Part shown: positions 1-64,000 of the stretch, in pieces | Numbering within the stretch: position 1 is the first letter of the stretch | How the letters are laid out: every line of letters starts with the position of its first letter | DNA from: Photorhabdus heterorhabditis | GTDB taxonomy: Bacteria; Pseudomonadota; Gammaproteobacteria; Enterobacterales; Enterobacteriaceae | Direction of reading: 5' to 3' | Assembly (NCBI RefSeq): GCF_018448905.1 | Contig: NZ_RCWA01000013.1 | Location: 57,978-121,977 of the forward strand | Length of the DNA: 64,000 nucleotides | Notes under the pieces: model-generated | The model's input: the letters and a program-made list of their open reading frames with translations, nothing else | What the model was told of the DNA's origin: nothing | Database searches by the model: none | Program-made: the position numbers and the translations under genes

Positions 1-1042
1 CTTGCCCGTAAAAACAACCAATATTTGTTTCCATTTTGAAGCTATTACTTTCGTCTACCTTCTCATTTTTAAACAAACGGTAGAATCTTGTAGGAGTGCC
101 CCTATCAAACAGTTCTCGTGATTTGGCGGTTGGATCGTCTGATATTAATGCAACGCACTTTTTATCAAATTGAGAAACGTCCGGAGTACTAAGTTCCCAT
201 GAAACCATTTTGACTATGTCCGCACCACTTGGATACTTGCTAACATCAATTTCATTAGCTTCAATATATTTACGAAGCTTTGCAATAGCAGGACCTAATC
301 CATGCGAACTAATTAGTGTTCTCACTATGTGCTCACATGCTTTAAAATCGCTATTTTCAAGCAGAATGAGAAGATCCACAAAGTCCCTAATTGTTAAATA
401 ATCTTTGTTGTAAATTTGAATAAGTATTATCAATATAGAATTAAGATCACTAACTACATTGACATATGTCCCTCTCAAAATAGTGTTGTAGCAGCCAGAA
501 TATAACGACTGTAGTAATATTCTCGAACCATTATCATCGATTGGGTAGTGATCAACATGGATTTCAAATCCACGATCATCATCTTTCCCTTTCGTATATC
601 GGAATGATTTATAAACTTTTTCTGTAACAACATCTTTTATCCAAATAGTACTGAAATATATATCGTACCCATGCTTAATCAACAAAGCATCAAGCAATGG
701 TAAGTGATCTTCTAATACTACCAAATCTGCGTCAAAAGCGAATCGCGAGGCACTTTCATGGTAAAAGCGCTCTACAGATAACCCCTTCAAAACTAGAACA
801 GAATTTTTTAGTTCTGAGGATTTAGCGATATCGTTAAGTACGATCGATTTTTCTCTCTTTTCATTTTCAATATGACAATACTCTTCGCTACTCTGGCCGG
901 TTGCATATACAAACATTGATAGAATCTTCTCTTGGAAGGCAGACTCTTTGTTTAAGACCGATATGTACTTCTTAATTGCTTCAGGCAACCAACCATTTAG
1001 ACAATAATTATAGTATGAATCAATTACTTTAGATTTTTTCAT
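1..1042 (-). CDS. Nucleotidyltransferase-like protein (PF14907 type), partial
   Basis: This minus-strand gene has its start inside the window and its C-terminus beyond the left edge; about 347 codons are visible without a stop. The start is ATG at 1042, preceded by a strong GAGGAG ribosome site. A segment about 85-130 residues in reads LKGLSVERFYHE, then FDADLVV, then a helix and HGYDIYF. This LKG...D-x-D-(L)-(V) layout is that of the 'uncharacterised nucleotidyltransferase' family (PF14907), whose members transfer nucleotides to unknown substrates and often sit in peptide natural-product clusters. The same layout recurs in the gene at 6667, suggesting both serve one system. Base composition is AT-rich like its neighbours to 9.1 kb. 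The family call is by motif only and the substrate is unknown. Confidence 0.6.
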   Translation of the reverse strand, partial: MKKSKVIDSYYNYCLNGWLPEAIKKYISVLNKESAFQEKILSMFVYATGQSSEEYCHIENEKREKSIVLNDIAKSSELKNSVLVLKGLSVERFYHESASRFAFDADLVVLEDHLPLLDALLIKHGYDIYFSTIWIKDVVTEKVYKSFRYTKGKDDDRGFEIHVDHYPIDDNGSRILLQSLYSGCYNTILRGTYVNVVSDLNSILIILIQIYNKDYLTIRDFVDLLILLENSDFKACEHIVRTLISSHGLGPAIAKLRKYIEANEIDVSKYPSGADIVKMVSWELSTPDVSQFDKKCVALISDDPTAKSRELFDRGTPTRFYRLFKNEKVDESNSFKMETNIGCFYGQ

Positions 1043-1342
1043 TGTTTCTTCTCCTCGAAGAAAAAGCCAAATAGAATGGAATAAAAACTAATGCAAATTG
1101 ATACTTTGTTCACCTTCTCTTGTTACATATATTCTATTTCATAGAACCATTGAAATAAACAATATTATTAATGGATGTAATTATTACAATAATTTCATTG
1201 CACAATCTAAGCTTATTTACACCTGTTTATGAATTATAAAATCACATAAAAAAACATTAACCTCATGCCCATTATATAGAGCTTTCCTTTATCATTAACC
1301 TTATCAATTCCTAACCAATTTATGATAAGTTGATAAAACACA
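1043..1342. other. AT-rich intergenic spacer
   Basis: This 300-bp spacer separates the partial nucleotidyltransferase gene from the 3' end of the acyl carrier protein gene. I see no open frame, repeat or clear hairpin. It should hold the promoter of the leftward nucleotidyltransferase gene, but no convincing -35/-10 pair stands out in such AT-rich sequence. Confidence 0.5.
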
Positions 1343-1564
1343 TTAAATAAGACATTTATTTACTAAGACAATAATTGAATTCATATCAGAAAAATCATCA
1401 AACGTAAGATCTTCATCTAGTAGGTTGATATCAAGCTCATTTTCCAAATTAATAATCAAAGAAACAATTTGAAATGAATCCAAGTCATCAAGTGATTTTA
1501 TTTCAGATTTCTTCATAAACTCAATTACTATTATTTCAATATCTAAATTTGATTTTTTGCCCAT
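1343..1564 (-). CDS. Free-standing acyl/peptidyl carrier protein
   Basis: A 73-aa acidic, helical protein with the carrier-protein core LDSFQIVSL. Ser30 is the likely 4'-phosphopantetheine attachment site, in the usual DSx context, followed by the helix II sequence IINLENELDI. It would hold the substrate activated by the adenylation protein encoded immediately upstream. Its start lies inside the 3' end of that gene (22-nt overlap), so the two are almost certainly translationally coupled. The length fits discrete carrier proteins of the DltC or NRPS type. It is the last gene of the leftward operon beginning near 4974. The carrier-protein assignment is strong; the cargo is unknown. Confidence 0.8.
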   Translation of the reverse strand: MGKKSNLDIEIIVIEFMKKSEIKSLDDLDSFQIVSLIINLENELDINLLDEDLTFDDFSDMNSIIVLVNKCLI

Positions 1565-2928
1565 AATTCCAACTTTTTATAATTTACTTTTCCACTTATT
1601 AATGTAGGTACAGATTCGATACAAAAAATTCCTTTCACTTTAACATTCTTAATGAATCCGCAATCAAATATTTCGCCTTCGTTTTTAGGTTGATAAAAAA
1701 TTGTAATTCCAGTATTGCAATCTATATTTTTGTCATAATAAAGAACAACAAAAACCAAAGGATTATTGTTCTTTACTCTTAATTGTTCTTCAAGACCTTG
1801 AAGATCAACTCTATGCCCCATAATCTTAGTCTGCCGATCTATTCTTCCCTCAAAATATACCTCACCATCTAATATAGTTACTAAATCTCCTGTATCGTAA
1901 TACACTTTACCATCGACTTTCACAAAGCTATTCTTTGAAGTACCTATATATCCATTAAAAATTTGAGGTCCTGACAATAATAATTTATATAGATTGCCAG
2001 ATAAATGCTCAGTTTTGTATGACATATCCCCTAAAGCTCGGCCAAGACTAGGTGGGCCTTCAATACCCACATCACTTATCATACATGCGATTGTTGTTTC
2101 AGTTGGTCCATATAAATTAAATATCTTCTGGCAATTAGATATTTGTGCCCAAGAGGTTACGACGTGTTTTCTTAATAATTCTCCGCAAAACAAAGAAACT
2201 TTTAAACTAGACAGTTGATGTGATTTTGGTTTGAGAGAAATCAGCATCTGAGCGAGTGTAGGAACAGAAAACCAATAAGTGAGTTTATTATTTTCCACCT
2301 TATTTAGTAATTGTCCAATTTTTTTGGTTTCTACAGGAGTTATGGAGCTTGCACTCTTCCAACTTAGAAATAGATCATGATAAAAAAGATCAAAAGCTGG
2401 AGAAAATGTATTAGTTAATCGTTCGATGCCTTTTTCAATTTCCAATTCTTCATAGATATTATCAATATAATGTTTTAAGGCTAAATGTGTAATCGGAACT
2501 CCTTTAGGTAAACCAGTAGATCCTGATGTGAACAATATGTATGCAGTTTTTGCTGGCATAATAACTGAATCGTTTCTATCTGCTTTATGTTTTATATGAT
2601 ATACACTAAGATCTTGATTGAGCCTGATATCAGCTTTAACTGCATTAATTATTCGCTCTTTATATTCATCATCCCAATCTGAAATCAAAGGAACTATCGT
2701 ATTCTTGTTTTTCCACATTGCCGAAAAAACAGAATACATATTTATATCCTTTCTTTCAATATCAATAGCAACTACTTTCTCTATCACTTCAGAGAAGTAA
2801 TCTGAAAAATAAACAACTTTGGAAAGGAACTCACCATATGTAATTTCAATGGGATGGTCTCTATAAAAAATAGACTGAGAAAAATTATTTGATGAATAGT
2901 ACAAATATTCAATTACATTGAATGACAT
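1543..2928 (-). CDS. Free-standing adenylation (AMP-forming) enzyme
   Basis: A 461-aa member of the ANL adenylating superfamily. Core motifs appear in order: A3 ILFTSGSTGLPKG at about residues 131-143, A5 NLYGPTE, A7 YDTGD, A8 GRIDRQTKIMGHRV, and the A10 lysine in SGKVNYK near the C-terminus. It should activate a carboxylic or amino acid as an acyl-AMP and load it onto the adjacent carrier protein. It is shorter than most NRPS adenylation domains and closer in size to DltA-like enzymes. The specificity segment (FDLFYHD) keeps the aspartate that binds an alpha-amino group, favouring an amino acid, but the other pocket residues match no code I know. It overlaps the upstream gene by 16 nt and the carrier gene by 22 nt. 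Confidence 0.85.
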   Translation of the reverse strand: MSFNVIEYLYYSSNNFSQSIFYRDHPIEITYGEFLSKVVYFSDYFSEVIEKVVAIDIERKDINMYSVFSAMWKNKNTIVPLISDWDDEYKERIINAVKADIRLNQDLSVYHIKHKADRNDSVIMPAKTAYILFTSGSTGLPKGVPITHLALKHYIDNIYEELEIEKGIERLTNTFSPAFDLFYHDLFLSWKSASSITPVETKKIGQLLNKVENNKLTYWFSVPTLAQMLISLKPKSHQLSSLKVSLFCGELLRKHVVTSWAQISNCQKIFNLYGPTETTIACMISDVGIEGPPSLGRALGDMSYKTEHLSGNLYKLLLSGPQIFNGYIGTSKNSFVKVDGKVYYDTGDLVTILDGEVYFEGRIDRQTKIMGHRVDLQGLEEQLRVKNNNPLVFVVLYYDKNIDCNTGITIFYQPKNEGEIFDCGFIKNVKVKGIFCIESVPTLISGKVNYKKLELWAKNQI

Positions 2929-3785
2929 AGTTCCTCCATTACATGATTGAACATGGGATCAATCTCCAAGAATGAAAATCCCTCAATATAGGAGAAAGCA
3001 CTTGTTCCTATTTCGTCAGTTATAAAGCCACCATTACCTATTACTTCAAATAATTTATATGGGCCAACTAAATGAATAGCTGCGAGAATACCACTTTCGG
3101 ACACTTCAAAAGGAAACTTCTTTTCATTGTTTATATATTTCACTAAGTGAACCAAGTCAAAATTCATACCTATAAGGTTACATAATTTATTAATCCCGCT
3201 AGCCCATATGGCATAAATAATAGTGGTCTGTTTATTTGGTTCATATAGATCTTGCAAATTATTAACCCCAAATTTTCCTGTAAAATCACCTTGCCATGTA
3301 TTATATGATGTACATATGAATGATTCACCTTTAGGATAGTCAAATAGTTCGAATTTATTATTTCCTTTCCATATATATTCAGGGTGAACGAAATCATAGT
3401 AAACCTTATAATTTCTACCATTTATTTCCATATCTTTAGGGTTGTATACTCCTAAAGAGAACAAAGCAGACTCACCAATCTGTATGCCTACAAATCCCCA
3501 AGGATTAATCACTCTAAAACAATTCTTTTCTAGAGAATAATGACTCAAATCATCATAAGTAATATTAACTCCTAAACTATTAAAGTATTGCTCATATGAC
3601 ATGAATGTTAAAACAGGAGCTCCATTAATTGGATTTCTTATTAGTTCTCCGGGCTTCTTAACCAAGAAATACTTGACAGCATCTCTAGAATTAAAGCCTT
3701 TTTTATATATATCCAAATAATCAGGGTTTATCCCAGATTCTTTGTAAAGAATATTCTTTAATATATCGTATTTAGCGTTTATCAT
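2913..3785 (-). CDS. Lysozyme-like (transglycosylase-fold) protein, unknown role
   Basis: A 290-aa protein without an obvious signal peptide. Near the N-terminus it has KESGINP (Glu16), which looks like the catalytic-Glu motif of lytic transglycosylases. Further on come NPWGFVGIQIGESALFSLG (about 94-112), GDFTGKFGV, and ESGILAAIHLVG. This sequence of blocks resembles a lysozyme-like family seen in phage and secreted proteins (GxYQxGExAL ... WTGKxGV ... SGxLAxxHLxG). It lies inside the operon between the condensation-like gene, whose stop is one base before this start, and the adenylation gene, overlapping the latter by 16 nt. A peptidoglycan-type fold in an amide-synthesis operon is unexpected; it may act on a muropeptide or sugar substrate, or confer self-protection. 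The fold is inferred from motifs only. Confidence 0.45.
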   Translation of the reverse strand: MINAKYDILKNILYKESGINPDYLDIYKKGFNSRDAVKYFLVKKPGELIRNPINGAPVLTFMSYEQYFNSLGVNITYDDLSHYSLEKNCFRVINPWGFVGIQIGESALFSLGVYNPKDMEINGRNYKVYYDFVHPEYIWKGNNKFELFDYPKGESFICTSYNTWQGDFTGKFGVNNLQDLYEPNKQTTIIYAIWASGINKLCNLIGMNFDLVHLVKYINNEKKFPFEVSESGILAAIHLVGPYKLFEVIGNGGFITDEIGTSAFSYIEGFSFLEIDPMFNHVMEELCHSM

Positions 3786-3786
3786 A

Positions 3787-4974
3787 TTATTTAAAATTTA
3801 GATTATGTGAATTATTAAAATTTTCAATTAACAAATAAAATAACCCTCTAATATAATACTCTTCGTAATCAAGAGAAGAGAAGTCTAGAATTAAATCACA
3901 ATATTCAGAATCAATAATAAGTCCAATACCTATATGCATAATTCGACATGCTCCACGATCATTGACTAAAATTTTATGTTTGTACTGTGTGTTAATTTTT
4001 CCTATAAACCATTTTTTATTTATTACATTTAGGCAAATTGATGGGAATTGTATACCAACCTCTCCATATTCAGTTTTACTAGCAAGCAGAGTATTAGTAT
4101 CGCCACCATATAGAGTATTCATTAGCACTCTGGATCTGATATCATTGACACAGTAACCATTTTCGCTCTTTTTTATTATCAACGGCCGTATCTCATTCAA
4201 CCATCCTAATGTATATCTAGGATCTATCGAATAAGTAGGTTCTCTTCCATGTTGATTTAACCCTATATATAAGTGTTCTCCTCCAAAAAACTCATCAAAT
4301 GACGATGCAATGGCTTTAATTAAATGGGCTGTAATCATATTGTCTGATGTAGATCTTAAAACTTTATGACGAAGAACTGAGGTACTGGACTCTAATTTCA
4401 TATCTCTAATTGGAAATCTTGATTTCTCAGAGTTATGAATTTTTAACTCACAATATTCTTTTATGAAACCTAAATTATATTTGTTATTTCTTGATTTCTT
4501 ACCCAGTTTAGAAGATACAAAGTTTTTAATATGGTTCTTCTCATATAAATCCCAGTTAGTATCCTCTCCAGATAACAGATTTGAAATCATTCCATTGGAA
4601 AGTGCATCAGATAAGAAATGATTTACGGCAAAGAAAAAACTTAAGCCATTAGTGGTTTCTTTTAAAAATAAAGTAAGTGGTTTTATCAAATTATAATCAG
4701 ATAACATTTCATGTTCATAATCTTCATAAGCCATTATCTTTATTTTTACTTCACCTACAGGTTTAACACGCAAGTCAGTTGTTATCGTGTAGTGAACAAA
4801 TAACTCAGGGCATATTTTCGACAGCCTAGATAAGTTAGAATTGAGTTTTTCTTTTGCATCATCACCATATATATGAAATTCTGGTGTTGTTGATAGCCAT
4901 TTGTAAAACTCAGAATTACGGCGATCTATAAAAGTAACTCGATTTGATAGTATATTTAAGTAGTAATCCATCAC
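3787..4974 (-). CDS. Condensation-domain-like acyltransferase
   Basis: A 395-aa protein with a single condensation/acyltransferase HxxxD motif in the context VNHFLSDALS (His119, Asp123). This is the catalytic motif of NRPS condensation domains, carnitine acyltransferases and alcohol acyltransferases. A later DFSSLDYEEYY stretch may correspond to the bridging region of the second half-domain. It is the first gene of the tight four-gene operon ending at 1343. As no other condensing enzyme is present, it probably joins the carrier-bound acyl group to an amine or hydroxyl acceptor. Overall similarity to standard condensation domains looks low; the first HH histidine is replaced by Asn. The acyltransferase role is likely, the substrate unknown. 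Confidence 0.6.
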   Translation of the reverse strand: MMDYYLNILSNRVTFIDRRNSEFYKWLSTTPEFHIYGDDAKEKLNSNLSRLSKICPELFVHYTITTDLRVKPVGEVKIKIMAYEDYEHEMLSDYNLIKPLTLFLKETTNGLSFFFAVNHFLSDALSNGMISNLLSGEDTNWDLYEKNHIKNFVSSKLGKKSRNNKYNLGFIKEYCELKIHNSEKSRFPIRDMKLESSTSVLRHKVLRSTSDNMITAHLIKAIASSFDEFFGGEHLYIGLNQHGREPTYSIDPRYTLGWLNEIRPLIIKKSENGYCVNDIRSRVLMNTLYGGDTNTLLASKTEYGEVGIQFPSICLNVINKKWFIGKINTQYKHKILVNDRGACRIMHIGIGLIIDSEYCDLILDFSSLDYEEYYIRGLFYLLIENFNNSHNLNFK

Positions 4975-5082
4975 TCACTCCAAACGGGTTTATCATTAAT
5001 AAATTATTACACTAGAGTGCAAGTTGGTAATTAATTCTTAATTAACTACCGTCAGTAGATAGAATACAACTCATTTGTAAAT

Positions 5083-5853
5083 TCACATCACTTCATTTTC
5101 CAACCTTAATATTTGTCTATTTAGCTGTGCCTTTGCTGTCGGAAATTTATCGAAAAAATCAGACTGTTCACAAAGTAATTTGTGACATTCTTTAATTCTT
5201 TTTTCATTGAATTTACTTGATGTTAACTGATTAATAGAATGCTTGTTGACCTCAATGTAAATCTGATTTATAGGTACCGGATGAATATTGTTCTTTAGCA
5301 AGCGAATAACTAGTTCTGTATCTTCTATATATCTGTATTTTGGATTAAAGTATCCGATATCCTTAAGTGCTTCTCTTGCGCAAGTAAGTCCATATCCAGT
5401 TCCAATCCTTAAAGCTGTCACTACCAAATCTGAAAAACTATCATATTCAATAGGAAATTTTATATCGAATTGACTTACACAAGATTCGGATACTCGATCT
5501 AAAACTTTCACGCTTGACCAATAAAAACAAGATTTATCAACGCTATTTAAAATTTCATTATGTAATCTTTCCAAATAATTAGGTAACATTATGTCATCAT
5601 CATCTAGGAAAGTTATATAATCTCCACTTGCATGTTTACATCCAATACTTCGACAAAAACCTGGACCTTTACCTAAGTTACTTTCAATAACTGTCACATT
5701 AGGTATATGTAAAAAAATGTTACCAATAGATTTTTCTGCATCATTAACTATGATAATTTCTTTATTCAAGAATTTCTGTGAATTAACGCTGTTAACTGCA
5801 TTCAGTAGCATTGATGGCCTATTAATTGTTGGAATTATTACTGAAATTTTCAT
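5083..5853 (-). CDS. Family 2 glycosyltransferase
   Basis: A 256-aa GT-A fold enzyme. It opens MKISVIIPTINRPSML, continues with EIIIVNDAE and NLGKGPGFCRSIG, and has the metal/nucleotide-sugar motif FLDDDDIMLPNYLE near residues 86-99, all typical of GT2. A later segment (YIEDTELVIRLLKN) carries the ED acidic pair that usually provides the base. It is predicted to be cytoplasmic and to transfer a sugar from an NDP-sugar. The start is preceded by GAGGGA. It lies 108 bp upstream of the condensation-like gene on the same strand, so it may be co-transcribed and glycosylate the cluster product. The family call is secure; donor and acceptor are unknown. Confidence 0.85.
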   Translation of the reverse strand: MKISVIIPTINRPSMLLNAVNSVNSQKFLNKEIIIVNDAEKSIGNIFLHIPNVTVIESNLGKGPGFCRSIGCKHASGDYITFLDDDDIMLPNYLERLHNEILNSVDKSCFYWSSVKVLDRVSESCVSQFDIKFPIEYDSFSDLVVTALRIGTGYGLTCAREALKDIGYFNPKYRYIEDTELVIRLLKNNIHPVPINQIYIEVNKHSINQLTSSKFNEKRIKECHKLLCEQSDFFDKFPTAKAQLNRQILRLENEVM

Positions 5854-6666
5854 AATTTTTCCCTCATATAATTAAATTGGGGACACATATATGATACTAA
5901 CTACCATTATATTTTTTACATTTCACTATCAATGCAGAAACACGATTCACAAAGTATGGAAAGTTATAGATCATAGTTATCTAACAATATTAATAACTAG
6001 AGATATCGTTAACCTTATAAATTTAATATTCCCATCAATATGAACCCCCTCTTTAACATGATCAACACTACAATTAACATCATTCTCAACACTTTAGAAT
6101 AATTTATTAAAATTGAACCATAGGAAATAACAATAATGTGAAACCAGTCACATATATGATTTATTCTCTTTTCAATATCTTGCCCATCTAAGTAATCTAA
6201 GTAATCTAAGTAATCTAAGTAATCTAAGTAATCTAAGTAATCTAAGAAACAGTCTCTTTCCAAGAGAATTGGTTGTGTAGTGCATATGAATTTGGCGACC
6301 TATATAATGGATATAATGGAGGTATTCGAATCCGCTTCATAGATAAATAGGTGACGTTATGACAAGAGCATACTCGGCGTATTTAAACGTGAAATAAAAA
6401 AAGGTAGCGCCAGAGGAACTCGGAAACGGAAAAAGAAACCAGTACACCTGGAGGGCAGAACGAAAAAACACTACCCTCTCTTGATGTTCGACTCACTGAA
6501 CAATTCTCGATAATCGATAAACTTAGGCAGAGCTCTAAATGTAATAAATTTTTTGTGATTTATTCAGTAGAAAAAGTTAAAAATTCTAGCATCGTCGATC
6601 TAAGCGGGTCCTACCTTAAGAGATGTCAGATATATACAGTAATTATTAAATAAAGAGGTATATGAT
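5854..6666. other. Divergent intergenic region with a 9-bp tandem repeat
   Basis: This 813-bp gap separates the leftward glycosyltransferase operon from the rightward nucleotidyltransferase gene and should hold both promoters. It contains six perfect 9-bp tandem repeats at 6187-6240. A minus-strand frame through them (6015-6263) would encode a Tyr-Leu-Asp repeat followed by hydrophobic sequence, but it lacks a ribosome site and I do not call it a gene. The part from about 6380 to 6500 is less AT-rich than its surroundings and may be a remnant of something else; I could not identify it. Confidence 0.5.
6187..6240. repeat. 9-bp tandem repeat, six perfect copies
   Basis: The unit tctaagtaa is repeated six times without a mismatch, followed by a seventh copy with one change. 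The period is a multiple of three, so copy-number change would not shift a reading frame, but it would change promoter spacing in this divergent region. Perfect copies indicate recent expansion by slippage. Confidence 0.95.
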
Positions 6667-7734
6667 ATGAATACTACAGTTACAAATTCAAAAATTTTAT
6701 ACACATTAACTTCCTTATGTAGAACTGATTATGAAAATGTGAATAAAAGTCAATTGATTGATATTATGAATCGTACGGAATTTCCTTGGGATCGGTTCCT
6801 TTCAGTAGTCAATAGGCAAAAAATTGTAGGCATCGTCTATAAATCTCTGTCTGAAATGAAATTACTCCATCTAGTGCCTTATAGAGTAGCAAGTGCTATA
6901 AAATATATTTATTTAGCAACAACCAAGAGAAATCAGGTGCTTATGGATGAATTGATTACTATTTTAACGGCATTTAAGGAGGAAGGAATTGATATAAGGC
7001 CTCTAAAAGGCTCTGTTTTGTTGGATTTGATATATACCGACTATGGTACACGAACACTAAACGACTTAGATTTTTTTGTTAGCAAAAATGACTTAAAAAG
7101 ATTGCCAAAAATTATGAATAATTTAGGTTATATTCAAGGAGAGTATAATGTTAATGACAAAACGTTAACTGAACTTAGTCGTGAAGACAAATTAATGTGG
7201 AAAGTAAAGATGTTTAACCTTCCACCATTTTGTAAAATCCACTCAGAACCCACTGTTGATATTATATCTATAGATTTTACTTTTGGACTATCATTTTCTG
7301 ACAATAAAGACATTAATGAAAAAATTCTATCAACTGATTCTATTCTAAATAACAAAAAAACATTATCCAATATTGATTTTTTTATCCATTTATGCACTCA
7401 TTTATATAAGGAGGCTTCAAACGAAGCATGGGAAAATTTTGCTCAAGATATCAATTTAATAAAATTTTGTGATGTTAGAGAGTATTACTACTTTTTGTCA
7501 AAAAAAATAGATAATGATGACATTATATCTAGAGTGAATGAGTTGGGTGTTGAAAAAGCATTCTCTTTCTCAATACTCTATTCGTCCATTTTATACAATG
7601 ACAATAATTTAATTAAACTTCTGGAAAGAATAAATTATTCAAAATATAACTTCCAAGAAGTATACACTCAAAACAATGAGATAAATAAGATAAAGTTAAA
7701 CTCAGTCAGTGAATCTATTCTACTTGTAAAATAG
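6667..7734 (+). CDS. Nucleotidyltransferase-like protein (PF14907 type)
   Basis: A 355-aa protein with the signature PLKGSVLLDLIY (about 113-124), then TLNDLDFFVSKNDL (about 131-144) and NNLGY, matching the 'uncharacterised nucleotidyltransferase' family in which LKG and D-x-D residues line the active site. In this family some members occur beside lasso-peptide or NRPS-like genes. The ATG follows an AAAGAGG ribosome site. It is the complete counterpart of the partial gene at the left window edge, sharing the motif order but not close sequence. It is followed after 34 bp by the MATE exporter and probably forms an operon with it. Catalysis is inferred from motifs; the substrate is unknown. Confidence 0.65.
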   Translation: MNTTVTNSKILYTLTSLCRTDYENVNKSQLIDIMNRTEFPWDRFLSVVNRQKIVGIVYKSLSEMKLLHLVPYRVASAIKYIYLATTKRNQVLMDELITILTAFKEEGIDIRPLKGSVLLDLIYTDYGTRTLNDLDFFVSKNDLKRLPKIMNNLGYIQGEYNVNDKTLTELSREDKLMWKVKMFNLPPFCKIHSEPTVDIISIDFTFGLSFSDNKDINEKILSTDSILNNKKTLSNIDFFIHLCTHLYKEASNEAWENFAQDINLIKFCDVREYYYFLSKKIDNDDIISRVNELGVEKAFSFSILYSSILYNDNNLIKLLERINYSKYNFQEVYTQNNEINKIKLNSVSESILLVK

Positions 7735-7768
7735 TGATAGACATACTCTAAGTTTATAGTATAAAACT

Positions 7769-9094
7769 ATGAAGATTAGTGAAATATTAAGACTAGCCAT
7801 CCCCATTTCAATTCAGAGTTTGGTTTTCTCTTGCTTAGGTTATATCGATATTTTTATGGTATCTAAGCTAGGGGAGGCCAATGTCGCCGCAATTGGAATT
7901 GCGGCTAAAGTAACATGGCTAAACATTACATTGCTCATATCGTTAACTGCCACTTTATCTATATTTTTATCGAATTATGTTGGTTCGGGAAATGTAAAAA
8001 GCCAAACTTCAATAATACAAATATCTCTATTGTTTTTATTAACAGTATCTACAATACAGTCTATTATTCAGGCATTGTTTTCTTATCATGTATCTTCTAT
8101 TTTTACCGATAATTTAGAAGTCTCGCTTCTTTGTTCAACTTATTTAAAATACACTTCACCTTTATATTTATTTAGTTCACTATCACTAATTATTGACACA
8201 ATCAATAGGTGTCATAAAAAACCATCCATATCAACAAAAATAACCATTCTAGAGGTCATAATTGCGGTTTTCTTAAACTGGGTTATGATATATGGAAATT
8301 TATCATTTCCTGAGATGGGTATCATAGGTGCAGCTTTATCAACAACAATAGCTAGAATAATCAGAACAATTGTTGGTTCTTATATATTAGTAAAAATTTA
8401 CACCTATAAGTATTTTATAAGTACAATATATTTAAATTCTTTTAAGCCACTAGTTGTTGATTATTTTTCAAAGTTTCTACCTATTTTATTAACCAATATA
8501 ATATGGTCGCTTGGAATCGCTACGTATCAGTTTCTCATTGGAAAACTAGGAGTTGATTATATAGCTCTACACTCTGTTATTTCCTCCATAGAATCCGCAT
8601 TCTTAGCAATATCTTGGGGAGTAGCTACTTCATCTGGGATATTAGTTGCTAGAAGACTAGGATATGGATATAGCATAGCTGAGCTAGATAGATATTTAAA
8701 AAAGCAGAAGTTATCAGTTTACTTATATTCATTGGTAACTAGCGTGACTTTCTTTATAGTGCTTTATTATTTTTCAATATATTATAATGTAAGATATGAT
8801 TTTACATATCTATTGTTTTTCCCATTGATTTTTTTGCTAAAATGCATATCTGTATATTATCTAACTATACTTCAAAATTGCGGTGATACGAAAAATAACC
8901 TAAAGTTGAATTTTATCTGCCAATGGTTAGTATCCATACCAATTTCAACTATTCTTATAATACACCTAAACTGTACTTATATTTCAATTTTGGCTATGCT
9001 AACTGTTGAAGAATTACTCAAAGTTATCTTTTTGCATGTTAGGTTGAAAAATTTGTCATGGATTGATGATGTTAAATTGACTAGAGGCTGTTGA
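7769..9094 (+). CDS. MATE-family efflux transporter
   Basis: A 441-aa integral membrane protein with about twelve hydrophobic segments. The N-terminus reads ILRLAIPISIQSLVFSCLGYIDIFMVSKLGEANVAAIG, which is the usual MATE opening (P near the first helix, D in helix 1, then MVSxLG). The second half repeats the pattern (FLPILLTNIIWSLGIATYQ). MATE proteins export small molecules in exchange for Na+ or H+. Its position at the end of the AT-rich island, 34 bp after a nucleotidyltransferase gene, suggests it exports the product of the adenylation/condensation operon or gives resistance to it. The family is secure; the substrate is inferred from position only. Confidence 0.85.
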   Translation: MKISEILRLAIPISIQSLVFSCLGYIDIFMVSKLGEANVAAIGIAAKVTWLNITLLISLTATLSIFLSNYVGSGNVKSQTSIIQISLLFLLTVSTIQSIIQALFSYHVSSIFTDNLEVSLLCSTYLKYTSPLYLFSSLSLIIDTINRCHKKPSISTKITILEVIIAVFLNWVMIYGNLSFPEMGIIGAALSTTIARIIRTIVGSYILVKIYTYKYFISTIYLNSFKPLVVDYFSKFLPILLTNIIWSLGIATYQFLIGKLGVDYIALHSVISSIESAFLAISWGVATSSGILVARRLGYGYSIAELDRYLKKQKLSVYLYSLVTSVTFFIVLYYFSIYYNVRYDFTYLLFFPLIFLLKCISVYYLTILQNCGDTKNNLKLNFICQWLVSIPISTILIIHLNCTYISILAMLTVEELLKVIFLHVRLKNLSWIDDVKLTRGC

Positions 9095-9215
9095 CGTTTT
9101 GGAAGGGGGTTTAAACAGCATGATGGTCTGGTAGAGAGCATAAAAATCTGCGGGGCACGGTGTTAAATCGGCGATAGAATGAGCAAAGGAACATCATTCT
9201 ATCAAACACCTCACC

Positions 9216-9978
9216 ATGAAAACTTATATTGTGAAAATCGCCCTTCGAGGTATCAGTCCAATGGTCTGGCGCCGATTCAGATTGTCAGGCGAAACGTCTT
9301 TAGCGGCTTTGCACTATATCATTCAGATCGCGCAAGGATGGCAGGATGACCATCTGCATCAATTCCGTATTTATGGCAAAAATTACGGTATTTCCTACGA
9401 GGGTGGGATCGGGTTTTCAGATAATCCCTACAAAATTACACTGGATGATTTTGAATTTGATGCCGGTGACCACTTTACCTACGAGTACAACTTTTTCGAG
9501 CCCTAGCTTCACGATATCCATATTGAAACGGTTCTCGAAAACTCTCGCCTGAAGTCCCCTTTTTGTCTGGTCGGAAACAGAATGCCCGGTGCCACGTCAG
9601 AGGACAGGGCGGGATTCTACTTTGCGTAAAAATTATACATTTCGCAGATATTGATAATTTCTCACATTCAATACGATTTTATTGATAGGTTTTGATATCT
9701 GGCATGAACATTTATTGAGCTAGTAGAGGGTTGTTTTTATCCACAATAACCATATAGAAAATGTGAGATCCCGCCCTGCGTCAGAGGATGAAGCGACGAA
9801 AACACTGGCATTACTCAATGCAATTATTCATGCTGATGACACAACACACGTCAGAAAAATCCGCCCATTGATAGATGAACTGGATACTGTCCGATTCAAC
9901 CGCCGAAAGGTTAATCGCCAATTAAGCCGGCTTAACCTTGATGCACCGGAAATGGAACCCATCGTCATAGGGCTGTAG
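9216..9978 (+). pseudogene. Plasmid pRiA4b ORF-3-like (IS1096 TnpR-type passenger) pseudogene
   Basis: The first 96 codons (opening MKTYIVKIALRGISPMVWRRF, with AQGWQDDHLHQF following) match the pRiA4b ORF-3-like family. A TAG at 9504-9506 interrupts it just where the family normally has Trp; the same frame continues with LHDIHIETVLEN and FCLVGNRMPGATSED, which are family sequence. A 174-bp MITE then splits the frame at 9605-9778. If the MITE and one copy of its 10-bp target duplication are removed, the frame continues exactly into EATKTLALLNAII and ends at 9978. The rebuilt product is about 190 aa, near the family's normal length. Two independent lesions make it a pseudogene. Confidence 0.75.
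9605..9778. mobile_element. 174-bp MITE with 10-bp target duplication
   Basis: Perfect 11-bp terminal inverted repeats (cagggcgggat) lie at 9605-9615 and 9768-9778. The flanks are a perfect 10-bp direct repeat, cgtcagagga, at 9595-9604 and 9779-9788. The interior has no coding capacity. Excising the element plus one flank restores the reading frame of the host pseudogene, which proves insertion. The mobilising transposase is not in this window. Confidence 0.85.
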
Positions 9979-10234
9979 CGGGTAGGATGATCGGTATCCA
10001 TAAAGGTATACGTTAAAGTGGCTTCTTTAGCTGCTTTGCCACATAAATGCCCCAAGGTTTTTTATGCTCTCTGTTGGTTATGCCTTTGATGAAAACGGAT
10101 TGGCGATTATTCGATTTACATTTAAACAACTTTATTATGTTGTTCAAGTGGGTAAAACTGATAAAAAAAGGTTAAACCAGGAATAGGTAATAAAACTACT
10201 ACGTCCAAAAAAAGTGAGGAGGCTAAATTAAAAA

Positions 10235-11191
10235 ATGAAAAATGGACTATTTACCCGGCACTATCCAAAAAAGAATCGACATGGCGTTGGTCTTTGGATT
10301 AAAAAATTAGCGCTAATGTTTGGCATATGTGCAAATATCATTTCTTGCTCTCAGGCTGTGGAAACAATGAAAGTTAATTACACCATTAATTTTAATACCA
10401 ATGCGGCTTTTTGTTTGGCTAAAGTTAACGATATTTTGGTGATGGATAGTGGTGATTCTGTTGGAGGTAATTACTCAGCAGGACAAACCATCAGCTCTAT
10501 TCTGGAAAACGGTAAAAATACCCTGACGGTATCTATGCATAATGCACTATGGGGTGAACCAGAGAAGAAACCGACTCCTGATATGTGGTGTTCGGTGCTT
10601 CTAAAAACAATTAATCAATTTGGCGAAGAACAAACGGTTACCGGTATCAAGCTAATTGTGGACAAGAATGGAAATGTTACTGTAGATAAAGATTTCTATC
10701 CACCTCCAGTAAATGCTTTTGGTAAGACGGAACGTCACTACGAAGATGACACAAGAGAAGCCACTAAAGATTTTTACGCAGAAGATTTACCTGATTGGGA
10801 ATGGACAAAAGCCACACCTGTTACGAAAGCTGATATCCCCAAAGTCAAAGTATTTTATGAAGAATTACAACAAGCCTTTGCTCAGCAAGACCTCAAAAAA
10901 ATTCGGTCAATGACAAAAGCAGCCTGGGAAATAATGGGGAAAGAGAGAGGTGCTTCGCCTGATTTTATGTGGGACTCTATGGATTTTAAAGGTTTTTTTG
11001 AAAAAGGTTATAAAGCTGTTCCTATTAGCTGGGATAAATATGAATTTTATACCTACAAAAACAACCGAATATTTCGTTTTGAATATGATTACGACAGAGT
11101 TTCACCGATAGAATTAGAAAAGGGTGACGATGTTTTTTTCTATAATCCTTATCTCTCTATCGTTGATGGCAAAGTTGTGGTGGTTCATTAA
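10235..11191 (+). CDS. Putative exported lipoprotein of unknown function
   Basis: A 318-aa protein. The N-terminus has basic residues, a hydrophobic stretch (LALMFGICANIISC) and a lipobox-like IISC ending at about residue 45, suggesting a lipoprotein signal with a long n-region; the true start could be a later Met. The mature part begins with a beta-rich region (KVNYTINFNTNAAFCLAKVND, then DSGDSVGG) followed by a charged helical region rich in Lys, Asp and Trp and a C-terminal beta segment (DVFFYNPYLSIVDGKVVVV). The ATG follows a GAGGAGG ribosome site. I do not recognise the family. It stands alone between the IS-like remnant and glnS. Confidence 0.65.
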   Translation: MKNGLFTRHYPKKNRHGVGLWIKKLALMFGICANIISCSQAVETMKVNYTINFNTNAAFCLAKVNDILVMDSGDSVGGNYSAGQTISSILENGKNTLTVSMHNALWGEPEKKPTPDMWCSVLLKTINQFGEEQTVTGIKLIVDKNGNVTVDKDFYPPPVNAFGKTERHYEDDTREATKDFYAEDLPDWEWTKATPVTKADIPKVKVFYEELQQAFAQQDLKKIRSMTKAAWEIMGKERGASPDFMWDSMDFKGFFEKGYKAVPISWDKYEFYTYKNNRIFRFEYDYDRVSPIELEKGDDVFFYNPYLSIVDGKVVVVH

Positions 11192-11479
11192 CAAATTTGT
11201 TTTTGTGCTTCGTAAAGGTTTTTGCGGAGCACAAATAATGGGATAAGGAGTCTATTCGCAACCATGCAAACGAATTAATCAACGTATTGGGTGAATATAA
11301 ACTTATTGAAATATATAAGTTGGAGGTATGTAACGGGAAGAGTGCTGTCCTTCTTGCTTTTTCGTTTCAATTTTGCTCTGAATCGCGATTTTGCATGAAC
11401 AAACGGTTGTTTCTCATCACTGCTTGTTGGATTATAGGCGGTTATGTGACGTGTTTTTGGCATTATTGAGGTAAAAACA

Positions 11480-13147
11480 ATGAGTGAGGCAGATGCCCGC
11501 CCGACGAACTTTATTCGTCAGATTATTGACGAAGATTTGGCAATTGGTAAACATACATCCGTACATACCCGTTTCCCCCCTGAGCCAAATGGCTATCTGC
11601 ATATTGGTCATGCGAAATCTATCTGTCTGAACTTTGGCATTGCAAAGGATTACCAGGGGCAGTGCAATTTGCGTTTTGACGATACCAACCCAGTTAAAGA
11701 AGATGTTGAGTATGTCGATTCTATTAAAAATGACGTTCAGTGGTTAGGTTTTGAGTGGAGTGGTGATATTCGTTACTCTTCCAATTATTTTGATACGTTG
11801 TATCAGTATGCGATTGAATTGATCAATAAAGGTCTGGCTTATGTTGATGAATTGAGTCCGGAAGATATCCGTGAATATCGTGGTACGTTGAAAGAGCCAG
11901 GTAAAAACAGCCCGTATCGTGACCGCAGTATTGAAGAAAATCTGGCTCTGTTTGAAAAAATGCGCGCCGGTGAGTTTGGCGAAGGCAAAGCTTGCTTACG
12001 TGCCAAAATTGACATGGCGTCACCCTTTATTGTGATGCGTGATCCGGTTCTGTATCGTATTAAATTTGCAGAGCATCATCAGTCCGGTAATAAATGGTGC
12101 ATCTATCCGATGTATGATTTTACTCACTGTATTTCTGATGCGCTGGAAGGTATTACACATTCGCTGTGTACGCTGGAATTTCAGGATAACCGTCGCCTGT
12201 ACGATTGGGTGCTGGATAATATCACAATTGATTGTCATCCGCGTCAGTATGAATTCTCGCGTCTGAATCTTGAATACACTGTTATGTCCAAGCGTAAATT
12301 GAATCTGCTGGTGACTGACAAGATTGTTGAAGGTTGGGATGACCCACGTATGCCAACTATCTCAGGATTGCGTCGTCGTGGTTATACGGCTTCTTCCATT
12401 CGTGAATTCTGCCGTCGTATCGGTGTCACCAAGCAGGACAATAATGTGGAAATGGCCGCATTGGAATCCTGTATTCGGGATGATCTGAATGAAAATGCAC
12501 CTCGCGCTATGGTTGTTCTCGATCCAGTTAAATTGGTGATCGAAAATAGGCCAGAAGGAGGGCAGATTCTGAGTATGCCTAATCATCCGAATAAACCAGA
12601 GATGGGTAGCCGTGAAGTGCCATTTAGCAGTGAGATCTATATTGATCGGGCAGATTTCCGTGAAGAAGCGAATCGTCAATATAAGCGTTTGGTATTAGGT
12701 AAAGAAGTTCGTTTGCGTAATGCCTATATCATCAAAGCAGAACGTGTTGAAAAAGATGCCGACGGCAATATCACGACAATCTATTGCAGTTACGATGAGC
12801 AGACTTTGAATAAAGACCCGGCAGACGGACGTAAAGTGAAAGGTGTTATTCATTGGGTTAGTGCTACTCATGCTGTTCCTGCTGAATTCCGCTTGTATGA
12901 TCGTCTGTTCAGTGTGCCAAACCCAGGCGCAGAAGATGATTTTCTGGCGGCTATTAACCCTGAATCGCTGGTAATTCGTCAGGGATTTGTGGAGCCAGGT
13001 TTAGCTGATGCCAGGTCAGAAGAGACTTATCAGTTTGAGCGTGAAGGTTATTTCTGTGCTGATAGCGGCCACTCTAGTGCAGAACATTTGGTATTTAACC
13101 GTACCGTTGGCCTGCGTGATACTTGGGCAAAAATTTCTCAGGATTAA
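11480..13147 (+). CDS. glnS: Glutaminyl-tRNA synthetase
   Basis: A 555-aa class I aminoacyl-tRNA synthetase that charges tRNA-Gln with glutamine in the cytoplasm. The HIGH motif appears as [14 protein letters not shown] (about 34-47) and the KMSKS equivalent as VMSKRKLN (about 268-275). The length and the opening [19 protein letters not shown] match enterobacterial GlnS. The start ATG is preceded by GAGGTAAAAACA. It is followed by a strong hairpin terminator, so it is transcribed alone or from the upstream 288-bp spacer. This is a housekeeping gene, with base composition more balanced than the island to its left. Confidence 0.98.
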
Positions 13148-13166
13148 TTAGATTCTGGTGTATTTA

Positions 13167-13197
13167 AAAAGCGTGACAATTTAATTGTTACGCTTTT
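13167..13197 (+). terminator. Rho-independent terminator of glnS
   Basis: A 15-bp stem (aaaagcgtgacaatt against aattgttacgctttt, one G-U pair) directly followed by a T run, 20 bp after the glnS stop codon. Confidence 0.85.
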
Positions 13198-13201
13198 TTA
13201 T

Positions 13202-13972
13202 TTTATAAATTTTATCTTATTCTTGATTTTATAGTTTATTATCCATCATTATAATAGATTAAATAAGTTGAAGTTAATGAATTTTTGCTAAAAAATTATC
13301 ATTGATAAATAATTATGAATTTATTTTTGTTGGAAAGTATTTATATTGAAAAAGCTATTTTTTAATGTGGTTGTTATATTATTAAATTTTCCGTGTTGTA
13401 TGATTTTTTATTTTAATATCAATTTCATATATAGTTTTAATTGTATTTTTATTAATGTGTTCTTTGTCATGTTATGCAAAAAAAACATTTTTTATTATTG
13501 ATAATTCATGATGAGAAAAATAATCTGTATATATGTTTATTAAATAGTTTTAAGTTTTTTTCAGTTGGGATTTTATTTCACATTTTTTTGCATGATTGGT
13601 TTTATACCCAATAGATTTCAAATTGCAGCGCGGCGGCAAGGGAGCGAATCCCCGAGAGCATAGATAACTATGTGACCGGGGTGAGTGAGTGCAGCCAACA
13701 AAGCAGCAACTTGAAAGATGAAGGGTATAGTTAAAAAGGAATTAATTTTATGGTTAAGTATGGTGTCTAAATTGGATTACGCTATGTATGACAATCACAT
13801 GGATATTTCCAGATTGTGATAGTGGTTTCAGCAATATTTTCCGAATGAAAGAGAGATTCAATTCAACATCATCATGCCATTTACTATCTTCTAATAGGGT
13901 CCCTTGTCGCTGCTTTAGCGTTTCTGGGCGGTGGCTTACCTTACACAACTTTTGCGTTTGAAAGAGGTAACA
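13202..13972. other. Long AT-rich intergenic region upstream of chitobiase
   Basis: About 770 bp without a credible gene. The first 400 bp are extremely AT-rich. A full-length ERIC element occupies 13603-13729. The 240 bp after it should contain the chitobiase promoter; the ribosome site AGAGGTAA is at 13963-13970. Confidence 0.6.
13603..13729 (+). repeat. ERIC element, full length (127 bp)
   Basis: A palindromic intergenic repeat bounded by tataccca and gggtata. Its inner part (catagataactatgtgacc, then ggggtgagtgag) corresponds to the classical ERIC core. It is the same length as the copies at 19911, 26961 and 27799. Confidence 0.9.
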
Positions 13973-16648
13973 ATGAAGAAATTTAAATTGCGTACACTAG
14001 CAGCATTAACTGCAACTGTTGGACTTATGGGGTCTGCATATGCCACGGATGCAGCGCAGCAGTTGGTTGATTCACTGAGTCAATTAAAAGTTAATTATAA
14101 GGTTATTGATAATCAGGCAGGAAGTCATGGTGTTAATTGTGCTGTACTGGGGGCAGATTGGGCCGCTTGTAACCGAGTAGATATTACTTTAACAAATGGT
14201 AATCAGGCGATTAACTCTTCTGACTGGGCGATTTATTTCCATAGTATTCGCCAGGTTCTGGACGTAGATAATGAGCAGTTCAAAATCACGCGCATCACTG
14301 GTGACTTACATAAACTGGAACCAACTGAGAAATTCACCGGTATTAAAGCTAATCAGCAGATAAAACTGCCTATTACTGGAGAATACTGGCAAATTTATAG
14401 CACTGATTTTCTGCCCCGTTGGTATGCAACGTCAGGTGATGCAAAACCTAAAGTACTTGTTAATACGGATACGGAAGATTTGAGAGAATTTTTATCTGCT
14501 TTCACTGGTGATCAGTGGAAACGTATAAAAACAGATAACAATATTCTGATGACCCCTGAGAATCGTTATGCCAAGAATTTACAGGTCCAAAAAATAGGAT
14601 CAGAAAATCTGCGTGGGCAAATTATTCCGACACCAAGAGAGATTCAAATTTATGCACAGGATGCCGATTTATCGAGAGGTGTCAGGCTGGAACTAGGTGG
14701 TTTGAATGACGAGGCGGTTATTCTTGTCAGAAAACGTTTTACTGATCAGGGAATTAAATTAGAGAATGGTGGCTATCTGGTTGCGACGCAGATTGTTTCT
14801 TCAGATTTTACTGACGATTGGAAGGTTAAAGGTGCTTACCGACTGAATGTTACCCAGAATGGCGCCCAGATTGTTGCTTTTGACCAATCTGGTGTGTTTT
14901 ACGGTCTTCAGTCTTTGTTGTCATTGATTCCTACTGATGATAGCAGGAAGATTGCGACTCTGACGGTAAAAGATGCTCCACGTTTTGAGTATCGTGGTGC
15001 TCTCTTGGATGTGGGACGTAATTTCCACAGTAAGCAGGCTGTTTTGCGTTTACTTGACCAAATGGCAAGTTACAAGCTGAATAAATTCCATTTCCATCTG
15101 TCTGATGATGAAGGCTGGCGTCTTGAAATCCCAGGATTGCCAGAGTTGACAGAAGTGGGTAGTCAGCGTTGTCATGATTTGAGTGAAACCAAATGCTTGT
15201 TACCACAACTGGGTTCTGGCCCTGATAACAACAACATGGGTAGCGGATTCTTCAGTCGTCAGGACTACATTGATATTCTGAAATATGCCAAAGCCCGTTA
15301 TATTGAAGTTATTCCTGAAATTGATATGCCGGCTCATGCCCGTGCCGCAGTGGTTTCTATGGAAGCTCGCTATAACAAGTTGATGGCTCAGGGGAATGTA
15401 AAAGGGGCGAATGAATATCGCTTGCTGGACCCAACTGATACGACCCGGGCAACATCCGTTCAACTCTATGATCGTCGTAGTTATTTAAACCCATGTATGG
15501 ATTCTTCAAAACGATTTGTTGAGAAAATCATTAGTGAAGTTGCTGCTATGCATAGAACAGCTGGCTTACCATTGGAAACCTGGCATTTCGGCGGTGATGA
15601 AGCGAAGAATATCCGTTTGGGAGATGGTTTTCAGGATAAAAATGGTCCTATAGAACCGGGTAAAGGTATCATCGATAAGAGTATAGAAGATAAGCCATGG
15701 GCTAAATCTCAAGTTTGCCAGAAGATGGTAGAACAAGGCATTGTGAAAGATGTTGAGCATCTTGCTAGTTATTTCGCAATTGAAGTAAGTAAGATTGTGA
15801 ATGCCAATGGTATCGACAGGATGCAGGCGTGGCAGGATGGATTAAAGCATGCTACTAGCGTTAAAGATTTTGCAACCAAACGCGTTGGTGTAAATTTCTG
15901 GGATGCTCTCTACTGGGGTGGTTTTGATTCAATCAATGATTGGGCGAATAAAGGATATGAAGTGATCGTATCCAACCCAGATTATGTCTATTTGGATATG
16001 CCATATGAAGTGCATCCGCAGGAGCGGGGATATTATTGGGCCACCCGTTTTAATGATGAAGCCAAGATTTTTAGTTTTGCGCCAAATAATATGCCGCAAA
16101 ATGCTGAAACTTCCGTTGACCGTGATGGTAATGTCTTTAGTGCGAAAAGTGATAAACCATGGCCGGGCGCTTATGGGCTTTCAGGTCAGGGATGGAGTGA
16201 AACAGTTCGAACTGATGAGCAGATGGAATATATGCTTTTTCCGCGTTTGTTACCGCTGGCAGAGCGGGCGTGGCACCGTGCTGGTTGGGAACAAGATTAT
16301 GTTCCAGGCAAGGAATATAAGAAAGGTGAAACATATAGAGTCGATATTGATGCACTTAACCGTGACTGGACACGGTTCGCTAACCTGATAGGGCAACGCG
16401 AACTTGTCAAACTGGATAGAGCAGGTATTGCTTACCGCTTACCGGTTCCAGGGGCCAAAGTAAAATACGGTGTTCTGAGGGCCAATATTGCTCTGCCGGG
16501 GCTGGTAATCCAGTATTCAACTGATGGCGGTAATAGTTGGAAAATTTATGACAATCATAAACGCCCGAAGGTGAAAGGTGATGTGTTAATCCGTTCTGTT
16601 AGCCCAGATGGTAAACGTTACAGCCGGATTGATAATGTAAAGGCATGA
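13973..16648 (+). CDS. chb: Secreted chitobiase (GH20 beta-N-acetylhexosaminidase)
   Basis: An 891-aa enzyme that splits chitobiose and related oligosaccharides into N-acetylglucosamine. I chose ATG 13973 because it follows AGAGGTAA and opens a clean signal peptide (MKKFKLRTLAALTATVGLMG, then SAYA cleavage); the frame also runs 14 codons upstream to 13931. Domains in order: CHB_HEX N-terminal beta domain (about 30-190), GH20 beta-alpha domain (about 210-340), the GH20 barrel with the catalytic pair in WHFGGDEAKN (about 540) and HFHLSDDEGWR upstream, and a C-terminal Ig-like CHB_HEX_C domain (about 810-891). The length matches Serratia chitobiase. In an insect pathogen it would degrade cuticle or peritrophic chitin. 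It stands alone, convergent with fur. Confidence 0.93.
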   Translation: MKKFKLRTLAALTATVGLMGSAYATDAAQQLVDSLSQLKVNYKVIDNQAGSHGVNCAVLGADWAACNRVDITLTNGNQAINSSDWAIYFHSIRQVLDVDNEQFKITRITGDLHKLEPTEKFTGIKANQQIKLPITGEYWQIYSTDFLPRWYATSGDAKPKVLVNTDTEDLREFLSAFTGDQWKRIKTDNNILMTPENRYAKNLQVQKIGSENLRGQIIPTPREIQIYAQDADLSRGVRLELGGLNDEAVILVRKRFTDQGIKLENGGYLVATQIVSSDFTDDWKVKGAYRLNVTQNGAQIVAFDQSGVFYGLQSLLSLIPTDDSRKIATLTVKDAPRFEYRGALLDVGRNFHSKQAVLRLLDQMASYKLNKFHFHLSDDEGWRLEIPGLPELTEVGSQRCHDLSETKCLLPQLGSGPDNNNMGSGFFSRQDYIDILKYAKARYIEVIPEIDMPAHARAAVVSMEARYNKLMAQGNVKGANEYRLLDPTDTTRATSVQLYDRRSYLNPCMDSSKRFVEKIISEVAAMHRTAGLPLETWHFGGDEAKNIRLGDGFQDKNGPIEPGKGIIDKSIEDKPWAKSQVCQKMVEQGIVKDVEHLASYFAIEVSKIVNANGIDRMQAWQDGLKHATSVKDFATKRVGVNFWDALYWGGFDSINDWANKGYEVIVSNPDYVYLDMPYEVHPQERGYYWATRFNDEAKIFSFAPNNMPQNAETSVDRDGNVFSAKSDKPWPGAYGLSGQGWSETVRTDEQMEYMLFPRLLPLAERAWHRAGWEQDYVPGKEYKKGETYRVDIDALNRDWTRFANLIGQRELVKLDRAGIAYRLPVPGAKVKYGVLRANIALPGLVIQYSTDGGNSWKIYDNHKRPKVKGDVLIRSVSPDGKRYSRIDNVKA

Positions 16649-16667
16649 TTATGTGATATCAAGTAAG

Positions 16668-16691
16668 AAGGGAACCCTGATGGGTTCCTTT
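16668..16691. terminator. Bidirectional terminator between chitobiase and fur
   Basis: A 10-bp stem (aagggaaccc against gggttccttt) with a 4-base loop lies between the converging 3' ends of the chitobiase and fur genes. It carries a short T-rich tail on the plus strand. Confidence 0.75.
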
Positions 16692-16722
16692 CTATGATAA
16701 AAGTTAGCGGATCAGGAGTGAA

Positions 16723-17169
16723 TTACTTCTCGTCATGTGCACTACTATCTTCGCGGCAATTACCAGCAGAACAGTGACCATATAGGTAAAGGCTGTGGTT
16801 TGAGAGTTTAATCCCATAACGTTCAGCAATATTCTTCTGGCGTTTTTCGATATATTTGTCACTGAATTCAATGACTCTACCACAATCCAAGCAGATTAAA
16901 TGGTCGTGATGATGTTGTTGAGTGAGTTCAAAAACCGATTTGCCACCTTCGAAATTATGACGGGTGACAATCCCGGCGTCATCAAACTGATTCAACACGC
17001 GATAGACAGTAGCAAGGCCAATCTCTTCACTGTTATCAATCAGTTTCTTGTAGAGATCTTCCGCACTGACGTGGTGGTATTCAGGATCTTGTAATACTTC
17101 CAGTATTTTCAGACGAGGAAGTGTTACTTTAAGTCCAGCATCTTTTAATGCCTTATTGTTGTCGGTCAT
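16723..17169 (-). CDS. fur: Ferric uptake regulator
   Basis: A 148-aa dimeric Fe2+-dependent repressor. The N-terminal winged helix includes TLPRLKILEVLQDP and the recognition helix region GLATVYRVLNQFDDAG. The C-terminal part has the metal ligands: the histidine cluster QQHHHDHLICLDCGRV supplies metal-site residues and the CxxC zinc pair, and a second pair is in CSAGNC. Length and sequence match enterobacterial Fur. It follows fldA on the same strand after a 480-bp gap, whereas in E. coli the two genes are closer; here a short ERIC copy has been inserted between them. A faint Fur-box-like stretch upstream is too weak to call. Confidence 0.98.
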   Translation of the reverse strand: MTDNNKALKDAGLKVTLPRLKILEVLQDPEYHHVSAEDLYKKLIDNSEEIGLATVYRVLNQFDDAGIVTRHNFEGGKSVFELTQQHHHDHLICLDCGRVIEFSDKYIEKRQKNIAERYGIKLSNHSLYLYGHCSAGNCREDSSAHDEK

Positions 17170-17348
17170 GCGGATTCAGTCCTGTTACTCAGTAAAGTGA
17201 AAGTAGCGATACTTCAAAAAGTACCAGTTAGTTATCAGATTATAATTATAGGCATGGCTAATGAAAATGAAAACCACGTTAACCATAACTATCATTACAC
17301 ATTTTGCCAGAATAATCATTTGTAAAACGCTGGAATAGCTTTACCGTC

Positions 17349-17430
17349 TATACCCTTCATCTTTCAAGATGCTGCTTTGTTGGATGCGTTCACTTGCCGC
17401 CGCCCTGCAACTTGAAATCTATTGGGTCTA
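17349..17430 (-). repeat. ERIC element, short form (82 bp)
   Basis: An ERIC relative with the same outer arms (tataccc... and ...attgggtcta) but without the inner 45 bp. It lies in the fldA-fur spacer and has a mutated right terminus (tcta instead of tata). The two other 82-bp copies are at 39045 and 45500. Confidence 0.85.
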
Positions 17431-17634
17431 TTCTATTCGGTCATTTTATTTGCCATTCTTCATCATAAAAAGCGAATCTGGGCAGTGTTGTGTTCTGGCA
17501 AAAGCGATAGCTTTTGATAGAACTGCGCGCGGCTCGCAGGGTGAGAAAAGCAATGTGCCCCAATACGCGTGTACACTCCAAATTTTGCACGCTGTCCGTG
17601 TTCACCATTGATAAGAATGGTTAGCACCAATAAA

Positions 17635-17652
17635 CGCCTACTGAGGTAGGCG
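17635..17652 (-). terminator. Probable terminator of fldA
   Basis: A 7-bp GC-rich stem (cgcctac against gtaggcg) lies directly after the fldA stop codon. It is followed on the minus strand by tttattgg, a weak T tract. Confidence 0.55.
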
Positions 17653-17653
17653 A

Positions 17654-18184
17654 TTATTCTCCAAGAATTTCTGACAAACTCATCTCTTCACGGATCTGTT
17701 TGGTCCAGGAATTGACTCGTTCGTCTGTTAACTCTGGTTGGCGGTCTTCATCGATAGCAAGTCCGATGAAGTGGTTATCATCAGCCAGACCTTTTGATTC
17801 CTCGAAGTGATAACCTTCGGTTGGCCAGTGACCGACGATGATGGCTCCGCGAGGTTCAATAATGTCACGGATAGTTCCCATGGCATCACAGAAATACTCT
17901 GCGTAATCCTCTTGATCACCACAACCAAAAAGGGCGACCAATTTCCCGTCAAAATTGATCTCTTCCAGAGTCGGGAAGAAATCATCCCAGTCACACTGTG
18001 CTTCACCGTAGTACCAGGTAGGGATGCCTAGCAGCAGAATATCGAACTGTTCGATATCTTCTTTGCTGCTTTTGGCAATATCATGGACTTCAGCAACGTC
18101 AGAACCCAGAATTTTCTGGATCTTTTTGGCAATATTTTCTGTATTGCCAGTATCGCTGCCAAAGAATATACCTATAATTGCCAT
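17654..18184 (-). CDS. fldA: Flavodoxin I
   Basis: A 176-aa FMN-binding electron carrier. The phosphate-binding loop is [18 protein letters not shown] at the N-terminus; isoalloxazine-ring contacts are expected from [19 protein letters not shown] (Trp57 region) and [19 protein letters not shown]. The length and C-terminal region match the long-chain flavodoxins of enterobacteria, which serve biotin synthase, methionine synthase activation and the IspG/IspH steps. It belongs to the conserved ybfE-fldA-fur neighbourhood, all on the minus strand. Confidence 0.97.
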
Positions 18185-18355
18185 GAAATGATATAACCTC
18201 TTGTTTTATCTGTGTATTTCTGTTTGAGATATACGTATATAAAATGTCGAAATCAGCAGAAAGTTTCTGATTGCATTAATAAAAAAATAAAGTCCTATTT
18301 TGACCAAACAGCAAGGACAATTCTGTCAAATTTGTGTGGTGCTGTGCTTTCAATA

Positions 18356-18646
18356 CTATGATGCAGTGATGTCACTTTCTGCTAACTGGGCTAGCAGAAT
18401 TTGCTCAATGAGTTCACTGCGGCTGATATTGCGTTGTTGTGCAAGAAAGTTCAGTGCATCTACTGCGTCAGCATTTATTTTCAGCTCCACACGACGCAAG
18501 CCTCGTACCTTATCACGGCGAAGCTGATTACGTTTATTGACTTTAAGCTGTTCATCCCTGGAAAGTGGGTTGGTTTTTGGGCGCCCCGGTCTGCGTTCAT
18601 TTGCGAACAAATCCAGAGTGGTGCGGTCCATTTGTTCTTTTGCCAT
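18356..18646 (-). CDS. ybfE: YbfE-like LexA-regulated ribbon-helix-helix protein
   Basis: A 96-aa basic protein. I chose the ATG at 18646 because the product then starts MAKEQMDRTTLDLF, the enterobacterial YbfE start; the frame runs 28 codons further upstream. It has RRPGRPKTNPLSRDEQ, a basic linker and then a ribbon-helix-helix-like segment (RRVELKINADAVDALNFLA followed by ISRSELIEQILLAQL). In E. coli this gene is annotated as LexA-regulated, but I find no clear CTGT-N8-ACAG box upstream here. Its place directly before fldA is conserved. Confidence 0.9.
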   Translation of the reverse strand: MAKEQMDRTTLDLFANERRPGRPKTNPLSRDEQLKVNKRNQLRRDKVRGLRRVELKINADAVDALNFLAQQRNISRSELIEQILLAQLAESDITAS

Positions 18647-18785
18647 AAATTCAATTAATAAAGGGCGTATACCATAAAATATAGCACGCCATGATACCCC
18701 AGCTTCCAATGTATCGCTACTGCCTGACAAAGATAAAAAGCAGTGTAATTGTTTATCTGCAAAAGATTGTCAATGAGTACCCGCT

Positions 18786-19754
18786 TTAGCGGTACTGGTA
18801 TTTTCTACGGTATTCTATCGGTGTTAACCCATTAAGTTTCTTAAATAACTCTCTAAAATAGCGAGTATCTTCATAGCCAACTTCATGACTAATCTCTTCT
18901 ATGGTTTTATTTGATTTTTCTAACCGGCATTTCGCCAGAGATAACCGGATTTGCTGGATATATTGAATCGGTGTCTGGCCGGTCGCGGTTTTAAAACGTC
19001 GCTTCATTTGCCTTTCGCACAGGTGAATTTTGTTTGCTAAATCGCCAACAGATAATATGTCTGATGGGGAGGAATGCATCCAATCCTGTAGCTTGTGGAT
19101 TAGCGTGTCTGAATGTTGGCGGTAGGGTACAAAACTTGCCAGAGTATGTGGAGGAGCGCCTTCCATATCACCAAATATTAGTTGGCTACAGGTTTCTCTG
19201 GTATTTTGACCATATATCTGCTCGACAATGTGCATCATTACATCATTGTATTCATAGGTGCCGGAAGTACAGAAAATATTGTTATCGCTGGTGACTTTTA
19301 TTTCCGAATGTAACTGCACTTGCGGAAACATATCCTTAAATAAGTTGGTAAGCAGCCAGTGTGTGGTGGCTTTGCGATTATTGAGCAAATTAGCTTTAGC
19401 CAGGACAAAGGAGCCAGAGCAAATAGAAACAATAGGAATATTTTTTTCTTCCATCATTTGAAGCCAATCTAAGGTTTCCTGGGTACAAGAATCCAAGTTG
19501 TTGTAGGGGATTCCAATTGAACCAACGAGCACAATATCTGTTTGTTTAATTTCTCCGATAAGTTTATTGGGTTTTAACCGTACTCCTCCCAGCCCAACAG
19601 CATCTTGATTATCCGGTGTGACGATATTTATTTCTGGCTCTGGTGCTCCGGCTAAATGAGCGGCAGTGGTTAGGATTTCTATCGGGCCGGTAATAGAAGT
19701 CAGAGATCCTCCTGAAAATACTAAAGCGCTTAAAGAAACTGGATTCCTGTCCAT
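18786..19754 (-). CDS. GlxA-type AraC-family transcriptional regulator
   Basis: A 322-aa regulator with two parts. Residues about 8-190 form a class I glutamine amidotransferase/DJ-1-like domain, with VSICSGSFVLAKANLL corresponding to the nucleophile elbow (Cys present). Residues about 215-322 form the AraC double helix-turn-helix, with LCERQMKRRFKTATGQTPIQ and the signature EEISHEVGYEDTRYFRELFK, ending PIEYRRKYQYR. The ligand is unknown. It lies between the core genes and the MARTX secretion operon, separated from the latter by an ERIC element. Control of the rtx genes is possible but only positional. Confidence 0.88.
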   Translation of the reverse strand: MDRNPVSLSALVFSGGSLTSITGPIEILTTAAHLAGAPEPEINIVTPDNQDAVGLGGVRLKPNKLIGEIKQTDIVLVGSIGIPYNNLDSCTQETLDWLQMMEEKNIPIVSICSGSFVLAKANLLNNRKATTHWLLTNLFKDMFPQVQLHSEIKVTSDNNIFCTSGTYEYNDVMMHIVEQIYGQNTRETCSQLIFGDMEGAPPHTLASFVPYRQHSDTLIHKLQDWMHSSPSDILSVGDLANKIHLCERQMKRRFKTATGQTPIQYIQQIRLSLAKCRLEKSNKTIEEISHEVGYEDTRYFRELFKKLNGLTPIEYRRKYQYR

Positions 19755-19910
19755 AAGAATTCTCCAACTTAAAAATTAAGAGGTATAAAGGTATTTGATT
19801 TACCTAATATATTAATAACTGACTGTTACAATTTAAATGATTTAGTTACATTCTATTGTTTTTTGAAACAAATAGTATAGAAATAGATACAGTTTGGGCC
19901 AAAATTCATC

Positions 19911-20037
19911 TATACCCGTCATCTTTCCAGTTGCTTCTTTGTTGGCTGCACTCACTCACCCCGGTCACATAGTTATCTATGCTCTCGGGGATTCGTTCCC
20001 TTGCCGCCGCGATGCATCTTGAAATCCATAGGGTATA
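19911..20037 (-). repeat. ERIC element, full length (127 bp)
   Basis: The reverse-oriented copy of the 127-bp repeat: it opens tatacccgtcatctttc and ends gggtata, with the core ccccggtcacatagttatct. It fills most of the 317-bp gap between the AraC regulator start and the end of rtxE. Confidence 0.9.
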
Positions 20038-20071
20038 TTTCTTGTTGGAAATTAAGCTGGATTGTTACAAC

Positions 20072-22219
20072 TTAGCTTTTGCCAACTTGCTGATTCCATA
20101 AATGAGCGTATAAACCTCCTTGCTGAAGCAGTTGGTCATGTGAAGCAAATTCGACGATTTGTCCCTGATCTAACACACAAATTTTATCGGCATGGCGAAT
20201 GGTATTGAGTCTGTGAGCTATGCTAATGACTGTTCTATTGCGGCATATTTCATCCATATTTGCCATGATTGCCGCTTCGGATTCATAGTCTAGTGCGGAG
20301 GTAGCTTCATCGAGGATCAGAATAGTTGGGTTGACGAGAAGTGCCCTTGCCAATGCGATTCTCTGTCTTTGACCGCCAGAGAGATTTGAACCCTTTTCTC
20401 CGACTGGATGTGCAAAACCGTGAGGAAGAGATTGAATAAATTCAATAGCACCGGATAACTCAGCTGCTCGATAGACTTCTTCATCGGTTGCGTTGGGTTT
20501 ACATAGCCGGATGTTATCGGTGATGCTACCGGAAAACAAAATACTTTCCTGGAGTACAACACTCATATTGCGGCGTAAAGAGACGGGATCAGCAATGGCT
20601 AAATCCATACCATCGACCAGAACTTGCCCATGTTGAGGTACATAGAGTCTTTGTAACAAACGGGTAAGAGTACTTTTACCTGAACCAGATGGCCCTGTTA
20701 TACCAATAAATTCGCCGGATTTTATGGATAACGAAAGGTTTGCCAGCACTTCCGGCGTGTCATCATGATAGCGGAAACGGATATTTCTGAATTCAATCTG
20801 GCCTTCCAGCTCAGGTACGGAAGCCAGCCCCTGTTTACTGTTTTCCATCGGCTCATCAAGAATATCACCCACACGTTTCAGGGCGATTAATGTATGTTGA
20901 AAATCCTGCCAAACTTGTGCGAGCCGGAGGATAGGTTGGGTGACATGTCCGGCAAGCATATTAAAAGCAATGAGCTGCCCAGGGGTCAGTTCACCACGTA
21001 AGACTTCGGTTACTCCCCACCATAAGAGGATGGCTGCGGTAAATTTTTGGACAAAATCGATTCCCTGTCCGGCGATTAGACCACTTTTCTGTGCTGCGAA
21101 GCTTTTCGTTAACTGTTGGCTGAGAATGCGTTGCCACTGATGTAAAAAACGGTTTTCAGTGGCGGTTGTTTTAATGGTTTCAATCCCTGTGACGGCTTCA
21201 GTCAGAAAACTTGTTGCATTGGCATCACTTTCATATTCTGCTTCTACCTTGCGACGAATAACCGGTCCGGCAATTATCCAGAGTACGAAATAAACGAAGA
21301 GTGAACCAATGACAATCCAGGTCAGTATCCAGGCATAATAAAACATAATGCCAATAAACATGATGACAAAGATGAGATCCAGTAACAGCATCAAAGTAGA
21401 ACCGGTCAAGAACTGGCGGATTTGTGACATTTCTCTGACTCTGGCAATGATCTGCCCTGTTTGTCGTTGTTTAAAATATTGCAACGGTAAACCTGTCAGA
21501 TGACGATATAATCTCCCGGATAGTTCAGAATTTATCTGGCTTGCCATATGCCCAAAGACAGTATTGCGCATAAAGCTATATAAAGGTTCTGCAAGGGCAA
21601 TGGCGAGCATAGCCATACCTAATACATGAAGACTGGATAAACTTCGTCCTACCAACACCTTATCAATGATGTTCTCAAACAGAATTGGGCTGATCAGTGC
21701 AAAGAGTTGAAGAACAATAGCAAATAAAAACAGATCTCTTATTTGATTTTTCTGCCGGAAAATTGAGGGATAAAACCAACTCAAGCTGAATTTGATATGC
21801 TTTTTAATTAATTCCTGATCTGCGATCAAAAGAATTTTATATAAATTTTCTTTGGTATCATCGGGTAAAGAGAGTAACCGTATTTGCTCAGTAACAGGAT
21901 CGAGAACTGTCATATTGGCGTTATTGATTTCAATAAGCACCCACCACTGTTGCTCCAGTTCGATCAATGCGGGTAAGGGCAAAGTTGGTCCGGTATTGGC
22001 AGTTAAGCGTTCAATTTTACTGTGCAGTCCGATGGTGTCGGCGGCTTCACGTAGTTGTAAATCACTCAGATAGAGAGAATCAAAACCAAGGCTGTGTTGA
22101 AGTTGATCGACTGTGGCTGATTTATGAAATTGTTTCCCCACATAGACGATGCAATCCAGCGCCTGATTATTATGGGCGTAATCGTTGGAACTGGTAGTAG
22201 AAGATAGCAATACGTTCAC
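20072..22219 (-). CDS. rtxE: MARTX type I secretion ABC transporter (second ATPase)
   Basis: A 715-aa HlyB-type exporter half. The order is an N-terminal C39-like domain (about 15-130) that seems to lack the aligned catalytic cysteine and so probably only binds substrate, six membrane helices (about 165-440), then an ATPase with Walker A GPSGSGKST, signature LSGGQRQRIALARAL and Walker B ILILDEATSALD. It is the last gene of the leftward rtxB-D-E operon and starts 2 bp after the rtxD stop. MARTX systems characteristically use two such ATPases, thought to work as a heterodimer. I named it rtxE by the Vibrio gene order; the two ATPases are otherwise hard to tell apart. Confidence 0.88.
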   Translation of the reverse strand: MNVLLSSTTSSNDYAHNNQALDCIVYVGKQFHKSATVDQLQHSLGFDSLYLSDLQLREAADTIGLHSKIERLTANTGPTLPLPALIELEQQWWVLIEINNANMTVLDPVTEQIRLLSLPDDTKENLYKILLIADQELIKKHIKFSLSWFYPSIFRQKNQIRDLFLFAIVLQLFALISPILFENIIDKVLVGRSLSSLHVLGMAMLAIALAEPLYSFMRNTVFGHMASQINSELSGRLYRHLTGLPLQYFKQRQTGQIIARVREMSQIRQFLTGSTLMLLLDLIFVIMFIGIMFYYAWILTWIVIGSLFVYFVLWIIAGPVIRRKVEAEYESDANATSFLTEAVTGIETIKTTATENRFLHQWQRILSQQLTKSFAAQKSGLIAGQGIDFVQKFTAAILLWWGVTEVLRGELTPGQLIAFNMLAGHVTQPILRLAQVWQDFQHTLIALKRVGDILDEPMENSKQGLASVPELEGQIEFRNIRFRYHDDTPEVLANLSLSIKSGEFIGITGPSGSGKSTLTRLLQRLYVPQHGQVLVDGMDLAIADPVSLRRNMSVVLQESILFSGSITDNIRLCKPNATDEEVYRAAELSGAIEFIQSLPHGFAHPVGEKGSNLSGGQRQRIALARALLVNPTILILDEATSALDYESEAAIMANMDEICRNRTVISIAHRLNTIRHADKICVLDQGQIVEFASHDQLLQQGGLYAHLWNQQVGKS

Positions 22220-22221
22220 GA

Positions 22222-23577
22222 TTATTTCTCCCTCAATGCTTCAGACTGATACTCTCTGATAGGACTCAGGAGATAATCGATAACGCGGCGTTGATCAGTT
22301 TTGATTTCTGCGACAATTGACATACCCGGGGTAATTTCAACACTGGTATTGTCTATGACAATATGACTACTTTTAAGGCTTACCTGAGCAGGAAAGACCA
22401 GCCCTAATTGTTCATCAGTGGTTGAATCTCTGGATATGCTCATCAATTCGCCGTCGATAGTGCCATAACGTGTGTAGGGGAAGGCGTCTACCTTAACGGT
22501 GACCTGCTGTCCGGGATAAACAAACCCAGCATCTTTGTTTAAAATTTGCACTTCTGCCAGTTGTACATCGTCATCAGGTACAATTACCATTAAGTTTTGT
22601 GCCGGTTGCAGTACCGCACCTAAAGTATGCACACTGAGTTGTTGCACAGTTCCTGTGACGGGGGAGCGAATGACTTCGAGTTGTTCCCGTACCTGAGCTT
22701 TTGAAAGTTCTTGTTCTAAGACGACCAATTGAACTTCGGCCTGTTTTCTTTTATCAAACCATTCGCGTTCTTTTTGTGTTTTCAGGCTGTTTAGTCGTTT
22801 TTCAAGGTTAATATATTGTGATTGCAGAACATTAAGTTCGGCACTTTGCTGAGCAATCAGACGTTCTGTTTCCAGGAACTCTTTTTCCTGTTCAAGATAT
22901 TCAACTTTACTGATCACTTGTTTCTCACTTAAGGTTTGGCGTGCCTTTAAACGCTGGCTAATATTCTGCCTAAGCTTAGTGAGCGCATTAATGTCACTTT
23001 TTCGTGCTTGTTGAGAAGCGAGATTGACGTTCATCTCTGCTTTCAGATTTGTTATGCCCGCTTCATATTCTCTTTTCTCACGGGAATAGTTTTCAATAAT
23101 TTGTGTTTGTTGAGATATTGGCAATGTTTGAAACAGTTCCTGTTCTGCTGGTTCTTGTTCCTCAGTCAAAGCTTGATAACGAATCTTTTCATGGACTTGA
23201 TATTCAATCTGCTTGAGTAATCTGGCGATATCTTGATTAACGCCAAGTGTATCTAATGTCAGGAGTGGTGTATCTTTAATCACCTGCTGTCCGTTCTGAA
23301 CATGGATAGCTGTCACTCGGCTTTGTTCATACGCTTGAATTATCTGAGAGCGGCCGGAGACAATCAGGCGGCCAGTTGCTGTTGCCTGAACATCCAATTT
23401 ACCCAGATATGCCCAGAGCAGCGCTATGATGATGCCTACACTAAGCATGATTGCGGTGTAGCGGGCAAAAGGTGAAGGAGGACGCTGAGATAATGCTAAA
23501 TGTGTTGGCAAGAAATCATAGTGCTGTGGGCAAAAGCCCAACCGGGTTTTAATTTTATCCTTAAACGCCTTAAGCAT
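22222..23577 (-). CDS. rtxD: MARTX secretion membrane fusion protein
   Basis: A 451-aa HlyD-family adaptor linking the inner-membrane ATPases to an outer-membrane TolC-like channel (no tolC gene is present here). It has a short cytoplasmic N-terminus, one membrane helix (YTAIMLSVGIIIALLWAYLG, about 40-60), a biotinyl-lipoyl half motif, a long coiled coil (about 130-300, rich in Gln, Glu, Lys and Leu), the second lipoyl half (VIRSPVTGTVQQLSVHTLG) and a beta-barrel with the typical GMSIVAEIKTDQRRVIDYLLSP ending. It overlaps the upstream transporter gene by 8 nt. Confidence 0.93.
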   Translation of the reverse strand: MLKAFKDKIKTRLGFCPQHYDFLPTHLALSQRPPSPFARYTAIMLSVGIIIALLWAYLGKLDVQATATGRLIVSGRSQIIQAYEQSRVTAIHVQNGQQVIKDTPLLTLDTLGVNQDIARLLKQIEYQVHEKIRYQALTEEQEPAEQELFQTLPISQQTQIIENYSREKREYEAGITNLKAEMNVNLASQQARKSDINALTKLRQNISQRLKARQTLSEKQVISKVEYLEQEKEFLETERLIAQQSAELNVLQSQYINLEKRLNSLKTQKEREWFDKRKQAEVQLVVLEQELSKAQVREQLEVIRSPVTGTVQQLSVHTLGAVLQPAQNLMVIVPDDDVQLAEVQILNKDAGFVYPGQQVTVKVDAFPYTRYGTIDGELMSISRDSTTDEQLGLVFPAQVSLKSSHIVIDNTSVEITPGMSIVAEIKTDQRRVIDYLLSPIREYQSEALREK

Positions 23578-25675
23578 GATAAGGCACCTCCTGTTTCAAT
23601 TCCTGTTGCAGTTGCCAGAGCTTCCGGTACTGCTTGCCGTGCTTAAGTAGTTGCTCATGCGAGCCTTGTTCAATAATTTCCCCCTGATTAAGAACAATGA
23701 TGCGATCACAATGACGCACAGTTGAAAGCCGATGTGCGATAGTGATGACGGTTCTGCTCTGTGCAATTTCTGCCATATTTGATTGAATGAGTGATTGTGA
23801 CTCATCATCAAGCGCACTGGTTGCTTCATCGAGAATGAGAATTTTGGAGCCTGCAAGTATGGTCCGAGCAATGGCAAGCCTCTGACGCTGACCGCCGGAT
23901 AGAGATTGCCCTCCTTCTGCTATGATTGTGTCATATCCCATCGGCAGTCTGAGAATGAATTCATGAGCGCCCGCTAGTTTGGCGACTTTAATCACTGATT
24001 CCAGGCTGGCATCGGGTTTTGATTGAGCAATATTTTCATATACTGTTTTGTTAAATAAGAAATTTTCTTGCAGAACCACTCCAACTTGTTGCCTGAGTGT
24101 TTCGATACCTATATTTTGCAATGGAATTCCATCTAAGGTGATCGCGCCTGTTTCCGGTGAGTAAAGGCGGAGTAATAAACGTGCTAACGTGCTTTTGCCT
24201 GAGCCGGAAGTGCCTACGATACCAATGGTTTCTCCAGCGCTTATATCAAGATTAAATCCTTTAATGGTGGGAGGAATATCGGGTTGATAACGAAAGACAA
24301 CATTGTTAAATGAGACCGCCCCTTGCAGAGTGATGGGCTGTTGGCCGGATTGCTGCTCGGTTGGTAGGTTTAACATATCGCCTAATTTATCTACGGCTAC
24401 CCGCGTTCTGATAAATTGCCCCCAAAGCTCTACCAGCCTGGCTAATGGTTGGGAAGTATGGTTTACCATCATATTAAAAGCGATTAACTGACCAATGGTC
24501 ATTTGTAGTGATAAAACTTCTGATGCACCTAACCAGAGAATCGCGGCATTGGTAACTTTTTGCAGTAGCATAACAATATGGTTTGAACGATTACCAAGTT
24601 GCTGTACTGCATAACTGGTATTAATCATCTTCTCAGTTTGGCTATCCCAGCGGCGAACAAATCTCGGTTCTACTGCCAGGCTTTTAAGGGTTTCGGAACC
24701 GGAAACGGTTTCCGTCAGAAAAGAAGTATTGATTGCTGCATGAGTGAATTGTTCTTCAACGGCTTTTTCCATGCTAGGCGTCAGCCACCATGCCAGAATG
24801 GCATAAAAAGGAATTGTGGCGATAAAAACCCAGGTCAGCGTGCTGGATAACAGGCTCATCACATAGATGAAAACAAACATAAACAGCACATCGACGGATA
24901 AGGTGAACATTGAACCGGTCAGAAATTCCCTGACAGTATCCAGTTCGCGCACCCGTGTGACAATTGCCCCTACCTGACGGGATTTAAAAAAGAGCAAAGG
25001 TAGCCCGAACAGATGCCGGACCAGCTTTAATCCCAGTTTGATATCGATACGGTTTGCGGTATGAGCGTATTGGTATTCGCGCAATCCCCTTAACATCACC
25101 TCTATGATTCCGGCGATAATTAAGCCAAAGATTAATACATCAAGGGTCGATAACGCCTGATGGATTAATACCTTATCCATAACCACTTGAATGACTAAGG
25201 GAGAAATGAGTGCAAGAACTTGTAGTACAAAAGAAAATAGCAATATTTCACCCAAGTTTTTCTTTTGTGCCATAAACTCTGGAATAAACCAACTAATATC
25301 AAATTTTGATTGTTTTTGTTTTATCTTAATCCATTTTCCATTCCATTCTTCCGTCAGTTTTTTAGCAGACCATATTTCTGGGGTTTCTTTATTCACCTTC
25401 TGAATGAGTGAGCTTTCTTTATCCGATTTGGCTAAAACAAAAGGTAGGCCATTATTATCAAACAAGATTGCTGGTAATGGTATGTCATTGTGTTTTTTTC
25501 TTACAGACGTCTTATTTGCAAGAGATAAGTTAAATTTTTTCTCTATATCTCTTATATAAGATTGGTAACAACTCGCGTCTTTTAGATTATCAATATCAAT
25601 AGTATTGTTTTTTCCATTACATATCATCAATATTAACTTTAATGATGATATGGTTAATTTTTCAATCTCATTCAT
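23570..25675 (-). CDS. rtxB: MARTX type I secretion ABC transporter (first ATPase)
   Basis: A 701-aa HlyB-type exporter half, promoter-proximal in the secretion operon and divergent from rtxH. The first 150 residues are a degenerate C39-like domain with no convincing catalytic Cys/His; then come six membrane helices and an ATPase with Walker A GTSGSGKST, signature LSGGQRQRLAIARTI and Walker B ILILDEATSALDDES. With the transporter at 20072 and the HlyD protein it forms the atypical three-gene secretion system of MARTX toxins. The N-terminal codons are much more AT-rich than the ATPase part. Confidence 0.9.
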   Translation of the reverse strand: MNEIEKLTISSLKLILMICNGKNNTIDIDNLKDASCYQSYIRDIEKKFNLSLANKTSVRKKHNDIPLPAILFDNNGLPFVLAKSDKESSLIQKVNKETPEIWSAKKLTEEWNGKWIKIKQKQSKFDISWFIPEFMAQKKNLGEILLFSFVLQVLALISPLVIQVVMDKVLIHQALSTLDVLIFGLIIAGIIEVMLRGLREYQYAHTANRIDIKLGLKLVRHLFGLPLLFFKSRQVGAIVTRVRELDTVREFLTGSMFTLSVDVLFMFVFIYVMSLLSSTLTWVFIATIPFYAILAWWLTPSMEKAVEEQFTHAAINTSFLTETVSGSETLKSLAVEPRFVRRWDSQTEKMINTSYAVQQLGNRSNHIVMLLQKVTNAAILWLGASEVLSLQMTIGQLIAFNMMVNHTSQPLARLVELWGQFIRTRVAVDKLGDMLNLPTEQQSGQQPITLQGAVSFNNVVFRYQPDIPPTIKGFNLDISAGETIGIVGTSGSGKSTLARLLLRLYSPETGAITLDGIPLQNIGIETLRQQVGVVLQENFLFNKTVYENIAQSKPDASLESVIKVAKLAGAHEFILRLPMGYDTIIAEGGQSLSGGQRQRLAIARTILAGSKILILDEATSALDDESQSLIQSNMAEIAQSRTVITIAHRLSTVRHCDRIIVLNQGEIIEQGSHEQLLKHGKQYRKLWQLQQELKQEVPYHA

Positions 25676-26008
25676 GAAAAAACATCTTTAGAATTTGCAT
25701 AGAGTATTAATAAGAACAGAGCATTATGTTGCCTGTTTGTTATGTTTTCATTTAATTGTCACTTTATTATCTTATATTTGTTGCTGGTAACGGTGTGTAG
25801 GTAAATAGGACTATGTATGGGGGGTAAAAAGACTTTCTGATATATAAATATTGTCTTTGAATTTTTGCTCTATATTATTTTATTTGATTCACTCATATAA
25901 AAGCATTTATAGCTAGATAACTTCATAATATCTTTGTATTTAATGCTTTCACTGTTGTACGTATTGTACAATCTTATTAATAAGTTGTTTGTTTTTTGGT
26001 AAATAAAT
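25676..26008. promoter_or_regulatory. Divergent promoter region of the rtx locus
   Basis: This 333-bp, very AT-rich spacer must hold the promoters of both rtxB-D-E and rtxH-C-A. A direct repeat of ttgtac with 9-bp spacing (25955-25960 and 25964-25969) creates the palindrome attgtacaat and is a candidate operator about 40 bp before rtxH. No reliable -35/-10 pair can be chosen by eye. Confidence 0.4.
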
Positions 26009-26365
26009 ATGTCTGAAAAATTTGTACAAACTGTCTCTAGCGTCAATTATAACAAGGGCGTTTTCTCTCTTTATTTTGTTGGTCAGGAATCCAATCGTAT
26101 GGCGAATGGAGTAATGGCGGAAAATGACAATGAACTTGAATTAAAACAAGTTATTCATATGCCAGCATCGGGATTTATGTATATGGTGTCGATGGTTAAA
26201 AATATGTTGGAAGATCCACGCATGGCGGCTGAATTTGATAAATTGATAGCGGCAGGGTTTTTACCGGCGCCGCAATTGCCGGAAGAACAGATTACATCAG
26301 AAGCTGAAGTTATGGTGGAAGAACCTGCGAATGCGAAGAAACGTGCAGCTAAAAACGAAAAATAA
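26009..26365 (+). CDS. rtxH: RtxH-like conserved MARTX-locus protein
   Basis: A 118-aa cytoplasmic protein, opening MSEKFVQTVSSVNYNKGVFS, then LELKQVIHMPASGFMYMVSM, then an acidic and a Lys/Ala-rich tail. It lies where rtxH lies in Vibrio MARTX loci: first gene of the rtxH-C-A unit, just before the acyltransferase gene. Its function is unknown. A truncated second copy of its first 27 codons lies at 27599, so the locus once had two. The call rests on position and remembered family resemblance. Confidence 0.7.
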   Translation: MSEKFVQTVSSVNYNKGVFSLYFVGQESNRMANGVMAENDNELELKQVIHMPASGFMYMVSMVKNMLEDPRMAAEFDKLIAAGFLPAPQLPEEQITSEAEVMVEEPANAKKRAAKNEK

Positions 26366-26386
26366 CATCTGATGGTTGAATAACGC

Positions 26387-26848
26387 ATGGCGATTATACA
26401 TCAGCCAGTGAAACTGAATACCGCAGAAATACAGGCAATGATCGGAGGAGTGATGCTATTGAGCCAGCATTCTCCTCTTCATCGCAGATATTTGGTGTCT
26501 GAATGGCAGCAGCGTATTTTGCCTGCATTTGAACTCAATCAGTTTTGCTACTATGAAGATGAACATGGGCGCCCTATTGCTTTCTGTAATTGGGCTTTTT
26601 TGTCGGAACAAAATCGGGAGGAACTGCTTGCGGGAGAAAGAGAGCTTACTCATACGGATTGGCGTTCAGGTCCATATATCTTTTTTCCCGAAATGATTGC
26701 GCCTTTTGGTCATGGGCGTGAAGTTGCCAGAGATTTACGCCGCCGTGTCTTTTTGCCATGGAAAGGCCAGAAAGCTTGTACTGTCCGCGGAAAACTTGAT
26801 ACTCAAAATAATCGTTGTATCCGTCAGGTACAGTGGTTCTTTGTTTAA
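26387..26848 (+). CDS. rtxC: RTX toxin-activating lysine acyltransferase
   Basis: A 153-aa HlyC-family enzyme that uses acyl-ACP to acylate internal lysines of the toxin. The catalytic His is His32 in HSPLHRRYLVSEW, equivalent to HlyC His23. The second conserved block is FFPEMIAPFGHG; lined up with HlyC FIDWIAPFGD, the residue at the place of catalytic Asp92 is Glu, a conservative change. It starts 21 bp after rtxH and lies 1.16 kb before rtxA, a gap enlarged by two ERIC elements and a pseudogene. In Vibrio this gene is usually much closer to rtxA. Confidence 0.88.
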   Translation: MAIIHQPVKLNTAEIQAMIGGVMLLSQHSPLHRRYLVSEWQQRILPAFELNQFCYYEDEHGRPIAFCNWAFLSEQNREELLAGERELTHTDWRSGPYIFFPEMIAPFGHGREVARDLRRRVFLPWKGQKACTVRGKLDTQNNRCIRQVQWFFV

Positions 26849-26960
26849 TTTTAGTATTATTTAATAATAAAAAGTGGCTCATTGAAAAGTGGGTCATTTC
26901 TCTATGCAGGTTTAACTGTCTTGGTTGGGGGTGTTCAAACAGAATTTTCTTACAGAGCTA

Positions 26961-27087
26961 TATACCCAATAGATTTCAAGATGCATCGCGACGGCAAGGG
27001 AGCGAATCCCCGGGAGCATAGATAACTATGTGACCGGGGTGAGTGAGTGCAGCCAACAAAGAAGCAACTTGAAAGATAACAGGTATA
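26961..27087 (+). repeat. ERIC element, full length (127 bp)
   Basis: A plus-oriented 127-bp copy between rtxC and the rtxH remnant, with the core gggagcatagataactatg and gaccggggtgagtgagtg. It is nearly identical to the copy at 13603. Confidence 0.9.
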
Positions 27088-27598
27088 GTTGATTCGTCTG
27101 AGACTTTTCGTCTGAGATTAACCCCAGGAATAGAAAATTATCTATTAAGACGTCGAAATTAGATGAAACCAAAATGCCGATACATACAATGTGGTTTACA
27201 TCATTACCCCAGATAATGAACAGTTTTGTTCCGGTGGTAGGTAATAGTAACTTTATTGGCTATTATTATTTCCTACTAAAATAGTAGGAAATTATTATCT
27301 CATTTACTTATATTTTTTTAATGGTTATAATGTTCAATGTTTTAATGATAGTGGAATGAAATAATTGATTTTAATTAATGTGATTTATGTTTTGGTTTAT
27401 TCGTTACTTTATTGCATCTCCTGTTTTTTCTATATTTTCGTGGAAAAACATATCCGCGTTAAATATCTTTTTTGATTTTTTTATCTCAGCGATGTTTTTT
27501 AAAATGTGTTTATAGATGTATCAGTTTAAATTTTTTCTGGACTTGATATTTTTCTTGTTATACACGTTTTATTAATAAATTATTTTTGGGATAAAGGT

Positions 27599-27740
27599 GT
27601 GCCTAAGAAATTTGTGCAAATAATCTCTAATGTTAATGATAATAACGGTATCTTTTCTCTTTGTTTAATTAAACAGAGATAAAACTTTATAGAGAATAGA
27701 ATGATAATAATCATGAATCAAACAAGCTTTTAAAGGATAT
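27599..27740 (+). pseudogene. Truncated second copy of rtxH
   Basis: From GTG 27599 the frame reads VPKKFVQIISNVNDNNGIFS and stops at 27680-27682. This lines up without gaps with the start of intact RtxH (MSEKFVQTVSSVNYNKGVFS). After the stop, another frame still resembles RtxH (NDNNHESNK against NDNELELKQ) before the similarity fades near 27740. The upstream 30 bp (tattaataaattattttt) also resemble the rtxH leader. It indicates a duplicated, decayed rtx unit. Confidence 0.7.
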
Positions 27741-27798
27741 CTAATTGATTTTTCATTATTTTTTTGACTATTAAAAGGTCAGAGGGTTTGCCCTATTT

Positions 27799-27925
27799 TA
27801 TACCCGTCATCTTTCAAGTTGCTGCTTTGTTGGCTGCGTTCACTTACCCCAGTCACATAGTTATCTATGCTCCTGGGGATGCGTTCTCTTGCCGCCGCGC
27901 TGCAATTTGAAATCTATTGGGTATA
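27799..27925 (-). repeat. ERIC element, full length (127 bp)
   Basis: A reverse-oriented 127-bp copy ending 87 bp before the rtxA start codon, with the core ccccagtcacatagttatct. Transcription into rtxA from the rtxH-C promoter would have to pass through this hairpin and the one at 26961. Confidence 0.9.
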
Positions 27926-28012
27926 TAAGAAATTGAATATTCAAAGCAATCGCTACATTCGTTAGATGTATGGTTTTGGTCTTAATTTCAACGATAAATT
28001 AAAGGACGATTG

Positions 28013-31000
28013 ATGGGGAAATCATCAAATAGAAGTACAGAGTACTTCTTTACTGGAAAATATTACGACGATAATAATGGTAATAGTATTACTGCTATTG
28101 GTGTTGGTGGTGAAGTTTATGCTTATGGCGGAGATGATGATGTTATTGTGGGTTCATTAAAGGTCGATGTATACCATACGAATGGTGAACTTTCGGTAAA
28201 GGGAGCTTCAGGTTATACCGGTATTCGTAAAACGGGAAATGGCGGCCTGTCATTTGCAGGTGCAGCCGGGACGGCTTTTATTGATCACACCGGTGAAACG
28301 GGGAATTTATATTATTCGGGTGCGGCTGGCTATAACAAACTAGTTCGTAAAGGTTTATCTGGTGATACCAGTTTTAAAGGTGCTGGTGGATATAATCAGT
28401 TATGGCATGAAACTAACCAAGGCGATTTGTATTTTGCTGGTGCAGGAGTTGCTAACGAAATTGACCGTACTTGGTTTAACCGTTATCAAGGCACTCAAGG
28501 AGATGTGACATTTAATGGTGCAGGTGCTGCAAATAATATCAGTTCGCGAGTAGAAAGTGGCGATATCACTTTGAATGGTATTGGCGCTGATAATCATATT
28601 GTGCGTAGAGGTAGAAAAGGTAACATTATCTTGCGTGGTGCGGGCGCATCAAATCGCATTGAACGTATACGCCATAGTGAAGATGTGTATGAACAGACAC
28701 AAGGTGATATTACTCTTGAAGGTGCGGGTGGTTATAACAAACTCTATTCTGATATTGCCCACGGCAATATTTATTTTACTGGTGCCGGGGCTTATAACAA
28801 AATTACCCGAACCGGTGTGAAAAATGAAATAGAATTTGCTCGGGCTAAAGATATTATCATGACATCGGCAACAGTGGAGGGCCGTTGGATTGAGCAATCT
28901 CAGCAAGTTACAGCGATTAAATCCACCATAGAGCCAGATACTTATCTTTTTGCATTTGCTGATGAAGTTAATACCAAAGTTGTTGCTGTGCGGCTACAGA
29001 ATAATCCTGATACCGGTGAGCTCCGTTATGACTCCACTTCTTGGTATAAGAAAGGTCACCATCTTAAGAACTTGGCAGCGGAAAATATCTCTGTAAACAA
29101 CGGATTTTTCCCGATTAAATACGAAGGGGCTATCACTCTCTCTAATATTAACCTTATATATCGACAAAAAAACACGATACAGGGTGTTGAGGAAGCATTA
29201 TTAACAGATAAATGGGTGACTTATGCTGGTGGTACGAATGTTAAAGCAGAAGATGTCACACTGAATGATGCCAAAATGGGCGGATATGCAATTGGTTCAG
29301 ACGGTTTTAAAGTCGATGTTTCCGCGGTTAAATCGAACGTTCAACCGAATACTTATGTGTATGCGGCATTTTTGGAGCCCTATACCAAAGTGGTTGCGGT
29401 TAATCTGAAAAATGATCCTGAAACAGGAAAACTGAAATATATTGCAAGAGCTTGGTATAAAAAGGGTAACCATACAGATCGTTTAGTAAATGAAACGTTT
29501 TCCTATCCTCATGGTTACAAATCAATAGGTGCTGGCTATACCTTAAGTCAGCTTCATTATGATCTAAATGTAAAACACGATGTCACTGATTCTTTGACTA
29601 ATCTTGAAGGTTATTCTGAGCAAGATCTTATCAAATTATCAAGAACGGGTGGTAATAGTGCTGGTGATATTTATTTCAACGGTGTAGGTGGTGGAAACAT
29701 TATTATATCCAATGTGACGCACGGTAATATTAATTTCACCGGAGCGGGTGCGGCTAACGTTATTCTGCACAATTCAACATTTGGTAATACGCATTTTGAA
29801 GGCGGCGGTGCTGCTAATGTGATTGTAAAAAGTGGTGAAGAGGGCGATCTATCGTTCCGTGGTGCTGGTTTAGCAAACGTCATTGTTCACCAAAGCCAGA
29901 ATGGAGAAATGGATATTGACGCTGGTGGTGCAGCAAATGTTCTCGTGCGGGTCGGGGATGGGCGATATCTGGCTCATCTTCTGGCTTATGGCAATATCTC
30001 AATTCACAAAGGCAACGGTAACAGTCGAGTACTGATGTTGGGGGGATACAATACTCATACCCAAATAGGTGATGGTAGCGCGGATTGGTCTGGGGTGGGC
30101 GGTTTTAACGTCATCACCCAAGCGGGAAAAGGGGATATCTCCTCTGTACTTTTGGGCGGCGCTAATGTGTTGACTAAGCTCGGCACGGGTGATCTGGTTT
30201 CTGGCATGCTTGGTGGTGCCAATATTATCACGCATCTCAGTGATGAGACTGAAACGTCAAACACCACAGCCATAACATTTGGCGGAGCCAATATCCTGAC
30301 TAAAAAAGGGAAAGGTAATGCACTGACGATAATGGGCGGTGGTACAAATGTCCTTACACATGTTGGTGACGGTAATACCACGGGCATTATGTTAGGTGGC
30401 GCAAATATCTTGACCAAAGTCGGACAGGGTGACACGACTGGCATCTTGTTCGGCATTGGTAACGTATTGACCCATGTTGGCGGTGGCTTGACATTGGGCG
30501 TGATGGCAGCAGCAGGCAATATCTTCACTAAAGTCGGGGATGGTACATCTATTGCGGCTATGGTTGGCGCGGGCAACCTCTTTACCCATGTTGGCAAGGG
30601 GGATGCGTGGGCGTTGATGGGCGGTGCAGTAAACATCTTTACCAAAGTGGGTGACGGTAATGCGCTGGCACTAATGATCGCGGCTGGCAACGTGTTCACC
30701 CATATTGGTGATGGCACAAGTGTTGCCCTGATGCTGGCAAAAGGCAATATCGCGACCAAAGTGGGTAACGGCATAACTCTGTCAGGGATGATTGGCAAAG
30801 CCAATGTGTTTACTCATGTGGGTGATGGCAATACCTTTGCTGCCATGATCGGAGGTGCCAATGTGCTGACTAAAGTTGGTAATGACATGACTGCCGCCTT
30901 AATGATGGGTAAAGCCAATATCTATTCGCATGTGGGTAATGGTACCAGTATTGGCTTGTTCGCTGGTGAACTGAACGTGATGACCAAAGTCGGTGATGGT

Positions 31001-34000
31001 ACGACATTGGCGGCAATGTTTGGTAAAGCCAATATTATGACCCATGTGGGAGATGGCTTAACCGGCGTGTTAGCACTGGGTGAGGCCAATATCGTTACCA
31101 AAGTGGGTGATGATTTTATGGGAGTCGTTGCAGCGGCGAGAGCGAATGTTATTACGCATGTCGGCGACGCGACAACTGCTGGCGTACTGCTTGGCAAGGG
31201 CAATATTCTGACCAAAGTGGGGAATGGTACGACAGTTGGCCTGCTTATTTCCGATATGGGTAATGTTATGACTCATGTCGGCAATGGTTTGACCGTGGGT
31301 TTCGCCAAAGGTAAAGCCAATATCATAACCAAAGTGGGGAATGGTACTGGGATTAACGCCGTTTGGGGAGAAGCTAATATCCTGACTCATGTCGGTGATG
31401 GCAACCGTTACAACTTCGCTAAAGGTAAAGCAAACATCATTACCAAAGTGGGAGATAAGCAGGAAGTCACGGTCGTCCAGGGGGCTGCTAATATCATTAC
31501 CCATGTTGGCAATGGTGATGATTACACTGGAGCTTGGGGCGAAGCCAACGTTATCACTAAAGTGGGAGATGGGCGTAATGTTGTGCTTGCCAAAGGTAAA
31601 GCTAACATTGTCACTCAGGTGGGTAAGGGCGACAGTTTTAATGCCTTATGGAGTGAAGGAAATATCGTCACTAAAGTCGGTGATGGTGTACAGGTTATTG
31701 CGGCAAAAGGTAAAGCTAACATCACGACCATGGCGGGAAATGGTTTAAGTGTGACCGCAACGCAGGGTGATCTTAATGTAAATACCAAAGTGGGTAATGG
31801 TGTTTCAGTTAATGTGGCGTGGGGGAAATATAACGTCAACACCACAGTTGGAGATGGCCTTAATATTGCGGTCATGAAGGGTAAAGGCAATACCAATATT
31901 CATGTTGGTGATGGTCTGGGTATCAACGCCTTTTATGCACGTAATAATGTGGCGATTAAAATTGGTAACGGTGATTTTTACAGTTTTTCTGTGGCAGAAA
32001 GCAATAAACTCCCTTCCCTTTTTGAGAATATCAAACAGACAGCATTAGGTGTAGGAGGCAGTCAGGCCATCAACTATCTGATTCAAGGGGATGAAGCTAA
32101 CACGTCCGGGACACATCAAGGCAGAGGCGCGATTAATTTAGCGGAAGTTTCTGCTATTGATGGCTTTCAGATGGATGAAATTTCGCCGGTAAATTCAGAT
32201 TTAAACCATCGTCTCAATGGTGCTGTAACCGCTGTGGAAACCCCGGATGTGGGGTCAATAGAAAGTGCTTTGAATCGAAAAACGCGATCTGTATCAGCTC
32301 AGAATGAAAATCTGATCATTAATGGTGACTTTGAACAAGGTGATCGGGGTTGGCAATCAACCAATGGTATAGAAGCATATGGTTCAGCGAATACCTATGG
32401 TCTTGATAACGCCGGCCATGGTGAGCGAGTTAGTGAACTTGATGTCGATAAAAACACCACGATTTACCAGGACTTGCAAGACTTGTCTGAAGGAGAAGTG
32501 ATTTCACTGAGCTTTGATTTTACTAATCGTCCAGATGCTTATATTACTCAAAGTGGTATGGAGGTTTTTTGGAACGGAAAACAGATATTCTCAACGTCTG
32601 GAGATACTGCGAAATGGCAAAATAAAACGCTGAAATTAACGGCAACAGCCGGCAGGAACCGCATTGAGTTTAAAGGAACCGGTTTGAATGATGGCATAGG
32701 CTATATTGTGGATAACATTATTGCGAGATCTAAGAATCCACGAGAAACCAATGTTGTTACCGAACATGTGAAACAGGATAAAGCGGCGCAAAATGCGTTA
32801 AGTGATAAAGAAAAAGCGGAAAAAGATCGCCAACTACTGGAACAGGAAAAAGAGAAACAACTGGCAGCCATTGCAAAATCGCAATCCCAATTAGAATTAA
32901 CGGATCAGGCTGCGCTTAACCAAAGTGGGCTGATACAGCGTAATGCGATAGAAGCAGAAGCACAGGCGGAGACTGACAAACTGATTTCCATGACGCAAGG
33001 TTTGGATATACTTGATAACTATGCCAATTACAGCGGTCAATCAGGTAACCCGTGGCGCAATCAGTTTGCTAGCCAATTCCTGGACCATATTCAGGATAAG
33101 TTGAATGACACCAAATTTATTGCACAGCGAAAATTAACGAATGTCCGACAATCTATTACGGATAACCAACAACAAGTAAAAGAAGCAGTTAAGAAATCCG
33201 AGGTCGGCGTAGCGCAAAGTGAACAGCATCATGCCAGTGCAAAACAAGATATTGCAGAGGCTCAGAAAAAAGCAGCGTTAAGAAAAGAAGAAGCATTATT
33301 GCAACAACAACGGGCCAAAGAAGCGGAAAATGACGCAAATATTGCCCATCAAGGGGCGGAATATCGGGGTAAACGTGATATTGCTGCGGCTGCAAGTAAG
33401 ATTGCTCAAGTACAGGCAGATGCTAAAGAGGCAAAACAGAGTGATTCCAGACCTGATCGTACTGGTGCTGGTGGTAGTGGTTTGTCTGGCAAAGCCTACG
33501 AATCGACAGGAGCAGGGGAAACAAGTCGTTATATTGATCCCGAATTAATACCGGAAGCTGAAAAAAAATTCTACAAGGGATTGACCGAAGAAGAGCTACA
33601 AGCGTTGGATGGTGCCAAACAAGCGGTTGATCGTCTACAGATAAATGCCGGTATTCGCGCAGAAAATACCCGCGTTTTAACTACTTCAAAATTTGCCAAA
33701 GCACAATCTGCCAAAGCACAATCTGACGACGTAGTGATGCCAACTTCGAACAGCTCAGATGAGCTTGTCAGAAAAGTGCCGCGAATTTCAGGCATTAATC
33801 TGGAATCGTTGGGGAATGATGTCAAAATAGAGCAGAAAAATTCCGCTATATTTGAAAGTGCAAAATTTAATTTATTGAAAGAGGGAAATAAGCTATTTAT
33901 CAATCCAAATGTACGAACATTGAGGCGGAAAAGGCAACTCAGTAAAGCGCTGACGGCTGTACGGGATATTTTCTATAAAACGATGAGCCATTTTGATGAA

Positions 34001-37000
34001 GAGCATGTGATGCAGTTTGAGCAGGCACTTTCTCATTGGCAACAGAGTAACTCAAAGGAATTTGCTCTGCGTATCAGTCAAGTGAACTTAATACGTTTTA
34101 GGATGGGCCGGATGATGGAGCACTTGCAGGCCCAGCGCGCCGAATCTGCTGGCGTCCTTGGGATCGCCGTGGCGCCTCAACATGTTGAACGACTTAATCA
34201 ACGAGTCATATTTGATGGAACCGGACGTATTGTCGGTTTGCAAGGTAGTGTCACCCAAGACGAAATTAATCAACTTGTTAAATGGAAAATTACACCTTTA
34301 ACTCGAAAAAACTCGACTGCTGAACGGGAGGCACCTAAGACCGAAAGTGAAAGCCTCATTGTTTTCATGAGCCGATTGGAAGCCGCGAATATCCCGGAAG
34401 CGGGGCCTTTGATTGAACGGGCCAGGGAACTCTGGCTCACCGGACAAGTCACATCTCAAGAAACCATCCGGTTATTTAATGATGCGGTTAGCCAGTTACA
34501 TGCATACCCTGAGTTACATGGTTTGGTATTGTCATTACAGGCTGACGCTCACAGAGAAAAGTCAACTACCCAATATATTGACAACTTATTTGGCCGTCGT
34601 TTTGATTCTGAATTGGCGCATACGTTGGTGAAAACCGCATCACCGGATGTGATAGCCGCCTCCAGGCGGATAGGTCAGTTTCTGGTGCAGGAGTTTGAGT
34701 TATATATGCAAAGTACTTCTGGCTCAACCGAGCATGACCGGCAGATTGCTATCAGGATGCAAGCTTTTGCCGAAAAAATTAAAAAGGATATTCGTCCTTG
34801 GTTCAGTCGAGTACCTGAACTGACTACATTCTTGCAAAAACCGACCTTTGATAATTTTAAGATTATGATGACCAAGGTGGATAACGGTTTTGAAATGATC
34901 AAAATTCCGTTTCTGGCGGTAAAAATGTCGAACACTGATGGTATGGGGTTACATTTATCTCAATGGAAGGCGGAAGCGGATATTTTCTATCGGGATGAAG
35001 TCTATAAGGCTCGTTCCACCAGTAGTAAGTTAACGAATATGGCTGATGTTACTTACAAAGTGAAGTTATCTGAACAGCAAACTAATGATTATGGTATTGC
35101 ACTACCTTACCAGCCATCTGGTGATCAATATGAAGATTTTCTATATGGCAGAAAGGTTGCAGCGGGCAGAATACTGACGCCCGGACAGGAAACCGCACTT
35201 GAGCGTAACGCACTGGTACAAGGGCATTCCGTGGTGACGGGAGCCTCTGGATCAACCAATATCATGGTTCACCTCAATAACTATATTGCTAGTCAAGATC
35301 CCACTTTCTCGCAGGAGCAGGCATATCTTAATACTTTGGTGTTTCTGGTATTTGATGGTGGTCATTCGGTTAATGAAAGTTTGGTGGTCTACAAAGCGTT
35401 GCAGGAGACCGGTGATGAGCGCCGGCAGGTACTGCAAAACTACACTGCTAGTTATAGGGATCTGATGGATATTGCCGGAGATAAAGGAGAACTATGGATA
35501 AATCAGGCATTAAATAGTGCATTTGAGAAGACCCAACATCTTTATCGAGAAAATACCCCAGAGAGAGAACAGAACGACTCTTCGGTGGATGCATTGCAAG
35601 CGTTATCGGGCAAAAATAAAACATCAGAGTTAGTCTCCGGTTATCAACATAAAAATCGGGATACGGTAAAGAATTCGCTGCAAAAGAGGGGGGATCGTGA
35701 AATGCGTTTTGGTGGTCAGATCATTATTCAGATGGAAAATGACCCGATTGTAGAAAAGGCAGCACTCAATCTGGCGGGTAAACACCCGGATTATAGCGTC
35801 ATTGTTAAATTCGATTCTGACGGCAAATATCATGTCATTTACGGTGATCCTGACAGCTTATCAGGTAAGTTACGTTGGCAGATTGTTGGTCATGGCCGTG
35901 ATGAATCGGAACACAATAACACGCGCTTAAGTGGTTACAGTGCCGATGAATTGGCAATAAAACTAAAGCAGTTCAGTCAGAACTTTGAGCCGGCAGGTAA
36001 ACCTGATCGTATCAGCATTGTGGGTTGTTCACTGATTAGTGATGATAAGCGGAACGGTTTTGCCTATCGTTTTATTACCGCTTTAGATGAACAGGGCATC
36101 CGTAGTGATGTTTCAGCGCGTCGTAGTGAAGTGGCTGTTGATGCAACGGGCCGTAAATTTACCCGCGATAAAAAGAATCAGTGGGTTAACAAATTGGATG
36201 ATAACAAACTGGTATTGCGCTGGAATGAACAGGGTGAACTAACAACCACAACAGAAAAATTGCGTCGTGGTGTGGCTGAAAGCGATATCAACCTCGCCAG
36301 GGTGGGGTACACAGACGCTGATTCGGTAGCTAAAGGAGCAATTGCGGATAATCATCATATTTTCACTGCGCCAGGAAAGCATAAAAACAGAATAGAGATC
36401 AGCTCCAACCCTCAATCGGATAAGCCGCTGAGTTACACCGGTAATATACAGGTAAACGTGGGTGACGGTGAGTTTACTGCGGTCAACTGGGGAACATCGA
36501 ACGTGGGTATCAAAGTGGGTACCGGTGGTTTTAAATCACTGGCTTTCGGTGATAACAATGTGATGGTGCACATTGGTGATGGTGAAAGTAAGCACAGCGT
36601 TAATCTTGGCGGCTATCAAGCACTTGAAGGGGCGCAGATGTTTATTGGTAATCGTAACGTCAGTTTCAATCGGGGGCGCAGTAATGACTTGATTGTCATG
36701 ATGGATAAATCTATCCCAACGCCACCGTTAGTTAATCCATTTGATGGTGCGGTTCGTATTACTGGCGTATTGAAGTCGATTGCTCGTTCCAGCGAAGAGG
36801 GGAACTGGTTGACGGCGCAAGAGCGGCAGTGGACGTTATCTGGGGCAAAGAAGTTTGTGCAGGATATGTCTGGCTTAGACCAAACTAGTAGCGTGGACTA
36901 CAAAACACTGGCTGATCTGGATTCGCAGCATGAACGCAGTAGCCGTGGTTTGAAAAGTGACACGGAAGCAGCATTGAATAAGAAATACCACCAATGGTTA

Positions 37001-38929
37001 AGTAGCAACGGCAACAATACTGAAACGGGCAAAATAAGTCGTGCGGGTAAATTCCGTCAGGCCAATGAAAAATTATCCTTCAATTTTGCGGTAGGTGGTC
37101 AGGGTGCGGATATTCAGGTTACAACAGGTAGCTGGAACTTTATGTTCGGTGATCATATTCAATCGATTCTGGATACCAATCTGGGTTCACTGTTTGGTTT
37201 GATGACGCAGCAGTATTCAACAACGGGCATGGCGAAGACAACATTTACCTACACGCTACAAGACTTACCGCGTCAACTTAAAAACAAATTGCTTGGTCGG
37301 TTAGCCAGTGTGAATGCAGATACCACTTTAGCGGATATTTTTGCTGTGGATTACACCCCTGAAGGACAGATTGTTTGCCGTACTGGCGAACCCGTTGATG
37401 GCGAGGCGATTCTGAAAGAAATGCTGGAAGTTATTAACAAGTTTGGTGGTGATCAACTACGTGCTTTCACTGATCCGGATAAATTGATCGATAATTTGAA
37501 ACAGAACGCCGATATGAGTGCGGATAGTATTGAATCATTTTTTGTCACCCACGGGCTAAAAGAGAAAGCGCCTGATGAAAATCGGGAAAAGAGTGTGCTG
37601 GCTGCCATCAACAATAGGAATATTCAGGCGAATGACAAACCAGAGCGTGCATTGGGCTTTAATTCGCTGAATTTGCCTAATCTGTTTGCGACGATATTCA
37701 GCGAAGATAAACAACAAGAGATGAAATCGTTAGTGAGCAATCTGAAAGAAAATCTAACCGCAGATCTGCTCAATATGGAGCAGAAAACGTTTGATTTCTT
37801 GCATAACAGTGGTCATCTGCAAGGGGATAGCGATATCCATGTATCGTTGGGGAACTACAATTTCAACTGGGGCGGTGACGGTAAAGATCTCGGTGCTTAT
37901 CTGGGCGATAACAACAATTTCTGGGGAGGTCGTGGTGATGATGTTTATTACTCAATTGGCACCTCTAACATTTTTACCGGTGGTGAAGGTGATGACTTGG
38001 GCGTTCTGATGGGACGTGAAAATTGGATGTTTGGCGGTAAGGGTGATGATACCGCCGTGGTCGCCGGGCGCATTAACCAGGTATTTATGGGCGAAGGTAA
38101 TGATCAATCCTTTGTCTTTGGTGAAGGTGGCTTTATTGATGCCGGTAATGGACAAGACTATGTTGTCACCTCCGGTAACTATAACCGGGTGGATACTGGT
38201 GAAGATCAGGACTATGCTGTGACCATCGGTAATAACAACCGGGTTGAGTTAGGTGAAGGCAATGACTTTGGCCGAGTGTTTGGTAATGCTAACCGAATTG
38301 ATGGCAACACGGGTGACGATGTCATTAAACTGATGGGCTACCATGCGGTGATTAATGGTGGAGAAGGTGATGATAACCTGATAGCAGCCACCATTTCGAA
38401 ATTCAGCCAGTTTGACGGTGGTGATGGTCAAGATCTGCTGGTTCTGGGGGGATATCAGAACCGCTTCCGGGGCGGGGCAGGCGTAGACAGCTTTGTGGTC
38501 AGCGGTAAGGTGATTGACAGTCAGGTTGATGATATCAATGCAGAAGATATGATTGTCTTTAACGGAATTGATTGGCAAAACCTATGGTTCCAGCGTAGTG
38601 GATACGATTTAGTGTTATCAGTGAACCGTCGTACTCAGGATAAAACGGCTCAGGGACTCTTTGAATCGGTGGGTTCAATCACCTTTAATGATTACTTTAA
38701 TGGTCATCGTGCCAAGATGGTGATTCATATGGAGAATAAAGACTCTTCAGAGCAACGTGAATTCACGGCACTTTCTGATAATGCGGTTGATTCATTAATC
38801 CAGGCAATGAGCGGTTTTGCTCCGACAGCCGGTGATAATGGTTTTATTGAAAGTCTGGATAGTAAGGCGAAAGCGGTCATTACAACAGCGTGGACGGATA
38901 CCGTGATGGGAAAAGGAAAATTTGCCTGA
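28013..38929 (+). CDS. rtxA: MARTX (multifunctional autoprocessing RTX) toxin
   Basis: A 3638-aa secreted toxin, with ATG 28013 following AAAGGACG. Residues 1-650 are glycine-rich A-type repeats of about 20 aa (GAGxxN/GAAGxN), interrupted by two homologous modules near 298-375 and 433-510 (both with TKVVAV...WYKKG). Residues 650-1325 are B-type repeats alternating THVGDG and TKVGDG. The internal part has a jelly-roll-like module (about 1431-1574, NGDFEQGDRGW), an Ala/Glu/Lys coiled coil (1585-1830), and an unassigned effector-like region (about 1950-2550) with VTGASGSTN and FDGGHSVNES. The C80 cysteine protease domain follows (2565-2760; His in IVGHGRDE, Cys in IVGCSL), which on InsP6 binding should cut out the effectors. 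C-terminal repeats end in GGxGDD nonapeptides (about 3271-3504). It is shorter than Vibrio MARTX toxins, fitting a smaller effector payload. Confidence 0.95.
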   Translation: MGKSSNRSTEYFFTGKYYDDNNGNSITAIGVGGEVYAYGGDDDVIVGSLKVDVYHTNGELSVKGASGYTGIRKTGNGGLSFAGAAGTAFIDHTGETGNLYYSGAAGYNKLVRKGLSGDTSFKGAGGYNQLWHETNQGDLYFAGAGVANEIDRTWFNRYQGTQGDVTFNGAGAANNISSRVESGDITLNGIGADNHIVRRGRKGNIILRGAGASNRIERIRHSEDVYEQTQGDITLEGAGGYNKLYSDIAHGNIYFTGAGAYNKITRTGVKNEIEFARAKDIIMTSATVEGRWIEQSQQVTAIKSTIEPDTYLFAFADEVNTKVVAVRLQNNPDTGELRYDSTSWYKKGHHLKNLAAENISVNNGFFPIKYEGAITLSNINLIYRQKNTIQGVEEALLTDKWVTYAGGTNVKAEDVTLNDAKMGGYAIGSDGFKVDVSAVKSNVQPNTYVYAAFLEPYTKVVAVNLKNDPETGKLKYIARAWYKKGNHTDRLVNETFSYPHGYKSIGAGYTLSQLHYDLNVKHDVTDSLTNLEGYSEQDLIKLSRTGGNSAGDIYFNGVGGGNIIISNVTHGNINFTGAGAANVILHNSTFGNTHFEGGGAANVIVKSGEEGDLSFRGAGLANVIVHQSQNGEMDIDAGGAANVLVRVGDGRYLAHLLAYGNISIHKGNGNSRVLMLGGYNTHTQIGDGSADWSGVGGFNVITQAGKGDISSVLLGGANVLTKLGTGDLVSGMLGGANIITHLSDETETSNTTAITFGGANILTKKGKGNALTIMGGGTNVLTHVGDGNTTGIMLGGANILTKVGQGDTTGILFGIGNVLTHVGGGLTLGVMAAAGNIFTKVGDGTSIAAMVGAGNLFTHVGKGDAWALMGGAVNIFTKVGDGNALALMIAAGNVFTHIGDGTSVALMLAKGNIATKVGNGITLSGMIGKANVFTHVGDGNTFAAMIGGANVLTKVGNDMTAALMMGKANIYSHVGNGTSIGLFAGELNVMTKVGDGTTLAAMFGKANIMTHVGDGLTGVLALGEANIVTKVGDDFMGVVAAARANVITHVGDATTAGVLLGKGNILTKVGNGTTVGLLISDMGNVMTHVGNGLTVGFAKGKANIITKVGNGTGINAVWGEANILTHVGDGNRYNFAKGKANIITKVGDKQEVTVVQGAANIITHVGNGDDYTGAWGEANVITKVGDGRNVVLAKGKANIVTQVGKGDSFNALWSEGNIVTKVGDGVQVIAAKGKANITTMAGNGLSVTATQGDLNVNTKVGNGVSVNVAWGKYNVNTTVGDGLNIAVMKGKGNTNIHVGDGLGINAFYARNNVAIKIGNGDFYSFSVAESNKLPSLFENIKQTALGVGGSQAINYLIQGDEANTSGTHQGRGAINLAEVSAIDGFQMDEISPVNSDLNHRLNGAVTAVETPDVGSIESALNRKTRSVSAQNENLIINGDFEQGDRGWQSTNGIEAYGSANTYGLDNAGHGERVSELDVDKNTTIYQDLQDLSEGEVISLSFDFTNRPDAYITQSGMEVFWNGKQIFSTSGDTAKWQNKTLKLTATAGRNRIEFKGTGLNDGIGYIVDNIIARSKNPRETNVVTEHVKQDKAAQNALSDKEKAEKDRQLLEQEKEKQLAAIAKSQSQLELTDQAALNQSGLIQRNAIEAEAQAETDKLISMTQGLDILDNYANYSGQSGNPWRNQFASQFLDHIQDKLNDTKFIAQRKLTNVRQSITDNQQQVKEAVKKSEVGVAQSEQHHASAKQDIAEAQKKAALRKEEALLQQQRAKEAENDANIAHQGAEYRGKRDIAAAASKIAQVQADAKEAKQSDSRPDRTGAGGSGLSGKAYESTGAGETSRYIDPELIPEAEKKFYKGLTEEELQALDGAKQAVDRLQINAGIRAENTRVLTTSKFAKAQSAKAQSDDVVMPTSNSSDELVRKVPRISGINLESLGNDVKIEQKNSAIFESAKFNLLKEGNKLFINPNVRTLRRKRQLSKALTAVRDIFYKTMSHFDEEHVMQFEQALSHWQQSNSKEFALRISQVNLIRFRMGRMMEHLQAQRAESAGVLGIAVAPQHVERLNQRVIFDGTGRIVGLQGSVTQDEINQLVKWKITPLTRKNSTAEREAPKTESESLIVFMSRLEAANIPEAGPLIERARELWLTGQVTSQETIRLFNDAVSQLHAYPELHGLVLSLQADAHREKSTTQYIDNLFGRRFDSELAHTLVKTASPDVIAASRRIGQFLVQEFELYMQSTSGSTEHDRQIAIRMQAFAEKIKKDIRPWFSRVPELTTFLQKPTFDNFKIMMTKVDNGFEMIKIPFLAVKMSNTDGMGLHLSQWKAEADIFYRDEVYKARSTSSKLTNMADVTYKVKLSEQQTNDYGIALPYQPSGDQYEDFLYGRKVAAGRILTPGQETALERNALVQGHSVVTGASGSTNIMVHLNNYIASQDPTFSQEQAYLNTLVFLVFDGGHSVNESLVVYKALQETGDERRQVLQNYTASYRDLMDIAGDKGELWINQALNSAFEKTQHLYRENTPEREQNDSSVDALQALSGKNKTSELVSGYQHKNRDTVKNSLQKRGDREMRFGGQIIIQMENDPIVEKAALNLAGKHPDYSVIVKFDSDGKYHVIYGDPDSLSGKLRWQIVGHGRDESEHNNTRLSGYSADELAIKLKQFSQNFEPAGKPDRISIVGCSLISDDKRNGFAYRFITALDEQGIRSDVSARRSEVAVDATGRKFTRDKKNQWVNKLDDNKLVLRWNEQGELTTTTEKLRRGVAESDINLARVGYTDADSVAKGAIADNHHIFTAPGKHKNRIEISSNPQSDKPLSYTGNIQVNVGDGEFTAVNWGTSNVGIKVGTGGFKSLAFGDNNVMVHIGDGESKHSVNLGGYQALEGAQMFIGNRNVSFNRGRSNDLIVMMDKSIPTPPLVNPFDGAVRITGVLKSIARSSEEGNWLTAQERQWTLSGAKKFVQDMSGLDQTSSVDYKTLADLDSQHERSSRGLKSDTEAALNKKYHQWLSSNGNNTETGKISRAGKFRQANEKLSFNFAVGGQGADIQVTTGSWNFMFGDHIQSILDTNLGSLFGLMTQQYSTTGMAKTTFTYTLQDLPRQLKNKLLGRLASVNADTTLADIFAVDYTPEGQIVCRTGEPVDGEAILKEMLEVINKFGGDQLRAFTDPDKLIDNLKQNADMSADSIESFFVTHGLKEKAPDENREKSVLAAINNRNIQANDKPERALGFNSLNLPNLFATIFSEDKQQEMKSLVSNLKENLTADLLNMEQKTFDFLHNSGHLQGDSDIHVSLGNYNFNWGGDGKDLGAYLGDNNNFWGGRGDDVYYSIGTSNIFTGGEGDDLGVLMGRENWMFGGKGDDTAVVAGRINQVFMGEGNDQSFVFGEGGFIDAGNGQDYVVTSGNYNRVDTGEDQDYAVTIGNNNRVELGEGNDFGRVFGNANRIDGNTGDDVIKLMGYHAVINGGEGDDNLIAATISKFSQFDGGDGQDLLVLGGYQNRFRGGAGVDSFVVSGKVIDSQVDDINAEDMIVFNGIDWQNLWFQRSGYDLVLSVNRRTQDKTAQGLFESVGSITFNDYFNGHRAKMVIHMENKDSSEQREFTALSDNAVDSLIQAMSGFAPTAGDNGFIESLDSKAKAVITTAWTDTVMGKGKFA

Positions 38930-39438
38930 TTAATTTCGCTATAAGATAAGTAAAAAAGTTGTCGTAAAGTAGATAGCATACTTAAATTAAAGGATAACCA
39001 ATAGGTTGTTATTGAGTATGCTATTGAATCTCCTGTTCATTGAATATACCTGTTATCTTTCAAGTTGCCTCTTTGTTGGCTGCGTTCACTTGCCGCCGCG
39101 CTGCAACTTGAAATCTATTGGGTATAAATTAAAGCAGGATTGACGGCAATATTTGACGAGTTTGACGTTGAACTGAGGGAACGGAGTGACCGATAATTTT
39201 ACACGTTTCTCTCGATGAGATTTGTTATTGCTCTCCTTATGGATATCCGTTGGTAAAAGCTGTGAAAAATGATAACCATAAATCTAAAGGGTAGGGAAAA
39301 TATTACAAGATATTTATTTTAATATTCCCCCTAAATTCCCCCCAAGAAAACCAAACTATTATATGAAAATAACACCAACCTATTTAATATAATATATTTT
39401 GCTGATTGAAACCGTACTGTGATTAAATAAATATAAAT
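38930..39438. other. Intergenic region after rtxA
   Basis: About 500 bp between the converging rtxA and LemA-operon genes. It holds a short ERIC copy (39045-39126). I see no gene and no obvious rtxA terminator apart from the hairpin the ERIC copy itself can form. Confidence 0.6.
39045..39126 (-). repeat. ERIC element, short form (82 bp)
   Basis: Reverse-oriented 82-bp variant (tatacctgttatctttc ... attgggtata), 115 bp after the rtxA stop, lacking the inner 45 bp of the 127-bp form. Confidence 0.88.
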
Positions 39439-39882
39439 TTATTTTTTCCGCTTTTTTTTCTTTTTTTTCTTTTTCTTCACCTTGCTTTTATTTTCAGTTT
39501 CAGTTTCAGTTTTAGTTTCGGTTTCCGGATGTCGCTGACGTATGGCTCCAAACTGTCCAGCTAGTTTAAGAACCGCTTTTTTATTGATAAACCAAAAAGA
39601 CAGACAGGCCGTCTGGACAACAATTAGGCTCCAAAACAGGCGGATAATATCTTTTGTGAAGGTTAAATAGATGACAGCGACACAGAGTAAATTGATAAAG
39701 ACAGAGGTTAATAAACTGATAGCCAGTGTTTGAATAACCTGGCTAATTCCCCGCGTATAGATAAAGGGACTTAGGCAGAGTATCATACCTATAGGGCCAA
39801 AAATCGCAATGGTTATTAAAATACCGTGGTTACTACGGATAGCATCAACAAATCCGAATAAATCAAATGGAATGGTAAACAT
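39439..39882 (-). CDS. Small membrane protein with poly-lysine tail
   Basis: A 147-aa protein with three hydrophobic segments (about 20-42, 49-72 and 80-97), followed by a soluble tail containing TETKTETETE and a C-terminal run of nearly unbroken lysines ending KRKK. It is the last gene of the LemA operon, starting five bases after the preceding stop. The tail is encoded by long A-rich runs (T runs on the plus strand at 39450-39475) that could vary by slippage. I do not recognise the family. A strongly basic tail could contact membrane phospholipid or nucleic acid; that is speculation. Confidence 0.6.
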   Translation of the reverse strand: MFTIPFDLFGFVDAIRSNHGILITIAIFGPIGMILCLSPFIYTRGISQVIQTLAISLLTSVFINLLCVAVIYLTFTKDIIRLFWSLIVVQTACLSFWFINKKAVLKLAGQFGAIRQRHPETETKTETETENKSKVKKKKKKKKKRKK

Positions 39883-39887
39883 GGACT

Positions 39888-40424
39888 TTATCCTTGCATA
39901 GGTTTCAGCATCGAACTGGGTTTATATCTTAATATCCGGGCAAAAATTATATTGGGAAACTGCCTGATACCCATATTGTAAAGGGCAACGCTTTTATTAA
40001 AGAATTCACGTCTGTCTGCAATCTGATTTTCCAGCAGAGTAATCTGCGCTTGCAAATGTTGAAAAGTCGGTTGACTGATTAGGGTCGGATAATTCTCTGC
40101 CAGCATCAGCAATAACGACAACTGATGTTCTAATGCATTACCTATCTTCACTTTTTCATCGATTATTTTTGTACCGAGATAATTTTTCCTGACTGCTGAT
40201 AGTTGCAGAAAGAATGATTTTTCATGGATCATTGCCTGTTCCGCGATTGTGATAAGCTGTGGAATTAAATCAGCCTGCTTTTTCAGTAAAACATCAATAT
40301 TAGCGAATGCTTTATCCCGGTATTTTTTTAGCATGACAATTTTATTAAAAATCCCCAGAAGATAACGAACCGTGACAAGCAGAATAATGGCTAGAATAAG
40401 AAAAGAGAGAATATATTTATCCAT
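39888..40424 (-). CDS. LemA-family protein (second copy)
   Basis: A 178-aa protein: one N-terminal membrane helix (YILSFLILAIILLVTVRYLLG) then a helical-bundle domain with LKKYRDKAFANIDVLLKKQADLIPQL and AENYPTLISQPTFQHLQAQI, and the late SVALYNMGIRQFPNIIFA, all LemA hallmarks. I chose the ATG at 40424 because it is preceded by AGAGA and gives a normal LemA N-terminus; the frame extends 14 codons upstream into the preceding gene. LemA proteins are membrane-anchored with an external or periplasmic bundle, and their role is poorly defined. Confidence 0.85.
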   Translation of the reverse strand: MDKYILSFLILAIILLVTVRYLLGIFNKIVMLKKYRDKAFANIDVLLKKQADLIPQLITIAEQAMIHEKSFFLQLSAVRKNYLGTKIIDEKVKIGNALEHQLSLLLMLAENYPTLISQPTFQHLQAQITLLENQIADRREFFNKSVALYNMGIRQFPNIIFARILRYKPSSMLKPMQG

Positions 40425-40434
40425 TGCTATATCT

Positions 40435-41487
40435 CTAAAATAACCATTGCAATAACGGAGATTCACGATAAAAAACCGTTAAATGATGAGAGTGATATTT
40501 ATAGGGAACAGTCAGAATAAAGGCAATTAATATTGCTGCACTAATGACGGTAATCGCAAGATTACGGCGCATTGGTGCAACTTCATTCCAGGTTTCTAAA
40601 TATCTCGTCGAAGTAATCCCCAGTAATTGATGAGGAGCGGTCTGAGTAATAACAACCTGATCGTCTTTTTCAACCGCTGTACCAATAATGAGATATTCTT
40701 CATCTGGAAATAACAGGTATTCTTGGTAAGATATGGAATTGGTTTCATAATTCTGATAAGAAGAAAAATTCACAAATGTCAGCGTCTCTGGTGTTGCCTC
40801 AATACAGACTGATCCTGAATCATCGGTTAAAGTGAACTGACTGATTTTTTCTTCCGAATGGCGCAGAGAATAACGTTTGCTGCCTTCAGAATCCCTGCTG
40901 ACATCATATTCATAATAACGATAACCATAGCATAACTTTTTACTCAGTGGACTTTTGAATTGTTTTCCATTTGTTATTTTTCCTTCTATTTCCACCAGAC
41001 CCATAGCGATTGAACGGATTTTTGATGTGGGTAAAATCTGTTGAAATTTAAGGAAGTTATTTTTCGGTGTTGTTTTCAGTCGGCTAGATATAAACAGTAG
41101 GACAAGTAAACCAAATAAGGCATAGGGTGAAACAAAAAAGGCAATTAAGAAAATGACAAAAACCGACGAGCCTAAAATCACTTTCCAGGTTACCTTGCTG
41201 GCGGATTCACCGGACTGTCGGGCTTGTTTGTAACGTCTTGCGGCACTTTTTCCGAATGAAATGATGATTATCGGGATCATTATGGCAAGGATAAAAAGAA
41301 AGGTGCAAAAAAATATATAGAAAAATGACTTAAAAGGATCATCGAAATAGCAAACTGTGCTGGTAACGATCAATGCGGATAAAGGAATGGAAAGCCAGTG
41401 GAGGCGTTTAAATCCCACCACTTCTTTTAAAAGGAAGTCAATGAGATAGATTAATATGCAGGAGAAAGCAAAAATAAAAAAGGCCAT
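40435..41487 (-). CDS. GIDE-domain membrane protein
   Basis: A 350-aa membrane protein. Four hydrophobic segments occupy the first 135 residues and one more sits near 310-330. Between them is a beta-rich domain (about 165-300): VEIEGKITNGKQFKSPLSKKLCYGYRY..., then ISQFTLTDDSGSVCIEA, then PDEEYLIIGTA. This arrangement resembles the GIDE domain (Pfam 'E3 ubiquitin ligase' PF12483), named from mitochondrial MUL1; bacterial versions lack a RING finger, and none is visible here. Bacterial GIDE proteins commonly neighbour LemA, as here with LemA genes on both sides. The role is probably in the membrane or envelope; no enzymatic activity is implied. Confidence 0.65.
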   Translation of the reverse strand: MAFFIFAFSCILIYLIDFLLKEVVGFKRLHWLSIPLSALIVTSTVCYFDDPFKSFFYIFFCTFLFILAIMIPIIIISFGKSAARRYKQARQSGESASKVTWKVILGSSVFVIFLIAFFVSPYALFGLLVLLFISSRLKTTPKNNFLKFQQILPTSKIRSIAMGLVEIEGKITNGKQFKSPLSKKLCYGYRYYEYDVSRDSEGSKRYSLRHSEEKISQFTLTDDSGSVCIEATPETLTFVNFSSYQNYETNSISYQEYLLFPDEEYLIIGTAVEKDDQVVITQTAPHQLLGITSTRYLETWNEVAPMRRNLAITVISAAILIAFILTVPYKYHSHHLTVFYRESPLLQWLF

Positions 41488-41523
41488 GGTTCAAATTACC
41501 TATCACAGGATTTATCATCTGAC

Positions 41524-42090
41524 TTATTTAAACTTGATGCCGTCATAGGCTTTTTCTTCCTGACGGATTTCTAATAAAGGTAGTTCCTGATAATGGAACA
41601 TGTGGGCAAAAATCAGATCAGGAAATAGATAAATTGCCGTATTATACTCCGTTACTGCATCATTGAACATTTCACGACGATGAGCAATTTTATTTTCTAG
41701 ATCTGCCACTGCTGTTTGCAACTGTGAAAACTGGGAACCTGAAATCAGTGTCGGATAATTTTCGGCGATGGCGAGTACAGAGCGGAATGCATTGGTCATT
41801 TCATTGGAAGCTTTGATTTTATCTGTGAGGGTATCGGCATTAAAATATCCCTGTCGTGCATCACTTAACCGAGTGAAAATATCACGCTCATGTTCCATGG
41901 ACTTTTCCAGTAATGTCACAAGCTGCGGGATCTGTTCAGCACGCTGTTTTAAAATAACATCGATATTGGCAAATGTATTGTCTGTCTGTTTTTTCAAGGC
42001 AACCAGACGGTTATAAATTGTGATCCCCCAGCCGATAAGTCCTATAGCAATGACGGAGATAATAATGGTGGTTATTGTCATTTTTTTCAC
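41524..42090 (-). CDS. LemA-family protein (first copy)
   Basis: A 188-aa LemA protein with an N-terminal membrane helix (TIIISVIAIGLIGWGITIY) and the family blocks NRLVALKKQTDNTFANIDVI, PQLVTLLEKSMEHE, AENYPTLISGSQFSQLQ and FNDAVTEYNTAIYLFPDLIFA. The first codon is GTG at 42090; an in-frame ATG three codons later (42081) is an alternative. It opens a four-gene leftward operon (LemA, GIDE, LemA, small membrane protein), with short gaps throughout. The two LemA proteins share the same plan but differ widely in sequence, so they are old paralogues. Confidence 0.9.
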   Translation of the reverse strand: MKKMTITTIIISVIAIGLIGWGITIYNRLVALKKQTDNTFANIDVILKQRAEQIPQLVTLLEKSMEHERDIFTRLSDARQGYFNADTLTDKIKASNEMTNAFRSVLAIAENYPTLISGSQFSQLQTAVADLENKIAHRREMFNDAVTEYNTAIYLFPDLIFAHMFHYQELPLLEIRQEEKAYDGIKFK

Positions 42091-42293
42091 AAAGGTTCAG
42101 ATATATATTATCCAGTTTAATTCATGGTGGATTGAATTATCAAGTGCAACGCTATGTTTATCTAACGTAACTCGTCAAAAATGACTTTTGGCTGTTTAAT
42201 TCCCAAAGTATTTTCGTGGCTTGTCGTTCAGTAATTCTTGATATCGGGGATATGGAAGGATAATTTACCACGGGGTATGTGCCTTGGTAGTGA

Positions 42294-42603
42294 CTAATCA
42301 ATTGATAATTGAGGGAGAAGGGAATATTGGATAGCTGTTTTTGACATTTCCCAGAGACCCATTATCAGAAAAATATCAGGAATATCCCTACGGAGTGCTT
42401 CATTACCAAGTAGTCGGTCAACGCGTTTAATTTTATGTTTGACGTAAACATGTCCTGGTAAAAAAACGCCCAATACTGGTTAACGTAAGAGAAGCACCAT
42501 TAATCAAAGCTATGGTGGCATCGATTAATGCATTCTGACGATATTTATGAAACGGCGCTAAGGAATCTTTGAAAAAGTTATGACAGACTTTACGTGCAGG
42601 CAT
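42294..42603 (-). pseudogene. IS10/IS4-like transposase remnant
   Basis: From ATG 42603 the frame begins MPARKVCHNFFKDSLAPFH and continues to TLTSIGRF, then breaks at a run of seven Ts (minus strand; A run at 42460-42466). In the next frame it resumes LPGHVYVKHKIKRVDRLLGN, which resembles IS10 transposase (LPTKxxTKHNIKRxDRLLGN). Deleting one T joins the two halves perfectly. Similarity then fades and the frame stops at 42294. Only about the first 100 residues of a 400-aa transposase remain. Confidence 0.7.
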
Positions 42604-42751
42604 AGCAGTGACCTTATTGACTTGGTGGGATAATCAGTAGATCACACAACGCTATGTCTGTCTATTTTCTGGGGATTCCTCAGCGCATAGCGGGTGGTTT
42701 TATGTTTAAGAAGCTGACGCTACTTAAACTGGCTAAAGCCACAATAACATT

Positions 42752-42775
42752 CCCCACCTAATACATTAGGCGGGG
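42752..42775 (-). terminator. Possible terminator after the MFS gene
   Basis: An 11-bp stem with one mismatch, 25 bp after the MFS stop codon, but without a T tract on the minus strand. Confidence 0.3.
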
Positions 42776-42799
42776 AAATAAAGCCCGAGGGCAAAGCAT

Positions 42800-44011
42800 T
42801 TATATCAAAGAGCTTGCTGAACTTTTGGAACGAGTCAGCCAGAAATCTAATATTGTCAATGAAATACCGATAACCAATCCTATCGATAACACAATCATGG
42901 CTGCGGGGGGACCTCCCTTTGCCAGTCCTATCATCGCTAATGGTACCAAGCTCAAAATGCCCAGATTATTGAACGTTTCTGCAAAGGCCAGAACCATACC
43001 TTTATTAGCACTTGCTCTTGTCACCAAAACCACTGTACTTGAAGGTGCTCCAGCACCAAGCGCAATTCCCCAAAATATCAAACATCCCAATGAGCCGAAG
43101 AGTGTAATTGGAACGAGCATAAAAACTGAGATCACACCAGTTAGTAGCAGACTGACAACGACTAAAGTCGCTTCTTCTCGACCGCAAAGCTTGCGAAGCC
43201 CACCAGCTGAGATATTCCCTATCCCCAGACCGGTGCCAAAGGCTATAACAGTCAAACCGATTTCGGTTGGGCCAAATCCGTACCGTTGACGTAAAACTTC
43301 TCCCGACAGAAGAAAAGCAGAGACACCGGCACCATTCCAGGCCCCTTTTGCAATGAGTGGCCTGACAATCGACCATTGCCGAAACCAGATTAATTGCCGG
43401 CTTATAAGCTCTTTTGACGCAATGTGTGTCGGAAGACAGTAAAACCCTGCGATAAATGTGACGGTGCAGCCAAGCGAGCTAAATAAAAATGGTGCTTGCC
43501 AACTAATGAGGTCAGTAAGTATTCCCGCTAAGGCTGGGCCAAATGCAATACCGAAAGTCATGCCAAGCATAACGACTCCCATTGCTCCAGCCTGGCAGTT
43601 ATAAGGAACGATATCGGCGATCAAGGCAAATACTGTCGGTATGATGACCGCTGATGCTATACCGCCAAAAATCCGCAGTGCGACTGCGATTTCAAGCGTG
43701 GGTGCAAAAATGATAGCAAGACCATCTACGGCAAAAAACAATAAGGAACCTAGAAGTAATCTGCTCCGATTAACTCGATCTGAAAAATATCCGAGTACGG
43801 GGGCTGCCAGAGCATAGGAAAATGCATAACCAGACACTAGCCAGGATGCTCCGACGGTGGTCGTCTCAAAGGCTATTGCCAGAGGGGTAAGCATAGACGA
43901 TAACATGAATTCGGTCGCACCGACGAGGAATATGGTGACTGAAAGGATAAATAAAAACGTATAGTTTGTATTCTGTCCTAAAGTTGATGGATATTGAATT
44001 TTTCTGTTCAT
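42800..44011 (-). CDS. MFS drug/metabolite exporter (DHA1 type)
   Basis: A 403-aa transporter with twelve membrane segments. The opening FLFILSVTIFLVGATEFMLSSMLTPLAIAF, motif A-like GYFSDRVNRSRLLLGSLL (about 73-90) and motif C-like GMTFGIAFGPALAGIL are typical of the DHA1 drug:H+ antiporter branch (NepI/AraJ-like). It would export a small molecule using the proton gradient. The start is preceded by CGGAG. It stands alone between the transposase remnant and an unrelated membrane-protein gene, so there is no contextual hint of substrate. Confidence 0.85.
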   Translation of the reverse strand: MNRKIQYPSTLGQNTNYTFLFILSVTIFLVGATEFMLSSMLTPLAIAFETTTVGASWLVSGYAFSYALAAPVLGYFSDRVNRSRLLLGSLLFFAVDGLAIIFAPTLEIAVALRIFGGIASAVIIPTVFALIADIVPYNCQAGAMGVVMLGMTFGIAFGPALAGILTDLISWQAPFLFSSLGCTVTFIAGFYCLPTHIASKELISRQLIWFRQWSIVRPLIAKGAWNGAGVSAFLLSGEVLRQRYGFGPTEIGLTVIAFGTGLGIGNISAGGLRKLCGREEATLVVVSLLLTGVISVFMLVPITLFGSLGCLIFWGIALGAGAPSSTVVLVTRASANKGMVLAFAETFNNLGILSLVPLAMIGLAKGGPPAAMIVLSIGLVIGISLTILDFWLTRSKSSASSLI

Positions 44012-44355
44012 AAAATCAATTTAACTCCGTATGCATATAGGTTTATTTTATATATTTCTTGTGATAAAGCGTGATGAACCGGTAATGCAGAAAAGCTATT
44101 GTGAAAACGCAGAGGGAAGGACGTGTTAAGCCAGTTTAGATAGGATAGTGTAAGTATTAGGTACTACGAAAGCTGATAGGGAAAGTGAGGGTAATAAAAT
44201 TGTTAGTTAGTATACCGGACAAAAAAGCTAGCAAGAAATTACTTTGTGAGATTGGGTATTTGATGCTCTCTATCTGATTAGTTGGGTGTTAAATAAATTG
44301 TCACACCTAATATCTATAGAGAGCAAGCTGTAGTGGTCTAATAAAGCCCCTGAGT
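44012..44355. other. Intergenic region with imperfect hairpin
   Basis: A 344-bp divergent spacer. An imperfect inverted repeat (gctctctat at 44265-44273 and atagagagc at 44316-44324, with further partial pairing inside) lies 30 bp before the next gene and could be a regulatory hairpin or a MITE remnant. Confidence 0.4.
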
Positions 44356-45456
44356 ATGTTGTTCATATGTATTATGAAGAATTTTATTTACAGGGTCGGC
44401 ATGATTTTATACGCTTATATTCCTGTTTTTTCCTATTTATTGGGATTATCTTTGGGGTGTATGACCATATCCTTCCTCATTCGAAAAATGAATATTGCTC
44501 TTTTTGGAAAAAATATTTTTGGATTTTTCTTATTCTTAGCAACTATAAACTGCATTCTCTTTTCAAGAGAAACAACTCTTATTTCAGTTTGGCTGGATGC
44601 TCTGCATAGAATATTATGGGGAGTAATAAGTGGATTTATTGTCATAATAGGAAGAAATATTCTTATAACTGAAGGAAATGAAAAGAAGACGAGTAAGGAT
44701 TTTTCTATCTTAAGCCTGGCGCTATTAAGCCTGCCATTTATAATTCCAGTCATTTTTTCTTTCTTCGGTTTAAATTCCCGTGCATCAGCAGATTTTTTTG
44801 CTGCTTTTATTTATTCTATTGCTTCAATTATCTATTATACGGGCTTTAAAAGCAATAATTTAAAAAAACAAAAACTCGATATTAAGGGTTCTGCGAAAAC
44901 AACCAATAAATTAGTTGTTTTCTTCTCCTTTTCAAGTTTAGTCATAATCAATGTTTGCTTTTTCCTCTCTTTAATGATTATGCCCGCTATGCGAACAAAA
45001 TATTTTGAACATATTGATATGGTTCAAATGTATATCATACTACTGATTATATGGTTCCCCAGTGCATTTGGTATCATGAAAGTCATGAAATCCGTAATTT
45101 TAACAAAAAGAATTATGGTAGGTAATATCATTCAATTATTTTCTCTCGGATTTTGTTCACTTGGCATTATTATAAATTCTGGCATACTCTATTTGCTATT
45201 CACAATTATGGTGTTTTTAGCTAATACAATTATGCAACCTGTTTTTTTCTCTTATCTGGGGTTATATTCAAAAAATTCTCTTTATACTTTGGGTATGCAG
45301 TCAGGGATTTATGTATTTGTTACTATGATTATTCTCCTTTATACTATTTACTTAGGTGTTGGTCTTGAAGAAATTATTACTGGATTTACAATATTATTAA
45401 TTTCTTCAATAGTTATCTCTACTATTTTTCTTTCAGCAGTTAATTCAAAAAAATAA
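44356..45456 (+). CDS. Multi-spanning membrane protein, possibly MFS-like
   Basis: A 366-aa protein with ten or eleven hydrophobic segments and a short charged loop in the middle (NNLKKQKLDIKGSAKTTNK, about 166-184), dividing it into two halves as in major-facilitator transporters. Classic MFS motifs are not clear. No good ribosome site precedes ATG 44356; ATG 44374 (MKNFIYRVGMILYAY) is equally possible. The sequence is very AT-rich, like the first 9 kb. It has no neighbours on the same strand apart from the distant NRPS gene. I do not recognise the family. Confidence 0.6.
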   Translation: MLFICIMKNFIYRVGMILYAYIPVFSYLLGLSLGCMTISFLIRKMNIALFGKNIFGFFLFLATINCILFSRETTLISVWLDALHRILWGVISGFIVIIGRNILITEGNEKKTSKDFSILSLALLSLPFIIPVIFSFFGLNSRASADFFAAFIYSIASIIYYTGFKSNNLKKQKLDIKGSAKTTNKLVVFFSFSSLVIINVCFFLSLMIMPAMRTKYFEHIDMVQMYIILLIIWFPSAFGIMKVMKSVILTKRIMVGNIIQLFSLGFCSLGIIINSGILYLLFTIMVFLANTIMQPVFFSYLGLYSKNSLYTLGMQSGIYVFVTMIILLYTIYLGVGLEEIITGFTILLISSIVISTIFLSAVNSKK

Positions 45457-45499
45457 TAATAGGTAGTAAAAATTAATAAATTTATATAAAAATAACTTT

Positions 45500-45581
45500 T
45501 ATACCCAATAGATTTCAAGCCGCAGCGTGGCGGCAAGTGAACGCAGCCAACAAAGCAGCGATTTGAAGGATGAAGGGTATA
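45500..45581 (+). repeat. ERIC element, short form (82 bp)
   Basis: Plus-oriented 82-bp variant (tatacccaatagatttc ... gaagggtata), 43 bp after the preceding stop codon, with the inner 45 bp missing. Confidence 0.88.
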
Positions 45582-46614
45582 TACACTTTTGGGGACCGCG
45601 GCTTAATAACCGTAAGCAACAGCATTATTGAGAATAAATTTGGAATAAATAGCGATATTAATTTTACGGATCAAATGATGATTGGATAAACCATGTCAAA
45701 CTAATTTGACTTTAAGCTGAAATTAGCATCATTCATTTTTCTGTTATATAGAATTTAAAGATACATTTGAATAAGTAATTAATTATGTGATTTTCTTTCA
45801 TAAGAATAATAAACAAATAATTTATTTTTAATTTAAAACTATTTATTTATGGTATTAAAAATAACTGACATATGTATTGGTTGTATTATTTTTTTATTAC
45901 GAAAAAATATATATAAAAATTAGTTTTTGTTTGAAATTGTTTCGTCTGAGTGTTAAATATAATTAGCGTTTACATCAGTTGTATAATTTGATTATTATAA
46001 AATAATATGTAATGAAGCTAGTTTATATTTTTGCATGTTAAGATATATCTGATTAAGCATTAAATTTCTGATAAGTATGGTTTTTTTGTTTGCTGTTGGA
46101 AGGGAGTGACTGATTTGCACATAATTATCAAAGCAAACCCATTGTTAATTAAAAGTCAGGAAAGTGAATTCATCTTTCTAGTATCTGGTTTTTCCTGAAA
46201 TAGTTTACATCAGATATTAATATCAAATGGACAAAATACAGCAAGGATTTAGCTCTCATGCCAGTATATATATCCAATAGATCCATTTTTATTTAGTTAT
46301 GGAGTTCAGCGTCTGCTAATAAAAAATTGCAGTAAATCAAAGGCGCTTATCTAAAAAACAGGAACAAAAATGGAATGCTTTTTTAGGTTCACCAGATGAA
46401 CTGTTTATTCCACGGTTAGGAAAATTATCGTTGCAGAATTGTTAATTATGCGGCTATTAACCGGAATATGACATCCAGCGCCTGAGAGAAAATATTGCCT
46501 GAGCATCTTTCGATGTCAGGTGTGCTCGTTGTTATTTCTCCTAAAAGTAAAAGAAAAACATTTTTGATGGTTGCTGGAAATAACAGTTTTTAAATATTTT
46601 GAGGTAGTAAGTAG
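45582..46614. other. 1-kb AT-rich region upstream of the NRPS gene
   Basis: There is no intact gene. A fragmentary frame near 46350-46500 (reading QKWNAFLGSPDELFIPRLG before a stop) may be the relic of a coding sequence I cannot identify. The NRPS promoter should be here; the ribosome site GAGGTAGT lies at 46602-46609. Confidence 0.45.
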
Positions 46615-49600
46615 ATGAAAGAGAGTATCGCGAGAAAGGGAAGTATCCTTGAAGCTGAATTAGTTCAAGTGTCGTTAGAAGAGCGGGATGGCGATATATC
46701 TGTCCAGAAGCCTAATTTATTGTCTGAGGCTGAACGCACGCTGTTACGGGAAACCTGGAACGCGACTGAAACACCGTATCCTAACCAGTTGTGCCTCCAT
46801 CAGTTGTTTGAACAACAGGCAGCGAAAACCCCGGCAGCTACGGCACTGATAGCGGGACAGCAGATCCTCAGTTACGCGGAACTGAATGCTAATGCTAATT
46901 GGTTGGCCCATCAACTGATTGAACAGGGGATTTACCCGGGTGACCATGTTGCAATTTTGTTAGAACGATCCATTGATCTGGTGGTGGCCCAGTTGGCTAT
47001 CCTTAAGGCTGGTGCTGTTTACATGCCTATAGACCCCAGTGTACCGGACGAACGAAAGAATTGGCTGATAAATGATTACTCAGCTAATTTATTGATTACT
47101 GATATGCATTTTGATATTCCGGTTGACCTTGCTGTTCCATTATTTCGTCTCTCCGATAAAGTAAATACGGGTAGGGAGGAAGATTATTTCAATCCTGACT
47201 TATCGCGTTCCAGTAGCCAAGCCGCGTATATTATGTACACCTCCGGTTCGACTGGCATGCCAAAAGGCGTGGTAGTGCCTCACCGCGCCGTTGTCCGATT
47301 GGTCATTAATAATGGCTATGCTGAAATTGGGCCGGATGATCGGATGGCTTTTGCTGCTAACCCCGCTTTCGATGCCAGCACATTTGAAGTTTGGGCGCCG
47401 TTACTTAATGGTGCTGCGCTGGTGGTTATCGATCACCTCACCTTATTGACCCCGCCAGATTTTGTGCAGGTATTACAACAACATCACATCACTATCCTGT
47501 GGCTAAGTGTCGGGTTGTTTAACCGGCTGGCAACGGAACTGTCCCCGGTGTTGCCTCAGCTTAGAATGCTGTTAGTCGGAGGAGATGCCCTCGACCCGCA
47601 TGTTATTGCTCAAGTATTGCGCCATAATCCTCCACAACAGTTGTTAAATGCTTATGGCCCAACTGAAGGCACTACCTTTACCACGACATACCGTATTGAA
47701 TCGTTACCGGAGGGAACAATCAGTATTCCCATTGGTCAACCAATCGCTAACACACGAGTTTATTTGCTGGACACTGATGGTCAGCCGGTACCTTTAGGGG
47801 AGGTTGGTGAGATTTATGTGGGTGGAGACGGGGTAGCTTGTGGTTATCTTAATCGACCTGAATTGACGGTGGAACTTTTCCTGACAGATCCATTTAGTGA
47901 TTCACCGGGTGCGAGAATGTACCGCACCGGGGATTTGGCTCGTTATCTGCCGGATGGCAATCTGGAATTCCTTGGGCGTAACGATCAACAGGTTAAAATC
48001 CGCGGCTTTCGGATTGAACCGGGGGAAATTGAGGCTGGGTTGGTAGAATACCCGACAGTACATGAAGCGGTTGTGCTGGCGCTGGGTGATGGTCAGGACA
48101 AACATCTGGTTGCCTATGTGTTGGCGCAAGCAGAGGATGGATTGGCCGCCCACTTGCGTGACCACCTGAGTGCCCGGTTGCCTGATTACATGATACCGGT
48201 GGCTTTTGTGTGTTTGGATGAATTCCCGTTAACCCCAAATGGTAAATTGGATCGCCGTGCGTTGCCGACTCCGGGGAAAGAAGCCTTTGCCCGTCAAGTT
48301 TATGCTGCGCCACAAGGGGAGATGGAAACTGTACTGGCAACTCTCTGGCGTGAATTACTGGGGATTGAACAGATTAGTCGGCATGACAGTTTCTTTGCAC
48401 TGGGCGGCCACTCACTGCTAGGTGTGCGAATGATTGAACGTTTGCGTCAGCTTGGGTTGACACTGGCAGCACGTGACCTGTTTCAGTCGCCGGTTCTGTT
48501 GGAGCTTGCTCAAACGTTGGGGCAACATCAGTCTGTGGTGTTGCCGCCTAATGTCATTACACCGACGACTACGACGCTGACACCAGAGATGTTACCGCTG
48601 ATTGAGCTGACTCAACCAGACATTGACCGTATCGTCGGACAAGTGCCGGGCGGGATAACCAATATTCAGGATATCTATGCGTTGTCGCCATTGCAGGACG
48701 GTATCCTGTTCCACCATCTGCTGGCAAATAAAGGCGACCCCTATCTGTTGGTCTACCCGATGACCTTTGCTAATCGGACTCTACTGGATCGTTATCTGGT
48801 AGCGGTTCAACAGGTGATTGACCGCCATGATATCTTGCGCACGGCCTTTGTTTGGCAAGGGTTGTCTGTTCCGGCTCAGGTGGTTTGGCGTCAAGCTGCA
48901 TTGTCAGTCACTGAACTGACGCTGAACCCGGCGGATGGCCCAGTTAATGAACAATTGGCTCAACGTTTTGACCCGCGACAACACCGTCTTGACCTGAGTC
49001 AGGCTCCGTTGTTGCGTTTTGTCGTCGCTCAGGAAACCGATGGTCATTGGGTAGCCCTGCAATTGCAGCATCACCTCATTGGTGATCATACAACAATGGA
49101 AGTGATGAATCGGGAAGTGCAGGCGTATTTTGCTGGTCAGGGGGATAACTTGCGAGCTCCAGTTCCTTTCCGCAATTTGGTGGCTCAGGCTCGACTGGGG
49201 ATGAGGCAGGAAGAATATTCTCATTTCTTTACTGACATGTTGGCGGAGGTGGAGGAGCCAACGTTGCCGTTTGGACTAACCGAAGTACATCGTGATGGTT
49301 CGCAGGTGACACAATCGCATCAGCCGCTATCACCGATACTGAATGATCGCTTGCGTGGTCAGGCTCGGCGTCTTGGTGTCAGTCTGGCGGCCTTATGCCA
49401 TCTGGCTTGGGCACAGGTCCTATCACGTACCAGCGGTCAGGAGAAAGTCGTCTTTGGTACGGTGCTGTTTGGGCGCATGGCTGCGGGGGAAGGCGCTGAC
49501 AGTGGCATGGGACTGTTTATCAATACTCTGCCGTTGCGGTTGGATATGGACGATACCCCGGTGCAGAAGAGTGTCAGAGTGGCACATACCCGGCTGGCTG

Positions 49601-52600
49601 GATTACTGGATCATGAATATGCTTCATTGGCGCTGGCCCAGCGTTGCAGTGGGGTGCAGAGTGGAACACCGCTTTTTAGTGCCTTGCTAAACTACCGGCA
49701 TAATGAACAGCCGATAACCCCGCATGAAATCATGAACGGGATTGAATTCCTTGGGGAACAGGAGTGTACCAACTACCCGTTTGTGCTGTCGGTAGAGGAC
49801 GGGGGTTCTACACTGGGACTGACTGCTCAGGTGGTACAACCGTTTGATCCAGCACGGATATGCGGTTATATGCAACAGGCGCTGGAAAGTCTGGCTGATG
49901 CGCTTGAACAGGCGCCGGAAACGCCAGTTCGGACACTGAACATTTTGCCTGAAACTGAACGCAGATTATTGCTGAATACCTGGAACGCCACTGAAATCGC
50001 TTATCCTAAGCAGTTATGTCTCCATCAATTGTTTGAACAACAGGCAGCGAAAACCCCGGATGCCACAGCACTGATAGCCGGAGATCAAACCCTCAGTTAT
50101 GCGGAACTGAACACCCGGGCTAACCGACTGGCCCATCAACTGATCGAACAGGGGATACACCCGGATAACCACATTGCGATCCTGTTAGAACGCTCTGTTG
50201 AACTGATAGTGGCACAATTGGCTATTCTCAAGGCTGGTGCTGTTTACGTGCCGATAGATCTCAACGTGCCGGATGAACGGAAAAATGGGTTGATGAGTGA
50301 CTGTTCAGCGAAGTTGTTGATCACGGGGGGGCAGGTAACTATCCCAACTGACCTGGCTCTTCCTGTGCTGCGTTGCACGGGTGAGACACAGAGCATCGGG
50401 GAAAAAGCGGACATCAATCCTGACTTACCTCGTTCCAGTACCGAATCAGCGTATATCATGTATACCTCCGGCTCGACTGGCACCCCAAAAGGGGTGATCG
50501 TGTCTCATCGGGCGGTAGTCCGGCTGGTCATTAATAATGGGTACGTTGAAATCGGACGGGATGATCGGGTGGTCTTCGCCGCTAACCCTGCGTTTGATGC
50601 CAGCACCTTCGAAGTCTGGAGCCCCTTGCTCAATGGCGGAACATTAGTGGTGATTGATCATGCCACGTTATTGACGCCGAAGGCGTTTGTACAGGCGTTA
50701 CAGGATTATCGAATCACGATTCTGTGGCTGAGTGTCGGGCTGTTTAATCGGCTGGCTGAGGATTTGTCGCCGGTTCTTCCTCAGATCAAGAGCCTGATTG
50801 TCGGCGGAGATGTGCTCGATCCGTCGGTGATCGGCCAGATTCTGCGCAATAATCCGCCCCAACAGTTACTGAATGGCTATGGACCGACCGAAGGCACGAC
50901 CTTTACCACAACATACCGTATTACGGCGTTAGCGCCGGGAGCAACGAAGATCCCGATTGGCCGTCCTATCGCCAACACGCGAGTTTATCTGTTGGATGCG
51001 GACAATCACCCGGTGCCGTTGGGGGTGATCGGTGAGATTTATGTGGGCGGAGAAGGGGTAGCCAGCGGTTATCTTAATCGCCCGGATTTGACTGCCGAGC
51101 GTTTCCTTGCTGATCCGTTTAGTGATGAGGCAGAAGCGCGGATGTACAAGACCGGGGATTTAGCGCGCTACCTGCCGGATGGCAATCTGGAATTTCTGGG
51201 TCGTAACGATCAACAGGTTAAAATCCGGGGTTTCCGGGTGGAGCCGGGAGAAATCGAAGCCCGGTTGATGGAATATCCTGCGGTGCGTGAGGCGGCGGTG
51301 CTGGCACAGGATGACGGGCAAGACAAACGTCTGGTTGCTTATGTGGCGGCGGAGCCGGATGAGGGATTATCAAATAGCTTGCGTACTCACCTGAGTTCAA
51401 TCCTGCCTGATTATATGGTGCCAGCCGCTTTTGTACGTTTGGATTCATTCCCACTGACGCCTAATGGCAAGCTGAACCGTCAGGCATTACCGGGGTTGGG
51501 CGAAGAAGCTTTTGCCCGTCAGGTTTACGAAGCGCCACAAGGGGAAATGGAAATAGCCCTGGCGGCTATCTGGCGTGAATTGCTTGGGATTGACCCGATA
51601 AGCCGGCATGATAATTTCTTTGCACTGGGCGGTCATTCACTGTTGGCGGTACGGGTGATGAACCGGGTAGCAGCTTTAGGTATTGAACTGTCGCTGACCC
51701 GCTTATTTGAATCCCCTTCATTGACGGCTTTTGCTCAGGTGATGAATACCCGGCTTGGTGAACTTGGTGAACAAAGCAAGATACTTCCGGCTATCATACC
51801 GATATCCCGTGAGGGTGAGCTGCCTCTGTCATTCGCCCAACAACGGCTATGGTTCCTGGCGCAGCTTGAGGGGGTGAGTGATACCTATCATATTCCTCTG
51901 GCACTGCGTTTGCGGGGTCAGCTTGATATTGCGGCTTGGCAGTGGGCGCTTGATACGCTGTTGACCCGCCATGAAGCATTACGTTCCGTATTCGTTTCCG
52001 TTGATGGTCAACCTCAGATTGAACTGTTGCCGGCTGAATCGGGTTTACTAATGAAAAAATACGATCTGCGTCAAGCCCCGGACGTGGACGAACAGCTTAA
52101 GCATGTATGCACACATGAAGCTGAGGCTCCGTTTGATCTCGTTCAAGGGCCATTAATCCGCTCTGTTTTGATACAACGGGCTGATGATGATTATGTATTT
52201 TTACTGACTCAGCATCACATTGTTTCAGACGGCTGGTCTGTTAATGTGCTGATACGTGAACTGAACGTGCTTTACACCGCTTTTCTGGTAGGACAACGTG
52301 ATCCGTTACCTCCATTAGCGATCCAGTATCCTGATTATGCTGCATGGCAGCGTCAATGGCTGTCGGCTGAGCGGGTACAAGTTCAATCTGACTATTGGCG
52401 TATTACGCTGGCTGATGCACCGGTCCTGCTGGATTTGCCGACTGACCGACCCCGTCCGCCTCAACAGTCATTTGCCGGTAACGTCTTGCCTATCAATCTG
52501 GATGCAGAATTAACAACATCACTTAAGCGCCTGAGTGAACAGCAAGGGGGTACGTTATTCATGACTCTGTTGTCAGCTTGGGCCACGGTCTTGTCACGTC

Positions 52601-55600
52601 TGTCCGGTCAGGAAGATCTGATAATAGGTACGCCGAGCGCGGGTCGCAGTCGTCAGGAGGTGGAATCCCTGATCGGTTTCTTTGTCAATACGCTGGCCTT
52701 GCGTATCGATTTATCGGGCGCTCCGAATGTGACGGAATTGCTGACGCGTGTGCGGAAAATCGCGCTGGCGGCGCAGGATCATCAGGATCTGCCTTTCGAA
52801 CAAGTTGTTGAGATCGTACAACCACCACGCAGACCAGAACATACTCCGCTGTTCCAGGTGATGTTTGCCTGGCAGGACGGTGAAACAGAGGAATGGCAAT
52901 TACCAGGATTGGAAGTGGCACCCATCGGGCAGGGATATGATATCGCTAAATTCGATTTGCAACTGGAATTGATGGAGAAGGATGGAGAGGTTGTTGGGAC
53001 GTTAACTTATTCTTCTGCCTTGTTCGACCTGGAAACGATTGAAAGGCAGGTTGGCTATTTGCAGGCCATGTTGCGAGCAATGGTGAACAATCCTCAACAA
53101 CTTGTCACAGTTGTCGATATCTTGTCACCCAATGAGCGGACATTATTGTTGGAAAGCTGGAACGCGACCGAAGAGCCATATCCTGAGCCGTTGTGTGTTC
53201 ACCAATTATTTGAACAACAGGCAGAGAAGACCCCAGATGCCATAGCAGTGAAATATGAAAACCAGACGCTGAGCTATGCGGAACTCAATACCCGTGCTAA
53301 TCGGCTGGCTCATCAGCTTATTGTACTCGGCGTGAAACCGGATCATCGGGTAGCGATTTGTGCGGCACGTTCACTCGCCCGGGTGGTCGGGTTGCTGGCT
53401 GTATTGAAAGCGGGTGGGGCTTATGTGCCGTTGGACCCAGCTTATCCGGGTGAACGTCTGTCATATATTTTGGCTGATGCTGCGCCGGCTATTTTGCTGG
53501 CAGACAACGCCGGATGTACAGCGTTGGGTGAAGAGATGCTTTCGGGGCTGACTGTACTTGATCCAAATGTGCTGCCCGACCAGCCGGACGGTAACCCGCA
53601 GGTACCGGCATTGACCTCCCGTCATCTGGCGTATGTGATTTACACCTCGGGTTCTACCGGCACGCCAAAAGGGGTCATGGTTGAACATCGTGGGTTGGTT
53701 AATCTTATTCAAGATAAAATCGCCCAGTTTGATATTCGCAGCTATAGCAGGATGTTGCAGTTCGCCTCATTTGGCTTTGATGCCAGTGTCTGGGAAGTCA
53801 TGATGACGCTGTGTGGTGGTGCCAGCCTGATTATTCCTGATGATACTGTTCGTCAGGACCCGCATAGTCTCTGGTGTTACCTGGAAAATCAGGCGGTGAC
53901 ACACGCTTGCCTGACCCCGGCTTTACTCCGGGATGGTACTGATTTACCGGTGATGACTATAAAACCGACGTTGATACTGGGTGGTGAAGCGCCCAGTACG
54001 GCACTGCTTCAAGCACTATGTGGTCGGGCAACCGTGTTCAATGCTTATGGTCCGACAGAGATAACGGTTTGCGCCACAGCTTGGCGTTGCCCTTCAAACT
54101 ATCTAGATGAGACTATTCCTATTGGGCGTCCGACAGCCAATATGCGTGTTTATTTATTGGATGACCACAATCAGCCAGTGCCATTAGGGGCAGTAGGTGA
54201 GTTATATATTGGTGGCGCGGGTGTAGCGCGTGGTTATCTCAATCGCCCTGACTTGACCGCTGAACGTTTCCTGACTGATCCGTTTAGTGATACACCGGAT
54301 GCCCGCATGTACCGAACCGGGGATTTGGCCCGTTACTTGCCGGATGGCAATTTAGTGTTTGTTGGCCGTAATGACCAGCAGGTTAAAATCCGTGGTTTCC
54401 GCATTGAACCGGGAGAAATTGAGGCCCGGTTGACCGAATACCCAGCGGTGAGTGAAGCTCTGGTATTAGCATTGGGTGATGAGCAGGATAAGCGCTTGAT
54501 TGCCTATGTAGTGGCAGAAGCAGACGATGGACTGGCGAACAAACTGCGTGAACATCTGAGTGCAATTTTGCCTGATTATATGGTGCCGGCGGCTTTTGTG
54601 CGTTTAGATACTTTCCCGCTGACTCCGAATGGCAAATTGGATCGCCGGGCGCTGCCAGTGCCTGATCAGAACGCCTTTGCTCGTCAGATTTACCAAGCGC
54701 CGCAAGGGGAAATTGAAACCGCATTGGCGACTATCTGGAGTGAATTACTGGGAGTTAAACAAATCAGCCGGTACGACAGCTTCTTTGCCTTGGGGGGGCA
54801 TTCGCTCCTTGCTGTCAGGATGATTGAACGTTTGCGGCGGATTGGACTGGGTGTATCGGTTCAGGCACTATTCCAGCATCCGACATTGAGTGTGCTGGCT
54901 CAGTCATTGTCTCAGAGTCATGAGATTAGAGTGCCTGATAACCGTATTACACCGGATACACCTGTACTGACACCGGAGATGTTGCCGCTGATTGATCTGA
55001 CTCAGCCTGAAATTGATCGCATTGTTGATCAAATACCGGGTGGGATAACCAATATTCAGGATATCTATGCGCTGTCACCGTTGCAGGATGGCATTTTGTT
55101 CCACCATTTGCTGGCAAACGAGGGTGATCCTTATCTGCTAATCACCCAACAAGCTTTTGCAGATCGGCATTTGCTGGACCGTTATCTGGCAGCCGTTCAG
55201 CAGGTAGTTGACCGCCATGATATCTTGCGCACGGCTTTTGTTTGGCAAGGATTGTCTGTTCCGGCTCAGGTGGTTTGCCGCCAGATACCTTTATCCGTGA
55301 CTGAACTGATACTTGATCCGGCTGATGGTCTTATTAGTGACCAATTGTCCCAACGTTTTGACTCGTGTCGGTATCGTATCGACTTGAGTCAGGCACCGTT
55401 ATTGCGCTTTGTCGTCGCACAGGAACCTGATGGTCGCTGGATTCTACTGCAATTGCTGCATCATTTGATTGGCGATCACACCACGCTGGAAGTGATGAAC
55501 AGCGAAGTGCAGGCATATCTTACCGGGCAGGTAGACAGTCTGCCGGCTCCGGTCCCTTTCCGTAATTTGGTGGCTCAGGCCCAGTTGGGCGTCAGTCAAG

Positions 55601-58600
55601 AAGAACATACTCGCTTCTTTACCGACATGTTGGCTGAAGTGGATGAACCAACGCTACCATTTGGTTTAGCGGAAGTACACCATGATGGCTCTCAAGTGGT
55701 GGAGTCGCATCGGATGCTGACAACTGGGTTGAATAATCGCTTACGTAGTCAGGCTCGGCGTTTAGGCGTCAGTATGGCAGCTCTGTGTCATCTGGCTTGG
55801 GCACAGGTGTTGTCGCGAACCAGTGGACAGGCGCAAGTGGTGTTCGGCACTGTATTGTTTGGACGTATGCAGGCAGGTGAAGGTTCTGATAGCGGTATGG
55901 GATTATTTATCAATACCTTACCGTTGCGGCTGAATATGGATGATACCCCGGTACGTGACAGTGTACGTACGGCACATACTCGGTTAGCAGGTTTGTTGGA
56001 ACATGAACACGCATCTTTGGCGTTGGCTCAGCGTTGCAGTGGTGTAGCCAGTGGTACACCGCTTTTCAATGCGCTGTTGAACTACCGGCATAATGAACAG
56101 CCAATAACCCCGCATGAAATGATGAGCGGGATTGAATTCCTTGGTGCTAAAGAGCGTACTAACTATCCGTTTGTATTGTCGGTGGAGGATGGAGGTTCCG
56201 ATCTGGGGATAACGGCTCAGGTGGTACAACCGTTTGATCCAGCACGGATATGCGGTTATATGCAACAGGCGCTGGAAAGTCTGGCTGATGCGCTTGAACA
56301 GGCGCCGGAAACGCCAGTTCGGACACTGAACATTTTGCCTGAAACTGAACGCAGATTATTGCTGAATACCTGGAACGCCACTGAAATCGCTTATCCTAAG
56401 CAGTTATGTCTCCATCAATTGTTTGAACAACAGGCAGCGAAAACCCCGGATGCCACAGCACTGATAGCCGGAGATCAAACCCTCAGTTATGCGGAACTGA
56501 ACACCCGGGCTAACCGACTGGCCCATCAACTGATCGAACAGGGGATACACCCGGATAACCACATTGCGATCCTGTTAGAACGCTCTGTTGAACTGATAGT
56601 GGCACAATTGGCTATTCTCAAGGCTGGTGCTGTTTACGTGCCGATAGATCTCAACGTGCCGGATGAACGGAAAAATGGGTTGATGAGTGACTGTTCAGCG
56701 AAGTTGTTGATCACGGGGGGGCAGGTAACTATCCCAACTGACCTGGCTCTTCCTGTGCTGCGTTGCACGGGTGAGACACAGAGCATCGGGGAAAAAGCGG
56801 ACATCAATCCTGACTTACCTCGTTCCAGTACCGAATCAGCGTATATCATGTATACCTCCGGCTCGACTGGCACCCCAAAAGGGGTGATCGTGTCTCATCG
56901 GGCGGTAGTCCGGCTGGTCATTAATAATGGGTACGTTGAAATCGGACGGGATGATCGGGTGGTCTTCGCCGCTAACCCTGCGTTTGATGCCAGCACCTTC
57001 GAAGTCTGGAGCCCCTTGCTCAATGGCGGAACATTAGTGGTGATTGATCATGCCACGTTATTGACGCCGAAGGCGTTTGTACAGGCGTTACAGGATTATC
57101 GAATCACGATTCTGTGGCTGAGTGTCGGGCTGTTTAATCGGCTGGCTGAGGATTTGTCGCCGGTTCTTCCTCAGATCAAGAGCCTGATTGTCGGCGGAGA
57201 TGTGCTCGATCCGTCGGTGATCGGCCAGATTCTGCGCAATAATCCGCCCCAACAGTTACTGAATGGCTATGGACCGACCGAAGGCACGACCTTTACCACA
57301 ACATACCGTATTACGGCGTTAGCGCCGGGAGCAACGAAGATCCGGATTGGCCGTCCTATCGCCAACACGCGAGTTTATCTGTTGGATGCGGACAATCACC
57401 CGGTGCCGTTGGGGGTGATCGGTGAGATTTATGTGGGCGGAGAAGGGGTAGCCAGCGGTTATCTTAATCGCCCGGATTTGACTGCCGAGCGTTTCCTTGC
57501 TGATCCGTTTAGTGATGAGGCAGAAGCGCGGATGTACAAGACCGGGGATTTAGCGCGCTACCTGCCGGATGGCAATCTGGAATTTCTGGGTCGTAACGAT
57601 CAACAGGTTAAAATCCGGGGTTTCCGGGTGGAGCCGGGAGAAATCGAAGCCCGGTTGATGGAATATCCTGCGGTGCGTGAGGCGGCGGTGCTGGCACAGG
57701 ATGACGGGCAAGACAAACGTCTGGTTGCTTATGTGGCGGCGGAGCCGGATGAGGGATTATCAAATAGCTTGCGTACTCACCTGAGTTCAATCCTGCCTGA
57801 TTATATGGTGCCAGCCGCTTTTGTACGTTTGGATTCATTCCCACTGACGCCTAATGGCAAGCTGAACCGTCAGGCATTACCGGGGTTGGGCGAAGAAGCT
57901 TTTGCCCGTCAGGTTTACGAAGCGCCACAAGGGGAAATGGAAATAGCCCTGGCGGCTATCTGGCGTGAATTGCTTGGGATTGACCCGATAAGCCGGCATG
58001 ATAATTTCTTTGCACTGGGCGGTCATTCACTGTTGGCGGTACGGGTGATGAACCGGGTAGCGGCTTTAGGCGTCGAATTGCCGCTCGTAGCCTTGTTTAT
58101 GTCACCGTCACTTTCTGCTTTTGCAGAGAAGATCTGTGCACAATGTAATGAAAATAGTCACAGATTGCCTGAAATTACTCCGGTATCTCGTGGTAGCGCT
58201 CTGCCATTGTCGTTTAGTCAGCAGCATCTGTGGTTCCTTGCACAGTTGGAGGGGGTGAGTGATACCTACCATATTCCTGTCATACAGCGTTTGCGTGGTC
58301 AGCTTGATATTGGGGCTTGGCAGCGGGCGCTTGATGGTCTGTTTGCCCGTCACGAGGCTTTACGTTCTGTCTTTGTGACGGTTGAGGGTCAACCACAGGT
58401 CGAATTGTTACCGGCTAAATCCGGTATACCCATGAAAAAATATGATTTGAGAGGCGCTACTGATGCCGATGAGCAGCTCAAGCGTTTGTGTCTGGAAGAG
58501 TCTGGGGCATCGTTTGATCTCGCCCACGGCCCCTTAATTCGTTCCAGTTTGATACAACTGGCAGATGGGGATTACGTATTTCTGTTGACCTTGCATCATA

Positions 58601-61600
58601 TTATTTTCGATGGTTGGTCTTTAGGGATACTGAAATCAGAACTAAGTGCCCTCTATGCGGCTTTTTTGGCAGGGGAACCTGATCCGTTGCCTCCGTTGAC
58701 GATTCAGTACCCTGATTATGCTGCGTGGCAGCGTCAGTGGCTTTCCATTGAACGCTTACAATCTCAATCCGACTGTTGGCGTACTATGTTGACGGGTACG
58801 CCGGTACTACTTGATTTGCCAACCGATCGACCACGCCCCCCTCGGCAGTCGTTTACTGGGAGAATATGGTCTATCAATCTGGATGCAGAATTAACACAAT
58901 CCCTCAAACGTCTGAGTGAACAGCAGGGCACGACGTTATTCATGACTATTCTATCCGCGTGGGCCACGGTCCTGTCGCGCCTGTCAGGCCAAAATGATCT
59001 GGTTATCGGTACACCCAGCGCAGGTCGTGGTCGTCAGGAGATTGAATCTCTGGTGGGCTTCTTTGTTAATGTATTGGCTTTACGCATTGATTTATCAGGA
59101 GAGCCGGATGTGTCTGAGCTGCTAGCGCGCGTGCGGCAAACCACGCTAACGGCACAGGACAATCAGGATCTGCCGTTTGAACAGGTGCTGGAAATTGTGC
59201 AACCGCCGCGCAGACTGGCCCATACGCCGTTATTCCAAGTGATGTTTGCCTGGCAGAATAATGAGAATACGGAATGGAAACTACCGGAACTGGAATTGTT
59301 ATCTACCGAGCAAGTTTTTTATATGGTCAAGTTTGATCTTGAACTGAACTTGTTTGAAGAAGATGGCGGGATTGTGGGATATCTGGGCTATGCAACGGCA
59401 TTGTTTGATCAACAGACCATAGAGCGATACGTGACGTATTTACAAACGGTACTGAAAGCTATGGTCGCTGACCCAAAACAGCCTGTCAGGGATATTGATA
59501 TTTTGGCACCTGCGGAGCGCACATTGTTGCTGGAAAGTTGGAACGCCCCTAAAACTGTGTGTCCTGAGAAATTATGTATTCATCAACTGTTTGAACAGCA
59601 AACGGAACAAAAACCGGATACGACGGCGCTGGTGTATGAAGAACAAACCCTCAGCTATACGCAATTGAATGCTTGTGCTAACCGACTGGCTCACCAATTG
59701 ATTGCTCTGGGGATAACACCAGAGCAACGGGTGGCGATTTGTGTGACCCGTTCACTGGCAATGGTAGTAGGGTTGCTGGCAGTACTAAAAGCTGGCGGAG
59801 CCTATGTACCATTAGATCCCACTTATCCGGGGGATCGTCTGGCTTATATGCTGGATGAAGCTGCCCCGTCAGTAGTACTGGCGGATGAGACTGGACGTGC
59901 TGCGCTGGATGAACAAGTGCTGACAAAATTCACTGTACTTGATCCGAATATCTTGCCTAATCAGCCGGACAACAACCCGCACATACCTGCGCTAACCTCG
60001 CGGCATCTGGCGTATGTGATTTACACCTCGGGTTCTACCGGTACACCAAAAGGCGTGATGCTTGAGCATCGAGGGTTAGTTAACCTTATTCGGGATAAAA
60101 TCACTCAGTTTGATATTCGCGCGGAGAGTCGGATGTTACAGTTTGCCTCATTTGGTTTCGATGCCAGCGTCTTGGAAATCATGATCGCGCTGTGTGGTGG
60201 TGCCACGTTGGACATTCCCGCCGATACAGTTCGTCAGGACCCACTTCGTCTCTGGCATTATCTGGAACAACAGGCGGTGACTCACGCTTGCTTGACACCG
60301 GCTCTGCTTCGGGATGGTGCTGATTTACCGGAGATAGCAATAAAACCGACATTGATATTAGGTGGTGAAGCACCGGGTACGGCTCTGCTTCAGGCGCTGC
60401 GTGGGCGGGCAACCGTGTTCAATGCCTATGGTCCGACAGAAATCACTGTGTGCGCCACTACCTGGCGTTGTCCGCCTGATTATACGGAGACATTAATCCC
60501 TATTGGCCGCCCAACGGCCAACACCTATGTTTATCTGCTGGACGCTTATGGCCAGCCTGTACCATTGGGGGCAGTGGGGGAATTATATCTCGGGGGTATC
60601 GGTGTAGCGCGCGGTTATCTTAATCGCTCTGACTTGACCGCTGAACGTTTCCTGACTGATCCATTTAGTGACACACCGGATGCCCGTATGTACCGAACCG
60701 GGGATTTGGCGCGTTACTTGCCGGATGGCAATTTAGTGTTTGTAGGCCGTAACGATCAGCAGGTTAAAATTCGCGGTTTTCGGATTGAACCCGGTGAAAT
60801 CGAAGCCCGGTTGACTGAATATCCTGCGGTACGTGAGGCTATCGTTATGGCTCTGGGGGATGGACAGGACAAACGGCTGGTTGCCTATGTGGTAGCAGAA
60901 GCAGATAACAGATTGATTACCCATTTGCATAGTCATCTGAGAACACTATTGCCTGACTACATGGTGCCGACAGCTTTTGTGCGTCTGGATGCCTTCCCGT
61001 TGACACCTAACGGCAAGCTGGATCGTCGGGCGCTGCCAGTGCCTGATCAGAGTGCTTTTGCTCGTCAAATCTATGAAGCGCCGCGAGGAGAAGTTGAGAT
61101 CGTGCTGGCCGCTGTCTGGAGTAAATTGCTGGGAGTTAAGCAGATAGGCCGATATGACAATTTCTTTGCGCTGGGTGGACACTCGCTGCTTGCTATGCGA
61201 ATGATAAACCTTGCTGCGGAGCGAGGTTTGATTTGCTCATTGAATAATCTGTTCCAATTTCCTGTGTTGGCTGAACTGGTAGCAGAAATCACATCAGAAT
61301 CGCTAACTCCATCGAAAAGAAGTGCGATACCGGTGCGACCTGACGGAATTGAGCCACCACTATTCTTTGTTCCTAGCGGCATGGATGATTATTCCTATGT
61401 CTTTGGGCTGGCTCAGCATATCCAGTCGGATTACCCGATTTATGCGTTACCCTGGCCATCCATTAATGAAGAACAGGCATCGACTATTGAGGAATTGGCT
61501 ACCAGAATGATCACCTTTATGAAGGCCGTTCAACAGCAAGGGCCGTACCGAATATATGGTTACTCTTCTGGTGGCGTATTGGCTTATGCCATTGCTCAGC

Positions 61601-62169
61601 AGCTTCTGAACGCCGGTGAAATGGTGAACTTCTTAGGCTTGATTGACACGCCAGCGCCTCACCGCTTCAAGACCCGTGTCATTCAGCCAAAACTTCAATT
61701 TCTTGCGGAATTGGCAAGGCAGTCAGTGGATAAACATCCCCAGAAGATTGAAGCATTGCACCAGAAAATGGATGAACTGGACTTGGTGCAATTTATTGCA
61801 GCAGCGCAGAAGCTGGAATTGTATCCGTCAAATCTGCGTCCTGACTTGATTGCAAAACGGTGGGAACAGATGGGAAATTATGTACAAATGGTCAAAGATT
61901 ATGAACCACAAGCAGTCGCGATCAAGCTACATCAATTCTATGCAATGGAATCTTACCCACAGATTCCTTTCGTTACCGATGTTGCATTACAGTCTTTAAA
62001 TATGGAGCCGTCACTAGGTTGGGAGCAGATAATGCCTGACTCTTCGCTACAACTCACTTCTATACCCGGTGACCATTTTAGTTTGATGGAAGATAGTGAG
62101 AATAAAACTATTTTGGCTAAGACCTTAAGCAGAGCGTTGGCAGTGAATTGTGAAGCAGAAGCGCTGTAA
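46615..62169 (+). CDS. Five-module non-ribosomal peptide synthetase
   Basis: A 5184-aa NRPS with domain order A1-T1-C1-A2-T2-C2-A3-T3-C3-A4-T4-C4-A5-T5-TE. Phosphopantetheine serines (LGGHS) are at about 600, 1675, 2730, 3805 and 4857. The TE nucleophile is in GYSSGG at about 4984, with a late GDHFSL His. C1 and C3 carry FHHLLAN(K/E)GD near their N-termini, the mark of dual epimerisation/condensation domains, and HHLIGDH as active site; C2 (QHHIVSDGWS) and C4 (LHHIIFDGWS) are L-C-L type. Pocket residues read by eye are A1 DAFWLGAT F, A2 and A4 DAFWIGGTF (a valine code), A3 DAWCIGAVC, A5 DALCIGAVC. Predicted product: D-Val, L-Val, D-X, L-Val, L-Y, released (probably cyclised) by TE. It starts without a C domain, as initiation modules do. 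The layout resembles Photorhabdus GxpS-type synthetases. Confidence 0.95.
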   Translation: MKESIARKGSILEAELVQVSLEERDGDISVQKPNLLSEAERTLLRETWNATETPYPNQLCLHQLFEQQAAKTPAATALIAGQQILSYAELNANANWLAHQLIEQGIYPGDHVAILLERSIDLVVAQLAILKAGAVYMPIDPSVPDERKNWLINDYSANLLITDMHFDIPVDLAVPLFRLSDKVNTGREEDYFNPDLSRSSSQAAYIMYTSGSTGMPKGVVVPHRAVVRLVINNGYAEIGPDDRMAFAANPAFDASTFEVWAPLLNGAALVVIDHLTLLTPPDFVQVLQQHHITILWLSVGLFNRLATELSPVLPQLRMLLVGGDALDPHVIAQVLRHNPPQQLLNAYGPTEGTTFTTTYRIESLPEGTISIPIGQPIANTRVYLLDTDGQPVPLGEVGEIYVGGDGVACGYLNRPELTVELFLTDPFSDSPGARMYRTGDLARYLPDGNLEFLGRNDQQVKIRGFRIEPGEIEAGLVEYPTVHEAVVLALGDGQDKHLVAYVLAQAEDGLAAHLRDHLSARLPDYMIPVAFVCLDEFPLTPNGKLDRRALPTPGKEAFARQVYAAPQGEMETVLATLWRELLGIEQISRHDSFFALGGHSLLGVRMIERLRQLGLTLAARDLFQSPVLLELAQTLGQHQSVVLPPNVITPTTTTLTPEMLPLIELTQPDIDRIVGQVPGGITNIQDIYALSPLQDGILFHHLLANKGDPYLLVYPMTFANRTLLDRYLVAVQQVIDRHDILRTAFVWQGLSVPAQVVWRQAALSVTELTLNPADGPVNEQLAQRFDPRQHRLDLSQAPLLRFVVAQETDGHWVALQLQHHLIGDHTTMEVMNREVQAYFAGQGDNLRAPVPFRNLVAQARLGMRQEEYSHFFTDMLAEVEEPTLPFGLTEVHRDGSQVTQSHQPLSPILNDRLRGQARRLGVSLAALCHLAWAQVLSRTSGQEKVVFGTVLFGRMAAGEGADSGMGLFINTLPLRLDMDDTPVQKSVRVAHTRLAGLLDHEYASLALAQRCSGVQSGTPLFSALLNYRHNEQPITPHEIMNGIEFLGEQECTNYPFVLSVEDGGSTLGLTAQVVQPFDPARICGYMQQALESLADALEQAPETPVRTLNILPETERRLLLNTWNATEIAYPKQLCLHQLFEQQAAKTPDATALIAGDQTLSYAELNTRANRLAHQLIEQGIHPDNHIAILLERSVELIVAQLAILKAGAVYVPIDLNVPDERKNGLMSDCSAKLLITGGQVTIPTDLALPVLRCTGETQSIGEKADINPDLPRSSTESAYIMYTSGSTGTPKGVIVSHRAVVRLVINNGYVEIGRDDRVVFAANPAFDASTFEVWSPLLNGGTLVVIDHATLLTPKAFVQALQDYRITILWLSVGLFNRLAEDLSPVLPQIKSLIVGGDVLDPSVIGQILRNNPPQQLLNGYGPTEGTTFTTTYRITALAPGATKIPIGRPIANTRVYLLDADNHPVPLGVIGEIYVGGEGVASGYLNRPDLTAERFLADPFSDEAEARMYKTGDLARYLPDGNLEFLGRNDQQVKIRGFRVEPGEIEARLMEYPAVREAAVLAQDDGQDKRLVAYVAAEPDEGLSNSLRTHLSSILPDYMVPAAFVRLDSFPLTPNGKLNRQALPGLGEEAFARQVYEAPQGEMEIALAAIWRELLGIDPISRHDNFFALGGHSLLAVRVMNRVAALGIELSLTRLFESPSLTAFAQVMNTRLGELGEQSKILPAIIPISREGELPLSFAQQRLWFLAQLEGVSDTYHIPLALRLRGQLDIAAWQWALDTLLTRHEALRSVFVSVDGQPQIELLPAESGLLMKKYDLRQAPDVDEQLKHVCTHEAEAPFDLVQGPLIRSVLIQRADDDYVFLLTQHHIVSDGWSVNVLIRELNVLYTAFLVGQRDPLPPLAIQYPDYAAWQRQWLSAERVQVQSDYWRITLADAPVLLDLPTDRPRPPQQSFAGNVLPINLDAELTTSLKRLSEQQGGTLFMTLLSAWATVLSRLSGQEDLIIGTPSAGRSRQEVESLIGFFVNTLALRIDLSGAPNVTELLTRVRKIALAAQDHQDLPFEQVVEIVQPPRRPEHTPLFQVMFAWQDGETEEWQLPGLEVAPIGQGYDIAKFDLQLELMEKDGEVVGTLTYSSALFDLETIERQVGYLQAMLRAMVNNPQQLVTVVDILSPNERTLLLESWNATEEPYPEPLCVHQLFEQQAEKTPDAIAVKYENQTLSYAELNTRANRLAHQLIVLGVKPDHRVAICAARSLARVVGLLAVLKAGGAYVPLDPAYPGERLSYILADAAPAILLADNAGCTALGEEMLSGLTVLDPNVLPDQPDGNPQVPALTSRHLAYVIYTSGSTGTPKGVMVEHRGLVNLIQDKIAQFDIRSYSRMLQFASFGFDASVWEVMMTLCGGASLIIPDDTVRQDPHSLWCYLENQAVTHACLTPALLRDGTDLPVMTIKPTLILGGEAPSTALLQALCGRATVFNAYGPTEITVCATAWRCPSNYLDETIPIGRPTANMRVYLLDDHNQPVPLGAVGELYIGGAGVARGYLNRPDLTAERFLTDPFSDTPDARMYRTGDLARYLPDGNLVFVGRNDQQVKIRGFRIEPGEIEARLTEYPAVSEALVLALGDEQDKRLIAYVVAEADDGLANKLREHLSAILPDYMVPAAFVRLDTFPLTPNGKLDRRALPVPDQNAFARQIYQAPQGEIETALATIWSELLGVKQISRYDSFFALGGHSLLAVRMIERLRRIGLGVSVQALFQHPTLSVLAQSLSQSHEIRVPDNRITPDTPVLTPEMLPLIDLTQPEIDRIVDQIPGGITNIQDIYALSPLQDGILFHHLLANEGDPYLLITQQAFADRHLLDRYLAAVQQVVDRHDILRTAFVWQGLSVPAQVVCRQIPLSVTELILDPADGLISDQLSQRFDSCRYRIDLSQAPLLRFVVAQEPDGRWILLQLLHHLIGDHTTLEVMNSEVQAYLTGQVDSLPAPVPFRNLVAQAQLGVSQEEHTRFFTDMLAEVDEPTLPFGLAEVHHDGSQVVESHRMLTTGLNNRLRSQARRLGVSMAALCHLAWAQVLSRTSGQAQVVFGTVLFGRMQAGEGSDSGMGLFINTLPLRLNMDDTPVRDSVRTAHTRLAGLLEHEHASLALAQRCSGVASGTPLFNALLNYRHNEQPITPHEMMSGIEFLGAKERTNYPFVLSVEDGGSDLGITAQVVQPFDPARICGYMQQALESLADALEQAPETPVRTLNILPETERRLLLNTWNATEIAYPKQLCLHQLFEQQAAKTPDATALIAGDQTLSYAELNTRANRLAHQLIEQGIHPDNHIAILLERSVELIVAQLAILKAGAVYVPIDLNVPDERKNGLMSDCSAKLLITGGQVTIPTDLALPVLRCTGETQSIGEKADINPDLPRSSTESAYIMYTSGSTGTPKGVIVSHRAVVRLVINNGYVEIGRDDRVVFAANPAFDASTFEVWSPLLNGGTLVVIDHATLLTPKAFVQALQDYRITILWLSVGLFNRLAEDLSPVLPQIKSLIVGGDVLDPSVIGQILRNNPPQQLLNGYGPTEGTTFTTTYRITALAPGATKIRIGRPIANTRVYLLDADNHPVPLGVIGEIYVGGEGVASGYLNRPDLTAERFLADPFSDEAEARMYKTGDLARYLPDGNLEFLGRNDQQVKIRGFRVEPGEIEARLMEYPAVREAAVLAQDDGQDKRLVAYVAAEPDEGLSNSLRTHLSSILPDYMVPAAFVRLDSFPLTPNGKLNRQALPGLGEEAFARQVYEAPQGEMEIALAAIWRELLGIDPISRHDNFFALGGHSLLAVRVMNRVAALGVELPLVALFMSPSLSAFAEKICAQCNENSHRLPEITPVSRGSALPLSFSQQHLWFLAQLEGVSDTYHIPVIQRLRGQLDIGAWQRALDGLFARHEALRSVFVTVEGQPQVELLPAKSGIPMKKYDLRGATDADEQLKRLCLEESGASFDLAHGPLIRSSLIQLADGDYVFLLTLHHIIFDGWSLGILKSELSALYAAFLAGEPDPLPPLTIQYPDYAAWQRQWLSIERLQSQSDCWRTMLTGTPVLLDLPTDRPRPPRQSFTGRIWSINLDAELTQSLKRLSEQQGTTLFMTILSAWATVLSRLSGQNDLVIGTPSAGRGRQEIESLVGFFVNVLALRIDLSGEPDVSELLARVRQTTLTAQDNQDLPFEQVLEIVQPPRRLAHTPLFQVMFAWQNNENTEWKLPELELLSTEQVFYMVKFDLELNLFEEDGGIVGYLGYATALFDQQTIERYVTYLQTVLKAMVADPKQPVRDIDILAPAERTLLLESWNAPKTVCPEKLCIHQLFEQQTEQKPDTTALVYEEQTLSYTQLNACANRLAHQLIALGITPEQRVAICVTRSLAMVVGLLAVLKAGGAYVPLDPTYPGDRLAYMLDEAAPSVVLADETGRAALDEQVLTKFTVLDPNILPNQPDNNPHIPALTSRHLAYVIYTSGSTGTPKGVMLEHRGLVNLIRDKITQFDIRAESRMLQFASFGFDASVLEIMIALCGGATLDIPADTVRQDPLRLWHYLEQQAVTHACLTPALLRDGADLPEIAIKPTLILGGEAPGTALLQALRGRATVFNAYGPTEITVCATTWRCPPDYTETLIPIGRPTANTYVYLLDAYGQPVPLGAVGELYLGGIGVARGYLNRSDLTAERFLTDPFSDTPDARMYRTGDLARYLPDGNLVFVGRNDQQVKIRGFRIEPGEIEARLTEYPAVREAIVMALGDGQDKRLVAYVVAEADNRLITHLHSHLRTLLPDYMVPTAFVRLDAFPLTPNGKLDRRALPVPDQSAFARQIYEAPRGEVEIVLAAVWSKLLGVKQIGRYDNFFALGGHSLLAMRMINLAAERGLICSLNNLFQFPVLAELVAEITSESLTPSKRSAIPVRPDGIEPPLFFVPSGMDDYSYVFGLAQHIQSDYPIYALPWPSINEEQASTIEELATRMITFMKAVQQQGPYRIYGYSSGGVLAYAIAQQLLNAGEMVNFLGLIDTPAPHRFKTRVIQPKLQFLAELARQSVDKHPQKIEALHQKMDELDLVQFIAAAQKLELYPSNLRPDLIAKRWEQMGNYVQMVKDYEPQAVAIKLHQFYAMESYPQIPFVTDVALQSLNMEPSLGWEQIMPDSSLQLTSIPGDHFSLMEDSENKTILAKTLSRALAVNCEAEAL
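49825..51671 (+). repeat. Near-identical A-T unit of the NRPS, copy 1
   Basis: This 1847-bp stretch covers the end of C1, all of A2 and nearly all of T2. It recurs at 56215-58061 (offset 6390 bp) with a single difference I can find: C at 50954 against G at 57344, changing Pro to Arg. Confidence 0.9.
56215..58061 (+). repeat. Near-identical A-T unit of the NRPS, copy 2
   Basis: The second copy, covering the end of C3, A4 and most of T4. Identity stops sharply on both sides, while flanking C domains are clearly diverged homologues, as expected after gene conversion between modules 2 and 4. Confidence 0.9.
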
Positions 62170-62286
62170 TGTCAGTAACATTGCAGGAACAGGGCGCAAT
62201 ATTGATTCCCATCCGCTGATGCTGCTGATGATAAAGTTGTTCGGTTAAAGATTCTTATCGCAGCTGAGCATTTTATTCTGAGTAAA

Positions 62287-62316
62287 CAGCACCGAATATT
62301 GATGATTTCGGTGCTG
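62287..62316 (+). terminator. Hairpin after the NRPS gene
   Basis: A perfect 10-bp stem (cagcaccgaa against ttcggtgctg) followed by attttgggg, 118 bp after the NRPS stop. It has only a weak T tract, and its right half belongs to the 29-bp direct repeat that flanks the StbDE cassette. Confidence 0.5.
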
Positions 62317-62323
62317 ATTTTGG
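62295..62323 (+). repeat. 29-bp direct repeat, left of StbDE cassette
   Basis: This starts aatattgatgatttcggtg and matches 63000-63028 at 27 of 29 positions. The two copies bracket the toxin-antitoxin pair. Confidence 0.75.
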
Positions 62324-62343
62324 GGCATTACTCCCTAGTCATT

Positions 62344-62370
62344 AAAAAGACCTGTTAAATGGTCTTTTTT
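62344..62370 (+). terminator. Rho-independent terminator
   Basis: A 9-bp stem (aaaaagacc against ggtcttttt) with an 8-base loop and a T run, between the NRPS gene and the antitoxin gene. Confidence 0.8.
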
Positions 62371-62433
62371 GTTGTTGTTTTCAACAGGAAGGGCTAATGT
62401 AAAACCTATTAACAAGTCTTTTGGAGTATTTCT

Positions 62434-62697
62434 ATGGCTAACATAATCTTATCAGATACTAGCGCAAGCATTAGTGAACTTAAAAAGAACCCGATGGCGA
62501 CTGTTAACGCTGGGGCTGGATACCCTGTTGCTATCCTAAATCGTAACCAGCCAGCGTTTTATTGCATTCCGGCTGAACTTTACGAACAGATACTTGATGC
62601 TTTGGACGATCAAGAACTCGTTCGACTCGTCAATGAGCGTAGAAAACAGATATTGGTCGATGTAGATTTGGATCATTATCTATACCCTATAACGTGA
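62434..62697 (+). CDS. stbD: Antitoxin, RelB/StbD (Phd-YefM-like)
   Basis: An 87-aa antitoxin. The N-terminal DNA-binding part reads SASISELKKNPMATVNAG, then PVAILNRNQPAFYCIPAELYEQI, which is the StbD/Phd-fold pattern; the C-terminal helix and acidic tail would bind the toxin. Its stop codon overlaps the toxin start (GTGA), giving coupled translation. The pair most likely represses its own promoter and here probably stabilises the region. Confidence 0.88.
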   Translation: MANIILSDTSASISELKKNPMATVNAGAGYPVAILNRNQPAFYCIPAELYEQILDALDDQELVRLVNERRKQILVDVDLDHYLYPIT

Positions 62698-62969
62698 AAT
62701 TCAGGGAAGATGCATTTAAAGAGTGGAAGAGGCTTGATAAATCAATCCAGCAACAATTTGCTAAAAAGCTAAAAAAGTGTTGTGTTGAGCCTCATATTCC
62801 ATCAGCTAAACTTCGCGGCATACCGAATTGCTATAAAATAAAATTACGCGCTTCTGGTTTTCGCTTGGTTTATGAGGTCATGGATGATGTGCTGATTATT
62901 GCTGTTGTCGCAGTGGGTAAACGCGAACGGAATGAAGCATATGAACTGGCAAGTAAAAGACTAAGATAG
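62694..62969 (+). CDS. stbE: Toxin, RelE/StbE family mRNA interferase
   Basis: A 91-aa basic protein, starting at a GTG that overlaps the antitoxin stop. It has the RelE fold markers KFREDAFKEWKRLDKSIQQQF, then the central KLRGIPNCYKIKLRASGFRLVYEV and the final VAVGKRERNEAYELA. RelE-type toxins cut mRNA on the ribosome; the Arg and Lys residues in the central strand and the R/Y near the end would be the active-site residues. It appears complete. Confidence 0.9.
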   Translation: MKFREDAFKEWKRLDKSIQQQFAKKLKKCCVEPHIPSAKLRGIPNCYKIKLRASGFRLVYEVMDDVLIIAVVAVGKRERNEAYELASKRLR

Positions 62970-62999
62970 CCTTATGTTATCGCTTTAATTCGGTTGGGA

Positions 63000-63028
63000 A
63001 ATATTGATGACTTCGGTGTTGATTTTGG
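63000..63028 (+). repeat. 29-bp direct repeat, right of StbDE cassette
   Basis: The partner of 62295-62323, in the same orientation with two mismatches. Confidence 0.75.
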
Positions 63029-63101
63029 CATTTATTGCACAAAGAAACACTTTTTCGATACCGAGAAATCCTATTTTTCCAGTGCATTCTGTGGCTGTTT
63101 C

Positions 63102-63129
63102 GGGAGACCATAGATTTTTATGGTCTCCC
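63102..63129. terminator. Hairpin between convergent toxin genes
   Basis: A perfect 11-bp stem (gggagaccata against tatggtctccc) located between the converging stbE and mazF genes, with only a short T tract on the plus strand. Confidence 0.45.
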
Positions 63130-63192
63130 TTATAACTATAATGTTCCAAGTCAACCCACTTAAGGGGCTGATAAGCCCCATAAACTGTCCTG

Positions 63193-63525
63193 TTATCCGA
63201 TAAGCGCCTTTGCTTTAGCCTTTATATCCTCCAGCTCTGAAGAATTAACATGACCTTTCTTTGTTACTTTTCTAGCTCGCCAATCAACACATGTCACCTG
63301 ATCAGCTAAGGCAACACTGTCACGGCTTCCTGATAATTCAACTTCAAAAGGATAATCTTTCGCCTTCGTTGTACAAGGAACACAGAGCAGTAATCCCACT
63401 TTATTATTATAGGCAAATGGACTCAGCACTACTGCGGGGCGATGACCTCCTTGCTCGTGTCCAGCCACAGGATCAAAGTCAATCCAAATAATATCGCCAG
63501 AATCAGGCACAAAACGAGAAACCAT
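63193..63525 (-). CDS. mazF: MazF-family endoribonuclease toxin
   Basis: A 110-aa toxin. The N-terminus has the family motif PDSGDIIWIDFDPVAGHEQGGHRPAVVLS, followed by GLLLCVPCTTKAKDYPFEVEL and DQVTCVDWRARK, all standard for MazF/ChpB. These toxins cleave mRNA at short sequence motifs. The start overlaps the antitoxin stop by one base. It is complete, and convergent with the StbDE pair. Confidence 0.95.
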   Translation of the reverse strand: MVSRFVPDSGDIIWIDFDPVAGHEQGGHRPAVVLSPFAYNNKVGLLLCVPCTTKAKDYPFEVELSGSRDSVALADQVTCVDWRARKVTKKGHVNSSELEDIKAKAKALIG

Positions 63526-63770
63526 TAGATCAATTCCTTACCTACTGGAGAACCAAAATCCATTTTTTCATGAATATTTTCGGGGGTAATCCCAGCTAAT
63601 AGCGCATCGAGAGAATATTCTTTCGCCTTGACCGGAATAATGATAATTCGACCATCTTCGACAGCAATATCAACCGTATCATCAATACTAAGTGAAGCAG
63701 CTTGCATAATAGCGACCGGAAGACGTACAGAAGGGCTATTACCCCATTTTTTCACGACGACTTGTGCCAT
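63525..63770 (-). CDS. mazE: MazE-family antitoxin
   Basis: An 81-aa antitoxin with the AbrB/SpoVT fold: VVVKKWGNSPSVRLPVAIMQAASL at the N-terminus is the classic MazE DNA-binding swapped hairpin, followed by VEDGRIIIIPV. The C-terminal residues (ALLAGITPENIHEKMDFGSPVG) would wrap the toxin. It is the first gene of the mazEF pair, with a palindromic operator just upstream. Confidence 0.95.
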   Translation of the reverse strand: MAQVVVKKWGNSPSVRLPVAIMQAASLSIDDTVDIAVEDGRIIIIPVKAKEYSLDALLAGITPENIHEKMDFGSPVGKELI

Positions 63771-63783
63771 GTTTAAATCCTCT

Positions 63784-63845
63784 AAGTATCAACAATGAAG
63801 ATACTCTATCAGTGATTATTTTAAGTGTCAACTTTGTTGATACTT
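63784..63845 (-). promoter_or_regulatory. Palindromic operator upstream of mazEF
   Basis: Inverted 11-bp half-sites aagtatcaaca (63784-63794) and tgttgatactt (63835-63845) are perfect complements. A third half-site, aagtgtcaac (63823-63832), pairs with the right one to form a compact palindrome. This is the expected arrangement for MazE/MazEF autorepression. Confidence 0.65.
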
Positions 63846-64000
63846 CACTTGCGAACCCTATCGGGGAGAGCGTAAAATCTATGGTCGCCCTCGTTTTTGC
63901 AACACTCATTTTGATGAATTTTGGGCTTGCTTAAATCTATCCGGCGTCACTATAGGCAAGGAACCTGCGCCTCGATGAGTTCCGCGCCTGATGAACCTTA
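63846..64000. other. Right-edge sequence, unassigned
   Basis: 155 bp with no complete frame. It may contain the edge of a further gene or mobile remnant, but too little is present to judge. Confidence 0.4.

Follow-up and report, generated by a model that had tools for sequence, protein, structure and literature searches.

At the left edge of a 64,000-nucleotide stretch of the 5.05 Mb Photorhabdus heterorhabditis genome (contig C13:57978-121977, hereafter the window) lies an AT-rich group of genes for single-domain adenylation (A), carrier (ACP) and condensation-like (C-like) proteins, which raises the question of what these genes make and whether they belong together. The original prediction placed a compact biosynthesis and export cluster, perhaps for a glycosylated, nucleotidylated aminoacyl compound, at window positions 1..9094. 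All eight open reading frames claimed there are present, and the A enzyme, the family 2 glycosyltransferase (GT2), the two PF14907 nucleotidyltransferases and the MATE exporter are confirmed by the Pfam scores given below.

Extent and mobility of the island

The genes lie within a composite-transposon-like unit of 14,158 bp, which reaches leftward to L002:11893, 4,086 bp outside the window, and ends at window position 10072 (window position equals L002 position minus 15978). Its share of the window, 1..10072 (strand "."), is defined by the outer ends, a 7-bp repeat and an empty site. Both end elements are copies of one pRiA4-ORF3 element. The left copy (L002:11893-12648, minus strand; PF07929, 87.5 bits) and the right copy (9133..10072, plus strand; recognized by comparison with the left one) are inverted and identical at 751 of 756 aligned bases, and the right copy carries an internal 174-bp insertion. 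The 7-bp duplication GTTGGTT flanks the unit on both outer sides. A sister species (G664) has the empty site with a single GTTGGTT copy, at which the left flank (40/50 bases) passes into the right flank (40/52). Further right in the target ORF, about 1.2 kb is absent from this genome. In the left element Pfam names only PF07929 (96 aa), the right element repeats the same protein, and a transposase gene is named in neither; therefore, we use only the label "composite-transposon-like".

The left limit of the cluster had been put at the window start and has to be moved. Genes for a 2-oxoglutarate-oxygenase-like protein (L002:15193-15966), a DegT aminotransferase (L002:14111-15196; PF01041, 200.8 bits), a nucleoside diphosphate kinase (NDK; L002:13647-14117; PF00334, 123.7 bits) and an HD hydrolase regarded as a passenger (L002:12750-13472; PF01966, 51.3 bits) extend leftward, all on the minus strand. 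A gap of 300 bp separates the run of NDK, DegT, oxygenase-like and first PF14907 genes from the run that starts with ACP and A. The core-gene GC content is uneven, with 35–39% in the leftmost four genes and 24–31% in the remaining seven. The GC content per kb is 27–36% over positions 1-9000 and 40–45% at 14–19 kb, which agrees with the claim that the stretch is AT-richer than 11–19 kb, but the 13–14 kb segment has 31% and 9–13 kb has 37–45%. In the claimed overlapping operon, the ACP and A genes overlap, as do the A and lysozyme-like genes, and the C-like gene ends one base ahead of the lysozyme-like gene start. An Rfam scan of window 1-10200 gave no match at the gathering score, and promoter- and terminator-like sites are not in excess of those in shuffled sequence.

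The island is present in 3 of 13 Photorhabdus genomes, all of which keep both gene runs, one of them partially. The block is 97–99.8% identical between these copies, compared with 89–92% for glnS. All 11 core genes are open frames in P. heterorhabditis. In G668, the MATE gene is split by an inserted transposase-like gene, and the other ten core genes are open. The copy in P. australis has the A gene cut to its final 182 nt and truncated lysozyme-motif and C-like genes, and the GT2 gene was not found in it. The dN/dS values are 0.10–0.40 in nine of the 11 core genes, the nine for which they are computable; the changes relative to G668 in NDK (2) and ACP (1) are all nonsynonymous. Their occurrence as a block and the constraint on their proteins support the original prediction.

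Predicted enzymes of the pathway

The A enzyme (1543..2928, minus strand) is a single-domain protein (Pfam AMP-binding, PF00501, 120.8 bits). Its best match among 17 PDB sequences at E<=1e-20 is 4oxi, which we take to be AlmE, and its pocket is AlmE-like at seven of nine positions. The predicted substrate is probably a small amino acid, glycine or alanine. The ACP (1343..1564, minus strand) has no Pfam match at E<=10; its top NCBIfam match is DltC (23.6 bits, below the cut-off of 68), and a D-S-F motif is retained by eye. The DltA and DltC models rank among the best matches for the A enzyme and the ACP. In a search for further clusters with the A enzyme, 110 records matched, and the three neighbourhoods inspected among the 15 listed (V. 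tubiashii, V. coralliilyticus and Pseudochrobactrum) differ from this one.

The HxxxD protein (3787..4974, minus strand) has no Pfam match above 12.9 bits, PF00668 is not matched, PDB sequences give no hit at E<=10, and plasmids none at E<=0.01. By eye, HxxxD and the motifs that follow it are ordered as in the condensation protein of Vibrio (BLASTP E 0.033; hhalign E 0.014 at a probability of 3.2%), and it is this motif order that makes the protein a candidate condensation enzyme. The oxygenase-like protein is likewise a putative assignment, with a TauD score of 22.0 bits below the cut-off of 27. The two PF14907 proteins score 44.1 and 163.8 bits against a cut-off of 31.2. The first (1..1042, minus strand; whole gene L002:15950-17020) has its final ~9 codons and stop left of the window; the second (6667..7734, plus strand) stands beside the MATE exporter gene (7769..9094, plus strand; PF01554, 113 bits). 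The island NDK is a second NDK in this genome.

The GT2 (5083..5853, minus strand; PF00535, 80.7 bits) has several polysaccharide makers among its PDB relatives. The 290-residue lysozyme-like protein (2913..3785, minus strand) lacks a leader peptide and has no believable Pfam match; its profile reaches no better than E 0.58 against the PDB, with unrelated names. Glu16 and Ser17 (ES motif, with Glu16 the candidate catalytic residue) are invariant across 27 aligned rows, and it is from such motifs that the putative lysozyme-like assignment comes. A phage origin was considered and dropped, as 50,697 phage records hold no relative (E<=1e-3).

Related gene sets and known systems

The rare GT2/lysozyme-like pair is also present in Vibrio and on plasmids of Acinetobacter, where its neighbours include exporter and amide-forming genes as well as PLP, nucleotide-kinase and nucleotidyltransferase-like ones. 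Eight plasmid records have lysozyme-like relatives, five of them from Vibrio or Acinetobacter, and these same five rank highest among the 10 for GT2. Plasmids of Rhizobium, Ruegeria and Nitrogeniibacter also carry relatives of the lysozyme-like protein, but in neighbourhoods without such a cluster. A GT2 match in Pantoea soli sits in a different locus, which encodes an EpsG-family protein along with glycosyltransferases and a tyrosine autokinase. Three genomes of the host's family (G025, G043 and G074) have lysozyme-like relatives with this GT2 subfamily absent from ~20 kb around them, and a class-wide profile search of 369 genomes returned only the own genome and one weak match (G617).

The Vibrio clusters (L007, L008 and L017; plasmids of V. 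lentus and V. nigripulchritudo and a V. ouci scaffold) share with the island the GT2 (37–38% identity), the lysozyme-motif protein (30%), a nucleotidyltransferase-like protein (19.2 bits, below the cut-off of 21), a nucleotide kinase, a PLP enzyme, A, ACP and condensation proteins and a MATE exporter. In place of our DegT, oxygenase and NDK genes they have a class V PLP enzyme, a cupin-like protein (by eye), a TMK-like kinase and two OMP decarboxylases. The set on a plasmid of Acinetobacter sp. SAAs474 (L009) shares the GT2 (34%), the lysozyme-motif protein (32%), a DegT-like protein, an exporter and an NDK, which is there fused to a nucleotidyltransferase-like domain that no Pfam nucleotidyltransferase model matches at E<=10. 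Two D-Ala-D-Ala-ligase-like (ATP-grasp) enzymes replace our A, ACP and C-like proteins, and TMK-like and amino-acid-kinase-family proteins are additional; the limits of this set are unsure because transposase genes lie among its members. Co-occurrence elsewhere, the check proposed with the original prediction, stands in part: the GT2/lysozyme-like pair is found again with similar company, though the Vibrio A enzyme is only ~25% identical to ours and the condensation proteins show no detectable BLASTP relationship. The shared core hints at an undescribed natural-product family.

The lincosamide synthetase (LmbC, LmbN-CP, LmbD and partners) joins an amino acid to an amino sugar by an amide, and it has in common with the island a free-standing adenylation enzyme and a discrete carrier protein (PMC4351081). 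In the island, the amide-forming candidate is instead the C-like HxxxD protein, and nucleotidyltransferases, an NDK and a lysozyme-motif protein are additional. Families of the mycothiol-type partners (LmbE, LmbV) are not found by Pfam in the 12 island proteins. The operon for 3'-amino-3'-deoxyguanosine (ADG) of Photorhabdus luminescens, considered here together with the puromycin cluster (PMC9239236), is also an AT-rich Photorhabdus cluster with an exporter. Unlike the ADG and puromycin genes, the island has A, ACP and C-like proteins, a GT2 and nucleotidyltransferases. The DegT-type aminotransferase, which in the ADG operon is presumably the Pur4 homologue, is common to both. Among the 12 island proteins, Pfam finds no counterparts of pur10, pur7 and pur3, which we take to be of the NAD-dependent oxidoreductase, Nudix and inositol-phosphatase types. 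Six "Other" clusters are counted for P. luminescens TTO1 in PMC4971723. Among the papers listed, judged by title and opening of the abstract, we found no description of the cluster. None joins PF14907 with a nucleotidyltransferase, and for a composite transposon with a gene cluster in Photorhabdus the literature yielded a single paper, on Pseudomonas. Nor did we find literature naming plu2403, plu2405, plu2406, plu2407, plu2409 or plu2410, which are our guesses for the tags of the TTO1 copy.

Proposed pathway and competing readings

The best reading, to which we give about an even chance as a whole, is that a compact specialized-metabolite pathway, leading to a glycosylated and perhaps nucleotidylated aminoacyl-amine, travels horizontally on a composite-transposon-like unit. 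An oxidized precursor and an amine (amino sugar or amino nucleoside) would come from the oxygenase-like and DegT enzymes. The A enzyme would activate a small amino acid and load it on the ACP, from which the C-like protein would form an amide on the amine in lincosamide-synthetase fashion. The GT2 may add a sugar, which the cytosolic lysozyme-motif protein would trim or transfer; the NDK would supply NTP for the PF14907 enzymes to nucleotidylate the compound, as a product part or a protecting group, and the MATE pump would export it. Substrates, step order and product are deduced from gene content. The nucleotidyl idea is strengthened because nucleotide enzymes occur in each cluster type. The predicted biosynthesis and export cluster is supported in part, and the compound itself stays a proposal. 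Against this reading, the C-like protein draws no match from Pfam or PDB sequences, the oxygenase and the Vibrio nucleotidyltransferase score below their cut-offs, the nucleotidyltransferase-like domain of Acinetobacter has no Pfam match of that kind, the NDK and ACP changes relative to G668 are all nonsynonymous, the two halves differ in GC content, and the Vibrio A and C proteins are distant or undetectable relatives.

The best solved A relative, 4oxi, and the DltA/DltC ranking, together with the polysaccharide-producing GT2 relatives, would also suit a locus in which A, ACP and an acyltransferase decorate lipid A, O-antigen or a further envelope sugar with glycine or D-alanine, in the manner of AlmEFG or Dlt, with the GT2 and MATE-like protein serving a glycan. 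The AlmEFG lipid A glycylation system of Vibrio cholerae (PMC12930378) likewise pairs a small carrier protein with a free-standing A enzyme whose pocket is similar. However, the island has many additional genes, its 12 proteins include no AlmG-type acyltransferase or DltB-type enzyme by Pfam, the second NDK, DegT and two nucleotidyltransferases would have no role, and the Acinetobacter set uses ATP-grasp ligases. We consider surface modification improbable. Equally improbable to us is that two unrelated gene sets co-travel without a common product, NDK-DegT-oxygenase-PF14907 on one side and ACP-A-lysozyme-motif-C-GT2 with PF14907-MATE on the other. The GC difference and the gap between the runs speak for it, but PLP, nucleotide-kinase and nucleotidyltransferase-like genes, though of other subfamilies, adjoin the pair in Vibrio and Acinetobacter too, and the three Photorhabdus genomes retain both runs as described.

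Aminoglycoside and lincosamide nucleotidyltransferases inactivate antibiotics by nucleotidylation, and pol-beta-type nucleotidyltransferases are best known from this role. The pathway may run as proposed with these enzymes serving only for self-protection of the producer, through transfer of a nucleotide to the finished compound, the active product being nucleotide-free, and one PF14907 gene does adjoin the exporter gene. The second NDK, the two Vibrio OMP decarboxylases with the TMK-like kinase, and the Acinetobacter NDK fusion suggest instead a standing nucleotide demand, and we see producer protection as unlikely, though worth keeping in mind. The damaged P. australis copy and the interrupted MATE gene of G668 could indicate a decaying island without function, which is very improbable given the intact frames here, the ten in G668 and the low dN/dS values.

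If the preferred reading, a mobile aminoacyl-amine pathway, is right, an entire pathway would travel between Photorhabdus species as a single transposon-like unit. More tentatively, and at less than even odds in our judgment, the Photorhabdus, Vibrio and Acinetobacter sets may be versions of a single, so far undescribed class of mobile pathways, antibiotic-like in kind, that build aminoacylated, nucleotide-bearing glycosides. Its hallmark would be an enzyme that acts in the cytosol but derives from a family of secreted lysozyme-motif proteins, some of them chitin-binding, and that works with GT2 and a nucleotidyltransferase/nucleotide-kinase pair; the amide step of the class would be interchangeable (A/ACP/C or ATP-grasp). 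The GT2 subfamily, the signal-less lysozyme-motif protein and a nucleotidyltransferase would then be a searchable hallmark for clusters without large synthetases, and would pose the question of what a lysozyme-motif protein does in the cytoplasm.

Gene content and extent of the cluster

The window (contig C13:57978-121977) lies in a 5.05-Mb host genome assembled in 226 contigs. All eight genes that the original prediction had placed in the cluster are present as open reading frames, and Pfam bears out its families for the A enzyme, GT2, both PF14907 proteins and MATE. The putative identity of the ACP rests on a score of 23.6 bits against the DltC model, which is below the cut-off, and on a D-S-F motif. 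The cluster is larger than predicted and runs on left of the window edge. In the leftward locus (L002; window position = L002 position minus 15978), the minus strand carries a 2-oxoglutarate-oxygenase-like gene (L002:15193-15966), a DegT aminotransferase (L002:14111-15196), a nucleoside diphosphate kinase (NDK; L002:13647-14117) and, beyond NDK, an HD hydrolase (L002:12750-13472), the last three identified by profile matches. The ends of the oxygenase-like, DegT and NDK genes overlap; one other NDK match is found elsewhere in the host genome. The oxygenase-like protein reaches 22 bits against TauD (cut-off 27), and its tentative assignment rests on HTD and NNRRCIHGR motifs recognized by eye, which are known from clavaminate-synthase-like enzymes. 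From L002:13647 to window 9094, the GC content is 35–39% for the NDK, DegT, oxygenase and first PF14907 genes and 24–31% from ACP to MATE, which looks like a joining of two sources.

Between GT2 and the divergently oriented PF14907 gene lies a 9-base tandem repeat, ATCTAAGTA (window 6177-6248), with six perfect units; at three or more units, this pattern is absent from the matching gap of G668, another Photorhabdus genome, and from the P. australis contig. Elsewhere in the window, ORFs of 715, 451 and 701 aa are followed by one of 3639 aa (window 20072-38929; judged from first residues), the 715- and 451-aa ORFs looking like type I secretion parts, and the first residues of a 5184-aa ORF with 51% GC (window 46615-62169) resemble a non-ribosomal peptide synthetase.

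The cluster is not the Photorhabdus ADG operon, which has an MFS gene and homologues of pur10, pur4, pur7 and pur3 (PMC9239236). No published description of the cluster was found in the literature searched, which leaves out most subscription journals.

A composite-transposon-like unit and its spread in Photorhabdus

The cluster is bounded by a left end element of the pRiA4-ORF3 type with 25-nt inverted ends (L002:11893-12648) and by its inverted copy on the right (window 9133-10072), which are identical at 751 of 756 aligned bases. The right element contains a 174-bp insertion (window 9605-9778). This insertion has GC-rich inverted ends together with direct repeats of 10 bases, CGTCAGAGGA, and is lacking in the left element. 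Both outer flanks of the unit read GTTGGTT. The sister species G664 (glnS 94%) has an empty site, in which the left flank continues into the right flank (40/50 bases alike on the left, 40/52 on the right), with a single heptamer copy, read GTCGGTT, within a 550-aa ORF. The paired heptamer and the one-copy empty site are the trace expected of a 14,158-bp unit moved whole, and on sequence grounds the cluster is a mobile unit of this size. The ORF that houses the unit lacks about 1.2 kb in our genome, from about 50 bp right of the unit (window 10073-10235). Pfam names no transposase in the end elements, and the enzyme is thus assumed to come from elsewhere. Because of these two features, we term the unit only 'composite-transposon-like'.

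Three of the 13 Photorhabdus genomes carry the cluster: the host, G668 (complete, 5.69 Mb) and G665, with a contig identical to that of P. australis; P. australis DSM 17609 shares much of the block at 97.7–99.8% identity. The block is 97–99% identical to that of G668 and 97.7–99.8% to that of G665, with glnS at 89% and 92%, respectively. The cluster has moved between species. The G668 copy sits at a different genomic place, adjoining what has the look of a PVC unit. Homology to G668 and to P. australis ends in both cases where the right end element begins on its inner side (window 9133-9137), so that the right border may be old.

Comparison of the 11 core genes between the host and G668 gives 82.5 synonymous and 62.5 nonsynonymous changes, with dN/dS of 0.10–0.40 in the nine genes for which it is computable; NDK and ACP show two and one nonsynonymous changes, respectively, and zero synonymous ones. 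In the P. australis copy, only the last 182 nt of the A gene are left, both the lysozyme-motif gene and the C-like gene are cut, and GT2 was looked for and not found. MATE is interrupted by a transposase-like gene in G668.

Related gene sets and the lysozyme-motif family

The core of the cluster is found again outside Photorhabdus. The lysozyme-like protein as query matched eight plasmid records and GT2 matched ten, the best five of which are the five Vibrio/Acinetobacter records among the eight. The clusters on the plasmids of V. lentus and V. nigripulchritudo comprise MATE, an OMP decarboxylase, a class V PLP enzyme, a cupin-like protein (assigned by eye; in V. nigripulchritudo divided between two ORFs), a TMK-like kinase and a second OMP decarboxylase, together with a lysozyme-motif protein, a condensation protein (35.9 bits against PF00668 in V. 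lentus), GT2, a nucleotidyltransferase-like protein (19.2 bits against PF01909, cut-off 21), ACP and A. The two decarboxylases (L007:9702-10409 and L007:13160-13993 on the V. lentus plasmid) differ in type, and catalytic DxK-type motifs are recognizable by eye in each. On a V. ouci scaffold, 13 V. lentus ORFs are matched, from MATE through a PPTase. The Acinetobacter set, taken from one of two plasmids, comprises GT2, a lysozyme-motif protein, a TMK-like kinase, an amino-acid/uridylate-kinase-family protein, two D-Ala-D-Ala-ligase-like enzymes, a DegT-like protein, an MFS protein and an NDK that matches the putative nucleotidyltransferase TM1012 in its C-terminal part (E 7e-4); transposase genes are interspersed.

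Lysozyme-motif relatives occur in 23 of 296 Vibrionaceae genomes, two of which have the short cluster type: V. ouci and G918, whose locus includes GT2, C, OMP decarboxylase and TMK-like genes. A scan of genome contigs with strict patterns yielded 56 loci, including the deleted P. australis copy; in the flanking DNA covered, at most 10 kb on each side, this GT2 subfamily occurs only in the V. ouci scaffold.

No model or solved structure names the lysozyme-motif family in Pfam and PDB sequence searches. All 27 rows of the alignment share Glu16, and CBM5/12 is found in one of five relatives scanned. Outside clusters, the motif part mostly stands at the N-terminus of longer proteins. The 18 Vibrio proteins of loci L102-L119 form an apparently secreted Vibrionaceae family, many of 630–770 aa, whose motif part has no Pfam name. 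Each has a leader-like stretch on inspection by eye, for some of them only when the ORF is extended upstream, and in L116 and L118 the stretch is incomplete; the five cluster copies examined start close to the motif and have no leader. A simple hydrophobicity score fails to separate the groups (1.10 for the Acinetobacter copy, 0.67–1.13 for 4/18 Vibrio proteins). In the tree, a branch with support of 91/73 has all five cluster copies on the same side; a long-branch warning applies.

Proposed chemistry

The closest solved relative of the A enzyme is 4oxi, which we take to be AlmE; in the alignment, the two agree at seven of nine pocket positions. Pfam finds no AlmG-type enzyme in the cluster. 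As AlmE activates glycine, with mis-activation of D-alanine possible (PMC12930378), the AlmE-like pocket leads us to expect that the A enzyme would activate a small amino acid. The order of HFLSD, GRE..GWLNEIRPL and a C-terminal stretch in the C-like protein is that of the Vibrio condensation protein, but the comparison is weak (E 0.014, probability 3.2%). By analogy, the amide step would work like lincosamide synthetase, in which a free-standing A enzyme loads the carrier and an amino acid is joined to an amino sugar (PMC4351081). The substrates, step order and product are inferred. The two OMP decarboxylases of the V. lentus cluster are perhaps resistant target copies. Nucleotidyltransferase-like proteins repeatedly accompany nucleotide kinases, once in one polypeptide, and it is thus plausible that an intermediate or the product bears a nucleotide, which may be an active part, a handle or self-protection.
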